Assembly: GCA_003116975.1 (NCBI GenBank) | Contig: BGKB01000046.1 | Location: 433,538 to 497,537, forward strand | Source: Aurantiochytrium sp. KH105 | Taxonomy: Eukaryota; Sar; Bigyra; Thraustochytrida; Thraustochytriidae | DNA: 64,000 nucleotides | Reading direction: 5' to 3' | Shown here: positions 1 to 64,000 of the stretch, in pieces | How positions within the stretch are numbered: the first letter of the stretch is position 1 | Layout of the letters: each line of letters opens with the position of its first letter | Notes under the pieces: model-generated | Databases searched by the model: none | What the model saw: only the letters and a program-made list of their open reading frames with translations | Told to the model about the DNA's origin: nothing | Made by a program: the position numbers and the translations under genes

Positions 1-888
1 ACGGCTTCTATCGATCCTTCAGGTACTCCGTTGCGTCGCGTTTCCTGCGCTCTCGGCCAGGTTGCGATGGTTAGGTTGATGGTTAGATCACAGGCTCCAC
101 GATGATGCCGTCTTCGCTGCTCGTGCTGAGCGTGGTGCTTGCTGCGCCGGCGGGCTAGCCCCCTAGGCCACTCGGCCTAGTTCACCAGCGCAAGCAACCT
201 GCTTGTACGCAGCCGCGGGCTTGCGTACGCGCCCTGAATAGCCTGCAAATTTATCGTCGGGCAGGGCAACACGCAAAGCGACTTTGCCATCCTCGAAAAA
301 AGGTAAACTACCTGTCGCACAACCTTGGGCCGATTTCGTGTGGCACCTAGGGCAAGACTGAGCAACCAGACACAGTGTCATCTCCAAACGCGAAGACGTG
401 GAAGGGCAAGAGACTCTAGAAACGGGCAAAATCAGGGTACTTAATGTCACCCTTAATCCACAATACAACATTCTTTTTTAGATGCACCACCTTCCAAAGG
501 TTCTAAAGTGGATTATAATCCACTTTACAAATCATCGGGATATAGCCTCCAAATGTCTCGATTAACGTAATGTGAAGAAGGAGAGGAATACGCAGCTGGT
601 TGCTGGCAAGTGAGGAAGCTTGTCTGTCTTCTCTACTCGAGACCTTGGACCATTACTGTTTTACTACAATTTCCCAAGATTGCGCCGAGTCTTTTCTTCT
701 GCGCCCATGCCGAGCATCTCTACAGCAAGTCAATCACCAGCCAGCCAGCCATGGCAGCCAAGCCACCGAGGCCTTCGTTCTTGGCGTCTGTCTATTCATT
801 GGTCACTATCACAACAAAGTTGAACCCTCGCGCGTGAGTTTGCCTCTATCCCATAGACTAGGCGCTCGCTTTGCGCGGTGGAAGGGCC
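1..888. other. Intergenic region upstream of the MOG1-like gene
   Basis: No convincing gene is visible. The open frames here are short, start at non-ATG codons or lack recognisable protein character. One very short frame (102-158) encodes a hydrophobic 18-residue peptide and could equally be the tail of something outside the window. A perfect 24-bp palindrome lies at 504-527 and is listed separately. The 3' part presumably holds the promoter and 5' UTR of the MOG1-like gene. Confidence 0.5.
504..527. repeat. Perfect 24-bp AT-rich palindrome
   Basis: The arm TAAAGTGGATTA is followed immediately by its exact reverse complement TAATCCACTTTA, with no spacer. The next base on each side breaks the symmetry. 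It lies about 360 bp upstream of the MOG1-like start codon. It may be a dimeric protein binding site or a remnant of a mobile-element end. No direct repeats flanking it were seen. Confidence 0.85.
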
Positions 889-1569
889 ATGGATGAGGAG
901 GCAGCGGCGGGCGCCGCGCCCACCACCTCGGCAGCGAAAGGGTCCGAGACGCAGAGTAAAGATGGCCTCATCTTCGCGAAGCGCGAGCTCTTCGGTGGGG
1001 CCATCACCGCGTCACTGCCCGCCGCGTTCGCGGACGTGAGCACCGTGCGCGAAGTCCCGGACCACCAGGAGGTCTTTGCGGACCAGAATACAGACAGGTC
1101 GATCATTGTCGAGGTGCTGGAGCTGACTGCGTCAGAAAGCAACGAGACGGCGGGCAAGTACTTCTTCGAGGACCTCGCCGGCGCCAATGGATCCGAGGCA
1201 ACAGTCATTGAGTACTCGGAAGTCGGCGTGCCTGCAACCACGGTTCCATGCTTGGATAAGGTTGCCGATCCTGCAGCAGCTAGCAACGTGGTCATTGGAA
1301 CGCAGGTGGTCGCAAAGTTCAGGGAAAGCGCCCAAAACACCATTCGCGTCTTTCTCTGCAACATTCGGCTCCCCAAGTATACGACGGATATTCTTATTTC
1401 GCTCAACGCGCCAGTCAAGGTCTCGGCTGAGAGTAGCAGCGCCGCTTCCTTGCAGGCCGCTGGGGCTGCTTTGGATGCTGATCCAAGCACACAGAGTGAG
1501 GATCTGCAAATCTTTCGCAAGTTCATTCAAAGTTTTGTCATCGAGAATGTGGCGCTCTTTGGGGGCTGA
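889..1569 (+). CDS. RANGRF: Ran-binding Mog1/RANGRF-like nuclear import factor
   Basis: Mog1-family proteins bind the GTPase Ran, promote guanine-nucleotide release and support nuclear protein import. The 226-residue product has the family's opening motif near residues 33-50 (LFGG, then an Ala/Ile-rich strand and a Leu-Pro leading into the FADVS-like segment and the REVPDHQEVF stretch). A central beta-rich region and a C-terminal amphipathic helix ending in FGG follow. The length is close to that of animal and yeast homologues, with an Ala/Thr-rich N-terminal extension. The first in-frame ATG, at 889, is used because codons further upstream in this frame are non-ATG. It reads as a single exon. 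The assignment rests on visual motif recognition, and the downstream neighbour (reductase on the other strand) is convergent and unrelated. Confidence 0.75.
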   Translation: MDEEAAAGAAPTTSAAKGSETQSKDGLIFAKRELFGGAITASLPAAFADVSTVREVPDHQEVFADQNTDRSIIVEVLELTASESNETAGKYFFEDLAGANGSEATVIEYSEVGVPATTVPCLDKVADPAAASNVVIGTQVVAKFRESAQNTIRVFLCNIRLPKYTTDILISLNAPVKVSAESSSAASLQAAGAALDADPSTQSEDLQIFRKFIQSFVIENVALFGG

Positions 1570-1977
1570 GGCAACCACTACCACCAACACCATCCCAGCG
1601 AAGACACTCTGCGCGGTCTTGTCAATTACAACCTTTCCAGTTTACCCAAACAAGTGATCTTGTTTACGCTTTTCTTGTTCTTTTGTTCTGTTTTAGAATG
1701 GGCAATCTAGGTCCCGTGCAGAAGAGCGTTTTTCTTTTGAGAATAACTCTCGTATGACGAAGATCTCCTCTAAACTGCGTGCAGCTTGAAGCACACCCAA
1801 GAGCACCGAACTCACCCGACGGTAGCTTGGTTGTCAACGCTATTGTCGCGCACGACCCAGTCAGCGTCGTAGTCAACGTCGGGCGTCTGGCAGACCGAAT
1901 TTAAATAACGCTCCGAAGGGGACTTAATTCCTGCGCGATTATGAAACAGTCAGGCAAGCTGCAAAGAATAAGCCCAT
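1570..1977. other. Convergent 3' intergenic spacer
   Basis: About 400 bp between the stops of two convergent genes (MOG1-like on + and the glutathionyl-hydroquinone reductase on -). It is more AT-rich than the coding DNA and contains T-rich stretches around 1640-1690. No open frame with protein character was seen. It presumably holds both 3' UTRs. Confidence 0.6.
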
Positions 1978-3054
1978 TCAACGTGACGAGGAAAACATGG
2001 CGCGGAAACCCGACTTGCTCGCTTTACCGGCCTTGTCACGACCATGCGGCTCAGAGAAGGCCTCGTAGGCGCACTCTGGAAATGGCTTGGAGGACTTGAT
2101 GCGAAAGTAGGAAATGGGAATAATGCCATGCGGGTTGATCGTCGGATGGCTCTTGCGATAATGATTCGAGCAGGCATCGAGCACAACAGTCTCTTTGATG
2201 CCGGGCATTTGATAAATCTCGCGTGTGAACCCCCAAAGATTCGGACACGTGTCTGCAATCCTGCGCGTGCACTTGAAATGCTCAGCGTAGATTTCGTCGT
2301 AGCGAATGCACGTCACGAAAAGACGCAGATCGGCCTCGGTGAAGCGGTCGCCCGTCATGTAGCGCTGGCGAGCGAGAATGGCCTCGGCCTTGTCCAGGGC
2401 GTCCCAGACGTCGCTGACCGCCTCATCGTAGGCCTCTTGCTTGACGGCAAAGCCGCATCGATACACACCATTGTTGAGCTGCGGGTAAACCCAAGCGTTG
2501 ACTTCATCAATGGCCTCGCGCAAGTCTTCCGGATACAAGTCGAGCTCTGCGAACGGGCCCGTATCTTTGTCACGGAGAGAGCCAAATTCGCTGTTGATCA
2601 TGCGCAAAATTTCCGCGCTCTCGTTGCTGACAATGCGCTTTTGCTTCTTGTCGAAAACGATGGGGACCGTGTAACGCGTTTCTACGTCCGGGTCCTGGAG
2701 CTCGTAGATCTCTCGGATGGTCGACGTGCCGAGAAGCGTGTCGGGCCTGCGTTCCGAAAAGACCCAGCCCTTGTGTTCGTCGTCCGGGTCGTCGGGGCGC
2801 GTCCGCTGAAAGACGTCTTCCACAGGGATAATCTCAAAGACGTCGCGGAGACCGAGCAAGTTGATGGCGGCGTAGACGCGCGAAGCCCAGGGGCATGCGT
2901 AGGAAATGTACACGACATAGCGATCCTTTTCCACGGGAAACTCTGTCGATCCGTCGGCCTTGATCCAGTTGCGAAAGACGCTCTCCGCGCGCTTGAAGTC
3001 GCCCTTTTCTCCCGTCGTGACCCAGCCTTCCTTGGCCTTTTTGTCCCCGGGCAT
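1978..3054 (-). CDS. ECM4: Glutathionyl-hydroquinone reductase (Xi-class GST, ECM4/YqjG family)
   Basis: Enzymes of this family use glutathione to reduce S-glutathionyl-hydroquinones, with a catalytic cysteine instead of the usual GST Tyr/Ser. The 358-residue product has the diagnostic CPWA motif with the catalytic cysteine at about residue 54, inside the YISYACPWASR context of Xi-class GSTs. An N-terminal thioredoxin-like domain runs to about residue 150, with a SNESAEI glutathione-binding segment. The all-helical C-terminal domain contains GDRFTEADLRLF and ends with an HPTINPHGIIPI segment typical of the family. The ATG at 3054 gives normal family length, and no signal peptide is seen, so it is probably cytosolic. 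The last about 35 residues (Ser/Lys-rich) extend past the usual end. A long open frame on the opposite strand over the same DNA (2044-3543) is a shadow. Confidence 0.9.
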   Translation of the reverse strand: MPGDKKAKEGWVTTGEKGDFKRAESVFRNWIKADGSTEFPVEKDRYVVYISYACPWASRVYAAINLLGLRDVFEIIPVEDVFQRTRPDDPDDEHKGWVFSERRPDTLLGTSTIREIYELQDPDVETRYTVPIVFDKKQKRIVSNESAEILRMINSEFGSLRDKDTGPFAELDLYPEDLREAIDEVNAWVYPQLNNGVYRCGFAVKQEAYDEAVSDVWDALDKAEAILARQRYMTGDRFTEADLRLFVTCIRYDEIYAEHFKCTRRIADTCPNLWGFTREIYQMPGIKETVVLDACSNHYRKSHPTINPHGIIPISYFRIKSSKPFPECAYEAFSEPHGRDKAGKASKSGFRAMFSSSR

Positions 3055-3703
3055 CTTATCTTCTCCTGCTCTCCCCTCCTCGTCCCCTCTCTCGTCCTGT
3101 CACGTCGCGTCTCGAGAGGCTCTAGCAAAAGGTCTCTGTTCTCAGCCAGTCGCGGAGTCTCAATCGAGTTCTGCCGCGGACTCGAGGCGCACCAGCCGAG
3201 CCGAGACCATCCTGCCCCGGAATCTCGCGACCTCGTTCCGAAGCGGCTGTTCTTCTCCGCCTCAGCTCGGAGAGGCGGTCTCCATGTTTCTGCCTGTCAC
3301 TCTCTCACAAGCTTTGTTATTATAGGCCTACTGTCGTCATCGGCCGGCCACGAGGGGTCTTCGGGCAAACGCCATGGACGCAGTGCAGCCGAAGACTCGC
3401 ACGTTGTCACGAACAGCAAGCAGCGCGCCCTACCCGAGAGCGGTCATCAGATGACCCATAAAGGGCGCCGCGACGTGCCAATGGTCGTCACGAAGACGGT
3501 GATTGTCATGGCGATGACGGGACTCGACTCATTGTGGCGGTAGGGTAAAACCTCCGATTAGCACATCACACCGATTTGCTACAGAATCGGCGCCCGAGAA
3601 ATCGTATAGGAGTTAACTACTACTCACTAAGACCATGTTGTAAATCAATGGTATTTTTTTATAGGCCATAAAATAAGCCTAATAAGCCGGCCAATACATT
3701 TGT
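3055..3703. other. Upstream region of the reductase
   Basis: This spacer holds the promoter side of the minus-strand reductase. The first 250 bp are CT-rich on the plus strand, consistent with a purine-rich leader for the minus-strand gene. The DNA becomes AT-rich near 3600-3700, just before a degenerate coding fragment. No gene is supported. Confidence 0.5.
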
Positions 3704-4375
3704 ATGAGAAAACGTGTATCAATGGATTCCTGGCGGCCGAAGGACATGTACGATCTCGAGCGACTTAAAGGCATCGAGGCTCAAGACAAGTCCCGTGAGG
3801 CTGCAATCAAGGCGAAGAAACAGAAGACGGTCAAACAATTCGTTGAAGAAGCAGGTGTCCGCGCTTTCCTACTCCAATAAGGATTTCTCGTTCGAGTTTG
3901 CGCGAGACGACAAGATTACAAAAACAAAACTCATGGAGGTCCTACAACTCGCAGGGAAACGTGTTTCGATTCAGCGGTCTCGGCCAGAGCTGCTGGAGCT
4001 TGTACGTTCCCTCTCTGCAAGCTCAGAGGAACATGTCTCAGAAGAGGCGAGCTCATCACGCGAACCAAACCCTCCTCAGAACGCTGATGAAGTTCCAGCT
4101 GGAACGTCGGAGAGCGTTCCGGATACAATGGAAGAGGAGGATCTCGTGAAAGCGGCACTTTTTGCAAACGCTGCTCTTTCTGGGTACACAGGCGGCAAGC
4201 TAAACGTTGCCATTTGGTGAGCTCCTTGACCAAGATCAAACAATGGGATAAAAACCTTCCTTGGCAAGCCAAACGTGCACAACTTTTTCGCATGACCGTA
4301 GAGTTCATTCGATCACTCCCTGAGATCGCTAATCCTGGCCTATGTCAGCTGGAATCGTCGCCACAAGCGAAATAG
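3704..4375 (+). pseudogene. Degenerate, frameshifted hypothetical coding region
   Basis: Three protein-like stretches lie in succession but in alternating frames. The first starts at ATG 3704 and reads a charged helical 58-residue segment to a stop at 3878-3880. The second, in the next frame, is open from about 3830 to 4220 and holds a KLMEVLQLAGKRV segment followed by Ser/Glu-rich sequence. The third returns to the first frame from about 4217 to a stop at 4373-4375 and includes a WQAKRAQLFRMTVEFI-type helix. The composition is coding-like, but no single frame spans it and no plausible introns of normal size join the pieces. I do not recognise the family; the middle segment faintly resembles a SAP-like helix pair. 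It is either a decayed gene or mobile-element fragment, or a gene damaged by sequencing errors. It ends about 300 bp before an assembly gap. Confidence 0.35.
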
Positions 4376-4688
4376 ATAGTAACAATGTGTCTCGTAGAGA
4401 AAAGTAACACTAGACCAATTTCGGTAAAAGTAAACAAATATAAAACTAAGTATGTTACTAAAACCAGACTCAGAAGCATTGCGCAAAATCTGCGTGTGGA
4501 AATCATAGGTCGGTGGCTCCGTGGCGAGGAAAAATCTGAAAACTATAATTGATCTCAAGCAACACCAATCGACTGAGTTCGTTCACTGATCAAACTACGA
4601 GCTCTCCATGCTCGTTCGCACGCTCTACACGACTCCTACAACCAAAAGTTGATTTTTGATCGAAAAATGATTTTTCTAACATTGATGT
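4376..4688. other. AT-rich spacer ending at an assembly gap
   Basis: About 310 bp of AT-rich DNA without protein-like frames. It ends at a single ambiguous base (n) at 4689. Because that base marks a join of unknown length, sequence belonging between this spacer and the next gene is probably missing. Confidence 0.5.
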
Positions 4689-4689
4689 N
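4689..4689. other. Single-N assembly gap
   Basis: One n occurs here. Immediately to its right the sequence becomes identical to the interior of the neighbouring paralogue (from 7619), while the left side does not match the paralogue. This is what an assembler leaves when it breaks at a near-identical repeat, so the true distance across the join is unknown. Confidence 0.8.
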
Positions 4690-4690
4690 G

Positions 4691-6388
4691 GTGGCTGGTG
4701 TCATTTTGCACATGGCACTGACTGTTCTCACACCAGTACTCGTGGTGGTCGGGATGCTTGTGCTGTCGCTGGGACTTGCGCTGTACGTCATTTTTCATAG
4801 CTTGGTTCAACTGGCGCATGTTCCGTACCGACTTTCCTACGTCGTGGCGTACGCACGTGCTCGGCACCAACTGCGCGTCAAGGAACCACAGTCCTTTCGC
4901 TCCAAGGTTCGCGGAGCCAAGAGCCTCGCAAATGCTGTGACCAGCGAAGTTGCTCGCGTGGAACCTATTGCCGTATCAATGCATGCCTCGATTCGCGAAG
5001 AAATTGAATCTATGGTGAGTGAGGAAGTAGATGCCATCAATGACGAGCCAGACGTTGCCTTTGACTCGCCGGAAGCTCGTGCCGCACTCATCAGGAGTCG
5101 CAGAGAATTTGCTCGAGCATTTGACAGCAAAATTCTTTCCATGGAGCAAGAGTTGCTTCGCGAGGTCAACATGGAGAGGTTGGGCCGTGTTGAGGGCGAA
5201 GCGACACCAGCCAATCCGCACGATTCCCGCTTCTGGTTCATGTTGACAGCCTTGGTCTTTCCCTGGGAATTCACGCTTTTGCAAGACGATCTCGCTCTCG
5301 TCCGTCGCGAACTGCAGCGCCTCCGGGTCGACTCAGCCGGCGATCGACTCGAGTATCGCCGAGAGCTTGACGAGCAACTCCAGCGACTTCGCTCCATGCC
5401 GCAACCTTATTTGGACTTTGCTACTGAGCTCCGTGAGATTGCTCAAGAGTGGGCGATCGAGCGTCAGCAGCGCCTCGCACGAGAAGAAGAAGAAGAAGAA
5501 GAAGAAGAAGAAGAAGAAGAAGAAGAAGATGAAGATGACTTTCTGGAGGAGGAATTTGATGAAGTCGAAAACGTTGAAAAGAAAGAAGAAGAGTCTTCCA
5601 AAACGCGACGTCGAGCGCCTATGGCACGAAAGAAAAAGGGCAAGGCCAAGGCCGAGGCAGCCGAAGACAAATCGAGCATGCCCGTCCGGTCTGCAGCACC
5701 AGCCAGACCACCGCTGCTGAAAGCCGCAGCACCACCGCCGCCACCAGGAGGCGGTGGTAGACTTGAACAATCAATCCACCGCGAGTGGAGTGAATCGTCG
5801 AAACAGCTCCTCACCACATCCGGATTTCTCGGAGACGACATGCTGGATCGCGAGCCGAGGGCACTACTGCGCAGCTCCTTTGGATATGGCGAGGCGTCTG
5901 ACATGACTGAGCAGGATTTTGCGGGTTTGAGTGCACCGCAAGTCGAAGATGTCTCGGAGATGACCAAGGTGGAACAAAGCGCCAGGTCGAAGGCACTAGA
6001 CACCCTCAAGCAGCTTCTTCGCCAACTCAAGCGACTTGTCCTCTTTGACGCTCTTGGTGATCTCGTCATCTTTGGCACAGCATTTTCACTCGTCGTCTTC
6101 AGCATGGCTTCCAACTATGGACTTCTCCTCTACTCGGGCGCCTCGTACATTGAAATTCCCTGGCTCGAGATCCAGGCGCGCGACTCGTGGCGTGTGATTG
6201 ACTGCTACTCGTTTTCTGTGGACAACATTTCTTTGGATGTGAGCGCGCTTGGCATCATTGAGCTGGTCATTACCGGTTTCGGGCTGCTCATGTCACTCAT
6301 CTTTGGCACGCGATTCCTAATTCTCTTCATCTCCGATCCTGGACTTTTCCTGGCAGGAGCTTCGGAACTTCAAGCAGCGGCCATGTGA
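4691..6388 (+). CDS. Multi-pass membrane protein, paralogue copy 1 (5' part in gap, 3' frameshift)
   Basis: This partial reading frame is a tandem paralogue of the complete gene at 6831-9317. It begins directly at the assembly gap, matching residue 264 onward of copy 2, so the first about 260 residues with four membrane segments are missing from the assembly. What remains has a double membrane hairpin, a soluble helical region, a long Glu run encoded by GAA repeats (about 5487-5530), a Pro/Ala-rich linker and a C-terminal hydrophobic domain with several membrane segments. Near 6360 an extra C relative to copy 2 shifts the frame, so the basic tail of copy 2 is replaced by seven other residues and a stop. 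Function is unknown. It may be a functional shorter variant or a decaying copy. Confidence 0.6.
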   Translation: MAGVILHMALTVLTPVLVVVGMLVLSLGLALYVIFHSLVQLAHVPYRLSYVVAYARARHQLRVKEPQSFRSKVRGAKSLANAVTSEVARVEPIAVSMHASIREEIESMVSEEVDAINDEPDVAFDSPEARAALIRSRREFARAFDSKILSMEQELLREVNMERLGRVEGEATPANPHDSRFWFMLTALVFPWEFTLLQDDLALVRRELQRLRVDSAGDRLEYRRELDEQLQRLRSMPQPYLDFATELREIAQEWAIERQQRLAREEEEEEEEEEEEEEEDEDDFLEEEFDEVENVEKKEEESSKTRRRAPMARKKKGKAKAEAAEDKSSMPVRSAAPARPPLLKAAAPPPPPGGGGRLEQSIHREWSESSKQLLTTSGFLGDDMLDREPRALLRSSFGYGEASDMTEQDFAGLSAPQVEDVSEMTKVEQSARSKALDTLKQLLRQLKRLVLFDALGDLVIFGTAFSLVVFSMASNYGLLLYSGASYIEIPWLEIQARDSWRVIDCYSFSVDNISLDVSALGIIELVITGFGLLMSLIFGTRFLILFISDPGLFLAGASELQAAAM

Positions 6389-6830
6389 TCAACGAAGCCA
6401 CCCGTTCAAGCAGAGGGGTGTGAGCACAGCCTGATCAAAATGATTTCTATTGTTCTGCTACACCGCTATACTCTCTTGTCAAACTTGAACTTGAAAAGCG
6501 CGGCCACTTGTCGATTTTTAGCGCACATTTCGTGAAAGACAATGTCGGCGCGCATTTTGTGAGTTCCTGACAGTGTGTCCCTCTGCGGTGCGCATCATTA
6601 GGCTTAACCATAGGAGTAAGTTACACACCAATGGAGGTACTGTACTACCAAACTCCACGAGCCAGCTTCGCAAACGAAGATGGCCCGCGAGAGCCAAGCG
6701 AAGGATCGATTGTTGATCGGCCATGGCTACCAGAAAAGATCAAACGTAGAATGGAATCGTGATCGCCCCTGTGTTGCAGTGCGCAGTCTCGGCCGCTGAA
6801 GTCCGCGATAACACGAGCGTGGACGCAAGC
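6389..6830. other. Spacer between the tandem membrane-protein genes
   Basis: About 440 bp separate the stop of copy 1 from the ATG of copy 2. No coding frame is supported. It presumably contains the 3' UTR of copy 1 and the promoter and leader of copy 2. Two short upstream ATGs (6723 and 6751) open very short frames that close before the main start. Confidence 0.5.
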
Positions 6831-9317
6831 ATGAGCGACAAGTGGTGCTTCGAGTACGACCCTGCAGACGCGTCGAACTTTGGCGACTGCTGCGACTCTC
6901 TTGGCGTCGTGCCCAAGCCTTGGTGGTGGTACCTGTTGCTCACGCTGCCCGTCGAGCTCGCCCTCGCGTACTTTCGTGAGAAAGAAGGCGGCAGCATTGG
7001 CGAACGCAACACGACAAGGCAGAATGTCGTCTTCTCCATCATCACACTGCTGGCGCTGGCCCCCATCGTGGCTCGACTCGTAGCACCGACCCTTGACGAC
7101 TCGCTCGTGCCCGTGTGCGACGGCGTGTGGAACTGCTATCAGGCCTTTGTCTTTACGTTTACGAACTCCTCCGCCTTGCTGACGTGCTTGACTTTGTGGG
7201 TTCGCATCAAATTCAAGCGCTTCTTCCCGCTACTCTTGCGCGCGACGCGATTCTGGTTCGCGAATCCGATGTTCACTTTCAACTTTAATGTTTTCAGTGT
7301 CGAAGTCTTTGACGTGCTCGACTACGCCCAAGAGAAGGTGGTCAAGATGGAGGCCGCCGTGTTTTCCAGGTTTGACGAGGATGGTGACGAGTCCATGAAT
7401 GACAAGGCACGGGAAGGCACCGAGATGGCGGTGGAGCACTACTTTGCGTTTTTGGTGCTGTGCGGTGGCGGTGCGCTGACACACGTGATCCCGGGCGCGG
7501 CGGCATTTGCCTGGATCTTCGTTCCTCTTGTTCTCATGCTCATGGTGTCGCACGCGCTGCGTGTGGGGCCTCTCCGCAATCGCACAGCGTTGTGGCTTTT
7601 GGTGAATATTCCAATTTCGGTGGCTGGTGTCATTTTGCACATGGCACTGACTGTTCTCACACCAGTACTCGTGGTGGTCGGGATGCTTGTGCTGTCGCTG
7701 GGACTTGCGCTGTACGTCATTTTTCATAGCTTGGTTCAACTGGCGCTTGTTCCGTACCGACTCTACTACGTCGTGGTGTATGCACGTGCTCGGCAGCAGC
7801 TACGTGCCAAGGAGCCAAGGGATTTCTACACGAGGTCTTTTGGGATAATGGATTTGCCCGATACGATCAAAAGTGAAATTGAATCTATCGAACCAGCCGG
7901 AAAGTCAATGCATTCGTCAATTCTTCAGATGCTGGACTTCAAAGTAAATGCTGAGGTGGATGCCATCAATGACGAGCCAGACGTTGCCTTTGACTCGCCG
8001 GAAGCTCGTGCTGCGCTCGTTGAAAGCCGCAGGGAATTTGCCCGGTCATTTGAAGAAAGCTTACTCTCGATGGAGCAGAACATGTTTCGTGAAGTTAATT
8101 TGGAAAGGCTGGGTCGCGTGAGCGGCGAGGCGACTCCAGCCAGCCCGTACGACTCTCGAATATGGTTCATGTTGACAGCCTTGGTCTTTCCCTGGGAATT
8201 CACGCTATTGCAAGACGACCTTGCGCTCGTCCGTCGCCATCTGCGGCGTCTGCGGCTCGACACGGCCGACGATCGACTTGAGTATCGCCAAGAGCTCGGC
8301 GAGCAACTTCAGCAGCTTTTCTCTATGCCGCAACCGTATCTTGATTACGCTGACAAGCTCTACGCGGTTGGTCAAGAATGGAAAATCGAGCGCCAGCAGC
8401 GCCTTACTCCAGAAGAAGAAGAAGATGAAGAAGAAGAAGAAGAAGAAGATGTGGAGGAAGAATATGGCATGGCGCTTGGATTGGCGCAGGAAGAAGTTTC
8501 CGTCCCTCAGCGGGGTGGAGGCTTCTCAAAACGTCAAGAAACGATGGAGCGTAAGAAGAAGGGCAAAGCAAAGACAAAGGAGGAAAAGGAAGCAAGCATA
8601 CCCCTCGCATCTGCCATGCCGCCTCAAGCACCACCAAGCAGAGCAGCATCGTCAGAAGAACCGTTTGGAGGCCTCGGTGGGCTGGAACAAGTAATTCATA
8701 GAAGGTGGGACGAAGAAAGGAGACAAAATCTCTCCGCGAGTGGATTCTTGGACTCCGACATGTTTGATCGAGATTCACGCAGCGCTTCGCGCGCTCAGAG
8801 GCGGGCGAGCAAACGGGAATTAAGAGGTCCTCTTCGTGGTCTCGCGTCTGTATTAAGTCCCGAAAAAGAAGAAGCTAGGTCAAAGGCACTAGACACTCTC
8901 AAGCAGCTTCTTCGCCAACTCAAGCGACTTGTCCTCTTTGACGCTCTTGGTGATCTCGTCATCTTTGGCACAGCATTTTCACTCGTCGTCTTCAGCATGG
9001 CTTCCAACTATGGACTTCTCCTCTACTCGGGCGCCTCGTACATTGAAATTCCCTGGCTCGAGATCCAGGCGCGTGACTCGTGGCGTGTGATTGACTGCTA
9101 CTCGTTTTCTGTGGACAACATTTCTTTGGATGTGAGCGCGCTTGGCATCATTGAGCTGGTCATTACCGGTTTCGGGCTGCTCATGTCACTCATCTTTGGC
9201 ACGCGATTCCTAATTCTCTTCATCTCCGATCCTGGACTTTTCCTGGCAGGAGTTCGGAACTTCAAGCAGCGGCAACGTAGTCTGAGAAAAAGAAAGAGAA
9301 TGCAAGTTTTACGTTAA
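6831..9317 (+). CDS. Multi-pass membrane protein of unknown function, paralogue copy 2
   Basis: The 828-residue product is an integral membrane protein that I do not recognise. Predicted hydrophobic segments lie near residues 31-48, 65-85, 105-128, 202-243 (probably two), 252-315 (two or three), and in a C-terminal cluster about 701-810. A large, probably cytosolic, helical loop with a Glu-rich run (about 527-545) and a Lys/Ala/Pro-rich linker separates the two membrane halves. The C-terminus is strongly basic (RKRKR type). The ATG at 6831 is chosen because the longer frame begins at a non-ATG codon and an earlier ATG is closed by a stop. Copy 1 upstream shares blocks that are nearly identical at DNA level, while the intervening parts are clearly diverged. 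This indicates tandem duplication with later gene conversion. Confidence 0.75.
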   Translation: MSDKWCFEYDPADASNFGDCCDSLGVVPKPWWWYLLLTLPVELALAYFREKEGGSIGERNTTRQNVVFSIITLLALAPIVARLVAPTLDDSLVPVCDGVWNCYQAFVFTFTNSSALLTCLTLWVRIKFKRFFPLLLRATRFWFANPMFTFNFNVFSVEVFDVLDYAQEKVVKMEAAVFSRFDEDGDESMNDKAREGTEMAVEHYFAFLVLCGGGALTHVIPGAAAFAWIFVPLVLMLMVSHALRVGPLRNRTALWLLVNIPISVAGVILHMALTVLTPVLVVVGMLVLSLGLALYVIFHSLVQLALVPYRLYYVVVYARARQQLRAKEPRDFYTRSFGIMDLPDTIKSEIESIEPAGKSMHSSILQMLDFKVNAEVDAINDEPDVAFDSPEARAALVESRREFARSFEESLLSMEQNMFREVNLERLGRVSGEATPASPYDSRIWFMLTALVFPWEFTLLQDDLALVRRHLRRLRLDTADDRLEYRQELGEQLQQLFSMPQPYLDYADKLYAVGQEWKIERQQRLTPEEEEDEEEEEEEDVEEEYGMALGLAQEEVSVPQRGGGFSKRQETMERKKKGKAKTKEEKEASIPLASAMPPQAPPSRAASSEEPFGGLGGLEQVIHRRWDEERRQNLSASGFLDSDMFDRDSRSASRAQRRASKRELRGPLRGLASVLSPEKEEARSKALDTLKQLLRQLKRLVLFDALGDLVIFGTAFSLVVFSMASNYGLLLYSGASYIEIPWLEIQARDSWRVIDCYSFSVDNISLDVSALGIIELVITGFGLLMSLIFGTRFLILFISDPGLFLAGVRNFKQRQRSLRKRKRMQVLR

Positions 9318-9413
9318 TTCAAAGGGTGCTTCGACTGGGGCGGAGAATTGATGGAAAATCGGAAAAAGAAAAGAAGTTTCTGGACGGTTCGGCCTGCACG
9401 ACAAACTACTGCT

Positions 9414-11645
9414 TTATCCGATTTCCTGGACAAAGGCCTCGTGACAGTCTGAATTGGGAAAGGTGACAACCTTGAATGTCGGATTCACCTCTGCAATCTT
9501 TTTCAGCCACTCCATGCATGCACCACAAGGTTGGATGGGATTGAGTTCGCCCTGGAATCGCGAATTGGTCCCGGCATTTGCTCCTCCCCCCGAGTAGACG
9601 CTCAATGATGCGCTTTGTGTGCGAGGTCTTTGATAGGCACGGCGAGGCGAGTCGCCAGCCTGCGAAGATGCTACCGAAGATGACGACGATGAAGTTGATG
9701 TGGTGACATTGATGGGTGCATGTGGCGGCTGCATGCCGTGCGCACTCGCAGACATGGGACGAAGAAGCGGTGAGTTCTCTGGCGTCGTGTCGGTAATGGA
9801 GCGTCTGCTCGACGTTGAACGCCCAAGATTTGGCTGCGGAGTGTTAGCCCGACTTGAGGCATCCATTGCCAAGGATGAATTGTCCGCGCGCGAGGCAGTG
9901 TGGCGCGATGGCGATGGAGGCAGCGCAGGCGCAGGCGGGTCCAGTGTCATGGAAAGCACGGCAATGTAGCGGAACTCGCGTCGGCCCAAGGTTTGGTTCG
10001 ATGCCAGCGCGGTTCCAATGACGTTGCGTTCCGAGCAGAGCGAGCCCGTCGGCATGGACACTTCCAAGTTCATGCCTCTGTAAAAGCGGGGCTCTTCTTC
10101 GTTGTCCATGTGCACCATGAGCACAGAGAGGACAACCTTGCGCGTTTTGCGCAGCCAAAACGCAGAGAGCTCCTGGAGACTGCCAGCAGCCTTTGCCTGT
10201 ACGAACTCGTGCTTGTATTTGCGCATCTCGTCAACCACTTGGCGGCATTCAGGGTCTAGATCAGAAATGGGAACCGGCGGCTTCGTCTCCATTGTCTCAA
10301 AGGACTGAAAGATGAGATCCTTGCCGAGAAATCGCAGCTCGTACCAAAAGGACTTGAGCTGCCACATGTGCAGGTAGCTTGGGCGGTACTGACGAAGCGC
10401 CGCGTTGAGCGCGGCAAGGCGGGCGGGCGATCCATCCGTGAGTGCGACGGTCATCCCGAGTCGCTTTTGCCACTCGTTGCCATAGTGCACAACGAGCGGG
10501 TGTCGAAAAGTATCAATGGCGGGGAGTACAATGTCGTTGCAGAACCGCACATTTTGGTCATAATGAAAGATGTCGAGGCCAGAGTCTAGGCAAACTACCT
10601 CGACGGACGGACACGTGCGCTCGATGAACGCCTTGATGATGCGCGCGGCGGCCTTGGTTGAGTTCGAGTTGACGGGCAGAGCGCGGTTGCGCGGAGTACC
10701 AGATCCACTCACAAGAAAGACCACTTTTTGAAGATCCTCGTCTTGGCCCGCCGCGTTTGTCTCCTCCATGTCCAAAGTGACCGTGTCCTCAACGATGCCT
10801 AGCCAAGTGAAGAGAAGCTGTGAGACTAGAGGCAGCATGACGGAGCATAGCCGAGGTGTTTGTTTGTTGGTTGCTTCAGAGATACCATCGTCGTCACCCT
10901 TGCGCACGGAGAGCGCGTCCCAGGAATCCTCGACGATGGGACGCTCGTGGAAGTCGAAACCGACGGGAAGGATGACGGGGCCGCCGTGAAAGCTGAGCAG
11001 CGACCGCGTCGAAGCGCACGAAGCAAGCGACGTCGCACGTGTGACGGCACTCTCGTTGGCGCTGGCTCTTGGAGATGTGGACGGAAGCGCTGTTCCTGAG
11101 GCGTTCGTGGACGATGAAGAGGAGGTGGAGGAAGAAGAAGAAGAAGAAGGGTCGCCCACAGCAGACGCGGCGGCTACGCCCACGGCAGCGGTCGCAGCAG
11201 CCTTTGCCGGGCTCATGAGGTTACCGCGGTGATGAGGGTGGCGGCTTTCGGAAGGTGAGGTTGGTTGCTGCGATAGGCTTTCGAAGCTACTTTTGCGGCA
11301 GGTTTTGAGCTCCTCCTCCACTTCATCGGCGTCCTCAGCCTCATTGGCTTCATCGGGGTCGTACTCGCAGTCAATGATGCGCGCCGCGTCTCCGAGCTCT
11401 TGAAGCGCGCTTTCAATCTCGCTTGTGAGCGGATAGAACCGGTTGAATCTTGGACGTGCGAGAATTTGCGTTTTTCCCACGCCCTCTGCAGCGTAAAAGA
11501 GGTCACTCGCTCCACTTTCTGCTAACGCGGCAGCGTCATCGCGCAGCGCGCCGAGGATGATGTCCACGTGCGACACGTTGTAGACGAGGATCTCCACGCG
11601 CTTGGGCTCTGCGCCGCTGTCGCCGCTTCGGACGTGTCTCGACAT
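9414..11645 (-). CDS. Cytidine-deaminase-fold protein with split zinc-binding site
   Basis: The 743-residue product has at its C-terminus the two halves of a cytidine-deaminase zinc site. A CSERN motif at about residues 537-541 corresponds to the C-x-E proton-shuttle helix, and PCGAC at 706-710 corresponds to PCxxC. In ordinary cytidine deaminases these are some tens of residues apart. Here a Ser/Pro/Arg-rich, probably disordered stretch (about residues 569-694) is inserted between them. The N-terminal two thirds contain an alternating strand/helix region (for example VVFLVSGSG near residue 310) not assigned to a family, plus poly-Ser and poly-Ala linkers. The role could be nucleoside deamination or a non-catalytic derivative; all zinc ligands and the Glu are present. 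The ATG at 11645 starts a single exon. The next gene is divergent, 1.9 kb away. Confidence 0.7.
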   Translation of the reverse strand: MSRHVRSGDSGAEPKRVEILVYNVSHVDIILGALRDDAAALAESGASDLFYAAEGVGKTQILARPRFNRFYPLTSEIESALQELGDAARIIDCEYDPDEANEAEDADEVEEELKTCRKSSFESLSQQPTSPSESRHPHHRGNLMSPAKAAATAAVGVAAASAVGDPSSSSSSSTSSSSSTNASGTALPSTSPRASANESAVTRATSLASCASTRSLLSFHGGPVILPVGFDFHERPIVEDSWDALSVRKGDDDGISEATNKQTPRLCSVMLPLVSQLLFTWLGIVEDTVTLDMEETNAAGQDEDLQKVVFLVSGSGTPRNRALPVNSNSTKAAARIIKAFIERTCPSVEVVCLDSGLDIFHYDQNVRFCNDIVLPAIDTFRHPLVVHYGNEWQKRLGMTVALTDGSPARLAALNAALRQYRPSYLHMWQLKSFWYELRFLGKDLIFQSFETMETKPPVPISDLDPECRQVVDEMRKYKHEFVQAKAAGSLQELSAFWLRKTRKVVLSVLMVHMDNEEEPRFYRGMNLEVSMPTGSLCSERNVIGTALASNQTLGRREFRYIAVLSMTLDPPAPALPPSPSRHTASRADNSSLAMDASSRANTPQPNLGRSTSSRRSITDTTPENSPLLRPMSASAHGMQPPHAPINVTTSTSSSSSSVASSQAGDSPRRAYQRPRTQSASLSVYSGGGANAGTNSRFQGELNPIQPCGACMEWLKKIAEVNPTFKVVTFPNSDCHEAFVQEIG

Positions 11646-12951
11646 CTTGGCGCTCGCCTGCCTCGCTTGCTCGCACTATCCCTTGCCAAGCCTGCGTTCG
11701 ACGTCGTCACCGTCGGGCCAGAGGGACGGTCTTTGCGCGACGGCTCGCGCGCCTCCTCTCCACTTGGCGGCTTGCTCGCGGCCCGTCGCCGCGTCGCGCC
11801 TCGGGAGGGATGGTTCGCTTGTGCTTTTTCTCCAAGTTATTACTCGAAGTTACCGGTGATTTCGCGGCGCACGCAATCACTATATCATTTGTGCGAGTGC
11901 TCATGGAGTGACCATCCCATGGGGAAGATGCACGCCAAGCCAAGCCCCAAGCCCCAAGCCAAGCCAAGCCCCAAGCCAAGCCAAGGCAGATCAAGTCTTC
12001 ATTTCAGAAATGAAACGACGACGCCCGACAGCAGCACCGTCCTGACGACCGAGAGGGAATGTTGGTTTATTGTTGAGGCGAGGACTTGCCTGGCATGGCC
12101 ATACACATCCCTTGCCACACCACTTCGAGGGGTCTCGATCCGTGGCCGAATGATTGACGGAAGAGATCCCAACGCAATGCTTTTTTACATAGTGCGAGAA
12201 GCAAGAACAAGGATGATTTTACGTGCGATGCGTGTGTGCGTCTGTCGATCACGTAAAAAGGGCAAAGACCAGCAGCGTACGCACGCACGCAGGCACGCAC
12301 GCACGCACGCACACACGCACGGACAAAAAATGTCAGCGGGCACTCGTCTTGTCTGCGTGGTTTTGGCAGTGCAGTACAGTGCAGTGCAATGAAATGCAGT
12401 GCATAAGCTCGTCCTCAACTTTTCACAGTCCGAGCCACCAACTAATATAACCTCGCTTGTTTTCTCTCCTCTCAGCTCCCCCACGACCGGTCCTCCTCAC
12501 GCTCCTCCTCGGGCTGCTCCTCCACCTCACCCAGGTCCTCCGCCCGTCGCCGTCCTTCAGGACTTGGCGCGCGCCTCCCCCTCCTCCTCGCGCGCGAGCG
12601 TGCGTCAGGCCCAGCGTCGCGCAAAACCTCCCGGACATCTTCAAGGCTGCACGTTGCTTGCTATTCCTTATTCACATCAGGCAGTGAGTGTGCACGTGTG
12701 CACGTGTGTGTGCGCTGGCTGGTACTGCTGGCGGTGCACACCCCCCTTACGGTAAAACACTCAAGGGATGCTGGCTAGGCCTGCTTAGCGCCCGCCTAGG
12801 CTGCCTGGGCTTTAACTTTTCTGTCCTTGCTCGCAGCCACTTCGCTCAGGCTGGGCGCGCGCCTCGGAGAGGGCGCGCGTGCCCGCGGCGAGCGCGAGGG
12901 CGCGCGGCTCGGGCGGTACGTCCGAGGCCGGGCCTCGCGGCCTCGCGGGCT

Positions 12952-12996
12952 AGGCTGGGCTGGGCTGGGCTGAGCTGGGCTGGGCTGGGCTGGGCT
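12952..12996 (+). repeat. GGGCT pentanucleotide array
   Basis: Eight near-perfect tandem GGGCT-type units give regularly spaced G-triplets on the plus strand, with one unit altered to GAGCT. More G runs follow immediately (to 13007). The spacing could allow G-quadruplex formation upstream of the PH-domain gene; that is inference. Confidence 0.8.
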
Positions 12997-13103
12997 CGGA
13001 GGGAGGGCGGTCGTGGGTTGTTTCGTTCGGTCACCGGGGCTGCGAGGTACAGTACGCATAGGAAGTCCTAGGCCGCGGCTAGCGGTCCCCGGCGCGGCGC
13101 GGC

Positions 13104-13143
13104 GCAAGTGGGGCTCGGGCGCGGCGCAAGTGGGCTATCGCCG
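13104..13143 (+). promoter_or_regulatory. GCAAGTSGG motif pair upstream of the PH-domain gene
   Basis: Two forward copies occur, at 13104 (GCAAGTGGGG) and at 13126-13143 (GCAAGTGGGCTATCGCCG). The second fits the window-wide consensus GCAAGTSGGNNATSGSC exactly. They lie about 450-490 bp before the ATG at 13590. Similar clusters precede several other genes here, which suggests a common promoter element. This is inferred from recurrence and location only. Confidence 0.5.
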
Positions 13144-13589
13144 CGCGCAAGGGCGGCAAAGGCGCTATAACGCAGTGGCCGCGCCTCGCAGCCTGGCCGC
13201 GGCACCAGACCCACTCGCCCCTCGCCTCGCCTCGCCTCGCCACGCCAGGCAGGCAAGCAAGCAAGCAAGGGCCACGCACGCCGCGCGGGGTCGCGCGCGC
13301 GAGCGGCGGAGAGAGCGGGCGAGCGAACGAGGCCGCGCGGAGAGGCGCAGGGAGGAAGAGGGCGCGCGAGGCGGCGGCATCGATCGGCCGGGCTTGCGTG
13401 CTTGCCTCGCCTGCTTGTCGCGCCTAGCAAGCGAACAGCGCGTGCACGTGCGTGCACGTGCCGCGGCTGAGCGACGCGGAGGCCGAGGGCAGCGCAGCGC
13501 GGTGCGGTGCAGAGGCCGCGGCGGGCGGAGCGGCGCGGAGCAGAGCAGAGCAGAGCAGCGCAGAGCAGCGCGGCCGGTCGTGAGCAGCG

Positions 13590-16346
13590 ATGGAGGGCGA
13601 AGGCTCGTCGAGCTTCGTGGAGAACTGGAAGCGGCTCGACGGCCAGTTCGATGAGTACGCGCGGCTGCGCGAGCTGAGGTCGCTGGTGGCGCAGGGGGCC
13701 ATCAGTCAGGCGCTGTACGACCAGATGCACCGCTACGTGCTGGAGAAAAACCTGTCCAAGAAGAAAAAAGGCGGCAAAAAGAAGTCGACGCGCGAGGCGC
13801 CCGAGCTGCCGCCGCGAAAATCGTCCATCTTCGGCCGTGGCAAGAGCGGGACCCTGCCAAAGGGCTCGCGCATCATCGAAAAGGGCGGCGAAACCCTGGT
13901 CGAAGGCGATGAGCGCGCGACGCTCTGGGGCCGCAAAGCCGTCATGGAAGGCTTTTTGTACAAGCGCGCCACCAAGAGTGGGCGCAACTGGAGGCGTCGC
14001 TACGTCAAGATCTACTTTGACAGGATGGACTACTTTAGCAAGAAGACGGACAAGACGCCGCGGGGAACGATCCACCTGACCAAGGACTTTTTTGTGGCAG
14101 ATTCGATCTTGCGTCGCATCAAGAACACGCGTCCACACGGCTTTATGGTGTCTGATTTCGCCACCACCTTTTACCTTGCAGCGTCCTCCCCAGAGGCAAA
14201 GGTGTACTGGATGCACACGATCCAGCGCGTTCTGCAAAAACTCAAGGACCAAGACGAGCAAACCGATGAGCCCGTCCGCCTCGGCGAGCCTGAACGGACA
14301 CCTTCGATGCGGGAAAGAGACATGCAGGCTCGCCTCGACGCGTACCGACGTGGCCTCCCCGTTACCGAGGTCGCACGGCACGTGTCCAAAGCCTCGAGCA
14401 AGGGACGGAGCTCAAAGGTGAGCGCCTTCAAGGCAGCTTCCCTCGGCGCTCCTCAGAGCCGCGTCGAAGTCGACGACGAAGAAGAAGAAGATCTTGTCGA
14501 AGATGAGGATGACAGTGACCTCGACGACGACAGCGCCGTCGACGAGGAAGACGAGGAGGAAGAGGTGCACGATGACGACGACAACGACGACGAAGCATCT
14601 GGCACGACCAGTGGTGCTCCCGTAGTTAGTTACATGGCTCCCTTGCGCGTGAGCGGAGGCTCGTCCAAGGGCCCAGACGGCATGCCCGTTCCGCGCATCA
14701 TGTCCGGTAAATCGGCCGTGTCCCACACCAAGAGGCGCACTCTCTTGAGCGTCGAGCACGAGACCAGGACGCGGAGCATTGCAGACGCCGCACTGAGCGC
14801 GCACGAGTCTGCGCGGCGTAGCGCCCAGGTCCATTTGGGTCTCGATGTGATGTCGTACGACCAGCAGGAGGACCTCCGCGATGAGGCTGCCACCGCTCAG
14901 GCGACGCGCCTCATGGCCGACATGGAGAACGAAGCCGCAATGTCCGAAATGGACAGCATGCTCTCTGCCAAGGACGCGCTCAAGGAGGAGCTACGCGCCG
15001 CGCGAGAGGCCGGAGACGAAGCCCGCGTCCGCAGTATCGAGGAAGAGTACGAGGAGACGAGAGCCAAGATGCAGGAACTCGAAGAAGTCATGGCTCGATC
15101 CGCAGCAGAGCGGGCCGAAGCGGAAGAGATCGCCGAGCGGAACCGTGAACAGATTGCGCGCGCCAATGCAGCGAACGCGATCGTGCTGGAGCTCGCCAAG
15201 GTCGATGAAGCCATTTTGCTCGCCGAGCAACTGGCAGAAAAGGCCGATGAGGCCAGAAAGCGCGCCGAAGCAGCCGCCGCCAAGGTCCACGAGGAAGCAC
15301 TGGCCGAGTCAAGAGAGCAAGAGGCGAAACTGCGCGAAGCTGAGGAGGCGGCCCGCAAGGCCCAGGAAGAGGAGGAAGAGCGAGCGCGGCAGGAAATGCT
15401 CATTGCGCAAAAGCTCGAGGAGACAGCGCGGAAAAAGGTGAACGAGAAGCAACGGCGAAAGATCGAGGAGGTAGCCGAAAGCGCTGCCAAGGCCCGTGCG
15501 GAGGCGGAGGAGCGCCGATTCGAAGCAGAGCTCGCGGCAACCGAATTGGCAAACCAGAAACTCGACTCCCTCGCCAAGGCAGCGGCTGTGGAGCGCGCGC
15601 TGAATGAGACCAAGGCCATGATCAATAAGTCCCGCACGCGACAGGGGCTCGACGAGTTCGGGTTTGCGCGCCCACGCGAAGAGCGCGAGAGCGGCCGTGC
15701 CTCGGCCTCCGCAGAACCACCGCGCAGAAAGCGCAGCTCAATCTTTGACAAGCTTCGCTCGCGACGCAGCAAGAGCCGGGCCTCAGCGACGTCTGCGCGC
15801 GCACCGGCAGATACGGCTCCGCCCGCTTCACCCACGACTACTGGGGACCCGGCGGAGGCCTCGAACTCGTTTCGCTCGTTCTTTTCAAGCTTCACGCAAG
15901 CTGCCGTGGACGGCATCGAATATGTGACGGGTCTGCAGCTCGCTGGAGACGAAGCAGCTGTGGCCAATGGGGATCAGGGCCTCGAGGACGACGACGCGGA
16001 CTCCTTTTATGATGAGGAGGATGACTACGACGCGGCGTCTGACGACGGCGACATGTTTGACAAGCAGCTTCGCGCTGTAGGTGAGGAAGAAAGACTCCAA
16101 GCTGCGTCGGCCTGGATCGAGTTTGAGACGAACCGTCTGCTCGAGATCATCAAGGACATTGGTTATGAGGACGAGTACGGTCGCTCTGTGGCGACGTTTA
16201 AGGACCTTCTCGACGTCTACGAGGACATCTCGGATACCCTTGTGGGAATTCTGATCCGCGCCAAGCGTGCCGGCAAGGTTTATTATGAGGGCGACATGCT
16301 CTTTGAGATCGAGCATGATGATGTCGAGATCACCGCTCTCGAATGA
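13590..16346 (+). CDS. PH-domain protein with long acidic and coiled-coil regions
   Basis: The 918-residue product has a pleckstrin-homology domain at about residues 116-218. It starts with a VMEGFLYKRA strand, has a basic RNWRRRYVKIYF segment (a possible phosphoinositide-binding face) and ends with the characteristic Trp helix (VYWMHTIQRVL). A Lys-rich stretch precedes it. After it come an Asp/Glu-rich segment (about 290-335), then a long charged coiled coil (about 430-690), a Ser/Arg-rich linker, a second acidic patch, and a C-terminal helical region of about 110 residues ending EIEHDDVEITALE. This points to a membrane-associated scaffold; the exact function is unknown. The ATG at 13590 begins a single exon. 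The last codons and adjacent DNA are repeated twice downstream. Confidence 0.75.
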   Translation: MEGEGSSSFVENWKRLDGQFDEYARLRELRSLVAQGAISQALYDQMHRYVLEKNLSKKKKGGKKKSTREAPELPPRKSSIFGRGKSGTLPKGSRIIEKGGETLVEGDERATLWGRKAVMEGFLYKRATKSGRNWRRRYVKIYFDRMDYFSKKTDKTPRGTIHLTKDFFVADSILRRIKNTRPHGFMVSDFATTFYLAASSPEAKVYWMHTIQRVLQKLKDQDEQTDEPVRLGEPERTPSMRERDMQARLDAYRRGLPVTEVARHVSKASSKGRSSKVSAFKAASLGAPQSRVEVDDEEEEDLVEDEDDSDLDDDSAVDEEDEEEEVHDDDDNDDEASGTTSGAPVVSYMAPLRVSGGSSKGPDGMPVPRIMSGKSAVSHTKRRTLLSVEHETRTRSIADAALSAHESARRSAQVHLGLDVMSYDQQEDLRDEAATAQATRLMADMENEAAMSEMDSMLSAKDALKEELRAAREAGDEARVRSIEEEYEETRAKMQELEEVMARSAAERAEAEEIAERNREQIARANAANAIVLELAKVDEAILLAEQLAEKADEARKRAEAAAAKVHEEALAESREQEAKLREAEEAARKAQEEEEERARQEMLIAQKLEETARKKVNEKQRRKIEEVAESAAKARAEAEERRFEAELAATELANQKLDSLAKAAAVERALNETKAMINKSRTRQGLDEFGFARPREERESGRASASAEPPRRKRSSIFDKLRSRRSKSRASATSARAPADTAPPASPTTTGDPAEASNSFRSFFSSFTQAAVDGIEYVTGLQLAGDEAAVANGDQGLEDDDADSFYDEEDDYDAASDDGDMFDKQLRAVGEEERLQAASAWIEFETNRLLEIIKDIGYEDEYGRSVATFKDLLDVYEDISDTLVGILIRAKRAGKVYYEGDMLFEIEHDDVEITALE

Positions 16347-16541
16347 GTCTCGTAAGTGCAGCATGCTCTTCTTTTTTCTTTTCCTGTAGAGATCGAGCAC
16401 GATGATGTCCAGATTTTCACTCTCGAATGAGCAAAGGCAACTCAATCGAGTTGAATGAATGCTGCAAGAGTGCAACGTGCTCTTCTCTTTTCCCATTCAA
16501 AGATCGACCTCGTTGATGTCAAGATTGCCGCGCTCGAATGA
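16305..16541 (+). repeat. Degenerate triplication of the PH-gene 3' end
   Basis: The terminal coding segment of the PH-domain gene (16305-16346, ending EIEHDDVEITALE and stop) recurs in degraded form at 16389-16430 and at about 16501-16541. Each copy ends in CTCGAATGA. Spacings are 84 and about 111 nt. A pyrimidine-rich stretch with a GCTCTTC core precedes each downstream copy. Between copies 1 and 2 the DNA looks intron-like (GTAAGT at 16352, polypyrimidine tract, TAG ending at 16389), but at 38 nt it is very short. Confidence 0.75.
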
Positions 16542-17028
16542 GTAAAAGCTACGTGTGTTTGTTTTCCTGTCCAAGAGGTTGGGGTCACCCCATGCCGTGC
16601 TCTTCGACAATTCGTACTGCAAAAAGCACCAACCAACCCAAGCCATACCTATTCCGACCTTTCCGTATACCTACAATAATTCGTTTTCTTTGTGTTTGTT
16701 TTCTTTCTGCAATCATTATCGCGCATGTAGCCTGTACTCCAAAGCTGACGAGCTCGTCACGAATTATGACGTCAATTTAACGCACGTTTTCCCCACAGGT
16801 GGGCTCCCAGATTTGAATTACAAAAAATAAGAGCAAGGAAAGCAACAGAAAGACAAATGGTGAAAAAGGTAGAATTTTGGATAGAATTTATGGGCAAAGG
16901 ATTGAAGTACTACAGACAGCGTGGCCGGTCTCGACGCGCCTCGAGAGGCTCGGACCTAGGCCCTGAGAAAGCACTGAAGCCTCGACTCAAGGGGTCCCTC
17001 CTGCATTGGGCGCGGACGACTCGGCAAC
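16542..17028. other. Convergent 3' spacer between PH gene and actin
   Basis: About 490 bp after the last 3'-end repeat and before the actin stop codon. The first part is AT-rich; the sequence near 16910-17000 is GC-rich. No gene is supported. It probably holds the 3' UTRs of the two convergent genes. Confidence 0.55.
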
Positions 17029-20535
<3,507 letters not shown>

Positions 20536-22169
20536 ATGATGAAATCCTCCATGCCCAAAGAATCCTCGCTCGGAGACATCATGCGACGCAGATCCTCCTC
20601 TGCCAACTCCGCCTCGGATATGGACGACTCGCCCCGCAGACGCCGAAGAAGCGCTGACCAGACCAAGCGGTCCTACGTTGAAGACGACGGCGACAACGAA
20701 GATGACAACGACGAAGAAGAAGATCATGGTTTCCTCTCCGACTCCGACAAAGAAAAGTCGCATCGAAGGGCCGTCATCGCAGCCAATATCGCGCAAAAGG
20801 CCGCCGACCGCAGGCACCACACCAACGACAGCAACGGTAAACGCGCCTTGCAGTCCTCCTTGGCGTCTGCGCCTTCGTCTTCCACATTCCCCACGTCACC
20901 GTCAACTGCGAACGGGGCCCTTTCTTCAAAGTCACATCGCCCCGCATTGCCTTCACTTACCGTGATCGGAAGACGGCGCAGCAGCTCCCGTGGCGACCGA
21001 CATCGCGCAAGAGCCTCTCCCTCGAATTACAGCACTGACTCCGAAAAAGATCCCGAAAGTGTCAAGGCCGAAACCTCGCTCGAGGACGACGCGGCCGACC
21101 TTCTCGCTAGTGGATCCAAAGGTCACGAACATCTGACTCGCAACGCCGAGGACATCGCGGCCGACGCACTCTGCGGCGCTCTTGAAGCCGACACCTCGCC
21201 CAGCCCGCCAGCACCGAGTACGTCTCTTCGCGTGAAAACCAGTCCCTCCAATGGCACCGCGGCCAGCTCTTCGGGAGACTCCGACGAGCCAGACACCAAT
21301 GAATCCCAGGGCGCCGTGGAAATGGAAGGCGTCTGGGATGGCAACGAAGAAACATGGACCGGAACTTGGTTCCAGGTCGAACTGCCAGAGCTTGACGCCC
21401 CTTTCGAATACAAACCCCTTCCCGCTGAAGTTGATGCTGATATGGTCGATATGCCTTGTGAACTCTGCAAAGGTTCCGATCCAGAGGGTTTTCTCTTTTG
21501 CGACCTTTGCAACCGTGGCTTCCACATGTGGTGCTGCGGCCTCGTTGAGGAACCCGGTCCTGATGAAGACTGGCACTGCAAATCTTGCTCAGCCGTTCTT
21601 AAACGCTTCAAACAGCAACTCCCGCCCTCTCGACGCTGGTCTGGATGGTTCCGCATGTCCAAAAAAGCCCATCTCAAGGGTTATCAGTACAAGGAGACCT
21701 TCAAGGTCAATTTTGATTATTCGACCGAGTTCAAGCAGTCAAACCTCATTGCCAAGTTTTCAGGCGACGGAAAGAATCGCCTCGGCGACTTTCGCTTTAC
21801 GGGGAAAATGACGTATGAAGATGGAAAAATTTACCTGCGCTCGCGCAAGTCCTATTTTCGTGAGCCGGTCAAGCGGAAAAAGACGCCTTCCTCTATTTCT
21901 GCTCGCAAGCGAGAAAAAATTGTCGATTCCAGATCGGTATCTCCCGAACCTGTTGACCTTCGCTCTCCGGGCGCGTCCTCCACGGGACCGTGGAATGCAG
22001 GTCAGCGCCGCGCATCGAATGCGACTACACCTGCCGATTCCGCTGCTACGTCTCCTGGCGCCTTTACCAACGGCCCGGCGGCCTCGACAAGCGCCTCGCA
22101 CCAGCCAAACCTCACTGCCGCTGCTGCAGCCTTTGCGGCCAGCGCAAATGGAAGTAGACTCTCGTCTTT

Positions 22170-22205
<36 letters not shown>

Positions 22206-23355
22206 ACTTTCGCAACAGCAACAACAACAGCAACTTTCGCAACAACAACAACAACAACAACAGCTTTCACAACAAGCAGGCTCCCCGTACTATGTGGACT
22301 CGAGCGACCCACGTCAAGTGGCGCTAGCCTTTGGCCTCGTATCTCGTGAACTCCATCGTTTGCGCGGACCCAAGACGACTCTCGTTGTAACCGACCTTGA
22401 CTGCGGATTCGGCAAGAGCAATTCACGAAACGAACCGCCCAATCAGCTCCCACTTCTCTGGCACTTTGTCGCTGCTCTTCCCGGCAATCTCAAGTGGATA
22501 TCCGAAGTGCCGCGCGGTGCGCTCGAGATTCTCTTTCGCATGCATACTCTCGAGTATTTGACTGATCTTATGCAAAAGTCGAAGCGCGACAATGATCTTG
22601 AAACCAGATTTACCGCAGCGGTCAAGGCGTGCGGTGCGATGGCTCTCGCAATTTCTAGCATCATTCCAAATCCTCGCCAAGTCCCTCATCTCCGTCTTGC
22701 AACCAACAAAATTCCTCAAGGAAGCAACGCAATTGTGCTTGCTTCCCCTGGGACGAGTCGCACGGGCATTCGCGGTCTCGTCGGAGAACCCATTGGCTCC
22801 TCCGTTGCAGCAGATAACACCAACGCATCCGGAGATCCCGGCAAGCGAGCGGATACACGCAGGAATTCTCTCAACGGTAGTGCACTTGACGCAGCGTCGT
22901 CATCAGCAACTGCAACTGCAACCACGGCATCATCCGAGGCCGACGGCCCCTGGAGTGTGCTCAATTATGTGGCACATGGTGCGATTCATGCCAACGACTT
23001 GCTTGGCGAGCGCGTGGCGGTTCTCAGCGTTTCCCCCTCGGACCGTGCGCTTGGAACTGCGCAGATCCTCAAGGGTCGTGGCATCTTCTTTGCCGCAAAT
23101 TATGCAGAATCCGGCATGGACTGGCTCGACAAAATTCGCACCGCTCTCGAAGGACTCAAAGAGTTTCAGCCTACAGTGCTCATCGTCACCCAGGCCTTTG
23201 CCGTGCCAGACACCTGTCCGCCTACTGTCGTCACGAAACTCACGCTCGATTTGCTCAGCATCTGTTCGCAGCTTATCTCGGTGGTAGAGGAGGCAACACC
23301 GGACATGAGTCACCACCTTCGCGCACACATCGAGGCTCTCCAAGCCTTTGGATAG
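20536..23355 (+). CDS. PHD-finger protein with degenerate histone-deacetylase fold
   Basis: The 939-residue product is a likely nuclear chromatin factor. The N-terminus (1-300) is Ser/Arg/Asp-rich. A PHD zinc finger at about residues 307-352 shows the Cys4-His-Cys3 pattern (CELC, CDLC, FHMWCC, WHCKSC). A second beta-rich region follows (about 375-450), then a Q-rich stretch with LS breaks (about 546-582, CAG/CAA repeats). From about 595 to 939 the sequence follows the histone-deacetylase fold: TTLVVTDLDCGFG, then MHTLEYLTDLM (as in the HSPEY helix), then GAMALAI, and a VLNYVAHGAI segment like FNNVAIAA. The catalytic residues are lost: the PPGHHA position reads SPGTSR (about 737-742), and DxDxHHGxGT reads SVSPSDRALGT (about 831-841). 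It is therefore a pseudo-deacetylase. The ATG at 20536 has a CACC context. Single exon. Confidence 0.75.
22171..22278 (+). repeat. CAG/CAA (polyglutamine-coding) repeat
   Basis: An in-frame tract of CAG and CAA codons encodes runs of 7 to 12 Gln broken by Leu-Ser. The Leu-Ser interruptions recur at similar spacing, so the tract looks like a repeated Gln-block plus LS unit. It links the PHD half to the pseudo-deacetylase half of the protein. Confidence 0.9.
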
Positions 23356-23965
23356 GGAAAAGGTGCTTTCACAATAAAGGATATAATCGATAAGTCGCAA
23401 AAGGTCTCCGTCTGCAAGGAGAACTGGCGTTCCGCTTCGAGTGCAGTCTGCCGAGAGTCCCAGACCCTTATCCATTGCCCTTGCGCGCAACCTCCCCGCA
23501 AAAGAAAGAGAGAATTTTTATATAAAAGAAACAAACAAATAAAAAAAAGAAGAATCGAATCGCATCGAATCGTATCGAATCGTAACGTATCGAATCGAAT
23601 CGAATCGAAAAGATATATTGTGCTATGTGTTAGATTCACCTCATGTGTTAGATTCACCCCGTTTCGTCTCTTTGACTTATCCATTGGTGGTATTGTGCGA
23701 ACCCCATCGTCATCCGGATCGGTCGACGTTGCAGTTTTCTTTTTTCCTTTGAAACGAATGACGACATCCTGGAAATCATCATCTTTTCCACACGCAAGCG
23801 AAGAGGTTTCCGCATGATCTCGCATCTTGCAGACTAGGATGGTCACACGCCCGACCTCTTGTCCTATTGTTAATCACCAAAGCAACAAAGGTTTTCTTTT
23901 TTACTCGATTCTATTCTCACATTCCAGGATTTCTCCTAAAGATTTGATAGGCTTCGCAATCAGAC
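23356..23965. other. Convergent 3' spacer with ATCGA repeats
   Basis: About 610 bp between two convergent stops. It contains an imperfect ATCGA/ATCGT repeat (23552-23609) and, just after it, a direct duplication of TGTTAGATTCACC around 23626-23657. A-rich sequence precedes the repeat. No gene is supported. Confidence 0.65.
23552..23609. repeat. Imperfect ATCGA pentanucleotide array
   Basis: The units AATCG, CATCG, TATCG and GTAACG alternate with GAATCG over about 58 bp. This is a simple-sequence array in a 3' intergenic spacer. No function is inferred. Confidence 0.75.
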
Positions 23966-25270
23966 TCATGCGGCAGCCTTGAAGCGATACAAGGTGAACT
24001 GCGTCGCAGCAATCTCCGGGAAGCGCAATGCATAACTTGCCGGCGCTTCCTTAAAAGGATCGTCCAGATACGCTGCCGGGGCAGGAGAACGCTCCATGGT
24101 GAAACCAACAGCCTCCATCGCTGCGAGGAACTCACGCAGTCCCGCGCGATCGTCGTCGGCCGACACATAGAGAAATTCGCCCTTCTCGCAAAGAAGAGAT
24201 TTGATTGTGTGCACAAGCGGACCGACAAGATCCAAATCGTACACCAAATCAGATCCAATGAGCACATCTGTTTTCCCCTTCAAGGCCTCGGACCACGAGG
24301 ATTCCTCCGTCCAGTCCAACGCACAAGCAGAGAGATTTGCATTCTCACGGGCGCCGGCGTGAAGACCAACATTGTGTTCGGTGTTGAAGTACGTCGCAGA
24401 ATCCACATCTGTCACCACCACCTCTCGCGCATCCGTGCAGCGGTACGCAACGATACCTGGAAGTCCGCAGCCTGCACCAAGTTCTGCCACCAACTTGCCC
24501 TGGAAGAGCGTCTTCTCATCCAAAATCCACCGTGATAATGCCAATGAGGCTGCCCACAGAAACGCACCCGTCGTTTTTAAATCATCGGAGGTCTTGGATG
24601 TGTCCACGAGGCCGATCTCACGCACAGCCACTTCTTGATCGCCGAAAACGCACAGGCTCTGCGACGTTTGCGTCTTCACGCGGCACATTCCATCTTCCGT
24701 CTCGCCGTCCACTTCGGCCTCCGAAGCCGTGCCGCCCAAAGCACCGCTCTCTGAGTCCTCCCCGTCCTCTTGACCAGCCTCTCCATCTTGAGACTGGTTT
24801 TTACCGAGCTTGTCCGCACTCGGGTGCTTTAGCACAGCTTGCACGATGGTGGCATTGTTTGTGTCCATGGCTAGCGTCACGCTCGACTTCTTTTGCGCAT
24901 TCTGGTCGAGAACGTCAATGTCTTTTCCATGTTCAAGAAGAGCAACCACGGCCTTCTCCTGTTTGTTCTCGAGAGCCCAGTGTAAGGGTGAATTACCAGC
25001 CTTGTTCTTGCCAAATGTTGCGCCCTTTTCCACCAGCAGAAATTTGACCACCTCGCCGTGATTGTTGGCGCTGGCCATGTGCAGCGCCGTGTTTCCGTCT
25101 TCGTCCGTCACATTTGGGTCCATGTCTGGCACCATTTTCCACAGCAAGCGTAGGTTTTCTAGCTCGTCATACCTGGAGCACTCCAACACGTCGTTCTTTG
25201 CCGCTGCCTGGTCGCTGGCCGACAGCGACGCAAAGGCCCTCGGCGTCACCTCGTCGCCATCGTCTTCCAT
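23966..25270 (-). CDS. Ankyrin-repeat protein with METTL21-type (family 16) methyltransferase domain
   Basis: The 434-residue product joins an N-terminal ankyrin array to a C-terminal SAM-dependent methyltransferase. Ankyrin repeats lie at about residues 35-150 (DGNTALHMASANNHGEVVKFLL and AGNSPLHWALENKQ are classic units). After an acidic linker the methyltransferase spans about 205-430. Motif I is VAELGAGCGLPGIVA, an acidic residue in VVVTDVD binds SAM, and SDLVYD takes the place of the family's D-V-x-Y-D motif. Proteins of this family methylate lysines on proteins such as chaperones, eEF1A or eEF2, so the ankyrins probably recruit the substrate. The actual substrate is unknown. The ATG at 25270 starts a single exon. 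It is divergent from SYF1, with a shared promoter region of about 1.1 kb. Confidence 0.85.
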   Translation of the reverse strand: MEDDGDEVTPRAFASLSASDQAAAKNDVLECSRYDELENLRLLWKMVPDMDPNVTDEDGNTALHMASANNHGEVVKFLLVEKGATFGKNKAGNSPLHWALENKQEKAVVALLEHGKDIDVLDQNAQKKSSVTLAMDTNNATIVQAVLKHPSADKLGKNQSQDGEAGQEDGEDSESGALGGTASEAEVDGETEDGMCRVKTQTSQSLCVFGDQEVAVREIGLVDTSKTSDDLKTTGAFLWAASLALSRWILDEKTLFQGKLVAELGAGCGLPGIVAYRCTDAREVVVTDVDSATYFNTEHNVGLHAGARENANLSACALDWTEESSWSEALKGKTDVLIGSDLVYDLDLVGPLVHTIKSLLCEKGEFLYVSADDDRAGLREFLAAMEAVGFTMERSPAPAAYLDDPFKEAPASYALRFPEIAATQFTLYRFKAAA

Positions 25271-26345
25271 GGTTCGAGCCTTCTAAATGGGCTGTCTGGC
25301 TGTCGTTGACCGACTGACTGACGAGCCTCTTCACCGCCGCCACGTCGCCCCGCGTCAGCTCGCGTCGCCTCGCGTCAACTCGCGTCAACTCGCGTCGCGT
25401 TGCAATATGTCGCGCGCTCCCCAGCTTGCCCGCGACTGACTGGATGCGAGCACCGAGCGGCCTCACTGTCAATAGCAGGGAGAAAAAAATGAAAAAAAAA
25501 AAAAAGGTCCATCTCGACCATGGGGGGCGGGGGCTCCGCGCGAGTTTGGCCGCCAGCCCCGCCTCCGGCCCTGCTCGGTCTCCGCGGGGGCCGCTGAAGT
25601 TTTCCTCCTCAAGGTGCGCGGTGCCCCCCGGACGCGGGCGCAAGTGGGTCCGTCGCTGCGGCGCAAGTGGGTTATGGGCGACGGCAAGTGGGCAAAGGGC
25701 GGCGCAAGTGCGGAATGGCGGCGGGCGGCGGCGAGGCGCGAGCAGCGGCGGCGCCGCAAGTGGAGGTACGCGGCGCGCAAGTGGGGCAAACGGCCGCCGC
25801 AAGTGCGGAGAGCCCGTAGCGGCACTTGCTGCGCCGCGCCTGGACTAGATCGCCGCCACGGCCAAAACCCAAAAGAGAAACAAAAGGCGAATTCGAGGAG
25901 GGCAGGCAGCCGCGCGCGGCCTGCGTGCGTGCCTGCGAGCGAGCGCGGAGACGCGAGCGCGCGGGAGGGCGCGCGGGCGGACGCGCGGGAGGGCGCGCGC
26001 GACGGCCGGCGGCGCGACGGCGCGCGGCCGTGAGCCGGGCCGGAACGGACCAGACCGCGACTGCCTGTCCCCGCGACGGCGCGGCGCGGCGAGGCTGCTC
26101 TCCGAGCAGCGCGCGCCTCGAGCGACGGACGAGGGGCCACGAGGGCGAAGACGAGGGCGAAAGCGAGAGCGGGAGCGAGAGCGTGAACGAGGACGACGAG
26201 GACGAGAGCGCGACGATTCGTCCTGCTTCGTCCTTTTTCCTTTCTTTGCTTCTTTTTTTTGACTTTCTTGTCCTCTCCTTCCCCATCTTCTTCTCTTCAT
26301 CTGTTTGTGGAAAGCTGAGGCCCACGACGCCGCCCTGGCGGCACG
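25271..26345. other. Divergent promoter region of ankyrin-methyltransferase and SYF1
   Basis: A GC-rich 1.1-kb spacer. Near 25350-25400 several CGCGTCAACT-type short direct repeats occur, followed by an A-run (about 25487-25505). A dense cluster of GCAAGT motifs occupies 25640-25829. Long overlapping frames occur here because stop codons are rare in GC-rich DNA; none looks like a protein. Purine-rich GAGAGCGA sequence precedes the SYF1 start. Confidence 0.6.
25640..25829. promoter_or_regulatory. Dense GCAAGTGGG motif cluster in the divergent SYF1 promoter
   Basis: Eight copies occur in 190 bp: forward at 25640, 25663, 25684, 25703, 25756, 25777 and 25799, and reverse ending at 25829. The first four are 19-23 bp apart, about two helical turns. 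The copy at 25663 reads GCAAGTGGGTTATGGGCG. The cluster lies about 370-560 bp from the ankyrin-methyltransferase start and 520-700 bp from the SYF1 start, so it could serve both. The role is inferred from recurrence. Confidence 0.55.
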
Positions 26346-28925
26346 ATGGAGTCCGCAATTGAGGAGAAACTTGTACGCGAGCCCCACGTAGTCAAGCGAT
26401 GGATAGAATACCTTGATGTGAAAAAAGATGCTCCGTATCTTCTCCGCGTAGCCATCTACGAGCGAGCTCTCTTTCACCTCCCTGGCAGCTACAAACTTTG
26501 GTTCAGATACCTCGACGAGCGGTGCAAACATGTTCGGGGCAAACCGCTCGCTGAAAAGGAATACGAACTCACCAACGCAGCCTTTGACCGCGCGCTCGTG
26601 TACATGAACAAGATGCCCCGCATTTGGATCATGTACGCCGCCTTCTTGCGCTCGCAGGACCTCATCTCCAGGTGCAGACTCGCCCTTGACGATGCTCTGC
26701 GTGCCTTGCCTATCACGCAGCACAACCTCATCTGGGATGAGTACCTGCGCTTCGTCTACAAGCACAACGAGCTCTGGCAGCTTGGCTGCCACGTGTGGCC
26801 AAAGTACCTCCAGTTTGAACCACGCCATCGCGAGAAATATGTCGACTATCTTCTCGAAGCCAATCGCCACGGGGAGGCCATGGAGCAGATTGGTATCATG
26901 GTCAGCGACCCAGGCTTTGTTTCCGCCGAGGGGCGCACGCTTCACGACATCTGGATCCAGCTTTGCGACCTCATCGTCAAGTATCCCGCAAAGGCCGCCA
27001 ACCTCGGCCGCAACAAGCTCGACGTCGAGGCTGTACTTCGCGCAGGCTTGCGCAGGTTTTCAGACGAGACGGGCCGTCTCTGGTGCGCGCTCGCCGAGTT
27101 TCACATCAAGCTTGGCCAGTTTGGCTCCGCCGAAGATGTCTACGAGGAAGGTATGCGCGCAGTCAATACTGTTCGCGACTTTAGCACCATCTTTGACGCC
27201 TATGTTCAGTACCAGGAAGCAATGCTTACGGCCAAGATGGACCTTTTTGGAGACGACGAGGAAGAAGACGGAGACGAAGCGCGCGACAACAACACAGATT
27301 CTGGCACGGGGAGCAGCGCCATCGAGGGTAGTACTGAAAACGACAAGGCTGCCGCCGAGACCGCGATCGAGGGACCTGAGGCGAAACGCCGCAGGACAAC
27401 GGCGATTACCGAGCCCTTTTATCACATCAACGCAGACTCAGAAGACAAGGTCAATGACGTTGACTTGCGTCTTGCGCAACTGTCCTTTATCATCGACCAG
27501 CGCCCGTTTCTTCTCAACGAGGTGGTCTTGCGCCAGAATCCGCACAATGTGCAAGAGTGGCTCAACCGCGCGAAACTTTTCCGAGAAAAGGAAGATCTTG
27601 CGCAGGTCGTTACCACGCTCAACCGCGCGCTCGAGGTGGTCAACCCGGCCTTGGCTCTTGGGCGTCCCAGCGAACTCTGGATTCAGCTGTCCAAAGTGTA
27701 CGAGGACAATGAAGACTCCGAAGAGGCGCGCAAGGTCTTGCAGACCGCAGCCGATAGCCCCTTTCGAGACGTCGAAGACCTCGTGGCCGTTGTCTGCGCT
27801 TCGATCGAACTCGAACTCCGCCACGAGGCCTTTGAGCGTGCCCTTACGCTCGCTCGGGACGCCGTCAAGCGACCTTCTGAGCGCGCCATTGCCGAGAACA
27901 TTGCTCTGCAGCGCCAGCGCCGCACCAAGGGTGTCGAAGGCCCAAGCGTGCCCGGAGCGGACGATATCAAGAACACCGAGGGCATCGTCAAGGAGAAATT
28001 TCGCCTGCAGCAGCGCCTGTACAAGTCGACCCGCCTTTGGAGCTTGTACGCGGATCTCGAGGAGTCTCTCGGTACGCTCGCCACTGCTCGCGCTGCATAT
28101 GAGTCCATGATCGACCTCAAGGTCGCCACGCCGCAGACCATTCTCAATCTGGCCTGCCTGCTGTATGAAAACAACTTTTACGAGGATGCCTTTAAGGCTC
28201 TTGAAAAGGGGGTAGCACTCTTTGACTGGCCACACGTGGGAGATATCTGGAGCGCCTACCTGACAAAGTTTGTCAGCCGCTATGGTGGCTCCAAAATGGA
28301 GCGCACGCGCGAGCTCTTTGAAAAAGCTCTTGCTGGCGCGCCTGCGGACAAGGCCAAGCCGCTCTTTTTACTTTTGAGTGATTTTGAAGAAGAACATGGC
28401 GACTCCACACACGCGATGGCCAACTACGAGCGCCTTTGTGCCACGGTTCCCGAGAACCAAAAGGTCGACATGTACAACCTCGCTGCTGCCAAGGCGCACG
28501 AGCTCGTGGGTGTCTCTCGCATGCGCAAAATCTTCGAAAGCGCACTCGAAGACCTCCAGGACCCTGTCAATCTGCGCGAAGTCAGTTTGCGCTTTGCAGA
28601 AAAGGAGCGCGCTCTTGGCGAGATCGACCGCGCACGTGCCATCTTCAAGCACGCGGCCCAGTTTGCGAACCCCCGGACGGTGCTCTCATTTTGGGATCGC
28701 TGGAAAGAGTTTGAAGTCGAGCATGGTAACGAAGATACCTATAAGGAGATGCTCCGGGTCAAACGATCGATTCAGGTGCGCTTTCAAGACACGAACTACG
28801 CCCTTGGCCAGAATGATTCTCATGACAGCGAAAAGCCCTTTGCATCCCAGCAAGTTACGAACTCTGGCAACAAGAAGGACCCCAATGACAAAGACAAGGT
28901 CGAGGACGGCACACCTGCGCCTTGA
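26346..28925 (+). CDS. SYF1: Pre-mRNA splicing factor SYF1 (XAB2)
   Basis: SYF1/XAB2 is a scaffold of the Prp19/NTC complex in the activated spliceosome. The 859-residue product, close to the usual length, begins with the family's N-terminal HAT/TPR units (VVKRWIEYLD, then LWFRYLDERCKHVRGK and FDRALVYMNKMPRIWIMYAAFL). It continues as an uninterrupted array of half-a-TPR repeats with Trp and Tyr at the expected places (LWSLYADLEESLGT and IWSAYLTKFVSRYGG are typical). An acidic, low-complexity insert (about 300-355) and a charged tail after residue 825 are the only disordered parts. The ATG at 26346 begins the product directly with a helix. Presence of the full-length factor implies an active spliceosome in an organism whose genes here mostly lack introns. 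Confidence 0.95.
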   Translation: MESAIEEKLVREPHVVKRWIEYLDVKKDAPYLLRVAIYERALFHLPGSYKLWFRYLDERCKHVRGKPLAEKEYELTNAAFDRALVYMNKMPRIWIMYAAFLRSQDLISRCRLALDDALRALPITQHNLIWDEYLRFVYKHNELWQLGCHVWPKYLQFEPRHREKYVDYLLEANRHGEAMEQIGIMVSDPGFVSAEGRTLHDIWIQLCDLIVKYPAKAANLGRNKLDVEAVLRAGLRRFSDETGRLWCALAEFHIKLGQFGSAEDVYEEGMRAVNTVRDFSTIFDAYVQYQEAMLTAKMDLFGDDEEEDGDEARDNNTDSGTGSSAIEGSTENDKAAAETAIEGPEAKRRRTTAITEPFYHINADSEDKVNDVDLRLAQLSFIIDQRPFLLNEVVLRQNPHNVQEWLNRAKLFREKEDLAQVVTTLNRALEVVNPALALGRPSELWIQLSKVYEDNEDSEEARKVLQTAADSPFRDVEDLVAVVCASIELELRHEAFERALTLARDAVKRPSERAIAENIALQRQRRTKGVEGPSVPGADDIKNTEGIVKEKFRLQQRLYKSTRLWSLYADLEESLGTLATARAAYESMIDLKVATPQTILNLACLLYENNFYEDAFKALEKGVALFDWPHVGDIWSAYLTKFVSRYGGSKMERTRELFEKALAGAPADKAKPLFLLLSDFEEEHGDSTHAMANYERLCATVPENQKVDMYNLAAAKAHELVGVSRMRKIFESALEDLQDPVNLREVSLRFAEKERALGEIDRARAIFKHAAQFANPRTVLSFWDRWKEFEVEHGNEDTYKEMLRVKRSIQVRFQDTNYALGQNDSHDSEKPFASQQVTNSGNKKDPNDKDKVEDGTPAP

Positions 28926-29459
28926 ACCGTTTGAACGTGCGGGGCGGGATGGTAATGGGCTCGATTTCTCCATGGGCGGAGATTCCGAAGCCTCTTTGTG
29001 AAAACTTACGGCGCGTGCTTTCTCTTGCTAGAGTCGGCACTCCTTTTTCAAAACAAACCCTTTTACAAACCTTGACAAAACTTCAATTTCACTTGTGTGC
29101 GTATGGGGTATTATATATTTCAATTTGCGAGAGAGAAAGAGAGAATGGAAAGGAAAGCGACTATGGCTTATGCTCAGATGTTACCGAAATGTACGCAAAG
29201 CCCAAATCTCTGTACAGTACCAAGATCTTCCTTTCGGCGCAGTGTTTTTTTCCTTCTGCGATTTCAACCTCGAAATACAATTATCCTGTTCAATTCTTTG
29301 AAAGGCTGTTATCCTGAAATGAGAGAGCCAACTCCTTGCAAAGTAGCAGACAGACATGCGAAAATGAGCTTGAGATACGAAATTGTATAGCTTTGAAAGA
29401 TGAACCATCCTGTGCGCGGAAATATAATTGAATGCATATATGTATAAACCTACTCGGCC
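28926..29459. other. Convergent 3' spacer
   Basis: About 530 bp between the SYF1 stop and the stop of the next minus-strand gene. AT-rich compared with coding DNA, particularly from 29030 onward, with no supported gene. It presumably holds both 3' UTRs. Confidence 0.6.
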
Positions 29460-32243
29460 CTACTTTTCGTGTGCGCGCAAGTACATGTCGTAGACCATGG
29501 GCATTACAAATACCTCGTCATCATAAAACGTTTCGATGAGAGGCAAAATTGTTTGCGTCTGCAAGTACTCGGCGCGATGACACACTTTCAAAAGCAACTT
29601 GAGCGGCCGCGAGTGCGAATATGGATCCAAGCCAGTTTCAATCTGGTGGAGCCACTGAAGCATCTGACCGAGCACCGGGTCGTCGCCGTGCAGCACATCG
29701 CCGTCCAATATGCGATCCACGACAGCCAGCACCTTGAGCATGGAGTCCTGACCTTTTGAACACCGCCAAATCTCTTGCAGAATTGGAATACACTCGCGCA
29801 CGATCGTTTTGTTGTGCCGCGCACTGTGGTAGATGCGCTCGAGGTCGCGCATCCGAATAGGAGTGTTGTCCTTGGTCAAGTTGATAAGAACGCGATGTAA
29901 CTCTTCGGTGTGATGGATCCACTTGCCATTGATGCTGTCTTGCAGTCGCCGTCGCATATCATCCATTTTGCGCTTGATGCTGTAATCTGTCTGCGAGCCC
30001 ACCGTGGAAGCTTTTAGACCCGTGAACTCGTTCAGAGCGTTTGCCAGCTGCGTAATTTCTCTCCTTCCAAAGGGAAACATCTTGATCACCTCGTTTGACG
30101 TGTACAGAGCCAGAAAAGATCGCGTTTGGTCGAGCGGGCCAAAGGTATATCGACGAATGGCTGAGGTCGGCACGGTGAATAAGGACGCAGCAATTTCATT
30201 CCCTCGATTCGCGGTCTGAACCTCTTCCTCGTCGTTCTCCTGCTGGAGGAGAGCGCGTTGCGATCCACTCTCTGTATACAGCACGCTGGCCAGCAGTCTG
30301 TGAAATGACCGCGCAATTGGGGTTGAGACGTGCCGCACTCGGGCGGTGGACGCATCGGGATCGAAATGCTCATCCCCCGTCAGTATGCCCTTTCCGAACT
30401 TTTTCACCATACCCTCGGCTGGATCCGCGGAGGTCCGGAGCACATCATACACCTTAGAAGGCACGTCGCCACCTTCCTCGTCGTATCGATCCGTACTGCT
30501 TGTCACTACGGACTCGAGATCAGACATTTGCGAGGCCCGCATGCTTCCCGTATCCGGTGGATTTACCATGACCCAGGTGAGGCGATTTTTATACAATCGA
30601 AAGGTTCCAAAGTGCTGCGAGGTCATCTCGTCATCCCCAACGAGATCAGGCTGGGTCAAGGCAACGCTCTCCGGATTCGTATCGACTTGAAGCCAAATCT
30701 TTGGCACCTCTGCCACCTTGGTGCCCTGCGGAGCGGCATAAAACTTCTCGTTGTCGAATTCTGCAGTGGTGGGTCGGTTCTTTCGCTGTGCTTCCTTCTT
30801 GCCTTCTGCCTCGGCGAGCTCTGTTGACGTGGGCACCTTTCCTGAAGTTGGGCTCGTTGGACTCCCCAGGGCGTTCTGCACTTCCCCAATGGGGCCCAGA
30901 GAGGAAAGCGCAGATGCAGATGATAGAAACGCGGATGGGTCTCTAGAAAAGAGACCCATTTTGCTTGCCCCCAAAGACGCCCGTGCGGTCAGCTGACGAG
31001 ATGATACAGATGGGTTTCTCAGCATCTGCGAGGAACCCATATTGCTGAGCATTCGCGTCATTGATTGGGAGTCCACGCCAGAAAGCGAAGGTTGTCCACT
31101 GAGTTTGCGCATACCGCTCGACGTCCTTGAGCCGCGCTGTGCTCGAGAGTTCTGGTGCAGCGAGAGCATCTGCATGTTTGTTGCTTTGCTGGCTTCCAGA
31201 GCTCGATCCAGGGCAGCGCGTAGATCCTCTACCAAACTCCCAATCTCGGCTTGAAAGGTCGCTGGGTACGCAATTTCTGCAGCGGACAGATTCAGTGTGA
31301 CTGCTTCTCGAAAAAGTGTATAGGCCGTTGGCAAGGATGGTGGGAAGGAGGATGTTTGTCGCGAAATGATGCGAGCCATTGCGCGGAATCGGATCTCGAC
31401 AGAGACAATTTGCGAGGACTCGCGCTCGAGAGCCTGAAGGTACGCCATCACAGCCATGAAGCTCGCACTTCGCGTTTTGCGATCTTTGAGCTTAAGGATA
31501 AGGATTTTCTTCTCGTGCGAGCCGAGAGGAACAGGATTCTCATCGTAGGTGAAGCTGCGGATCGTACTCACCATGTCTGCGGTTCCAAGTTGCAGCTTTT
31601 TCCCTGGTCTCACCCGGTTCATTGCACTTGTAATAAACTCCTCCGCATCCAAAGCAGATAGAGAGATTTGCATCAATGGCAACAGAGGCAACAGAGGCAA
31701 TCTGGCGAGCACATCGAAAGCTGTCATTTGGGCCACTTTTGAGAGAACCTTGCTTTGCAGTCCAGTCCGAAGGGAGGCGTAAATCCGAATCGCTTCCACG
31801 CCTCCAAGTGGAGAGACTGCTGGGTGATCTCGTGTGAAGCTGTCAATCCATGACATGAGTTGATCGAGCAAATCATGGTGCTTTACAGCAAGCGCCTCTC
31901 TGAATATATGTGCCCAGGCACGATAGATTGCGAGCTTGTTAATACTCTTGTCTTCGCACTCTAGACCGCTTACAGACAAAGCGCCCGGTGTTTGTGAATC
32001 TTCTCCGTCCTCAGCATATTTTTTCACTCCAAGACCCTCTTTTTCGTCCACACCGTCGAGACGTGTCGCTCGTAATAAGTTTGCGGAGCCGTCTATTTCG
32101 GCTCTGCGCTGCTGCGCACGCGCCTCAAGAAAAGATCTGAGCGAAGAAATTTCTCGCGTCATATGAAAGCGATCGCACAATTGCTCCACACGGTCTTCAA
32201 AGGACGGCGCCTCGCTTTCGACTTCGTCGTCCTCGTTCGCCAT
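29460..32243 (-). CDS. Large helical protein of unknown function with PH-like middle
   Basis: A 927-residue product that I cannot assign to a family. The N-terminal third is predominantly helical, with Leu-rich segments (LLPLLPLMQISL near residues 200-220). A Ser-rich disordered region spans about 370-490. A beta-rich stretch follows with features of a PH or GRAM-like fold (HFGTFRLYKNRLTWV, then after an acidic insert FTVPTSAIRRYTF and FLALYTSNEVIKMFPF ending in a helix). The last about 200 residues are again helical, like an alpha solenoid. The ATG at 32243 is chosen because it has a GCCACCATGG context and a TTTATAAG sequence lies just upstream. An in-frame ATG at 32273 would add ten residues. 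No signal peptide or membrane segments are evident. Confidence 0.65.
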   Translation of the reverse strand: MANEDDEVESEAPSFEDRVEQLCDRFHMTREISSLRSFLEARAQQRRAEIDGSANLLRATRLDGVDEKEGLGVKKYAEDGEDSQTPGALSVSGLECEDKSINKLAIYRAWAHIFREALAVKHHDLLDQLMSWIDSFTRDHPAVSPLGGVEAIRIYASLRTGLQSKVLSKVAQMTAFDVLARLPLLPLLPLMQISLSALDAEEFITSAMNRVRPGKKLQLGTADMVSTIRSFTYDENPVPLGSHEKKILILKLKDRKTRSASFMAVMAYLQALERESSQIVSVEIRFRAMARIISRQTSSFPPSLPTAYTLFREAVTLNLSAAEIAYPATFQAEIGSLVEDLRAALDRALEASKATNMQMLSLHQNSRAQRGSRTSSGMRKLSGQPSLSGVDSQSMTRMLSNMGSSQMLRNPSVSSRQLTARASLGASKMGLFSRDPSAFLSSASALSSLGPIGEVQNALGSPTSPTSGKVPTSTELAEAEGKKEAQRKNRPTTAEFDNEKFYAAPQGTKVAEVPKIWLQVDTNPESVALTQPDLVGDDEMTSQHFGTFRLYKNRLTWVMVNPPDTGSMRASQMSDLESVVTSSTDRYDEEGGDVPSKVYDVLRTSADPAEGMVKKFGKGILTGDEHFDPDASTARVRHVSTPIARSFHRLLASVLYTESGSQRALLQQENDEEEVQTANRGNEIAASLFTVPTSAIRRYTFGPLDQTRSFLALYTSNEVIKMFPFGRREITQLANALNEFTGLKASTVGSQTDYSIKRKMDDMRRRLQDSINGKWIHHTEELHRVLINLTKDNTPIRMRDLERIYHSARHNKTIVRECIPILQEIWRCSKGQDSMLKVLAVVDRILDGDVLHGDDPVLGQMLQWLHQIETGLDPYSHSRPLKLLLKVCHRAEYLQTQTILPLIETFYDDEVFVMPMVYDMYLRAHEK

Positions 32244-33723
32244 GGTGGCTGACGGCTTATAAAGAAACGCCATCTTGCACGGTCTGCGCGGTCCCTCACG
32301 GACTTTTTTATACACTCAAAAACTTGCGAGCGTGCCACCCACGCACGCGTGCGCGCAGACACGCGCAAGCACGCGTGCTCGGGCAGTGCGCGCCTCGACT
32401 TTGTTGCGGCAAGACAACAGCCGAAACTTTCCTTTTTATTTACCTTTCCTCGCGACCGCCACCGCCTGCCAGCCTGCTTGTGTTTGCGCGAGCGCCTGTC
32501 TGCCTGCCTCTCGCGAGAGCACCTGCTCCTGTCCCGCCGGGAGCGCCTTCTCACGGCGCACGAGGGCGCGCGGCTCTGGCTTCGCGCCACTCCAGGAGCG
32601 CCGCGCCAACCCGGCTGCTCCGCGATTGAGAGCGCCTTTTGCTGTAAAAAGTGTGCAGCGCGTCAATCAATCCGTCACATCAAACAAAGCAAGGCTAAAG
32701 CAAAGAAAGGAAAAGCCAAGGTCAGCACACACACACACACCCTTCAATTGTGGCGTCTTCTCTCAGGCACGAGAGGTTGGCCAGAGAAAGCGAGCGCGGT
32801 CTCTTTGAGCAGCCAGAATAGTTCCAGTTGATTGTCCTGGAAAGAGGCCAGCTACGCACGACACGACAAAGTGAGGCCGAAGAGCGCAGCCGCGCGAAGC
32901 AAAGCGAAAGCTAGCAAAAGCAAAGCAAGGCATCGAGGAAGATGGCGCCGAAAAGGCGCTGCGCAATACATCAACGTGCTTTCAACGAGGCCTCCACTGT
33001 GGGGCCCATCTTCAATTGCTGCCCGCGCCGTAAGCAGTAGAACGAACAACAACAGCGATAACAAAATAACGGGCCTCTACCGGCTCAGCCGGCGACCGAA
33101 GCTGCCGCCCAATGCCGCATCATCACCGCAGTCTCTCGGACTGCCCTAGTTTCACCCCCATACGTTCGTGCGTGCTGCGCCCCTCCCCCCATCAGCGAGC
33201 CGCTGCAAGCCTCGATGCGACCTGGGGAGCTCAGCCTGACCAAGATGGGTCCGCCACGTATCGTAACGGATCGCTTCGCATTGAAGCGTACCGGACCTCG
33301 TGAACTTTATACTTGAAACACCAGTATTTTATTTGGGTTTCGCTATTTTTAAAATGCCTCCTTTTCTCGGACAAAACAATTGGGCAAAACGGTGTGTACC
33401 AACCGGCTTAAAATAAAGCTTTTCTCATCCTGGTTGCGAACTTCACAAGAACCGAAAAAGCGGTGCGGGCGACCCGGCCGGTGCGTGGATCTCGCCTCTT
33501 ATTAATCTAAAGCTCACAAGAACAAGGCTGCGTGCAAGCTGGCTAGTTGCGATGAGGCTGACATACATGACAGAATACGCTGAAAGTATGGAGAACAAGT
33601 GTATGAATGAAAGTTGAGTCGAGTCGAGTCACAATCACACGCTCCTTAACATACTACATTCATACATGCATGGACATCACAGTGTTTGTCCTGCCAAAGG
33701 TATGAGAGCAGAAACGGAGAAGA
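32244..33723. other. Divergent intergenic region
   Basis: About 1.5 kb between the unknown helical protein (-) and the MORN protein (+). GC-rich near the first gene with CACGCG-type repeats (about 32340-32380), a CA-run near 32730, then more AT-rich toward the MORN gene. Overlapping frames of 60-180 codons occur on the plus strand around 32275-32830, but they are mutually overlapping and not convincing. Confidence 0.5.
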
Positions 33724-35211
33724 ATGCTCAACAGGGTCAAGGCGCGCGTGGGAAAGGTCGCTGCACGGGCGCAACCGGCGACCGAGACCGCGCAGGATGC
33801 GCCTGTAGATGTAGGTAATCGGGTTGAAGAGGACGACGACGGTAGCGAGCAAAAAGAGGGCGACAGGTCCGCACTGCAGCAAAAGAAGAAACAGCTCGAG
33901 CACACGCTCAAGCAGAAGCAAAGGCAGGATCCCGGGCAGAATGACACCACCAAACAAACGGCGGAGGCAGGCTCTAGCGAGCACGGCAACGACAACGATA
34001 GCGACAATGGCAATGACAATGACAATGACAATGGCAACGACAACGACGGTGCGGACGCTGCCGCTACTGCTGCCGCCGGTACGAGGGCTCGTTTGTTGAC
34101 AAGCGTGGGAGCGAGCAGATTCCGAGAACGGCAGCAGCAAGGCAAAGTAGTGCTTTCCGAGGCCGCACGTAAGCTTGTTAGCAAATTTGAGCTGCCTCCA
34201 CCACGTGCAAGGACGTACAAAATTCTCTTTGGCGATGAAGAATGGACCTACGTCGGAGCATGGCGAAAAGGCGTGCCTCATGGCAAAGGCGCGGCGACGT
34301 CACCCCACGGGGAACAATACAATGGAGACTGGCAAGAAGGTATTCGTCACGGTCACGGAAAGTACATGTGGATTGATGGCAATGTATACATTGGGGAATG
34401 GCGCGATGGTGATTTTATGGGCAAGGGCAGATACGAGTGGCAGAATGGCGACTGGTACGAAGGAGACTGGGTGAACGGGATTCGGCACGGTAAAGGGATC
34501 TTTTCGTGGAGCAATGGTGACGTCTACAGCGGAGATTGGGTCAACGGAATTCGCCATGGCACAGGAAAGATCCGATGGAAGTCGGGAGCCAAGTATTCTG
34601 GCGAGTGGAAGTATGGTCGACCCGATGGACTCGGCAAGAAACGTTGGGAGAATGGCTCAAAGTATATTGGTATGTGGAAGAATGGACTCCAGAATGGCTA
34701 CGGTGTCAAATTGCACGAGGGCTCGCGCCACGAAGGAGGTTGGGTCGATGGTAAAGCAGAAGGGTATGGTCTCAAGACCTGGAGCGATGGCACCACGTAC
34801 GAGGGGCACTGGCTCCAAGGTTTGCATGCAGGCCATGGAATCAAGCGATTTGAAAACGGCAGCAAGTATGACGGCGAGTGGTTCGCCGGCACGCCCCACG
34901 GCCGCGGAATGCTATTCTGGGCGGATGGCCGATGCTATGACATGGAGTTTGAGCACGGCAAGTATAAGAATCTGCTCAAGTCATACGCCAAACATGGGCA
35001 ATACGCCAACGACTGTCTGGCCGAAGTTGTCCCCTATTGCGAATGCGTCAAGCGCGCGCTCAAGCGACGTCTCAAAGTGGATAATAGCATGTTTTCGGCC
35101 TTGAACTATCCGTACGTAGAGTTGCGGATGCCAAAGAATGCGCTATTTGTCGGTCGTGAGAATCTCCGAGGCATACTCGGTGCTCCGCCTATAAAGCCCA
35201 CGTACGACTAG
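33724..35211 (+). CDS. MORN-repeat protein
   Basis: The 495-residue product has a charged, low-complexity N-terminal region (1-140, with an Asp/Asn run at about 85-115 encoded by GACAAT-like repeats). Ten consecutive MORN repeats follow (about residues 175-405), each of the form Y-x-G-x-W-x-x-G-x-x-x-G-x-G. Examples are YNGDWQEGIRHGHG, YEGDWVNGIRHGKG and YDGEWFAGTPHGRG. An eleventh degenerate unit (YDMEFEHGKYKN) follows. MORN arrays bind lipids or tether proteins at membranes and cytoskeleton, and are common in protist cortical and flagellar proteins and in PIP kinases. No kinase domain is attached here. The C-terminal about 85 residues are unassigned. The ATG at 33724 begins a single exon. 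Confidence 0.85.
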   Translation: MLNRVKARVGKVAARAQPATETAQDAPVDVGNRVEEDDDGSEQKEGDRSALQQKKKQLEHTLKQKQRQDPGQNDTTKQTAEAGSSEHGNDNDSDNGNDNDNDNGNDNDGADAAATAAAGTRARLLTSVGASRFRERQQQGKVVLSEAARKLVSKFELPPPRARTYKILFGDEEWTYVGAWRKGVPHGKGAATSPHGEQYNGDWQEGIRHGHGKYMWIDGNVYIGEWRDGDFMGKGRYEWQNGDWYEGDWVNGIRHGKGIFSWSNGDVYSGDWVNGIRHGTGKIRWKSGAKYSGEWKYGRPDGLGKKRWENGSKYIGMWKNGLQNGYGVKLHEGSRHEGGWVDGKAEGYGLKTWSDGTTYEGHWLQGLHAGHGIKRFENGSKYDGEWFAGTPHGRGMLFWADGRCYDMEFEHGKYKNLLKSYAKHGQYANDCLAEVVPYCECVKRALKRRLKVDNSMFSALNYPYVELRMPKNALFVGRENLRGILGAPPIKPTYD

Positions 35212-35452
35212 TCTTCGAAAAATCAATCCACAATGTCACATTTCTCTTCTTTTCACTTTTCAAACAAAAAAACTGCACAAAGTAGCCTTGCATAGTTGAG
35301 CACAGACGACTCGTAACAAGGAAATAAAGCCGAGACAGTAGAGAAAGCAAAAAACCACGTTCGACGTCGAATCGATTGCTTATTTTATGAAAGAGTATTG
35401 ATTGCAAAACATGAGTTGTGGGAAAAGTTGGTTCTGTGCGCGTTTTCTCTTA
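35212..35452. other. Short convergent spacer between MORN gene and eIF3a
   Basis: This 240-bp AT-rich spacer carries an AATAAA at about 35320 on the plus strand, a plausible polyadenylation signal for the MORN gene. No coding sequence is evident. Confidence 0.55.
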
Positions 35453-38400
35453 CTAACGCCAGCGACCGCTGTCCGCGCCACCGCTGCGACCAAAGGTGCG
35501 CTCGCTACCGCGATCACCACCACCAAAGCCGCCACGACGATCACTAAAGCCTCCACGCTCGCTGTTGCCAAAGCCGCCACGCTCACTGTTGCCAAAGCCG
35601 CCACGGCCACCACCAAAGCCGCGCTCGCTGCGCTCACCACCTTCACCGCCAAAGTTGCGCTCGCCATAGTTGGAGCGGCCTCCGCCAAAAGCAGAGCTGC
35701 CCGGGCGCTCCGAGAAGCCGCCGCGGCCACCGCCAAAGCCGCCACGCTCTCCACGCTCGCCGCCAAAGCCGCCGCGACCACCGCCGAAGCCGCCGCGCTC
35801 GCCTTCGTATCCGGCGCGCTCACCGCCGCCGCGCTCGCCAAAGGCACCGCCGCCGCGACCGCCGCTAAAGCCGCCACGACCGCCGCCAAAGCCACCACGG
35901 TCGCCACCAAATCCGCGACGGTCACCACCAAAGGGACCATCTTCGCCACCACGGTCGCCGCCAAAGCGACCGCCGCTGCGATCGCCACCAAAGCCGCGAC
36001 GCTCGCCGCCAAAGGGACCGTCGTCACCACCGCGGTCGCCACCAAAGCCGCGACGCTCGCCGCCAAAGGGGCCATCGTCGCCACCACGGGCCTGGGCCAT
36101 GCCGAAGCGGCCGCCATCATCCTCGTAGCGCATGGGCGGGCGGTCTGTGGGAGGTGCGTCATCCATCATGGGGCGGCGCGACGGGCCGTCGTTCATGCGG
36201 TCGCCACCGTACTGCTCGCGCTCCGAGCGCATGCGCTCCTCGCGCTCCTGGCGCTCCTGCTCTTCGCGCTCCTGCTCCTCGCGAAGACGCTCCTGCTTCT
36301 GGCGCTCGCGCTCAACACGCTCGGCCTCGGCCTTGCGCATCTCGATCTCCTTGGAAGCCTTGGCGCGGTTCTTGCGGGCACGGTCGAGCTTGGCGAGCTT
36401 GAGACGTCGGTCGCACTCCTCCCAGCGCTCCTGGCGGTCCGCCTCGTACTCTTCGTTCCAGCGAGCCATGAGCTTGTCTTCGAATTCCTTGCGGGCCTTT
36501 TGCATGTGGGCGTAAGTGGCCTTGTTTTCGAGGTTCTTCTTGTGCTCGTCGAGGCTCTTGGCCTTGAGAGCGGCAAAACCCTTTTTGTGGTCCTCCTCGT
36601 CCTTGACGAGACGCTCCTCGTAGAGCTTCTTGAGCTTGGGGATCTCCTTTTCGCGGAGCGCGCGGACGCGAGTGTCCAGGCGCTTGGCGGCGGCAATAAG
36701 CTTCTTCTCGGTCTCGATGGACTCGTCGAGAGCCTTCTTGCGCGTCTCCTCGATGAGCTTTTCCTGCTCCTCCGAGGTCATGTTCTTGCTGAGCTGGCTG
36801 ACATCAACACCCTCGTCGATGAGGCGTTGCTTGAGCTCGAACTGCTTCTTCTCCTCCTCGAGGGCATCGAGCTCCTTTTGGGCACGAGCGTCCTTGTGCT
36901 TTTGCAGGCGCATAGCCTCGGCCTTCTTGCGCGCGGCCTCTGCTTCCTTGCGACGACGCTCGACGTCAACCTTGCGCGCGTGCTGCTCGCGATCGTGGTC
37001 ATCCTTGCGCTTGGAAATAATATCGCGACGGCGAAGCACCTCCTGGTGCGTCTGCGAGAGGTGCTCAAGCACGGTCTTGGCACGTGCGGCGCGGGCCTCG
37101 GCATAGAGCTTGGCCTTGCCCTTGGGCTCCAGCTCGGCGCAGATGGACTTGAGACCACGCGCCATATCAGTGAGAACCCACTGGGTGCGCTGCTCCTCCA
37201 TAATGTCCTCACCGAAGCGGATGCAGCCGGCGGTGTGATCGAGCGTGAGCGAATGGGCCTCAATCTGACGCGTCTTGATCGCCTTGATCAAGTACGACTC
37301 AATGGACATCCACGGCTGGTTGAGGGGCTCCATCATCTTTTGCAAGTACTCAAGTCGCACAGAGTAGTACACCTGTGCGAGCTGGGAAATGACACGGACG
37401 ATAAGAAGCTGCTCAAGAGGCTCCACGTAGTGCTGGAGGCGCTCATCCGCCTTGAATTTGTTGAGGATCGGGCCGGCCTTGGCTGCGAGCTTGAGCGGCG
37501 CGAAACTGCGCTCAAGCTGCAGAAAGAGCACGCGGGTCTCGGGCGTGACGAGCTCGAGGATGCCATCGTCGACGAGCTCCTTCATGAGGGCCTCACGGTC
37601 CGTGGTAGTCTCGAAGCCAAGGAGAACAGCAAGCTTGTTGTTCTTTTGCTTCTCGACGCTCTTGGAGCCATAGGTGGTACCCGCCTTGGCATTCTTGAGG
37701 GGAATGCTCATGGCCGCGAGCAAGACGCAGCTGGCCATCGTAGCGCTTTCCTCGGGTGTGAGACTCTTGTTCTTCTCCACCGAGATCTGAAAGTAGGCCC
37801 TGTAAGCGTAGGCGTGAAAGAGGTAGTTCTCTGCCACGAGAAAGAGATCCGTGAGCTTCTGGTAGTAGGTGGCCTCGAGCTGGCTCGAAGGGCGCTGCTC
37901 GGTTTTCATGAAGATGCTGTGGATGTCCTCGATGGTGCGGAAACCTTCGTTCCAGAGCTTGAGCTGCGAAGCGACCTTGAGCTGCTCGAAGCGGGTGGCC
38001 AGCTGCAGCTCAAGGGCCTCAGGGGGCGCAGGACCATCACGGTCGCGGGTGCGGTTGGTGTGGTTGCGCATGGTGTCGCAGAGCTTGCGAAATTCCACCT
38101 TGCGGCTGTACTCGACGCAGAACTTCATGGTGCGGAGAGCCGTGCGCTGGTACACGTTGGCGAGCTTGTGGTTCCCGCGCAGAATCTCAAGCGTCGACCG
38201 GTACGACTCCCACATGAAGCGCAGCCAGGGCACGAGGACCTCGCGCTCGGTGCGTTCCTTGTTTTGTTCGCTGCTCACAGACTCAAGGAGGATGCTCTCT
38301 GGGGTCTTGTCGTTCTCGAGATCCTCGACGTCGTCGACGGTCTTGCGATCGCAGACGGCCGACATCTCCTTGACGCGTTTTTCGGCCAGATTGAGCATGT

Positions 38401-38674
38401 ACTCAATCACGGTCTCCAACGACTGGGGCGCCTGTACCTGGCAAAGATTGCGATACTGATGCAGGCCCTCTTTGGCCATGAAGTTGTTGCGAGAGTCAAC
38501 GCACAGGTCCATGAAGCGCTCCATCACCTGGATGTGGGCGGGCTGCCATTGTCGGTTCCGCCGCAGCGAGAGAAACTCGTACAGGACCTCGAGGGCCTGC
38601 TTCTTCTTGCCGACCGCGATGAACTCATCGGCGCGCTTGAGCACGTTCTCCGGCTTCACCACGTACCAGCTCAT
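35453..38674 (-). CDS. EIF3A: Translation initiation factor eIF3 subunit a, with FGG/RGG-rich tail
   Basis: eIF3a is the largest core subunit of eIF3 and bridges 40S ribosome, mRNA and other factors. The 1073-residue product begins with the conserved [10 protein letters not shown] and [12 protein letters not shown] helices and [19 protein letters not shown]. It continues through the helical repeats into a PCI domain (about 320-500, including [14 protein letters not shown] and HTAGCIRFG). A long charged spectrin-like helix follows (about 540-840). The C-terminal about 210 residues are a Gly/Arg/Phe repeat ([14 protein letters not shown]-like units, then GGFGGGRGG). In animals this position has acidic DDDRGP-type repeats, so the RGG/FGG composition is unusual. 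ATG at 38674, single exon. A full-length open frame on the opposite strand is a shadow. Confidence 0.95.
35459..36110 (-). repeat. Coding GGC/CGC-rich repeat of the eIF3a tail
   Basis: The DNA encoding the eIF3a C-terminus is a tandem array of short Gly/Arg/Phe units. Early units are of the type [17 protein letters not shown] (two close copies and a third degenerate one). Later ones are GGFGGGRGG and FGNSERGG doublets. The repeat structure suggests expansion by slippage or unequal crossing over. Confidence 0.8.
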
Positions 38675-39038
38675 CGTGCCTGATAGGAAACGAGGGCGGC
38701 GCTGTCAACGCAACGACGGGCTTGCCTGGCTCAATCAAGCTCTTCTCCGTCCACGTCTCCGTCTCCGGCGCAGGAGGCGCGCGGCGCTACGAGGCGCGGC
38801 GGCGCGGGGGGGGGGGCGAGCGAAGGGAGCGCGGAAGGGCGGGCTTCCGGGCGTGCGCGGGCTGCCGGGCGTGGGCAGCTCTGCGCGCGGGCGGTCGTGG
38901 TCTGCTCTCTCTCCGCTCCTCTCCACTCCCGCGATCCTGCTGTTTGTGCGGCTGCAAGCCATCGATCTCCCGCTAGGCCGAACGCTAGCACCCCCTAGCG
39001 GCAGCGGCAGCGGCAGGGAAACTTGGCGCCGCGCCCGC

Positions 39039-39191
39039 GCAAGTCGGAAATGGGCGGCCGCAAGTCGGGAATGGCGGGGCAAGTGGGCTATGGGCTAACT
39101 GTAGGAGGGCGGCCGCGGCGCTTGCAGCGGGAAATGTGTCACTTGCGAACGGCGCATAACGCACTTGCGGCGTGGGCGATAGCCGACTTGC
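39039..39191. promoter_or_regulatory. GCAAGTSGG motif cluster in the eIF3a divergent promoter
   Basis: Forward copies start at 39039, 39060 and 39079, about 20 bp apart (the last reads GCAAGTGGGCTATGGGC). Reverse copies lie at about 39140-39146, 39151-39168 and 39175-39191; the last reads GCAAGTCGGCTATCGCC on the minus strand. The two groups point toward each other with a space of about 45 bp. Distances are about 365-517 bp to the eIF3a start and 217-369 bp to the plus-strand start. Confidence 0.55.
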
Positions 39192-39257
39192 CAGGTGGCT
39201 TACTCGTGCTACAAGTATGGCAAGGAAAGAGCACGTGCTTGTGTGCTCGAAGAAGGG

Positions 39258-39268
39258 GGAAGAAGAAG

Positions 39269-39299
<31 letters not shown>
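39258..39299 (+). repeat. GAA trinucleotide array in a leader region
   Basis: Fourteen consecutive GAA-type triplets occur upstream of the coiled-coil gene ATG at 39408, inside a longer purine-only stretch. It is in frame with the gene, but the first ATG of the product follows it, so it is read as 5' UTR or promoter rather than coding. Confidence 0.75.
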
Positions 39300-39300
<1 letters not shown>

Positions 39301-39407
39301 GAAGAAGGAGACGGAGAAGACAAAGCAGAAATCAACGCGATCCTCGCGGAAACAAGAGACGAGACGAGACGAGAGGAGACGAGAGGAGACTCGACGGAGC
39401 TGGCAAG

Positions 39408-40652
39408 ATGTCGGGCGCGGGCGAAGTCCACACGCCGGAGCGGAGCCAGAAGCTCAAGGAGGAGCAGACGAAACGCAACTCAGCCTTTAAGGAAAACTTG
39501 AACACCAGGCTGGAGCAGTTCGCGCAGGAAGAGCGCGAGACAAAGGCCCGCTTCGAAGCCAACAAGCCCGACGTGGCGGCGCGCAAGCAAGAGGTCCGCG
39601 ATGAGCAAGTAAAGCGTGATAAAGCCTTTACGGAAAAGCGCGAAGCCGCCGTACAAAAGTACTTTCAGGATCTTGAGGAGGCCGCGCCTGCTCGCGAGGA
39701 GCAACGTCGCGAGATGACAGAGTCGATCGCTGCGCGCACGAAAGCGTCCCATGAGGCCCGTGTCGAGAAGGATAATGCCTTCAAGGCCGATCGTGACCAG
39801 CGTGTCAAGGAGTACGTTGCCAGCGAGGACGCCGCCAGCGCCAAGGGCAAGTCCAACGAGGAAAAGGAGGCGCTGCGTGACCAATTTCGCGCCAAGAGCC
39901 GGGCCGATGCCCTCAAGCGTCGCCAAAAGTACGCCGAAGAACAGAGGGCCAAGTGGGCGGCTAGTCTTACCTCTGGCGCCGAGACCTACTACAAGAACAA
40001 AGCAGCCGCCCCAGCCCCGTCGCGACCTCGGAGGTCGACACCGGACTCTGTGGCTGGATCCAACAACGAAGGCAAGGGGGCGGAGCTCAAGAAGGACGGC
40101 GGTGCTTCCCAAGAAGCAGTTGTCCCCGCGCACATTGCGTCGCAGCGCGCTCTGCCCATCTTTATGAGCCGCGGCGTTCCTGTACGAGAGCGCGCAGAGC
40201 CTGCTGTTGACGCCGCTGCAGCCAAGAAGGAAGCTCAAACGGCACCAACGCAGATTGCAGCCCGCAATGCCGAGAAGCGCGACGCACGTGCTGCGCGCGA
40301 TGCCAAATTCAAGGAAGATTATGCGTCCACTCTCCGCGCCTTTCTCGAGGACGAGTCTGTTCGCGAAGAAGAGTCTGCTGCTTTTAGCATGAAGATCGTG
40401 ACGGACCTCAAGGACAAGTTCAACGCTGACGCCGATGCACGCAAGGCGCGCGACGAGAAGCAAGCGGCTGCTCGCCAAGAAAACCTTGCTTCTTTTCTCG
40501 CTCGCGAGAAGGATGATCTTGCTCAAGAAAAGGATGCCAACGCTCAGAAGATCACGGAAATCCAGACGCGCCTTCGCGACCTCGATGCCAAACGTCGTGC
40601 CATGGACGCCAAGTTTCGCGAAGCGCGCGCTGCGGCCGCGGCGGCTCACTGA
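39408..40652 (+). CDS. Highly charged coiled-coil protein of unknown function
   Basis: The 414-residue product consists almost wholly of Lys/Arg/Glu/Ala-rich helix. Irregular repeats have the pattern R/K-x-x-A/K-F-x-x-x-R-x-x-x-V (for example RDKAFTEKREAAV, KDNAFKADRDQRV, ARDAKFKEDYASTL), spaced over the N-terminal and C-terminal thirds. A less structured Ala/Pro/Ser segment lies at about 200-255. No catalytic motif, membrane segment or signal peptide is seen. I do not recognise the family. The pattern suggests a filament-associated or structural protein. The ATG at 39408 is the first in frame after a purine-rich leader. It shares a divergent promoter region with eIF3a. Confidence 0.7.
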   Translation: MSGAGEVHTPERSQKLKEEQTKRNSAFKENLNTRLEQFAQEERETKARFEANKPDVAARKQEVRDEQVKRDKAFTEKREAAVQKYFQDLEEAAPAREEQRREMTESIAARTKASHEARVEKDNAFKADRDQRVKEYVASEDAASAKGKSNEEKEALRDQFRAKSRADALKRRQKYAEEQRAKWAASLTSGAETYYKNKAAAPAPSRPRRSTPDSVAGSNNEGKGAELKKDGGASQEAVVPAHIASQRALPIFMSRGVPVRERAEPAVDAAAAKKEAQTAPTQIAARNAEKRDARAARDAKFKEDYASTLRAFLEDESVREEESAAFSMKIVTDLKDKFNADADARKARDEKQAAARQENLASFLAREKDDLAQEKDANAQKITEIQTRLRDLDAKRRAMDAKFREARAAAAAAH

Positions 40653-41171
40653 GACCGAAACGCTTGATTGAGCGTTCCAAAAAACCATTCTTTACGAGCG
40701 CCGACTCCATCATTGATTGCTCACTCCAGACAAGATTCTTATATGTCCCCCGAAAAATTGTTCGTCCGTAAAGTCATTTTCTGCTGCCGGTCATTTGCTT
40801 TTGCGATGAGAGTACATCAATTTTCTGATCCTCAATTTGCATTCGTCTTGTAGTATGATGTTTTCCATTTGGCAAAAAGCATATACGGTGATCTGTGACA
40901 TTTTGCTTTCACTGACAGTTGATTTTGCGAAAGAGGCCGTCTGTTGTGCTTTCCTAAATTGCTCCACTATCGTGGGAAGCACTCTAGCTGAGCGCTCATC
41001 GTCTCATGTACGTAATAAATGGTCTATTTGGCCGATATGAATGGGAAAACAAAAACTGGCCCATTTTGGCTGGCTGGCTGCCTGGTTGGACGTGTAGAAC
41101 TCCTCCATCCACCAAACTCGCGCGCGAGTGCGAAGTCGTGGCGAGCGCAGCAAGGTCGCGAGCTCGCAAGA
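40653..41171. other. Spacer between coiled-coil gene and MPP10
   Basis: About 520 bp, AT-rich in the middle. It contains the 3' UTR of the upstream gene and the promoter or leader of MPP10. An upstream ATG at 41019 is in frame with MPP10 and would add 51 residues with no resemblance to the family, so it is treated as leader. Confidence 0.55.
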
Positions 41172-43481
41172 ATGGTGTTCACGTCGCTTTGCAGCGGGGA
41201 GCTGCCCGAGGCCAAGGTGCTCGAGTCCCTGCGCGCGTTGCAGGCAGAGCAATTTGGGGGGTCGCGTGAGGAGCTCCGGGATGCCGCTGGTGTTGCGCTC
41301 AAGGGGCTCAAGGCGCTCTTTGACGCGGTCAGACGCGCAGAGACGACATCCAAAGGCGTCAAGGCGCTGGCAGGCAATGGCCATGGCGATATCTCTGACG
41401 TAGACGATGATGACGTCGTTAGCGAGGAGGACACGGATGCCGAGGCAGACGCTTTGCGCACCAAATCTCGCAAGCGCCAGCGCCCGATTGGCTCGGGTCG
41501 ACTCGATGAGCTCCCTGTGGAAGGCTTTGACTCCGAGCAGCTTTGGGCAATGCTCGATATGGAGAACAAGCCTACCATGCGTTATCTAGAAGAGATGCTC
41601 ACGGATCTCGAGTCTGCGAATGAGCAGGCGGGTGGGGACCTTACTCTGCTTGCAAGGACAGTAGACGATGAGGACGACGACGAGGAGGACGAGGATGACG
41701 ACGAGGAGGACGAGGACGACGAGGACGACGACGATGGAGACCTCGCTGCAATGCTCGCGAGAGCGCGCTCCCGCAAAAATGCCCAAAATACCAAAACTGG
41801 TGCCGTGAACGAGGACGAGGACGAGGACAGTGACGCCATGGAGGCTGACGATGACGACGAAGAAGGAGAAGAGGAAGAGGAAGAGGAAGAGAAAGAGTCC
41901 GATACGAACGCGGAAGAGCTTGATGTGCCTACGGAAATGGATGATGACTTTTTCACATTTGCGGACATGGAAAAGTTCACGTCGAGTATGGAGGATGATG
42001 ATGTGAAAATGAAACTGAAGCAGCTCAAACGGGAGGAGAAAGAGAAGGAGAGCGACGCCAAAGATGCGCGAACAAGTCTCGAGGAAGACGACTACAGCGA
42101 CGATGGCGCAGGCGATCATCCCGAAGCAGACGACGATAGCGACGCCGATGACGACGACGACTCTGGTGTCGATCTTGACGCTGTCAACGACGAAGATGAA
42201 GACGACTCGAGCGACGAAATGGCACGCCACGCCACCTTTTCAGACTTTTGGGGAAAGGCCGGTAAGCCCAAGCTAAAGAAGACCCCGCCGACAACACTGT
42301 CAAAGAAGAAGAAAAAGATCACAAAGCTCGATGAGGACGAAGAGTTCGACGATGACGACGACGACGAAGTGGACGAGGAAGAGGAGGAGGAGGTAGAAGA
42401 AGAAGAATCGGATGCCGAGGCAATCGAAGATGTCGATGGCGAGGAGACCGACGCCGCCGCCGTCACCGCCGAACCGGACGTACGTCTTTCAACTCACGAG
42501 AAACAGCAACTGGCGCTACGCGAGCAAATTCAAGAGTTTGAGGATGAGCTCGTTGGAGAAAAGAATTGGGAACTCACCGGTGAAACGCGAGGCAGGGATC
42601 GTGAAAAGAATGAGCTGCTGGAAAAGGGCGCCGACCTGGAGGTCGACTACATTGCGCGACCCGCGCCCGCAATCACCGAGGAAGTGACGCGGAGTCTGGA
42701 GGACACCATTCGTCAGCGCATCTTGGACGCTGACTTTGACGATGTGGAACGCAAGCTTCCCATGGAAAAGGACGCAGACTACAGGCCCAAGGCAGAACTG
42801 TCCATGGAAAAGAGTAAGGTCGGCCTCGGCGAAGAGTATGCCAACGCCTACGAGCAGCAGGTGCTCGGACACGCTTCCGAGACAGACACGGCGCGTACGG
42901 AAGCGCATCAGGAGCTACACAGCCTTTTTACCTCATTGTGCCACAAACTCGACTCGCTGTCGAACTTCCACTACACACCCAAGCCACCAACGCTTGAAGG
43001 CGCCGTGGAGGTCAAGAATACCGCCGCCATCGAAATGGAAGAAGCCATGCCGGTCGCTGTAAGCGCATCTACCCAGGCTGCGCCGGAGCAGGTGCTCGCC
43101 GTAAAGAAGGGTCGCGAAGGTGTCGGCAAGACGCGCGAGGAGATGGACCAGGACGAGCGCAAGGCGCTTCGACAGGCGACCAAAACGGCCAAACGCAAGC
43201 GCAAGCGCATGCGCGATGCGGAGAAACGCATCGTATCGAAACTGAATCCTGGGCTGGGCAACAAGCACGCCAAGCGTGCGGCTGCTGTGACGGCGAGCGG
43301 CGCAACGACGCCTGGAACGGGCGGCGACGACACGAAATGGACCAAGTCTTCGACTTTTTTCGCCAAGATGCAGCAGAATGCAGCCGATGACCAGACGGGA
43401 GGGCACCGCGGCAAGGCTGCACGTCAGTCTCGCGACGACAAGCTAAGCAATGCCAGCAGGACAGCGCAGCTGCGTCTTTAG
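41172..43481 (+). CDS. MPP10: U3 snoRNP protein MPP10
   Basis: MPP10 is an SSU-processome component needed for early 18S rRNA processing and acts with IMP3 and IMP4 in the nucleolus. The 769-residue product has the family arrangement. An N-terminal helical segment is followed by very long Asp/Glu-rich blocks (about 170-330 and 385-430) that alternate with short conserved motifs (MDDDFFTFADMEKF and ATFSDFWG). The conserved C-terminal core follows: QIQEFEDELVGEKNWELTGE, RPAPAITEEVTRSLEDTI, RILDADFDDVERK and the LHSLFTSLCHKLDSLSNFHYTPKP segment. A basic C-terminal tail completes it. ATG 41172 is preferred over in-frame ATG 41019, since the family signature begins just after it. AATAAA lies shortly after the stop (about 43490). 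Confidence 0.9.
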   Translation: MVFTSLCSGELPEAKVLESLRALQAEQFGGSREELRDAAGVALKGLKALFDAVRRAETTSKGVKALAGNGHGDISDVDDDDVVSEEDTDAEADALRTKSRKRQRPIGSGRLDELPVEGFDSEQLWAMLDMENKPTMRYLEEMLTDLESANEQAGGDLTLLARTVDDEDDDEEDEDDDEEDEDDEDDDDGDLAAMLARARSRKNAQNTKTGAVNEDEDEDSDAMEADDDDEEGEEEEEEEEKESDTNAEELDVPTEMDDDFFTFADMEKFTSSMEDDDVKMKLKQLKREEKEKESDAKDARTSLEEDDYSDDGAGDHPEADDDSDADDDDDSGVDLDAVNDEDEDDSSDEMARHATFSDFWGKAGKPKLKKTPPTTLSKKKKKITKLDEDEEFDDDDDDEVDEEEEEEVEEEESDAEAIEDVDGEETDAAAVTAEPDVRLSTHEKQQLALREQIQEFEDELVGEKNWELTGETRGRDREKNELLEKGADLEVDYIARPAPAITEEVTRSLEDTIRQRILDADFDDVERKLPMEKDADYRPKAELSMEKSKVGLGEEYANAYEQQVLGHASETDTARTEAHQELHSLFTSLCHKLDSLSNFHYTPKPPTLEGAVEVKNTAAIEMEEAMPVAVSASTQAAPEQVLAVKKGREGVGKTREEMDQDERKALRQATKTAKRKRKRMRDAEKRIVSKLNPGLGNKHAKRAAAVTASGATTPGTGGDDTKWTKSSTFFAKMQQNAADDQTGGHRGKAARQSRDDKLSNASRTAQLRL

Positions 43482-43610
43482 TTGTCTCTTTAATAAACAC
43501 CAATTCCCTTTTTGATCAACCAAGATAAAATAAATCAAAACAAACGAAAAGTGACTGTTGCGTGGATGATGATGATGATGATGATTTGATGATGATGATG
43601 ATGATGATGA

Positions 43611-43689
<79 letters not shown>

Positions 43690-44166
43690 GAGACGAGTCT
43701 ACTTTATACACGTAATAGATTTCTACAAATAGACGGTATAACGATATACGCGGTAGGCTTGCAAAGGTAGAGCGAGCTCGAGAGGGAACTGACAAAAGCA
43801 GCAAGAGACGAGAAGAAAGAGAACAGGGAAACAATATTGAGTGCTTCGAGATAATAATCGAAGAGAATTCAGAAACTTGAAGATTCACAGCAAACGATGT
43901 GAACGAAAAGAAGAAGAAGAAAAAGAAGAAGAAGAAAGGAAAAGCAGGTCGAGACCTCGTCGGCTCACCTCCTCCGAACTTTCGTCGACAAAGGAAGAGC
44001 CCATAAACGGAGGCAATCGTAATGGAATGGGAGGGTAAAGGGTAAAGTCAGACCTCTACGGTCAATATGTGCGCGGATGATTTCCGTGGCGAATCAAGGT
44101 GAATGAATAAAGCAGCAACAGCCAGATGAAAGATACAGAACACGAAGAGCGAGCGACCCTCTCCAT
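43482..44166. other. Convergent spacer with GAT microsatellite
   Basis: About 685 bp between two convergent stops. The main feature is the GAT array at 43565-43689. The rest is AT-rich and includes an AAGAAG-rich part near 43900-43945. No gene is supported. Confidence 0.65.
43565..43689 (+). repeat. GAT trinucleotide microsatellite with GATTT interruptions
   Basis: A 125-bp array of GAT units is broken by extra TT at regular intervals, giving blocks of (GAT)n ending in GATTT. The first block has seven units. The recurring interruption suggests amplification of a larger compound unit. It lies just beyond the MPP10 3' end. Confidence 0.9.
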
Positions 44167-45039
44167 CTAGGCCATCACTTGAAAAAGAGGCTCTAGCTCG
44201 CCTTGTGCTTGGTCCTGTCGGAGCTCCTCGAGCGAGGCTTCCTCCACGCAAATATGGCCGAAAGGATCGTATTCGCTGTCGCGCATGAAATTATCCAACT
44301 TGACGCGCAATTGCGCGGAAAGTGTCTTTTTCAGAGCGGCGGTGCGTTGCTTGTGAAGCGACGACTTGCCCGACATTTCGCTCTTTTCCAAGAGTTCGCA
44401 AAGGTCCTCGTCCTCGAGAAACTCCTCCATGACGGCCATGCTGGCGTCAAGAACAAAGTAGCAGGTGCAAACGGGGCTGTGTGGCTTGAAGTGGTTAAAG
44501 AGGCGCTTTAATCGCGTATCCTTGCCTCGCACGACACCAAAGAACACCTCGTTGAGGTACTCGCAGAGCGCCACGACGGTCGCCGACGCATCGATGGGCT
44601 TGCCCGCCTGGCGAAGCGCGACCATGCGGCCCACGAGGGTGTCAATGACAAAGTTCTTGAAGGCTTCCTCTGCAGCGTCCCGTGCTGCATTTTCCTCGAG
44701 GTTGGTGAGGCCCGCGTGGTAGTGGCTGACGCTGCGAAACTGCTCTTCGAGCCGGACCGAGCGTTTGCGCCAGGATTCTCGCCGTTGCTCGAGCTGCGCG
44801 GCCACGAGTTTCTTGGACGCCGACGACTGCGCGAACTCGAGCATCTTGGAGGCGTCCACGCCCGGCGGGCTCACGCCGCGCTGCGCGGGCTGCACGGACG
44901 TGCGCCTCGCGGTCGACACCTGCCCGTCCTCCGGGCTCGACGACAGGTACCTCGCGTCGTCGTCGTCGGCGGCCGCCAGCGCTCCCGGCTCCAGCATCGT
45001 CCCGCTCTCCGCGCGCATTTTGCCCGCGCACCCGCCCAT
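44167..45039 (-). CDS. Small helical protein with putative N-terminal acylation
   Basis: The 290-residue product begins MGGCAGK. Gly2 and Cys4 fit dual N-myristoylation and palmitoylation, although the Ser/Thr usually found at position 6 is absent, so this is tentative. Residues 10-65 are low-complexity (Asp and Ser/Thr/Pro). A charged helical domain follows from about residue 75 to the end, with a hydrophobic core segment (FFGVV), a Cys pair (VCTCYF) and a Leu/Glu-rich helix (MEEFLEDEDLCELLEKSE). The C-terminus is acidic. I do not recognise the family; a membrane-anchored regulatory or scaffold protein is plausible. ATG 45039 is the first in frame. A GCAAGT motif cluster lies 520-570 bp upstream. 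Confidence 0.6.
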   Translation of the reverse strand: MGGCAGKMRAESGTMLEPGALAAADDDDARYLSSSPEDGQVSTARRTSVQPAQRGVSPPGVDASKMLEFAQSSASKKLVAAQLEQRRESWRKRSVRLEEQFRSVSHYHAGLTNLEENAARDAAEEAFKNFVIDTLVGRMVALRQAGKPIDASATVVALCEYLNEVFFGVVRGKDTRLKRLFNHFKPHSPVCTCYFVLDASMAVMEEFLEDEDLCELLEKSEMSGKSSLHKQRTAALKKTLSAQLRVKLDNFMRDSEYDPFGHICVEEASLEELRQDQAQGELEPLFQVMA

Positions 45040-46528
45040 GCTGCCCTGCCTGCCACGCCTCGCCGCGCGTGCTCCTCAGCCGCCGCTCGCGACCGCGTCC
45101 GGCGCCGCGGGGGCTCGCGGCCTCGCGCCTGCCGCCTCGACCTGCCGAGGGACGGCCGGCGGGATGCAGATTTGAATTTGAATTGAAACCCAAGGGACGA
45201 AATGAATGAATGAACGCCGCTCGCTCGCTCGCTCGCACGAAGGGACGAGTCGACCGAACCGAGCAGAAGGCCTCCCGTACCTCCACGCGGTACCTCCAAT
45301 CTCCGCCGGCCGCCGCGCGCCGTCTCGCGCAGCCGCTCTCGGGCGCGAGCGGGCGCGGTGGACGGGAGGGCGGGGGCGCGGCCTGCACCTGGCTGCCGCA
45401 GCTGCTGGCCTCGCGCGCGGTTTGGGGTCTGGTTTGCGGCGCCGCGGAGACGAAAAACACACGGACACAAGTCAAGTTTTTCTGTGACTGTGCGTGAAGA
45501 AAATAAAGCAACTAGCCGGGCACGCGCGCTGACAGGGCGCCCAGGCAGGAAGAAGCAGAGCAAGTGGGCGGCGCGCGATAGCCGACTTGCGGCGCGCGAT
45601 AGCCGACTTGCGGCGCGAGAGATGCACTTCGGGGCGCCGCGCGCGCAGCACAGAGCGGCAACGCGAGCCGAGAGGTCGGAGGCCACGCGCCCCGTCTCCA
45701 GAAAGCCAGCGACCGCGCTCGCTTCGCTTTCTCGCTTTCTCGCCGCCTTTGCTGTGTTGCGTTGGCGCTTTCTGTGTTGCTTGGTTGCTTTGCTTGCCAT
45801 TGCTTGGTTGCTTCGATGCTTTGTTGCTTGGCTTGGCTCGGCTCGTGTCGCTTGCGCTGGTCGCTGCAGCTGCTCGCAGTCGCGCGTGCAGGGGTTGTTT
45901 TCTTGGCTTTCTTGGCGCGCGACCCCTTCGAGTGGTGGTGTGGAAAAGGGCGCGCGCCTCCGAGTCGCCTCGGGCGGGAGTGACTGTGACTGACTGGCCG
46001 ACGGACAGCTGGCTGAGGCGGCGGCGCGAAATATGATGGCGAGAGATGCGAGATGACGTGAACGAAACGAGATGAGACGAAGGAGGCATGGGAGATCGCG
46101 TGGGACGTGCTCCACAACCACCCTCGCTGCCGCCGGGGCGGGCCGGGGCAAAGCAGCAGCTGCAGAGGCGGCGAGCGGAGGGCGCGGGAAGCGACGTCGA
46201 GCGAGGCTGGCCGCAATAACACCTCCCTCTCATCGCTGGGCGAACGAGAGGCTGCGGGCGGGCGAGCGAGCGAGGGAAAGGAGCCCCGAAATGGGCACGT
46301 GCCACTTGCGTACAGTACGTTTGTTGCGTTGGCGCACTGCACAGCGCGAGCTTCAGCGTCGTCGGCACGGCTGGCGCTTCTCGTTGGACGAGGGGGAAAA
46401 GGACGCGCCTCTTGACCGACCGTTCGGCCAGTCAGATGCGATCATCGCTCGAAACAATGGCAAGAAATCAATAATGTTGTAGGTAGTATAGAGTAAGACA
46501 GACAGGCAGAGAGAATAGCGTCCTCGTC
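45040..46528. other. Promoter region of the MGGC gene and 3' flank of the LRR-Roco-TIR gene
   Basis: A GC-rich 1.5-kb spacer between two tandem minus-strand genes. GCAAGT motifs occur at 45560-45611 and a partial at 46303-46309. TTGCTT/GCTTGG repeats occupy about 45750-45850. Long overlapping minus-strand frames (for example 44871-46151) reflect GC bias and overlap the real gene, so they are not called. Confidence 0.5.
45560..45611. promoter_or_regulatory. GCAAGTSGG motif cluster upstream of the MGGC gene
   Basis: One forward copy begins at 45560. Two nearly identical reverse copies, 21 bp apart, end at 45590 and 45611; both read GCAAGTCGGCTATCGCGC on the minus strand, the gene's own strand. 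They lie about 520-570 bp upstream of the ATG at 45039. Confidence 0.5.
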
Positions 46529-49500
46529 TCAGTTTTGCCGCATCCAGGTTGAGAAAGTCTCCCGACGGGACGCCGCGGTGGTGCTCTCTTCAGAAGGCAC
46601 CATCGCGTCCTCCTGCGAGGCGAGGATGGCTCGAATCGCCAGCTCAAGGTCATCGACCTCTGACGCAAGATCCGGCATCCGAACACACAATGCATCTTCG
46701 TTCCACGAAGTACCAAAGCGTCCCTCCCACTCGCTCACATCCATCATGTCATCATCAACCACGTAAGGGAGCATGTTCGCAGCCCGGACACGCTGAAGGG
46801 CATAGCAAAACTCGTCGCGACAGGTGTCATGCTCCGTCTTGTCCCGATTGACCCTCTGCATGTACGTTCGGGTGACAAAAACCACAACAGCCTTCGACCG
46901 GTCAATGCCGTTCACCATGGAGTCGAGTGTGTCCGCATTCTCGTCTACTTCTTCGTGCTGCTGCTCCACCTCTTCTTCCTCACGAAGCCAACAGAGAATT
47001 CCACGCGCCTCGAGAGCCTCCGCCACAACTTCGACCTTTGCATGATGTTCATCAATTCCATCCAAAGCATGCAAAAGATAGACGTCGAAAGGTTTGTCCG
47101 TGCTTAGCAAACAATCAGCCGCATCGGCGCCCTCTACAAACTGTTCAAACGCTGTCAAGGGCAGAGATTTAGAGCCCAAGGACGCAACATGCGATCTTGC
47201 ATAATTCAGGGCTTCATCGATGTCCTCCAGAGAAGCGCAAGCGGCTCTGCGATCTGTACCGTCGGAACTGATAAAAAGCTCCCCACCGAGTTTGCCCTTT
47301 GTGAACGAGACGTTGATGGACTTGAGACTATTCATGATCAGTTTGACGTGATTCGTCAAACTCTTGTACACGGACTGCTTCGAAAAGTACAGCAGCACTC
47401 GATTGTCGCTCGTCTCCAAAATCATGCGCACATCGTCAATAACGACAGCCGCAAAGTCGGAATACAAAGCAGGACTCGCAACGCTCATGAGTGCCGGAAG
47501 GCTTTGCGCGAGGCTAGCAATCAGGCGTTGAAATATGTCTTCGGGTAAAACCGCAAACTGGATGTATGCCAGGACATGTCCTTTGCCCAAATCTCGGAGG
47601 GCGTTCTCTCTATCATCCTTATCAACAGGACGCAAAAGACTTGGCAGCAACAATGCGCCTTCTTCGTCGTCATCATCGTCTTCGCCGATCCAGGGACTCG
47701 GGCACGCCAACAGCATCGTTTGCGCTAGCTTGGCGAGGTAGGCGATCGGTTGATCTCGCCACAGCCTTTCCAGTAGATCACGACTGGCCACGCCTCGCAC
47801 TGATCGATCGTCAAACGGACTCAGTGACTGCAAGGCGCTCTCTTCGTCATCGTCGCTCATTCGAGGACTCATATCAGTCGTCAGCGTTGGCGTAATCAGC
47901 GCCATGAACTGGTCCATCGCTTGGCTCCAAAGACCCTGATTCCCAGCTTCACGGCCTGGCCAGTCATCGAGCGCTCCCTCGAGCTCGGGCGGAAAACCTT
48001 TGTTGTCGCCGCCGGCGCCGTCGACGCCGTCGACTTCATCATCATCCTCCTTCCGTTTGTCCATGCTCGGATCACGAATCACGCTTGAGAGGCTTCTCAG
48101 CAACCATTGCGGCCGGGTCACGACAGTCCGGTGCAGCTCGTCGTTCTGGCCTGTCGCCAGATGCACGAGCGCCCCAACTTCGTGCATGTACCTGAGCATC
48201 TTGTGCGATTCCTCTTTCGATATGTAGCACTTTTCTTTTGCTATTTTCTTCACTTCATCCAGTGAAACGAAGTTGTTCTCTTGCGAGAGAAGCTGCTTCA
48301 AGCAGTACGACCACCGCAGGGGAACCTTTTGCTTACAAAAGTCTTTCTCCGCGACACTTTCGAACAGCGCCGAGCGGAGGCGTGCTACTCGTTCGCCTGC
48401 GTCCTCTTCGTCAGTGTTATCGATGGGGAAGAAGTGAAGCCTTTCCGCCTCGTTTCGCACCACAGATGCCTTGACATCGCTTCTCATCAGTATCTTGGCA
48501 TCGAGTGTTTTATTGATCGTCTGGTGATCCTCCGGGTCCGGGACCTGGTCCAAATGAGTGCCGACGATCACAATGTTGGCATTTGGCGCGTGCAAACGAA
48601 TGGAGCCAATCCAGAAGCGAAGTGCCTTCAGCGCGTCCTCTTGTGAGTCGAGGTGTTCCAAGTCTCTCTCATCCAGGACTCCCGCACGCCTCGTCTTGCC
48701 CAGCACCTCGCGCATGTCAAAGACCAACGCATAGACGCCATGCTGCGTGAGAAAGAGGCGGTGCAGGGAATGAAACATCTCTTGCCCGCTGTGGTCCCAG
48801 ATCATGAAACTGACTTCCTCGTCCGGCTTGTGCGCTTGCTCCTTGACGTGCAGACGAACTGGAGTCTCGATAGCCTGTGAGATCTCCTTCTCGTCAAAGT
48901 GCGGTACTTGGCCACGCGAAGCACTTGCCCGCGTTGTGGCGCGAACGCTCTTGCGAGGGACAGATAAGAGTGCCGCGACCTTGGACATGCGACGGGAAAG
49001 GCGTTGAGCTAGATTCGGTTGACGGTACGCATATTTTGCAAGTTGAACCCCCAGATCGGCGTTGTCGATCTTCTCACTCATCTTCCAGTCACGTGTGTAC
49101 AAGAGGGCAAGATCCACACCGACCGTCGGATCGTACTCGGGGTTGAATGCCTGATTGAGGAGCGAGCGGACCATCGCCGTCTTGCCCACGGAGACCTTGC
49201 CCACAACGATGAGCTTGGCGCGGCCCCAGCGTACCGATTCGTTGGCCTGAAGGGCCTCTTGCGCAGCCAGGTTAAGACTCTGCACCTCTCCCATTACGAG
49301 CTTGAGGTGAGCCCTGATACGAGCCGCGCCCACAGAGTCTTTCGAGTTAAGTCTGCATGACGGGTGTGTTAGTACGAGGTCATCTTTGGCTTCTCTCTCG
49401 TAATGCAACGTACTCGATCTCACGAAGAATCTCGTTGCTTTCCAAAGCCGCGGCCAGTGCCCCAGTACCCACGTCGCCCATTTTGGTTTCCCAGAGGCTG

Positions 49501-52500
49501 TGCAAAAGTTGCGCAACGCCAATACGTTAATAATCATCATCGTCAGCAAAGCTCTGATTTGCCCCACTGCCTTTCTCCGCGTACAAAATACAACGTACTT
49601 CAACTCTTCCAGCGACGAGGAATTCTCCTTAAGGGCGCTCGCCAAGGCCACAACGCCATCATCGCCGATTGGATTGGAGCTAAGACTGCGCTTTCACATC
49701 CAGAAGTAATGTTGTGAAGTTGGTACAAAATTGCAGAGTGGAATAGGTTGGGTAGCAAAGCAGCGTGAGAGAATGAGAGAGAGAGAGAGAGCGCAAGGCA
49801 GACGATGATGGAGGGACCCAGACGTCATGTTTGGTGCAAGAGTATACATTATAGCGCAAAACCGCCCTGGTTAGCTTCTCCTGCGTCTTGCAAACATTCA
49901 TCATTTCCTTCTCGCGACTTACTCGAGGTGTTTCAGGGACGTATTTCTAATAAGCGCGGTCCCGAAGGCCTCTGCACCGTCAGCGCCAATACTGTTCTCG
50001 CAAAGACTGTGCTTGTTTGCACAATCGTTGATTCGAAGAAGAAAACAAGTCGCAGCAAAAGAGCGATCGTAAAGCATGCGGGAGAGAGGAAATAACGATG
50101 CTGCTGTGAGTTGTCAAATCAAAATGTGAATGGTTTGCAACGGAAAGAGGGAATGTGCGCATCATTAAACCCCTCTCACTCTTTGCGCACCGTGCTTCTT
50201 TGTCTCACGCGTACTTACAAGATCTTTTGTAGCGAGGCGTTCTTTGCGAGGCCGTCCGCTAGCGCCTTCGCGCCATCCGAGTCGATTCCGCAATTGGAAA
50301 GGCTGCGGTGTTGCGCATGAAGTACACATGGAATAGGCAAATGACAACCGCGCCGGAGTTATGAATTTGTAAAAGTCATTTGTGTGTGTGTCGCAACGTG
50401 AGTATTACTCTTCGATCCTCCCGTTCACTCGGACACATGCATTCTTTCATCACTGCCACGTACTCTAAACGTAGGAGGGCTGTGTTCTTTGCGAGCGCGG
50501 CCCCTAGCGCTTTTGCGCCATCTGAACCAATCTTGTTCATGTCAAACCTGCGCTCGTGATAAATGAGAGAAGAGACCCATTCATCGGTGGGGGACGACGA
50601 GTATCAAATAAGTTGAAATTGGTGAGTTGTTCTTGCTTCTGATACGCGTTTTCTCTTTCGGCCGATACCACTTACGAAAGCTCCTCTAACGACGAATTCA
50701 TGACGAGCGCGCCGGCCAGAGCCTTTGCGCCATTTGGGCCCAGATCGTTCTCGCAGACGCTACGTTCGTGAATTGTGGACATACCGTAAAGACGTTAACA
50801 TACCACAAAGAGAGCATGCATTTCGGTCAGTCTTTCTCAGTCCAAACACCTTTCTCATCATCGTCATCATCATTAGTACCATGCGACTTACTCGATCAAA
50901 AGCAACGAAGAATTCTTTCCAAGCCCTAGAGCCAGCATTGACGCGCCATCATCGCCAATGGCATTGAAACCAAGGCTGTGACACGGGAAAGGTAACGACA
51001 AATGTCGATAGGCCCGTGCATCAGAAGAACGATTCATTCATTCATACATACTGATTAGTCTTCCTTGATCCTTGCGCGCGCCATTTAACTCTTCACATGC
51101 ATCACCTACTTCAACTTTTGCAGCCGCGAGTTCGTCACGAGCGCAGCGCCCAGGGCTTTTGCGCCGTCCGAGCCGATCGTGTTAGTCATGAGACTGCGTA
51201 TCAGATGTACATAGAGGAGCAAGAGAAGAGTGACAGGTTACGACAGCGCCGTACATTTCGCAAGGTAACGAAGATGGGGCCATTGCATGCGGTGGTCAGC
51301 CATTCTCGTCAATCTGTATCTTCGATTCCATCGCGAACCGCTTACTTGATTTCTTTCAGCGACAGGTTTCGCGCAAGGGCTCCTCCCAGCGCTTTGGCGC
51401 CATTTGAGCCAATTTGGTTGTTCGTGAGACTGCATACATGCGCCATGGTCATGTGCATTGTTTTCAAATGTAGCATGAAGAAGTCAATGGCATCGAGAAT
51501 TGTTGATTCAATTCGTTTTACGTCAGATGCGCACGTGTGCTCGTGAGTTTCTCGAGCTCCCATCATGAATTCCTTTCCTTTTATAGCGTACTCTAAAATC
51601 TGCAGCGAGGAGCTTACCACGAGCGCCCTTGCCAGCTCTACTGCCCCCAGGTCGCCAACTTTGTTCCCAAGGAGCCTACGCAGATTTTGTACTGGTCAGT
51701 CGTTTTCACTCCTTTCACACTTTCCTTTTGCCTCTTCGTCACTTACTTTAACTCCTGAAGTGACACATGCTCTGCAATCGCGCTCGCAAGCGCTTGTGCG
51801 CCACTCCACCCGATTCGATTTTCGTCGAGCCTGCGCTCCGTGAGTGCTGGTCCTTGTCAGTTCCTCTTTGTTTGTGCGAACAGTCTAATTTTTTCCCCCT
51901 CATCACATCTTGCAACACGTACTCGAGGTTTCGCAGCGACGAATGTTTTGCAAGCACGCCAACGAGCGCTTTCACGCCATCCAAACCAATGTCGTTGCCA
52001 CAGAGTCTGCAGTTTCCACATCACGCCCGTCCGGAAGCAAGGCAAAGCGAGGTACAGGACAAGTGTGCCAGAGAAGTTAGATTTTTGCGGATGAGACAAG
52101 CATCTCACGCACACTCCTTCTCGCAAGACTTACTGAAGTTCTCGCAAGGACGAGGTCTTCATGAGCGCATTCGCAATCACAACAATGCTTTCATCGCCCA
52201 AATCAGAACGATACATACTACACCATGTAAAAACGACAACAGTATACCAGAGTTAGTTGGTTGGGTTCGGTACACTGTGTACGTGATCAAGTCCATCCTT
52301 TCGTTGACGCGAACTCATTCTGTGTCGTCTTTTGAACATGACTTACCCTAGGTGTTGTAGTGAGTCGTCCTTTGCAAGCGCGTCGGCAAGCACTTTTGCG
52401 CTTTCAAGGTCACATTTCGCAAGTGCTAGACTGTTCGTGGTATGGTCGGGGTGAACCGAATCAGAGATGTGCCAAGGACAATATCAGACCATGGACGTGG

Positions 52501-52677
52501 CACGATTGAAGTGCGTGGTTGTTAGGAGCTCGTTTTACCACTATTTGAATTGATTCGCTCTCTCAAAACCTACTGGACTCTCTCTTTGCCCTCGGCTATC
52601 GCCTTGAGCTCCTTTGCGAGACCTTCTTTGGTATAGTGGCGCGACGCTTCGCCCACTCTGCTTTCAGCTCCCCCCAT
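46529..52677 (-). CDS. LRR-Roc-COR-TIR protein (Roco family), 16 exons
   Basis: Spliced product of 1368 residues. Exons: 52677-52574, 52430-52347, 52217-52134, 52006-51923, 51830-51747, 51675-51592, 51429-51346, 51193-51110, 50975-50892, 50759-50676, 50547-50464, 50302-50219, 50006-49923, 49685-49599, 49497-49414, 49352-46529. All introns are GT-AG, phase 2, 61-237 nt. Exon 1 gives 34 residues. Exons 2-15 each encode one leucine-rich repeat of the RNI/NLRC type (L-x-x-N-x-I-G-x-x-G-A-x-x-L-A-x-A-L). Exon 16 encodes a Roc GTPase (GKVSVGKT 479-486, DHSGQ 614-618, THLD 693-696), a COR domain (PQWLLRSLSSVI), and from about 1180 a TIR domain (FDVYLLHA, GIDRSKAVVVFVTRTYM) with a CRDEF Glu at about 1275 at the expected NADase position. 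No kinase domain is seen. Roco proteins are signalling GTPases, and TIR suggests a death or defence role (inference). Confidence 0.85.
49414..52430 (-). repeat. Array of 14 single-repeat LRR exons
   Basis: Fourteen exons, thirteen of 84 nt and one of 87 nt, each encode one 28- or 29-residue LRR. They are separated by unrelated introns of 61-237 nt. Every exon begins with one base completing a codon and ends with two bases of the next, so all are phase-symmetric. Splice boundaries fall at the same position in every repeat, directly after the L-x-x-L turn. The exons are clearly homologous, but the introns are not, which points to old exon duplication. Confidence 0.85.
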
Positions 52678-54220
52678 ATCGCCGGACTGCTGTTGCTTGC
52701 ACGTGTGAGAAGTCACCTAGGGCTCGCAATGCGACGAAGCAAGTCCGCCAAGCGAGCCTCGCGCTTGCGAGCACGTGCACGCCTAGGGCGCGTCGTGAGC
52801 GAAGCGAGAGACGACGCGCAGCCCTCGTGTAGGCGCGTTTAAGATTTGCACAGCCCACCGGTCGAATCCTTGGCAGCAGCAGCCGTGCCTCTGCCAAAGA
52901 AGAAGGCAAGTTCGAGTTTTACACACTCATATCTTCGGCATGTGCAACGAGGTCTAACCTGACCCATCATCCTCGATGTCTACTACGGGACAGGGGGGGT
53001 ATAAAGCACGTTTCGGTGGTACTGTCTTACCCATCCCGACCTCCGCTTCAAAGATACGTGAAAAGAGAAAAAAGAAGCTAGTAATCAGAGGTGTGTAGAG
53101 CAAGCGTGAGAGTGAGCAATCTTTAGAGGCAAGGTCGATGTCTAGGGTTTTTCACAGAGAACCAGCTTGATAAAGTTGCTGTTCTATATCGGAATTCGCA
53201 CATCCCAGAGCATTGAACACGTGCTCTTAGAGGGAACAATGCGTGCGGTCTTAGATTTCAGACAGCCGTGAAGAGTTGCGTGATCGTGCTAGAGAAAGGG
53301 AATCATCTGTCACTAGAGAAACACCAGGGACGGTCACGAAACAAAGAATTGCGCTGCCTTAGGAAGAGGCCGTTTCGGAATGATATGGGAAGACGCAGTG
53401 CAGTCGCAAGATAGACCTAGTGTGCCTCAGCAGCACGCACAGTCAGTGAATGCCCGTTTCTATAGCGTGATACTCGATCGACATTCTAGTGCGTGTTAGC
53501 CTAAGATCGAACGTTTCGTCTTCGAATACGATCGTCTTGTAGGCCAAGACGGCAAAGTGGGCATTACAAATTTATGCATTTTGGCGTCGCATTTTGGCAA
53601 TAAAAACTTCATGAGTGGCGAGGGGGAAAAGAGCTAGTAGAAATACTCACCGATGCACATTTCACTGTCTGGGCCTCAGCTTCCACTCTCGTAAACTCCA
53701 TTATCATCTTCACGTATGCGTCGGACTTTTGTCCGTTGAGAGGAGCAATGGCCTTTATCCCAGTGGGCGTCAACACAGCATGGAGCTAATAGATTTGTTC
53801 TGTTACCGCTTCCTGGAACCAAAACAATAGCTCACTCGAGTCAAGTCAGCTATTTGCCACTCACAGTGGGTGTAGCTAGCCTATATTTTATCAGAAAAAC
53901 GATGCAAGGTAAAAAGTACCGTTGATTTTTTTTTAACTACCAACTAGGCCGACCTAGTATGCAACGAAAGATAAAAAGACACCGTAAAAACGTATCATGG
54001 AACCAACGTGGAAGTTCGATGGATGCACTTGCTTGGCCGTCTGCCGCAGCTCGTACTTGCCAAAGAACCTAAAATGAACTGAGTCGTGCTCTTTTTATTT
54101 TAGTTCATGTTTTCACGTACAAAAAACCTGGCCTGACGCGTGGGGCTCAGCAGCTCTTGGGCAGCAAATCGCTTTCACGAAGAATAGGTTCACTTCTGGA
54201 ATCGTGAGCAGTCGAGAAAG
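52678..54220. other. Divergent intergenic region of LRR-Roco-TIR and membrane-protein genes
   Basis: About 1.5 kb between two divergent start codons. GC-rich with GCGAGC-type short repeats near 52740-52830, a G-run followed by TATAAA at about 52995-53013, then more AT-rich unique sequence from 53050 on, including a T-run near 53930. I looked for tRNA and 5S genes because of a GGTCGAATCC stretch at about 52859-52868, but no cloverleaf could be formed. No gene is supported. Confidence 0.5.
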
Positions 54221-56119
54221 ATGCCCAAGTCCACTGTGCAGTCCTCGCGCGTGAAATCAAGCGTGCTGTCCTCTACTGCCGGATCAACGACCGAATCGGG
54301 AGACATTCTAGGCAATCATGGCGCGAGCAAGAAACGCCAAGTGCTTGTCACCAAGATCAAGTCAGCAATTCTTGGCTTCGGAAACGCCGGCTTCATTGTC
54401 ATGACGTACATGTGTCTGCTTCGAGCGTTCGCATTCCAGGCAGGTTTCTTGGTGGAGAGCATGAGCACATCCGTCCAAATTGCCTTTACTGATGACCACC
54501 TCATCAATACGACCATGCCTAATATCGCTCTCCACGTGTACCGAGACGGTGGCAGTGCAGGAGGGCTTGCCTGGTTTCCGAGCAGCAGCGATGTGAACGT
54601 CATCGAGGTAGACTCTGGAATGAGTCACTTTGTTGGGGTGCGCACAAACGAAAGCATTACCTTTTTGGCGTCGCACGCCTGCGAAGGAAGCACTCTTGGC
54701 ACCGAGGGTATTCTCGCCTTTGTTTGCAATCTTCTGCCAGATGCCTCGACGCAAGGCTGCAGAGAGGTTTGTCTCGGGCTCAGCGACCCGTATTCTCATA
54801 CGGCATCCGATGCGCCTTCGGAAACCTCGTTCGAGATCCAGGAATTTTACCGTACAAAGAACAGCGTGGGTTTCGGAACGACATATACGACCGAACATGT
54901 GACTGCGATCAAGCATATTGAGGGTGACATTTACAATCTCGAGCTTGAGCTTCGCTCTGAACACAGGTCGAACGCACAAACAAAGTACTACGTTCCATGG
55001 CAAGATATTGTGACATGGTACTTGATGCTCAACATTTCCCTGAACGTCGCGGGGAGGCTCATGACATGCCCCGTCCTCTTAAATGGTGTGAAGATCCGTT
55101 CTTCTCGTGTTCTTGTCAAGGCTGATCTGGCTGGTGGTCTCTTCACATCTCCGGGACGCTCATTGTACATGTTTTTGTTCACGGTCATTTGTGGATGCCA
55201 AAACTATCTCTTTTTGGACGCGGCGCTCTATCCGCATTGGTTTGTATCACAATTTTGGGTCATTGCTGGCGTTGCCTCGACGGCAAGTGTTTCGCTCACG
55301 ATGCTTCTTTCCGGGACCGACTATCGCCTCTTTGCCACGGGGAGCATGTTGTTCGGTCTCGCCGCTGTCGCTCGATTGCTTACCATGTCGATGAGTCAAC
55401 AGAATGCGCAAAGCGAGATTCGTGGCCTCGGCCAGGTTCTCTCAATGAACTGTGAAATTTGGGAAGAAGGCAACTCGATGCCTCTCCAAGCGTTCGAATG
55501 CAACGTTGCCGACGGAATGGGCATGTCGGGATTGGAGATTTTCTACAAAGTCTTCTTTGAGCCTCTCGTGGTCCTTTTCTTCCTCATTGTAGCGCTCGAG
55601 TGTTTTGTTTTCATTTCGAGTACGATCAAAATGACACTGGTCAAATCGAAAAAGGTCAATCCAAGTGGCTCGCACATGAGCGGCTCCGGGACTTCTACAT
55701 CATCAAAGAAGTACCGCGTCAGTGCAGGCTCCACGATCCCGGGCGTATCGGACTACGACAAGACTGTTTTGCTCGGAAATCTCGGCAAGAGTGTGTTCTG
55801 TAGGACGTGGGCGAACCCAATCTGGACCATTTTGGGCAAGTTTACTCATGCGAGCACCTTTATTGAAGATGATCTGGTTCTGTACGGACCCCTTCTCCTC
55901 AAAATGAACTTTTTCCCAATTGTAGTCATCGCGGGACTTTTGGTCGGGAAGAAGAGGCTGGTTGAAATCATCATTCACTTCAAGGCGTACGTTGGCGTCC
56001 TCAGCGCCGATTCCAAGCTTCAGTCGCGCAAGGAGAATGGCAAGCAGATTTCTGAATATGTTGCTGAGTACGACTATGACAACATGCCCACACTCCTCAA
56101 CGGTGCTCCCTTGCAGTGA
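54221..56119 (+). CDS. Multi-pass membrane protein of unknown function
   Basis: The 632-residue product has a Ser/Thr-rich N-terminus, a membrane segment at about residues 48-70 and a large, probably lumenal or extracellular domain (about 75-262). That domain contains several Cys residues (ACEG, VCNLL, GCREVC) and Asn-x-Thr/Ser sites. A multi-pass region follows (segments near 263-285, 318-335, 342-362, 370-392, 450-475 and 560-585). Loops after about 500 are Ser/Lys-rich. The tail is charged and ends with a YDYDNMPTLL segment that could act as a sorting signal. This topology, one helix, an ectodomain and then a helix bundle, suits a receptor, sorting protein or channel, but no family is recognised. 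ATG 54221 is the first in frame. It is divergent from the LRR-Roco-TIR gene. Confidence 0.7.
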   Translation: MPKSTVQSSRVKSSVLSSTAGSTTESGDILGNHGASKKRQVLVTKIKSAILGFGNAGFIVMTYMCLLRAFAFQAGFLVESMSTSVQIAFTDDHLINTTMPNIALHVYRDGGSAGGLAWFPSSSDVNVIEVDSGMSHFVGVRTNESITFLASHACEGSTLGTEGILAFVCNLLPDASTQGCREVCLGLSDPYSHTASDAPSETSFEIQEFYRTKNSVGFGTTYTTEHVTAIKHIEGDIYNLELELRSEHRSNAQTKYYVPWQDIVTWYLMLNISLNVAGRLMTCPVLLNGVKIRSSRVLVKADLAGGLFTSPGRSLYMFLFTVICGCQNYLFLDAALYPHWFVSQFWVIAGVASTASVSLTMLLSGTDYRLFATGSMLFGLAAVARLLTMSMSQQNAQSEIRGLGQVLSMNCEIWEEGNSMPLQAFECNVADGMGMSGLEIFYKVFFEPLVVLFFLIVALECFVFISSTIKMTLVKSKKVNPSGSHMSGSGTSTSSKKYRVSAGSTIPGVSDYDKTVLLGNLGKSVFCRTWANPIWTILGKFTHASTFIEDDLVLYGPLLLKMNFFPIVVIAGLLVGKKRLVEIIIHFKAYVGVLSADSKLQSRKENGKQISEYVAEYDYDNMPTLLNGAPLQ

Positions 56120-56442
56120 GTGCTATACGCACTGTCACACGAGAATCTTATCCTTTTCTACCTCGCAAACAGACTGCACGCTAAATATTTTTTTTGCTAT
56201 GGGTTGTGGGGCCGCATCATGAAGCATATCAAAGCTCAAGGCGTGCGATTTGCCTTTTTGCTTGCGCGGTCACAAACAAACTATCATGATCTACCGCGAG
56301 GAGCATCACTTTCCAGACCGTTCATCTCACACGAGGAGATTTATGTGACTTATTGCAGCGCGCACAGGTCATGTTCAGGGCGGATACTTGTCCCCCTTCC
56401 CTCCTCGACCCTTCAACGAATGCCCAGATGAAGCGTCCCATA
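56120..56442. other. Convergent 3' spacer
   Basis: About 320 bp between the membrane-protein stop and the carnitine-acyltransferase stop. No coding sequence or repeat is evident; it holds both 3' UTRs. Confidence 0.6.
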
Positions 56443-58266
56443 TCACAATTTTGATGATGGGACGCCAGCCAGCGCAGCAATCTCACGAAGCGCTTGATCG
56501 ACATCGAGAGCGAACTGACGCGAGTCCGTCTCTGAACTTGCATGCTTGGACTCAATACAAAGTACCACGTCCTCTTTGCCGGGGATGTAACAAACGCCAT
56601 AGCCATTCGGCACGCCGCAGCCAAAGAGACCCCCAAATGGTCGCGTCACATAGGAATTGTTCGACGTCGAAAGCACAAAGCTGGTGGTCTGCGCAAAGAC
56701 AGGGTGCTCAAAGAGAGCCGGAGAAGCGCCCTGGAGTCGCAGACCCAAAAGATGACGATCGATCCCGCCTCCCTGCTGGCCCTGCTGAATGTAAGAAATA
56801 TGTGCGTCGCACGCCTTGCGCAGCAACTCTCCAGCCTCCGGCTTTCCACCGAGAGCAGCCTCAACGAAAGCCTCGCTCGCATTAGAGACCACTCTGCATG
56901 TCTCGGTGCGTCCCTTGAAATACTGAACCATGCCGATTGTTTCGTATGTGGGCGGAGGCAATGGAGACTGTGTCCGACGGCGCCATGCTAGTTGCATTGC
57001 CATCTGCACGGCCGCATCAGGGCTCAGGCGGGCTTCCTTCCACACACCGCGGCCGAGGCCTCGGCACTGATAAACGTGAACGTCAGAGTCGGCAATGGCG
57101 ATGTCAACCAGCCGCTCTGCCTCGCAAATGTCCGCTGCAAGAGCATCGTCCACGTGAAACTCCACGTGGTTGAATGAAAGCGCATTGCCTTGGGAATGGT
57201 CGACTCCAGATTCTGCCTCTGCTTCGGCGTAGGGGAGAGCATCGTTGAAGAACATGCCCAAAGGGACCGGCGCGTCAGCCCAGCTGTGCTCCACATTAAT
57301 GGAAGGGTTGCCGTCCTCTTTCACCTTGAGCTGGAACGATTTATCAAACCATGTCGTGCGGCCGTCTCCTACAAAGGTTGTCTTTGCGCAGTCGGAGTCT
57401 GTCTCGTCGATACCATCCTCGAGAGAGATGGCGAACACCGCTGATTCGACAACATGAAGAGCGCTGGCATTAACCTCATCACTGGTCATGCGGTTACGAA
57501 CGCGAGCCCAGTCCTTGCGAGGCAGCGCCGTAAGCACAGAGACGGGTTGGGGATCGGGTCCGCGGCTCGTAGCGTCCGCCTTGATTGCGGCAAAGGTTGC
57601 GCACAGATCGTCGAGGGCGACTACCTCGCGGCCCTGCAGAACGGGTACGGTGTACAGACGACGACCCGCGATGACGACCACGTGTTGAGACTCTTCCTCG
57701 GAATACTTGGCCTGATGATCTTCCTCGATGCCAGGGATGCGCGTGAGGGAAAACATGCGAGTGTACTGGTCCATGCACTGGACCTTATCGCCACGGGCCG
57801 TCTTTGCCGGATAGCTTCCCTCGAGCAGGGCAACGTGATTGAGCAGTGCGCCGCGAGTGATGGCAGCCGCGGAGAATGCCTGGTCCCACTGTTTCCGAGC
57901 ATCCCCAAAGAGGTACCCGGTCACATTGCTGTTGATGGGGAGCGCCACGTCCCACTTCATGTACGCATTGGAGGTCCAGAACCTGTCGAGCCAGTTTCGA
58001 TCTTGCTGAGCAATGTCTTCGAGCTTTCGCTGCGCGGCCAGCATGCTCTCGTCGCTTTTGGCTGCATCCACGAGCGCTCGCACCTCCTCGCGCTCCTCCT
58101 TCGTCTGCAAGAACGGCTCGGCGGTTGCCATGAACTTGTCGAGGGTTTCGTCGAGCTTGCCAAGCGGGAGGGCCGGCAGGCTGCCTTGCTGCGAGAATGT
58201 CGTCATGGCGCGGAGCGAGCTCGCGGCGCCGCGCATGCGCGTCTGCGCCAGCTTTCGCGCGAGCAT
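56443..58266 (-). CDS. Carnitine O-acyltransferase with mitochondrial leader and SKL terminus
   Basis: Carnitine acyltransferases move acyl groups between CoA and carnitine for transport between peroxisome, cytosol and mitochondrion. The 607-residue product matches the family in length. It has the catalytic histidine in NVEHSWADA (about H327), the CoA-binding GKGxxK-equivalent region, a VYQCRG/ETCR segment and the STS carnitine motif (FVLSTSNNSY). An N-terminal segment (about 1-25, MLARKLAQTRMRG, Arg-rich and free of acids) looks like a mitochondrial presequence, while the C-terminus is the canonical peroxisomal signal SKL. A second in-frame ATG at 58206 (Met21) would remove most of the leader. 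This arrangement resembles yeast CAT2, which is dual-targeted. Carnitine acetyltransferase is the likeliest activity. The frame continues upstream without an ATG. Confidence 0.9.
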   Translation of the reverse strand: MLARKLAQTRMRGAASSLRAMTTFSQQGSLPALPLGKLDETLDKFMATAEPFLQTKEEREEVRALVDAAKSDESMLAAQRKLEDIAQQDRNWLDRFWTSNAYMKWDVALPINSNVTGYLFGDARKQWDQAFSAAAITRGALLNHVALLEGSYPAKTARGDKVQCMDQYTRMFSLTRIPGIEEDHQAKYSEEESQHVVVIAGRRLYTVPVLQGREVVALDDLCATFAAIKADATSRGPDPQPVSVLTALPRKDWARVRNRMTSDEVNASALHVVESAVFAISLEDGIDETDSDCAKTTFVGDGRTTWFDKSFQLKVKEDGNPSINVEHSWADAPVPLGMFFNDALPYAEAEAESGVDHSQGNALSFNHVEFHVDDALAADICEAERLVDIAIADSDVHVYQCRGLGRGVWKEARLSPDAAVQMAMQLAWRRRTQSPLPPPTYETIGMVQYFKGRTETCRVVSNASEAFVEAALGGKPEAGELLRKACDAHISYIQQGQQGGGIDRHLLGLRLQGASPALFEHPVFAQTTSFVLSTSNNSYVTRPFGGLFGCGVPNGYGVCYIPGKEDVVLCIESKHASSETDSRQFALDVDQALREIAALAGVPSSKL

Positions 58267-58827
58267 GCTTGGGCTTTTGTCTGGAGGCGGACTACTCACG
58301 TTGCCTGCGCGAGCGTAAGGGCGGCACGGCGCGCTCAAGATCGGACCACGGGTGGGCCCTAATGTCCGGCGTCCAGTGTGGGCCCTGGCACATTGACATA
58401 CATGTCTGCACACACTTGTGGGAAAGCAGGCAAAAAAAAAAAAGTTGAGGGCGCAAACGGTGTGGCAGAGCAAAAAGAAAAGACATGGCAAAAGACCAAG
58501 GGAACAAGACAACCAGCTCAACCTAAATTGTGAACACAAACGTGTCCTCACCCGGGGAGGCTCGTCACATATGTGTGCGAAGGAAGGGCTCGGACGAGGA
58601 ACTTACATAAACAGGGCTCCTCGGATAGCCCGGCAGACAACAAGAAGAGAAAGAATCGTGGCGAACGCGAACCTTCAATGTATTATGATATACTGAGGCC
58701 AATCATGTGCGAATTTCAACACGTGTACCGGTGCGTGTGCGCGCGTCATGTCAATAACCTTTCGGAAAGTATCTTGGGGAAGAAGGCATGTCTTTTGTTT
58801 CGTTTTTTGTCTTCCTATTGCGTCGTG
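58267..58827. other. Spacer between MPS1 and carnitine-acyltransferase genes
   Basis: About 560 bp between tandem minus-strand genes. It should hold the 3' UTR of MPS1 and the promoter or leader of the acyltransferase. A short A-run occurs at about 58433-58442. No GCAAGT motif and no supported gene was seen. Confidence 0.55.
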
Positions 58828-61800
58828 TCATGGGCTTGTTGCGTCGAGCTCGTCGGCGCCAAGAAAATCCCAGGTCGTCCCAGATCGTACAATGGCCTCA
58901 ATGGTGTTGTCCTGAGAGGCTAAAACCTCGCGTTTCGCTTCGAGCCCCTTACGCAAGATGGCTGCAAGGTCCCCGCCCGGCTTTTCCGGTGTCGAGCCTT
59001 TGGGCCGCATGAAGCGAGCCGAGCCCGACTCTGCTACTGGTTTGAGCGCGGCGCGCCCACTTGCGATGGAAGCCTGTAGACTCGTAGGCAACATCGCGTT
59101 TGATGGCGGTCTCGAGGACCGAGCAGGAGGTGGCGTCGCGTGCGAGTCTCGCATCGAGCTTCCCGACCGGGCTGCCGCAGCCGCAGCCGCTGCAGCTGCT
59201 GCGGATGCTGCGAATCCAGGGTTCCGGCGACCGCTGCGATCCATGGCCCCACCGACTCCACCGGCAGCAGCAGCGGCAGCAGTAGAGAGTCCTGTGTTTT
59301 CGTCAAGATCGGCCGTGGACTCTTCTTTTACCTGGGGCATGTTGGGCGGCGAGAGTGACTTGCGGGGGCCACGATGCAAGTCTGTCACTCCACTAGAGTC
59401 AGCCGAGGGAGATGCATCACTTGAACCGGCTGAGTCCGTCGCAGCCATATCCTGCATGATGCTTCCCACGAGATTATCTACGATCTGATCAATGCGAGCT
59501 GGGTCCGAGGCCCGCACCTGTTCGATGCGAGCTGCGTTTTCGCAGACTTGATCCACAATGCGTTGCAGCTTTTGCCGCAAAATGTCAGCCTTGCCACTGA
59601 GCGCGCTTGTCTGCATGGACGCGGAAACTGCCAAGTGCGCGCTTGGATTAAGAAAGGGATGCGCAAGGAGCCCGCGACGGCCCGGCTTATCGACAATCGG
59701 CGCACGCTTGGCCGGATCAAAGCGCAAGCACTGCTTGATGGAGTCCACCATGTCTGGGTACGGGTGCTCGAGTTCTGGAAATGGGATCTCGTAATTCGGA
59801 TCGGAGATGCAGTGAATCTTCTGAATCAGCTTGTGATTGTGGAATGGCGTGTACCCGTAAACCAAGAGGTAGAGGATGCAGCCCATGGACCAAATGTCGC
59901 TCGCGCGGCCTTGCTTGAGCTTCATCCCTGGCGCTCCGATCTTTGGCCGCGATCCAGGCGTGCTGTTAATGTCGATAATTGATTCTGGGCTCATGAAATT
60001 GATGGTTCCGACCTGCGTGTCGCGCATAATGTTGGTGGTATCGTTTGAAATAGCCTTGGCAATGCCGAAGTCGATCAATTTTAGCTTGCCCTTGACAAAG
60101 AGAAAGTTCGCCGGCTTCAAATCACCGTGCACGATGCGCTCCTCGTGGATTGCGTGGACAGCCTGCAGCATGTTCATCCACACGAGACGAATGAAGTTGA
60201 CAGAAAGATTACCGACCATACCTGGCTCTTCGGCACGAGCTTCCTTGCGCTGTTGCTGCAACATCAGATTCAGGTCAACTTCGCCGTGCTCCATCACCAC
60301 GTAGATGACCTTACGCGCGTGGTCAATCTCTGAGTCAATGAGCGTAATGATATGCGGATTGCCACGCAAGCGCTCCAGGAGGGAAATCTCGTTCTTGAAG
60401 CTGCTCAGCGCAGACGGCTCGGCGCGCGTGAGCTTGATCCGCTTGAGTGCATAAATCTGCGGCTCGTCCTCGCCGATTGCAAGAACTTTGAAAACCTTGC
60501 TCGTACCACCGCGTCCAATGACCGCAAGGCGCAGGTACGGTTTGCCGTTCACCATAAAGAGGTTCTTGCTCGAGAACATGGAATCGTGAAAGCCCTGCGC
60601 TTCCACTGGCAAGCTCTCACGTCGAAGGTTTGATGAATGTGCGGCTGCCCCTGCAGACAGAACTCCAGTCGTTGTCGCCGTAAGGTCCTTCATCATCCCG
60701 CTTTCGTAGCCTGAGTGGGTCCGCCGCAAGACAATCGTCGGCTTGTCGGACGAGCTCGACGACCTTGACGCTTTCGGCTTTGAAACCGGGCCGCCATCTC
60801 CAGCAAGCGGCATCGTTTGCGTCGGTTCATCGTCACCATTGCCAGTCGTACTGCCGTCACCGCTCACGTCCGCGTCTTGGTCTCTGTCCTCAGCAGACCC
60901 ATGATCTCGCGTCGAAGCAGGCAGACTCGGCTTCCAATTCTTAATGTAGCTAAGGTCACCAATCCGTCCTGTGAGAGGGGCCCCATTGCTCTTTGCATTC
61001 GTGTCATTAGACGCGGCAGAAGCTCCTTTGACATCCTCGTGGGCTGCACCGAGTCCATTCGACGAGGGGGCTGTTGTTGCCTGTGAAGATGCTGCAGACG
61101 CGTCCTCTTTGGAAGTATCGTCGCCGTCGTTGAGGACAACACGCTGAGCGCGTCCGATTTTTGTAAGCTTGGTCTGCGGTTTGCGCAGACCACCCCGCTT
61201 GGCCGTAGCGCTGCTCCGCAGACCCCCCGGCCGCAAGCTCGAACCGCGCCCGAGTACAACCGTCGGTTCTGCAGTCATCCGCGATGAGGAACTCGCCGAT
61301 GCTGACTTTGCCGCGCCGCCAGAAGCCAATGAGCTGGCTGATGGCACCGCGGCGGCTACGTTGTCTCGAGGTCGAGAGGACGATTCTCCAGTTCGCAACT
61401 GGTTTGTCACGTCGCTCGCTTGAAAAGAGATGGTTTCGTCCGCGTCGGCGGCGGTTTGGTGCTTTGCGATCCATGCCTTGAGTAGTTCTGCTCGCTCGGC
61501 GGCGTCAATGACCTTGTTCTTAATTGCAAGGTCGATGACTTGCCGCGCGTTTTCAGCAGCTTGGCTTCGAATCTCGAAGCCTGCCCACTGTTCGTAGAAC
61601 TCCTTGTAGAATCTAGCAATGCCAAGTGTAGCCATGCGCTCAAAGACGAGACGAGCGCACTTGCTTGTACTTGTTCGCTCAACAAACCTGGCAAGGCCTA
61701 CCCAGGCGCGGAGTTTCAGGTATGCAGCTGCATCAAGATCTGCGGTGTCTTGCTCCATTTGTTTGAGCTGCGCCTGCGTGCTTGCCTCGGGGGCCATTTG

Positions 61801-62052
61801 AACCAGCTGTGCTGCATCGAAGCGATACCATTCCTCAAAGGCGGCGTCGGGGCTGCCTTTTTGCAGAGCCGCGTCTACGAGGGCTTGCCGCACCTTGGAA
61901 GCGGCCTGGATTTCGATTTGCCTTTCGTTTTCGAATTTGCTCGGGTCAAAGATGAGCTTGCGACGATCTGCGCTCCGTTTCGAACGCACGCTCGACGCGC
62001 CGCCGCTCTTGGCCCCCAGCGGGGCAAGGTTTTCCTTGTCGGGCACGACCAT
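58828..62052 (-). CDS. MPS1: MPS1/TTK dual-specificity checkpoint kinase
   Basis: MPS1 activates the spindle assembly checkpoint at kinetochores. The 1074-residue product has an N-terminal helical TPR-like region (about 60-195, ending in an AERAELLKAWIAKH helix), like the TPR domain that targets MPS1. A long disordered linker follows. The kinase domain lies at about 500-800: a Gly loop (IGRGGTSKVF), VAIK-type lysine in YALKRIKL, MEHGEVDLNLML hinge region, HGDLKPANFL catalytic loop (HRD replaced by HGD, as human TTK has HSD), DFG in LIDFGIAK, and QVGTINFMSPESI activation segment, all typical of MPS1. The C-terminal tail is low-complexity with a poly-Ala run (CAG/GCA repeats near 59170-59200). 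ATG 62052, single exon. An inverted GCAAGTTG pair lies about 500 bp upstream. Confidence 0.92.
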   Translation of the reverse strand: MVVPDKENLAPLGAKSGGASSVRSKRSADRRKLIFDPSKFENERQIEIQAASKVRQALVDAALQKGSPDAAFEEWYRFDAAQLVQMAPEASTQAQLKQMEQDTADLDAAAYLKLRAWVGLARFVERTSTSKCARLVFERMATLGIARFYKEFYEQWAGFEIRSQAAENARQVIDLAIKNKVIDAAERAELLKAWIAKHQTAADADETISFQASDVTNQLRTGESSSRPRDNVAAAVPSASSLASGGAAKSASASSSSRMTAEPTVVLGRGSSLRPGGLRSSATAKRGGLRKPQTKLTKIGRAQRVVLNDGDDTSKEDASAASSQATTAPSSNGLGAAHEDVKGASAASNDTNAKSNGAPLTGRIGDLSYIKNWKPSLPASTRDHGSAEDRDQDADVSGDGSTTGNGDDEPTQTMPLAGDGGPVSKPKASRSSSSSDKPTIVLRRTHSGYESGMMKDLTATTTGVLSAGAAAHSSNLRRESLPVEAQGFHDSMFSSKNLFMVNGKPYLRLAVIGRGGTSKVFKVLAIGEDEPQIYALKRIKLTRAEPSALSSFKNEISLLERLRGNPHIITLIDSEIDHARKVIYVVMEHGEVDLNLMLQQQRKEARAEEPGMVGNLSVNFIRLVWMNMLQAVHAIHEERIVHGDLKPANFLFVKGKLKLIDFGIAKAISNDTTNIMRDTQVGTINFMSPESIIDINSTPGSRPKIGAPGMKLKQGRASDIWSMGCILYLLVYGYTPFHNHKLIQKIHCISDPNYEIPFPELEHPYPDMVDSIKQCLRFDPAKRAPIVDKPGRRGLLAHPFLNPSAHLAVSASMQTSALSGKADILRQKLQRIVDQVCENAARIEQVRASDPARIDQIVDNLVGSIMQDMAATDSAGSSDASPSADSSGVTDLHRGPRKSLSPPNMPQVKEESTADLDENTGLSTAAAAAAGGVGGAMDRSGRRNPGFAASAAAAAAAAAAARSGSSMRDSHATPPPARSSRPPSNAMLPTSLQASIASGRAALKPVAESGSARFMRPKGSTPEKPGGDLAAILRKGLEAKREVLASQDNTIEAIVRSGTTWDFLGADELDATSP

Positions 62053-62858
62053 GGAGGCCGAGCAAGCGAGAGCAAGCGAAAGAAAGCCCCAGACGTTGCT
62101 TGCCGGGCGCCTCGTTCGAGAGCCTCTTCCTTGCTCGTCTCACGCGGCGCGACGCAGCGCGGGGATTGCGTCGCCTCGCCTCGCGCAGCCCTCTTCACCC
62201 TCGGCGTCGCCCGGGCTTTCCTGTCCGTGCCAGGCCAGCGGGCCCTCGCTGCTCAGGTGGGTCTGCAAGTGCAGGCGCAGCCGTCTGTTGCAGTTGCGCG
62301 CTCTCGAGTCCGTGGATGGCGAAATGTGGAAAACCGCCGCGACCCGCCTTTTGTTCGCCCTTGTCTTGTTCGAGTTAGTTTTTCCTCGCTCGCTTGCACG
62401 CACGCACTGGCGGGCACGCACTGGCGCGCACGCGAACGGACCCGTGCCACGCCCCGTCGGCTGCAGCGAGGAGAGGGCTTGCGCGAGTTCTCTGGACCTG
62501 CTGCACAAGCGCCTTGTGCCGCGCCGCCGCGCGGAGCAGGTCGCAAGGCGCCGCAAGTTGGAGTTCTGCAACTTGCTTGCTCTGTTTCCTGTTTTTTTGC
62601 CCTTGGTGCCCCTCTCGTTCTAACTTCCATCGCAAGAGACAGCAGGTAGCAACGATTACAAGCCAAGGGAGCGAGAGCATTCTGATGCCCGCGTAGACGT
62701 GATGAACACACGTCGCGAGAGTGGGAAGGGAAGATGTAGGCCTACGCCTAGGCCTCGGCCAGAAGATGTGAAACGAAGATTCATTGCGTTCGTGTCGTCG
62801 GAACGTCGAGAGAAAGGTGACAATGGTATGGTTAGAATGCAGCAGTGACACGAATGAA
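62053..62858. other. Spacer upstream of MPS1
   Basis: About 800 bp between tandem minus-strand genes. It contains a GCAC-rich part near 62400 and the inverted GCAAGTTG repeat at 62553-62576. Several overlapping frames are GC-bias artefacts. No gene is supported. Confidence 0.55.
62553..62576. promoter_or_regulatory. Inverted GCAAGTTG repeat upstream of MPS1
   Basis: GCAAGTTG is followed after 8 bp by its reverse complement CAACTTGC. It resembles two opposed copies of the GCAAGT core found upstream of other genes in the window, here as a close inverted pair about 500-524 bp from the MPS1 ATG. It could be a palindromic binding site; this is inferred. Confidence 0.4.
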
Positions 62859-63395
62859 TTATTTATGGTTTGGGTGCTCACGCGGACGAGTAAAAGAACG
62901 CGCAAAAACCTCAAAGTCCTCGATCCCGAGCACAAGGTCCACAAACCAGAGATTAATGTCCTCTTCGAAGAGAGCACAATACTTGCCGTCAAGACTGTCC
63001 CGACATTCTTGCATAAATTCACGTCGAGAGGCACCATGTTCACCAAGGAAGACTTCGAGCATCTTTTCTGCAGCCCGGACAAACTCCTCGTGCGCCTCAG
63101 TCTGCTCCAGCGAATACTCTTGCGATGACACTGTTGCTGCAGCTGCAGATGATGATGCTGTTGATTCTGATGGCCATGCTTGCGCATGGGCAGCGCAAAT
63201 ATCATGTTGCAACGCATCGAGTTGCGGCGCTAACTCCTGGCTTGCACGGTACAGCAATGTCCACGAGGAGGAGGACGACCCTGTTGAAGAAGAATACGAT
63301 GATGACGATAGTTTAAACGGCGGTGAAGAAGAGGCTTCTTTGCTCTCTTGCTCGTGCTGCCGCCATTCGCCGTGAAGGTCGACTTTTGACTCCAT
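62859..63395 (-). CDS. BART-domain protein (CFAP36/ARL2BP-like)
   Basis: The 178-residue product has the core of a BART domain, which in ARL2BP and CFAP36 binds ARL2/ARL3 GTPases and is linked to cilia. The segment EAHEEFVRAAEKMLEVFL followed by HGASRREFMQEC matches the family's HQEFKELVEKLLESYL and GISEEQFMEAC helices. A C-terminal helix LGIEDFEVFARSF corresponds to LAAEDFSAFRAMM. The first helix (about 45-75) is separated from the rest by an Ala/Ser insert. The N-terminus is Ser-rich. ATG 63395 is chosen because its context is good and the domain begins soon after. An in-frame ATG at 63665 would add 90 basic, low-complexity residues, and the upstream frame begins at a non-ATG. The assignment is by eye and needs a profile search. 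Confidence 0.55.
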   Translation of the reverse strand: MESKVDLHGEWRQHEQESKEASSSPPFKLSSSSYSSSTGSSSSSWTLLYRASQELAPQLDALQHDICAAHAQAWPSESTASSSAAAATVSSQEYSLEQTEAHEEFVRAAEKMLEVFLGEHGASRREFMQECRDSLDGKYCALFEEDINLWFVDLVLGIEDFEVFARSFTRPREHPNHK

Positions 63396-64000
63396 TTTCG
63401 CGGGCGTGAAACACGCTTTCCTTTGCTTTCCTCTCCTTTCCTTGCCGAGGCACGTCTCTTGCGCAGCGTCAGTACATTTCCCGATGTGCCGCGCCGTGCC
63501 TGCTTGTCTTGCACGGTCGTCTCCGTGCGATCGAGAGGAAAGAAACAAGTCGTCGGCCCGTCGCAGAGCCGTTTCAGGTTCTGCTTGCATTGCCAAGTGT
63601 AGTGCATTCTTTTTTTGCTTTCGTTTACTCTTGTCTTGGCGGTGCGCCCCCAGAACATTAGCCATCAATGACCATGCTGCCAGCGGTCTGAAGCCCTCAA
63701 TCACCTCGCCACCGGCTCAGTTGGGCTCGATTCCATCAATTCATGCCTAACAATAAGGCTCAACTTTTGGACGAAGAGCGAACGCCAACCATCTTCGTCT
63801 CGAGTGCTTGCTGGCCTTTCCCTTGAAGCCAACAGCAGAGGCATTAAGAAAATGCCCGACAGGAACCGAGTTTTTCGTGCATATACACATCCGGGCCCGC
63901 GAGCCTCGATCGAGTGCTCAAGCTCCGCCTTGGCGCGGCCTACGAATAACCTTTGAGCTTGGCAAGTGAAAACACACCAAAGAAGAAAAAAAAATCCAAA
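63396..64000. other. Region upstream of the BART-domain gene
   Basis: About 600 bp to the window end. If the longer start of the BART gene at 63665 were used, the first part would be coding. No other gene is supported. It ends in an A-rich stretch. Confidence 0.45.

Follow-up and report, generated by a model that had tools for sequence, protein, structure and literature searches.

The gene described here encodes a protein that joins 14 leucine-rich repeats (LRR), a Roc GTPase, a COR domain and a C-terminal TIR domain, and lies on the minus strand of the window, i.e., the whole stretch of 64,000 nucleotides of Aurantiochytrium sp. KH105 DNA that was analysed. We consider it probable that the gene product is an intracellular receptor-like signalling protein of a Roco-TIR family with alternative sensors, this family being most likely a repertoire for non-self recognition. 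NLRs are regarded as the standard combination of sensor, nucleotide switch and TIR; the present eukaryotic gene unites a TIR with an LRR sensor but uses a Roco GTPase as its switch, unlike the NLRs of plants and animals.

Gene model and domains of the window protein

In the splice model, the gene extends from an ATG at position 52677 to a stop at position 46529 and comprises 16 exons encoding 1,368 aa (Table 1). All 15 introns of the predicted splicing pattern are of the GT-AG type and in phase 2. Exons 2 to 15 each encode one LRR, and all 14 of them are in phase 2 and 84 nt long, except exon 14 (87 nt). Two of these exons (3 and 13) were missed by the pattern search and were positioned by eye. 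The N-terminus (MGGAES) fits a MGxxxS myristoylation motif.

Table 1. Features of the LRR-Roc-COR-TIR gene (positions in the window)
Feature	Position	Strand	Evidence
Whole gene, LRR(14)-Roc-COR-TIR, 16 exons, 1,368 aa	46529..52677	-	splice model, Pfam, second haplotype with same structure
Exon 1, start codon, N-terminus MGGAES	52574..52677	-	splice model; retained in second haplotype
Exon 2, LRR 1, 84 nt, phase 2, divergent repeat	52347..52430	-	pattern search, splice model
Exon 3, LRR 2, divergent repeat, placed by eye	52134..52217	-	splice model, second haplotype
Exon 4, LRR 3	51923..52006	-	pattern search, splice model
Exon 5, LRR 4	51747..51830	-	pattern search, splice model
Exon 6, LRR 5	51592..51675	-	pattern search, splice model
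Exon 7, LRR 6	51346..51429	-	pattern search, splice model
Exon 8, LRR 7	51110..51193	-	pattern search, splice model
Exon 9, LRR 8	50892..50975	-	pattern search, splice model
Exon 10, LRR 9	50676..50759	-	pattern search, splice model
Exon 11, LRR 10	50464..50547	-	pattern search, splice model
Exon 12, LRR 11	50219..50302	-	pattern search, splice model
Exon 13, LRR 12, placed by eye	49923..50006	-	splice model, second haplotype
Exon 14, LRR 13, 87 nt	49599..49685	-	pattern search, splice model
Exon 15, LRR 14	49414..49497	-	pattern search, splice model
Exon 16: Roc (P-loop GKVSVGKT, DHSGQ, GTHLD), COR, TIR, stop	46529..49352	-	splice model, Pfam, PDB alignment
TIR domain, putative catalytic Glu in CRDEF, divergent YLLHAL and WLREEEEVEQQHEEVDEN	46628..47098	-	Pfam, TIR alignment, PDB profile

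Five Pfam profiles match the 1,368-aa product above their curated cut-offs: LRR_6 (4.3e-41, with six individually significant stretches), Roc (PF08477, 2.3e-19), Ras (1.9e-13, P-loop part at residues 474-509), COR-A (PF16095, 3.5e-10, residues 772-860) and TIR_2 (3.9e-7, 31.0 bits for a cut-off of 28, residues 1196-1295). In phmmer searches against the PDB, the matches include chains of LRRK2 and the entry 4wnr (‘Leucine-rich-repeat protein’), and the segments IWDHSGQEMF and VGTHLD align to the Roc domain of LRRK2. The earlier note had read from the letters alone the order LRR-Roc-COR-TIR, 14 RNI-type repeats, intact Roc motifs and a TIR within residues 1180-1345, and had proposed a profile search on the spliced protein; this search and the splice model bear out all four readings. 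Judged by its sequence, the protein is a Roco protein, with Roc directly followed by COR, and its sequence contains the G motifs (GKVSVGKT, DHSGQ and GTHLD) of a putative GTPase. Neither NB-ARC nor NACHT appears among the 10 Pfam matches at E<=0.1, and membership in the NLRs (STAND) was rejected, since Roc-COR stands where the STAND ATPase would be. The COR domain of the window copy contains a 52-residue insertion absent from all 15 aligned paralogues; we considered that it might be an unspliced intron, and the second haplotype retains it in frame.

This second, syntenic haplotype is located on contig C43 (locus L049), where a neighbouring ORF is 97% identical. All 16 exons are present there, and their lengths agree apart from a single gap of 3 nt within exon 16. 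GT/AG is conserved at 15 of 15 introns, while the intron sequences themselves show gaps in 10 of 15 cases (up to 22 gap columns). The dN/dS ratio between the two haplotypes is 0.28 overall, with no stops; it amounts to 0.37 for the LRR, 0.31 for the linker and Roc, 0.20 for COR and 0.195 for the TIR (8 nonsynonymous and 11 synonymous differences). Because the C43 haplotype keeps exons and intron borders at a dN/dS of 0.28, the LRR and Roc exons most likely make up one gene under selection. That unrelated LRR exons were artefactually joined to a Roc gene, or that the gene is a decaying pseudogene, is extremely improbable in view of the shared splice dinucleotides, phases and exon lengths, the absence of stops and the presence of LRR-exon matches upstream of at least 12 of 30 related loci. 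Separate genes and a pseudogene were accordingly rejected, the ORF next door being syntenic as well.

The TIR domain and its putative catalytic site

The assignment of the C-terminal domain to the TIR superfamily, with an acidic residue in CRDEF, is confirmed by the TIR_2 match and by an alignment of 25 TIRs of the family, including that of the window, in which the putative catalytic glutamate is invariant across five architectures. The sister TIRs share 22-56% identity with the window TIR, and only two further columns are invariant. A profile of the family TIRs retrieved 48 PDB sequences at E<=0.01, nearly all named as TIR, SEFIR, TLR, SARM1 or plant resistance proteins. The first matches are Cat1, bacterial TIRs (including AbTIR), TIR-1 and Roq1, followed by SARM1 and RUN1, and in the Cat1 alignment the family glutamate lies opposite the glutamate of DWCWDEL. 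The profile built from window-type TIRs alone matches the PDB weakly (best E-value 1.5e-4), with SARM1 absent at E<=1.

NADase TIRs of the SARM1 and plant type carry the aspartate of a WxD motif before the BB loop, and SARM1 and plant TIRs have a tryptophan four residues ahead of the glutamate. The WxD aspartate is present in 24 of the 25 TIRs, the window copy alone having WLR, with a 10-residue acidic insertion beside it. The tryptophan at position -4 is absent from all 25. The window TIR also has YLLH in place of FLSH, from which only one other TIR (L009, with MISY) deviates, and it retains the glutamate, the cysteine three residues before it and the phenylalanine after it. The second haplotype has the same changes, except that histidine takes the place of the arginine of WLR. 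The idea of an NADase put forward by the earlier note therefore fares unevenly: it agrees with the invariant glutamate, whereas the missing tryptophan speaks against it for the family and WLR and the acidic insertion for this copy. Within the family, a predicted NADase activity is least secure for the window copy, because the WxD aspartate was lost and the acidic insertion gained.

A family of Roco-TIR genes with two kinds of sensors

The gene is not unique, a possibility rejected by the 96 places of the assembly at which a COR-A domain is followed by a TIR on the same strand within 2.6 kb downstream. These belong to a total of 124 COR-A places; for the other 28, no TIR was found in the TIR lists of the assembly. 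Since the assembly seemingly holds both haplotypes, we infer from the 96 loci that a haploid genome has some fifty Roco-TIR genes. The COR-TIR part of the window gene matches 30 loci, and in the Roc-COR tree the window copy has a long terminal branch (0.55). A scan of 84,980 prokaryote species with two family peptides, a weak test that returned 32 stretches, yielded no confirmed relative. Acyl-carrier domains matched some frames at contig ends, which says nothing on a thraustochytrid origin.

In the family loci that were read, which cover 21 of the 78 listed regions, the sensors are either LRR exons or WD40 propellers. In 14 of 20 sister regions, the Roc-COR-TIR frame starts with a WD40 region, as recognized by similarity to the WD40 of locus L036, and Pfam confirmed WD40 in all four of these that were scanned. 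Related Roc-COR-TIR cores thus carry either an LRR exon array or a WD40 propeller as their sensor. The arrays also differ in size, e.g., 8 and 15 LRR exons were found in the sister pair C117/C54, whose DNA is 93% identical from the last LRR exons onward.

Another sister pair (L029/L030) has nearly the same LRR exons in both members, with the differences concentrated at codons 2-3, which correspond to the concave face. The first and second positions of these codons show 0.643 differences per nucleotide, compared with 0.119 in introns and 0.071 in other codons. For codons 2-3, piN/piS reaches 2.13, whereas it is 0.36 when codons 2, 3, 5, 8 and 9 are left out. Because divergence at codons 2-3 is about five-fold above that of the pair's own introns, these codons are, as far as the sequences speak, under diversifying selection on a putative binding surface. 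L029/L030 are only distantly related to the window gene; in the latter, the two haplotypes show purifying selection on the LRRs (0.37). The receptor-like logic that the earlier note had ascribed to the gene gains strength from the copy number, the exchange of sensors and these hypervariable positions.

Proposed function and comparison with known systems

In the mechanism that we propose, the N-terminal RNI-type LRR horseshoe would bind a ligand or partner, and binding would alter the nucleotide state and the pairing of the Roc-COR module. This change would gather the C-terminal TIR domains, and the clustered TIRs would provide the output. Most family members would probably either cleave NAD+ or a similar nucleotide or produce a nucleotide signal, which could lead to defence or cell death. 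The window copy may work with catalytic paralogues rather than alone, because its TIR keeps the glutamate but is altered elsewhere. The repertoire would thus act like NLRs, on a Roco switch. We tentatively extend this reading to an NLR-equivalent built on a Roco GTPase in a eukaryote outside plants and animals, possibly with about fifty genes per haploid genome, LRR exon arrays that gain and lose tandem exon-intron units and vary only at the residues facing the ligand, WD40 versions on a related core and GTP-gated, nucleotide-cleaving TIRs.

It is quite conceivable that the TIR of the window copy is catalytically weak or dead and persists because it serves catalytic paralogues as regulator, scaffold or partner sensor, via TIR-TIR or COR-COR pairing. 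WLR (in this copy alone of 25), YLLH and the acidic insertion point in this direction, as do the length of its terminal branch among the Roc-COR sequences and a TIR that is nevertheless constrained (dN/dS 0.195), its changes being common to both haplotypes; retention of the glutamate and of the flanking cysteine and phenylalanine argues against it. Alternatively, the proteins could be signalling Rocos without an immune role that act in chemotaxis, in stress or in the control of the life cycle, and their number could have grown by duplication that was neutral or driven by dosage. The many roles of Dictyostelium and animal Roco proteins beyond immunity, as outlined in PMC6337361, and the response of many brown-algal ROCO genes to other stresses, reported in PMC11378527, are consistent with such a role, which we regard as unlikely given the concave LRR variation of L029/L030 and the two sensor kinds on related cores. 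A role in allorecognition or mating/fusion compatibility instead of pathogen defence, in which polymorphic LRR arrays would separate self from non-self and the TIR would kill incompatible partners, would fit the different array sizes of C117/C54 and a large and divergent family, but appears quite unlikely, dozens of dispersed loci suiting a repertoire more than a single compatibility locus.

If this extended reading of an NLR-equivalent is true, the family would represent an independent origin of switch-plus-TIR immune receptors and a candidate system of exon-array diversification, of which the lineage has no known example, in a genome where immunity or allorecognition could be tested. A large Roc-COR family doing an NLR-style job would allow asking whether the type of switch matters, and would offer models for the control of an attached effector by Roco, a question open for LRRK2.

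Plant TNLs likewise bring a sensor and a TIR together with a nucleotide switch in a single protein, and they form a large diversified family. They have an N-terminal TIR and a C-terminal LRR, whereas these ends are reversed in the window protein, in which a Roc-COR GTPase replaces the STAND ATPase; NB-ARC was found at only two places in the assembly. The earlier label ‘NLR-like’ can thus be kept for the receptor-like logic, as an analogy only: membership fails, and an NLR-like mode of working is plausible. LRRK2 and other solved Roco proteins share the Roc-COR module and matching G motifs; a kinase follows COR in LRRK2, and no TIR is known to do so in the others. SARM1, AbTIR and Cat1, among the solved TIRs matched by the family profile, are regulated by modules other than Roc-COR, and the tryptophan of SARM1 and plant TIRs is missing in the 25 aligned family TIRs.

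The earlier note knew Roco architectures as usually ending in a kinase or nothing; the claim that Roco-TIR proteins had never been seen before was rejected in view of two precedents. The red alga Chondrus crispus is reported to have a TPR-ROCO-TIR protein, with TPR instead of LRR, and its description in PMC11378527 mentions no exon arrays in the passage concerned. In Aplysia, predicted proteins combine LRR, ROC, COR and TIR like the window protein; the part of PMC9334734 dealing with them presents two TLR-like proteins with a MBT or EF-hand domain, in an animal TLR/MyD88 context. No description of thraustochytrid Roco-TIR genes was found in the literature searched (CC-licensed papers only); PMC7159879 names Roco solely among its references, and the relevant section of PMC11378527 gives at most four ROCO copies for Schizochytrium aggregatum. 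The brown-algal LRR-ROCO genes of Ectocarpus and kelps (Teng 2024, PMC11378527) share with the window gene the order LRR-ROC-COR, one LRR per exon and phase 2, and form a likewise expanded family (31, 9, 22 and 47 genes in the four species) of proposed immune receptors. According to the sections of that paper devoted to them, their LRR exon measures 72 bp, compared with 84 nt (one of 87) here, and LRR-ROC-COR is their sole architecture, with no TIR, whereas the window gene carries one.

The window gene and its probable second haplotype

The last exon of the window gene is part of an open frame of 1,054 codons in which Roc, COR-A and TIR_2 domains are all detected above the Pfam cut-offs. Upstream of this Roc-COR-TIR exon runs a series of open segments, 84 nt long and flanked by AG and GT, that encode one 28-residue leucine-rich repeat (LRR) apiece. 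The resulting gene model, which relies on predicted splicing, comprises 16 exons and 15 GT-AG phase-2 introns and encodes 1,368 residues; a pattern search yielded all LRR exons but 3 and 13, which were positioned by eye. Pfam analysis of the product detected LRR_6 (4.3e-41; six stretches individually significant, repeats 1 and 2 divergent), Roc (2.3e-19), COR-A (3.5e-10) and TIR_2 (3.9e-7). The 14 LRR exons agree in number with the repeats of the earlier note, and the profile check on the joined protein, for which that note had named a missing TIR as a refuting result, did return a TIR match, at the position claimed.

A copy on contig C43 is 95% identical to the window gene across the COR-TIR part, and the ORFs adjoining the two genes are 97% identical. 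Because this neighbouring ORF is common to both, C43 and the window contig C46 look like two haplotypes, judging from sequence comparison. Over 7 kb, the C43 copy retains all 16 exons and, apart from one 3-nt gap, their lengths, and each of its 15 introns has GT and AG at the ends; gaps occur in 10 of the 15 introns (at most 22 gap columns). The dN/dS ratio is 0.282 over 1,367 codons, and by part 0.37 for the LRRs, 0.31 for the linker and Roc, 0.20 for COR and 0.195 for TIR.

The N-terminal MGGAES, also present in the second haplotype, fits the MGxxxS N-myristoylation motif and is a possible membrane anchor. A 52-residue in-frame insertion in the COR part of exon 16, likewise shared by the second haplotype, is absent from 15 of 15 aligned paralogues.

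Features located in the window
Feature	Position	Strand	Evidence
Open frame with LmjF365940-type cytidine-deaminase-like domain	9417-11675	-	Pfam 3.5e-55
PH-Costars gene, ordinary eukaryotic	13584-16343	+	Pfam
Syf1 splicing factor gene, ordinary eukaryotic	26319-28922	+	Pfam
Mpp10 gene, ordinary eukaryotic	41019-43478	+	Pfam
Window gene, last exon	46529-49352	-	Pfam
Window gene, TIR	46628-47098		
Window gene, 52-residue COR insertion	~47804-47959		
Window gene, N-terminus	52660-52677		
Carnitine acyltransferase gene, ordinary eukaryotic	56446-58602	-	Pfam
Protein kinase gene, ordinary eukaryotic	58831-62139	-	Pfam

Roco-TIR genes in the assembly

The assembly (76.0 Mb, 367 contigs) seems to hold both haplotypes, since many loci in the Roc and TIR searches are near-identical pairs. 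A COR-A profile search, with all 124 candidates scored, identified 124 places, 116 of them above the cut-off. At least 96 are followed on the same strand by a TIR no more than 2.6 kb away (91 via TIR_2 and 5 via a match of the COR-TIR part of the window gene), and 28 have no TIR among the matches listed. Halving 96 suggests that a haploid genome has about fifty Roco-TIR genes. Counts from the Roc search (best 150 of 381 candidates scored) and the TIR search (best 150 of 258) are lower bounds. Among the matches listed, the Roc-to-TIR distance is 1,273-1,285 nt in 58 of 67 pairs. NB-ARC was detected at two places only, C295:20284-20676 and C64:300670-301059 (27.0 and 25.2 bits, barely above the 23.5 cut-off), against 124 for COR-A. 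Twenty-five of the 150 TIR matches listed, versus 10 of the 150 Roc matches, begin less than 15 kb from the low contig end, a zone covering at most ~7% of the assembly; these TIR matches are perhaps subtelomeric or mark assembly breaks, and several lie in frames exceeding 1,100 codons with no Roc nearby among the matches listed.

Among the 20 sister regions read (78 listed), 14 encode WD40-Roc-COR-TIR as a single open frame (L032-L036, L038-L045 and L047, on contigs C36, C17, C94, C65, C49 and others). WD40 was recognized by similarity to the corresponding part of L036 and confirmed by Pfam in all four loci scanned (L032, L036, L041 and L043). In three regions, LRRs precede Roc-COR-TIR, either as arrays of exons ahead of the frame (L029 and L030) or within it (L031, in which COR-A scores 26.2 bits, under the 35.3-bit cut-off). 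The remaining three (L037, L046 and L048) have a Roc-COR-TIR frame with the WD40 part absent or partial. Beside the WD40 gene, L032 and L033 each carry another Roc-COR frame, which is preceded by LRR exons.

The window gene, apart from its second haplotype, has its nearest kin at 28 loci with 35-56% identity in COR-TIR; at 24 of these the frame is 858-956 codons long, and five kin loci have one stop inside a match. LRR-exon matches lie within 7 kb upstream of at least 12 of these 30 loci (window gene and second haplotype included); since the search scored the best 150 of 609 candidates and failed to pick up the LRRs of the window gene itself, absence is uninformative. Clusters of LRR-exon matches of the same type without an adjoining COR-A match occur on C218, C340, C151, C122, C316, C44, C87, C49 (407764-410994) and other contigs.

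A quick, midpoint-rooted Roc-COR tree of 34 rows places the window gene in a clade of 16 (SH-aLRT 100). It adjoins a WD40 clade of 13 (SH-aLRT 99), in three rows of which (L037, L046 and L048) the WD40 part is missing or partial. The WD40-type loci L034, L038, L041 and L042, not caught by the motif filter, are absent from the tree; L029-L031 branch far off. Either the sensor would have been exchanged on a common Roc-COR-TIR core, or TIR would have joined Roco proteins more than once; the tree fits both.

Variation in the LRR arrays and conservation of the TIR domain

L029 (C117) and L030 (C54) are 93% identical over 4.4 kb from the last LRR exons onward and 87% over 0.67 kb preceding the arrays, and are either allelic or recent copies. 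They contain 8 and 15 LRR exons, respectively, and 13 of the 21 spacings between these exons measure 135-137 nt; in L029, a gap of 1,888 nt separates exon 5 from exon 6. The 23 exons are near-identical except at codons 2, 3 and 8 (entropy 2.47, 2.94 and 1.49 bits). Constancy at positions 1, 4, 6, around 9-11 and 12-14 is partly a product of the search pattern, which demands certain residues there; codons 2-3 and most others were free. At first and second codon positions, divergence is 0.643 for codons 2-3 versus 0.071 elsewhere (bootstrap ratio 6.8-14.0), with 16 introns of 125-137 nt providing a neutral yardstick of 0.119. The piN/piS ratio reaches 2.13 at codons 2-3, against 0.36 outside codons 2, 3, 5, 8 and 9. 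These values form a strong pattern rather than a formal test, since the exons are non-independent and their splicing is predicted. In the geometry of the repeat, the residues of codons 2-3 come right after the LxLxxN Leu and lie on the concave side. Variability also peaks at codons 2 and 3 of the window array (0.75 and 0.72; comparison of 13 of its 14 LRR exons), but the remaining codons vary there as well (mean 0.39), and between haplotypes the window LRRs are constrained.

We aligned 25 TIRs from five architectures: 14 of 16 window-type, the three of the L029-L031 type, 6 of 16 WD40-type, L013 and L009. In L013 (C36), ankyrin repeats and TIR are separated by a SAM-like stretch, recognized by eye only; in L009 (C8), the part preceding TIR has no Pfam match. 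Invariance is confined to three columns, which hold a Leu, the WxD Trp and the CRDEF Glu; the acidic residue to which the earlier note drew attention is therefore kept in 25 of 25 TIRs, and also in all 16 window-type rows of the paralogue alignment. The best PDB matches of the 25-TIR profile are Cat1, bacterial TIRs including AbTIR, TIR-1 and Roq1, followed by SARM1 and RUN1, and the Glu of DWCWDEL in Cat1 aligns opposite the CRDEF Glu. NAD+ cleavage is an activity of Cat1, AbTIR, SARM1 and plant TIRs, as indicated in part by the molecule names. A profile of window-type TIRs alone gave weaker matches (best 1.5e-4; TIR-1 0.77), SARM1 not being among those at E<=1.

The Trp at -4 from the Glu is found in none of the 25 TIRs, which have N, T, Y, F, S or A there; this argues against a SARM1-like enzyme. 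The window TIR is an outlier, the only one with WLR for WxD (WLH in the second haplotype), and one of two without FLSH (YLLH; MISY in L009), with a 10-residue acidic insertion. These features count against NADase activity of the window copy in particular. Despite its altered motifs, the window TIR is under purifying selection (dN/dS 0.195, from 8 nonsynonymous and 11 synonymous differences).

Possible role and known relatives

In the mechanism that we propose, the LRR part would sense a ligand or partner, Roc-COR would switch, the TIRs would cluster, and the output would be nucleotide chemistry or TIR-TIR signalling. For the sensing step, support comes from the pattern of variation in the arrays of sister genes; the later steps draw on established properties of Roco proteins and TIR domains. 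RocCOR dimerisation of Roco proteins is described in PMC6337361. Non-self recognition appears the most likely role of the window gene, ahead of allorecognition and non-immune signalling.

According to excerpts of Teng 2024 (PMC11378527), brown-algal LRR-ROCO genes have one 72-bp phase-2 exon per LRR and no TIR, whereas the window gene, also phase 2 with one exon per LRR, has 84-nt LRR exons (one of 87 nt) and a TIR. The same excerpts report at most four ROCO copies in S. aggregatum and a TPR-ROCO-TIR in Chondrus. Excerpts of the Thraustochytrium aureum paper (PMC8917795) discuss numbers of WD40 and LRR proteins and contain 'TIR' solely within an author's name, and predicted Aplysia proteins combining LRR, ROC, COR and TIR appear in those of PMC9334734. 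Given the Chondrus, Aplysia and brown-algal precedents, what is new here is the combination, in high copy, of exon-array LRR or WD40 with Roco and TIR.
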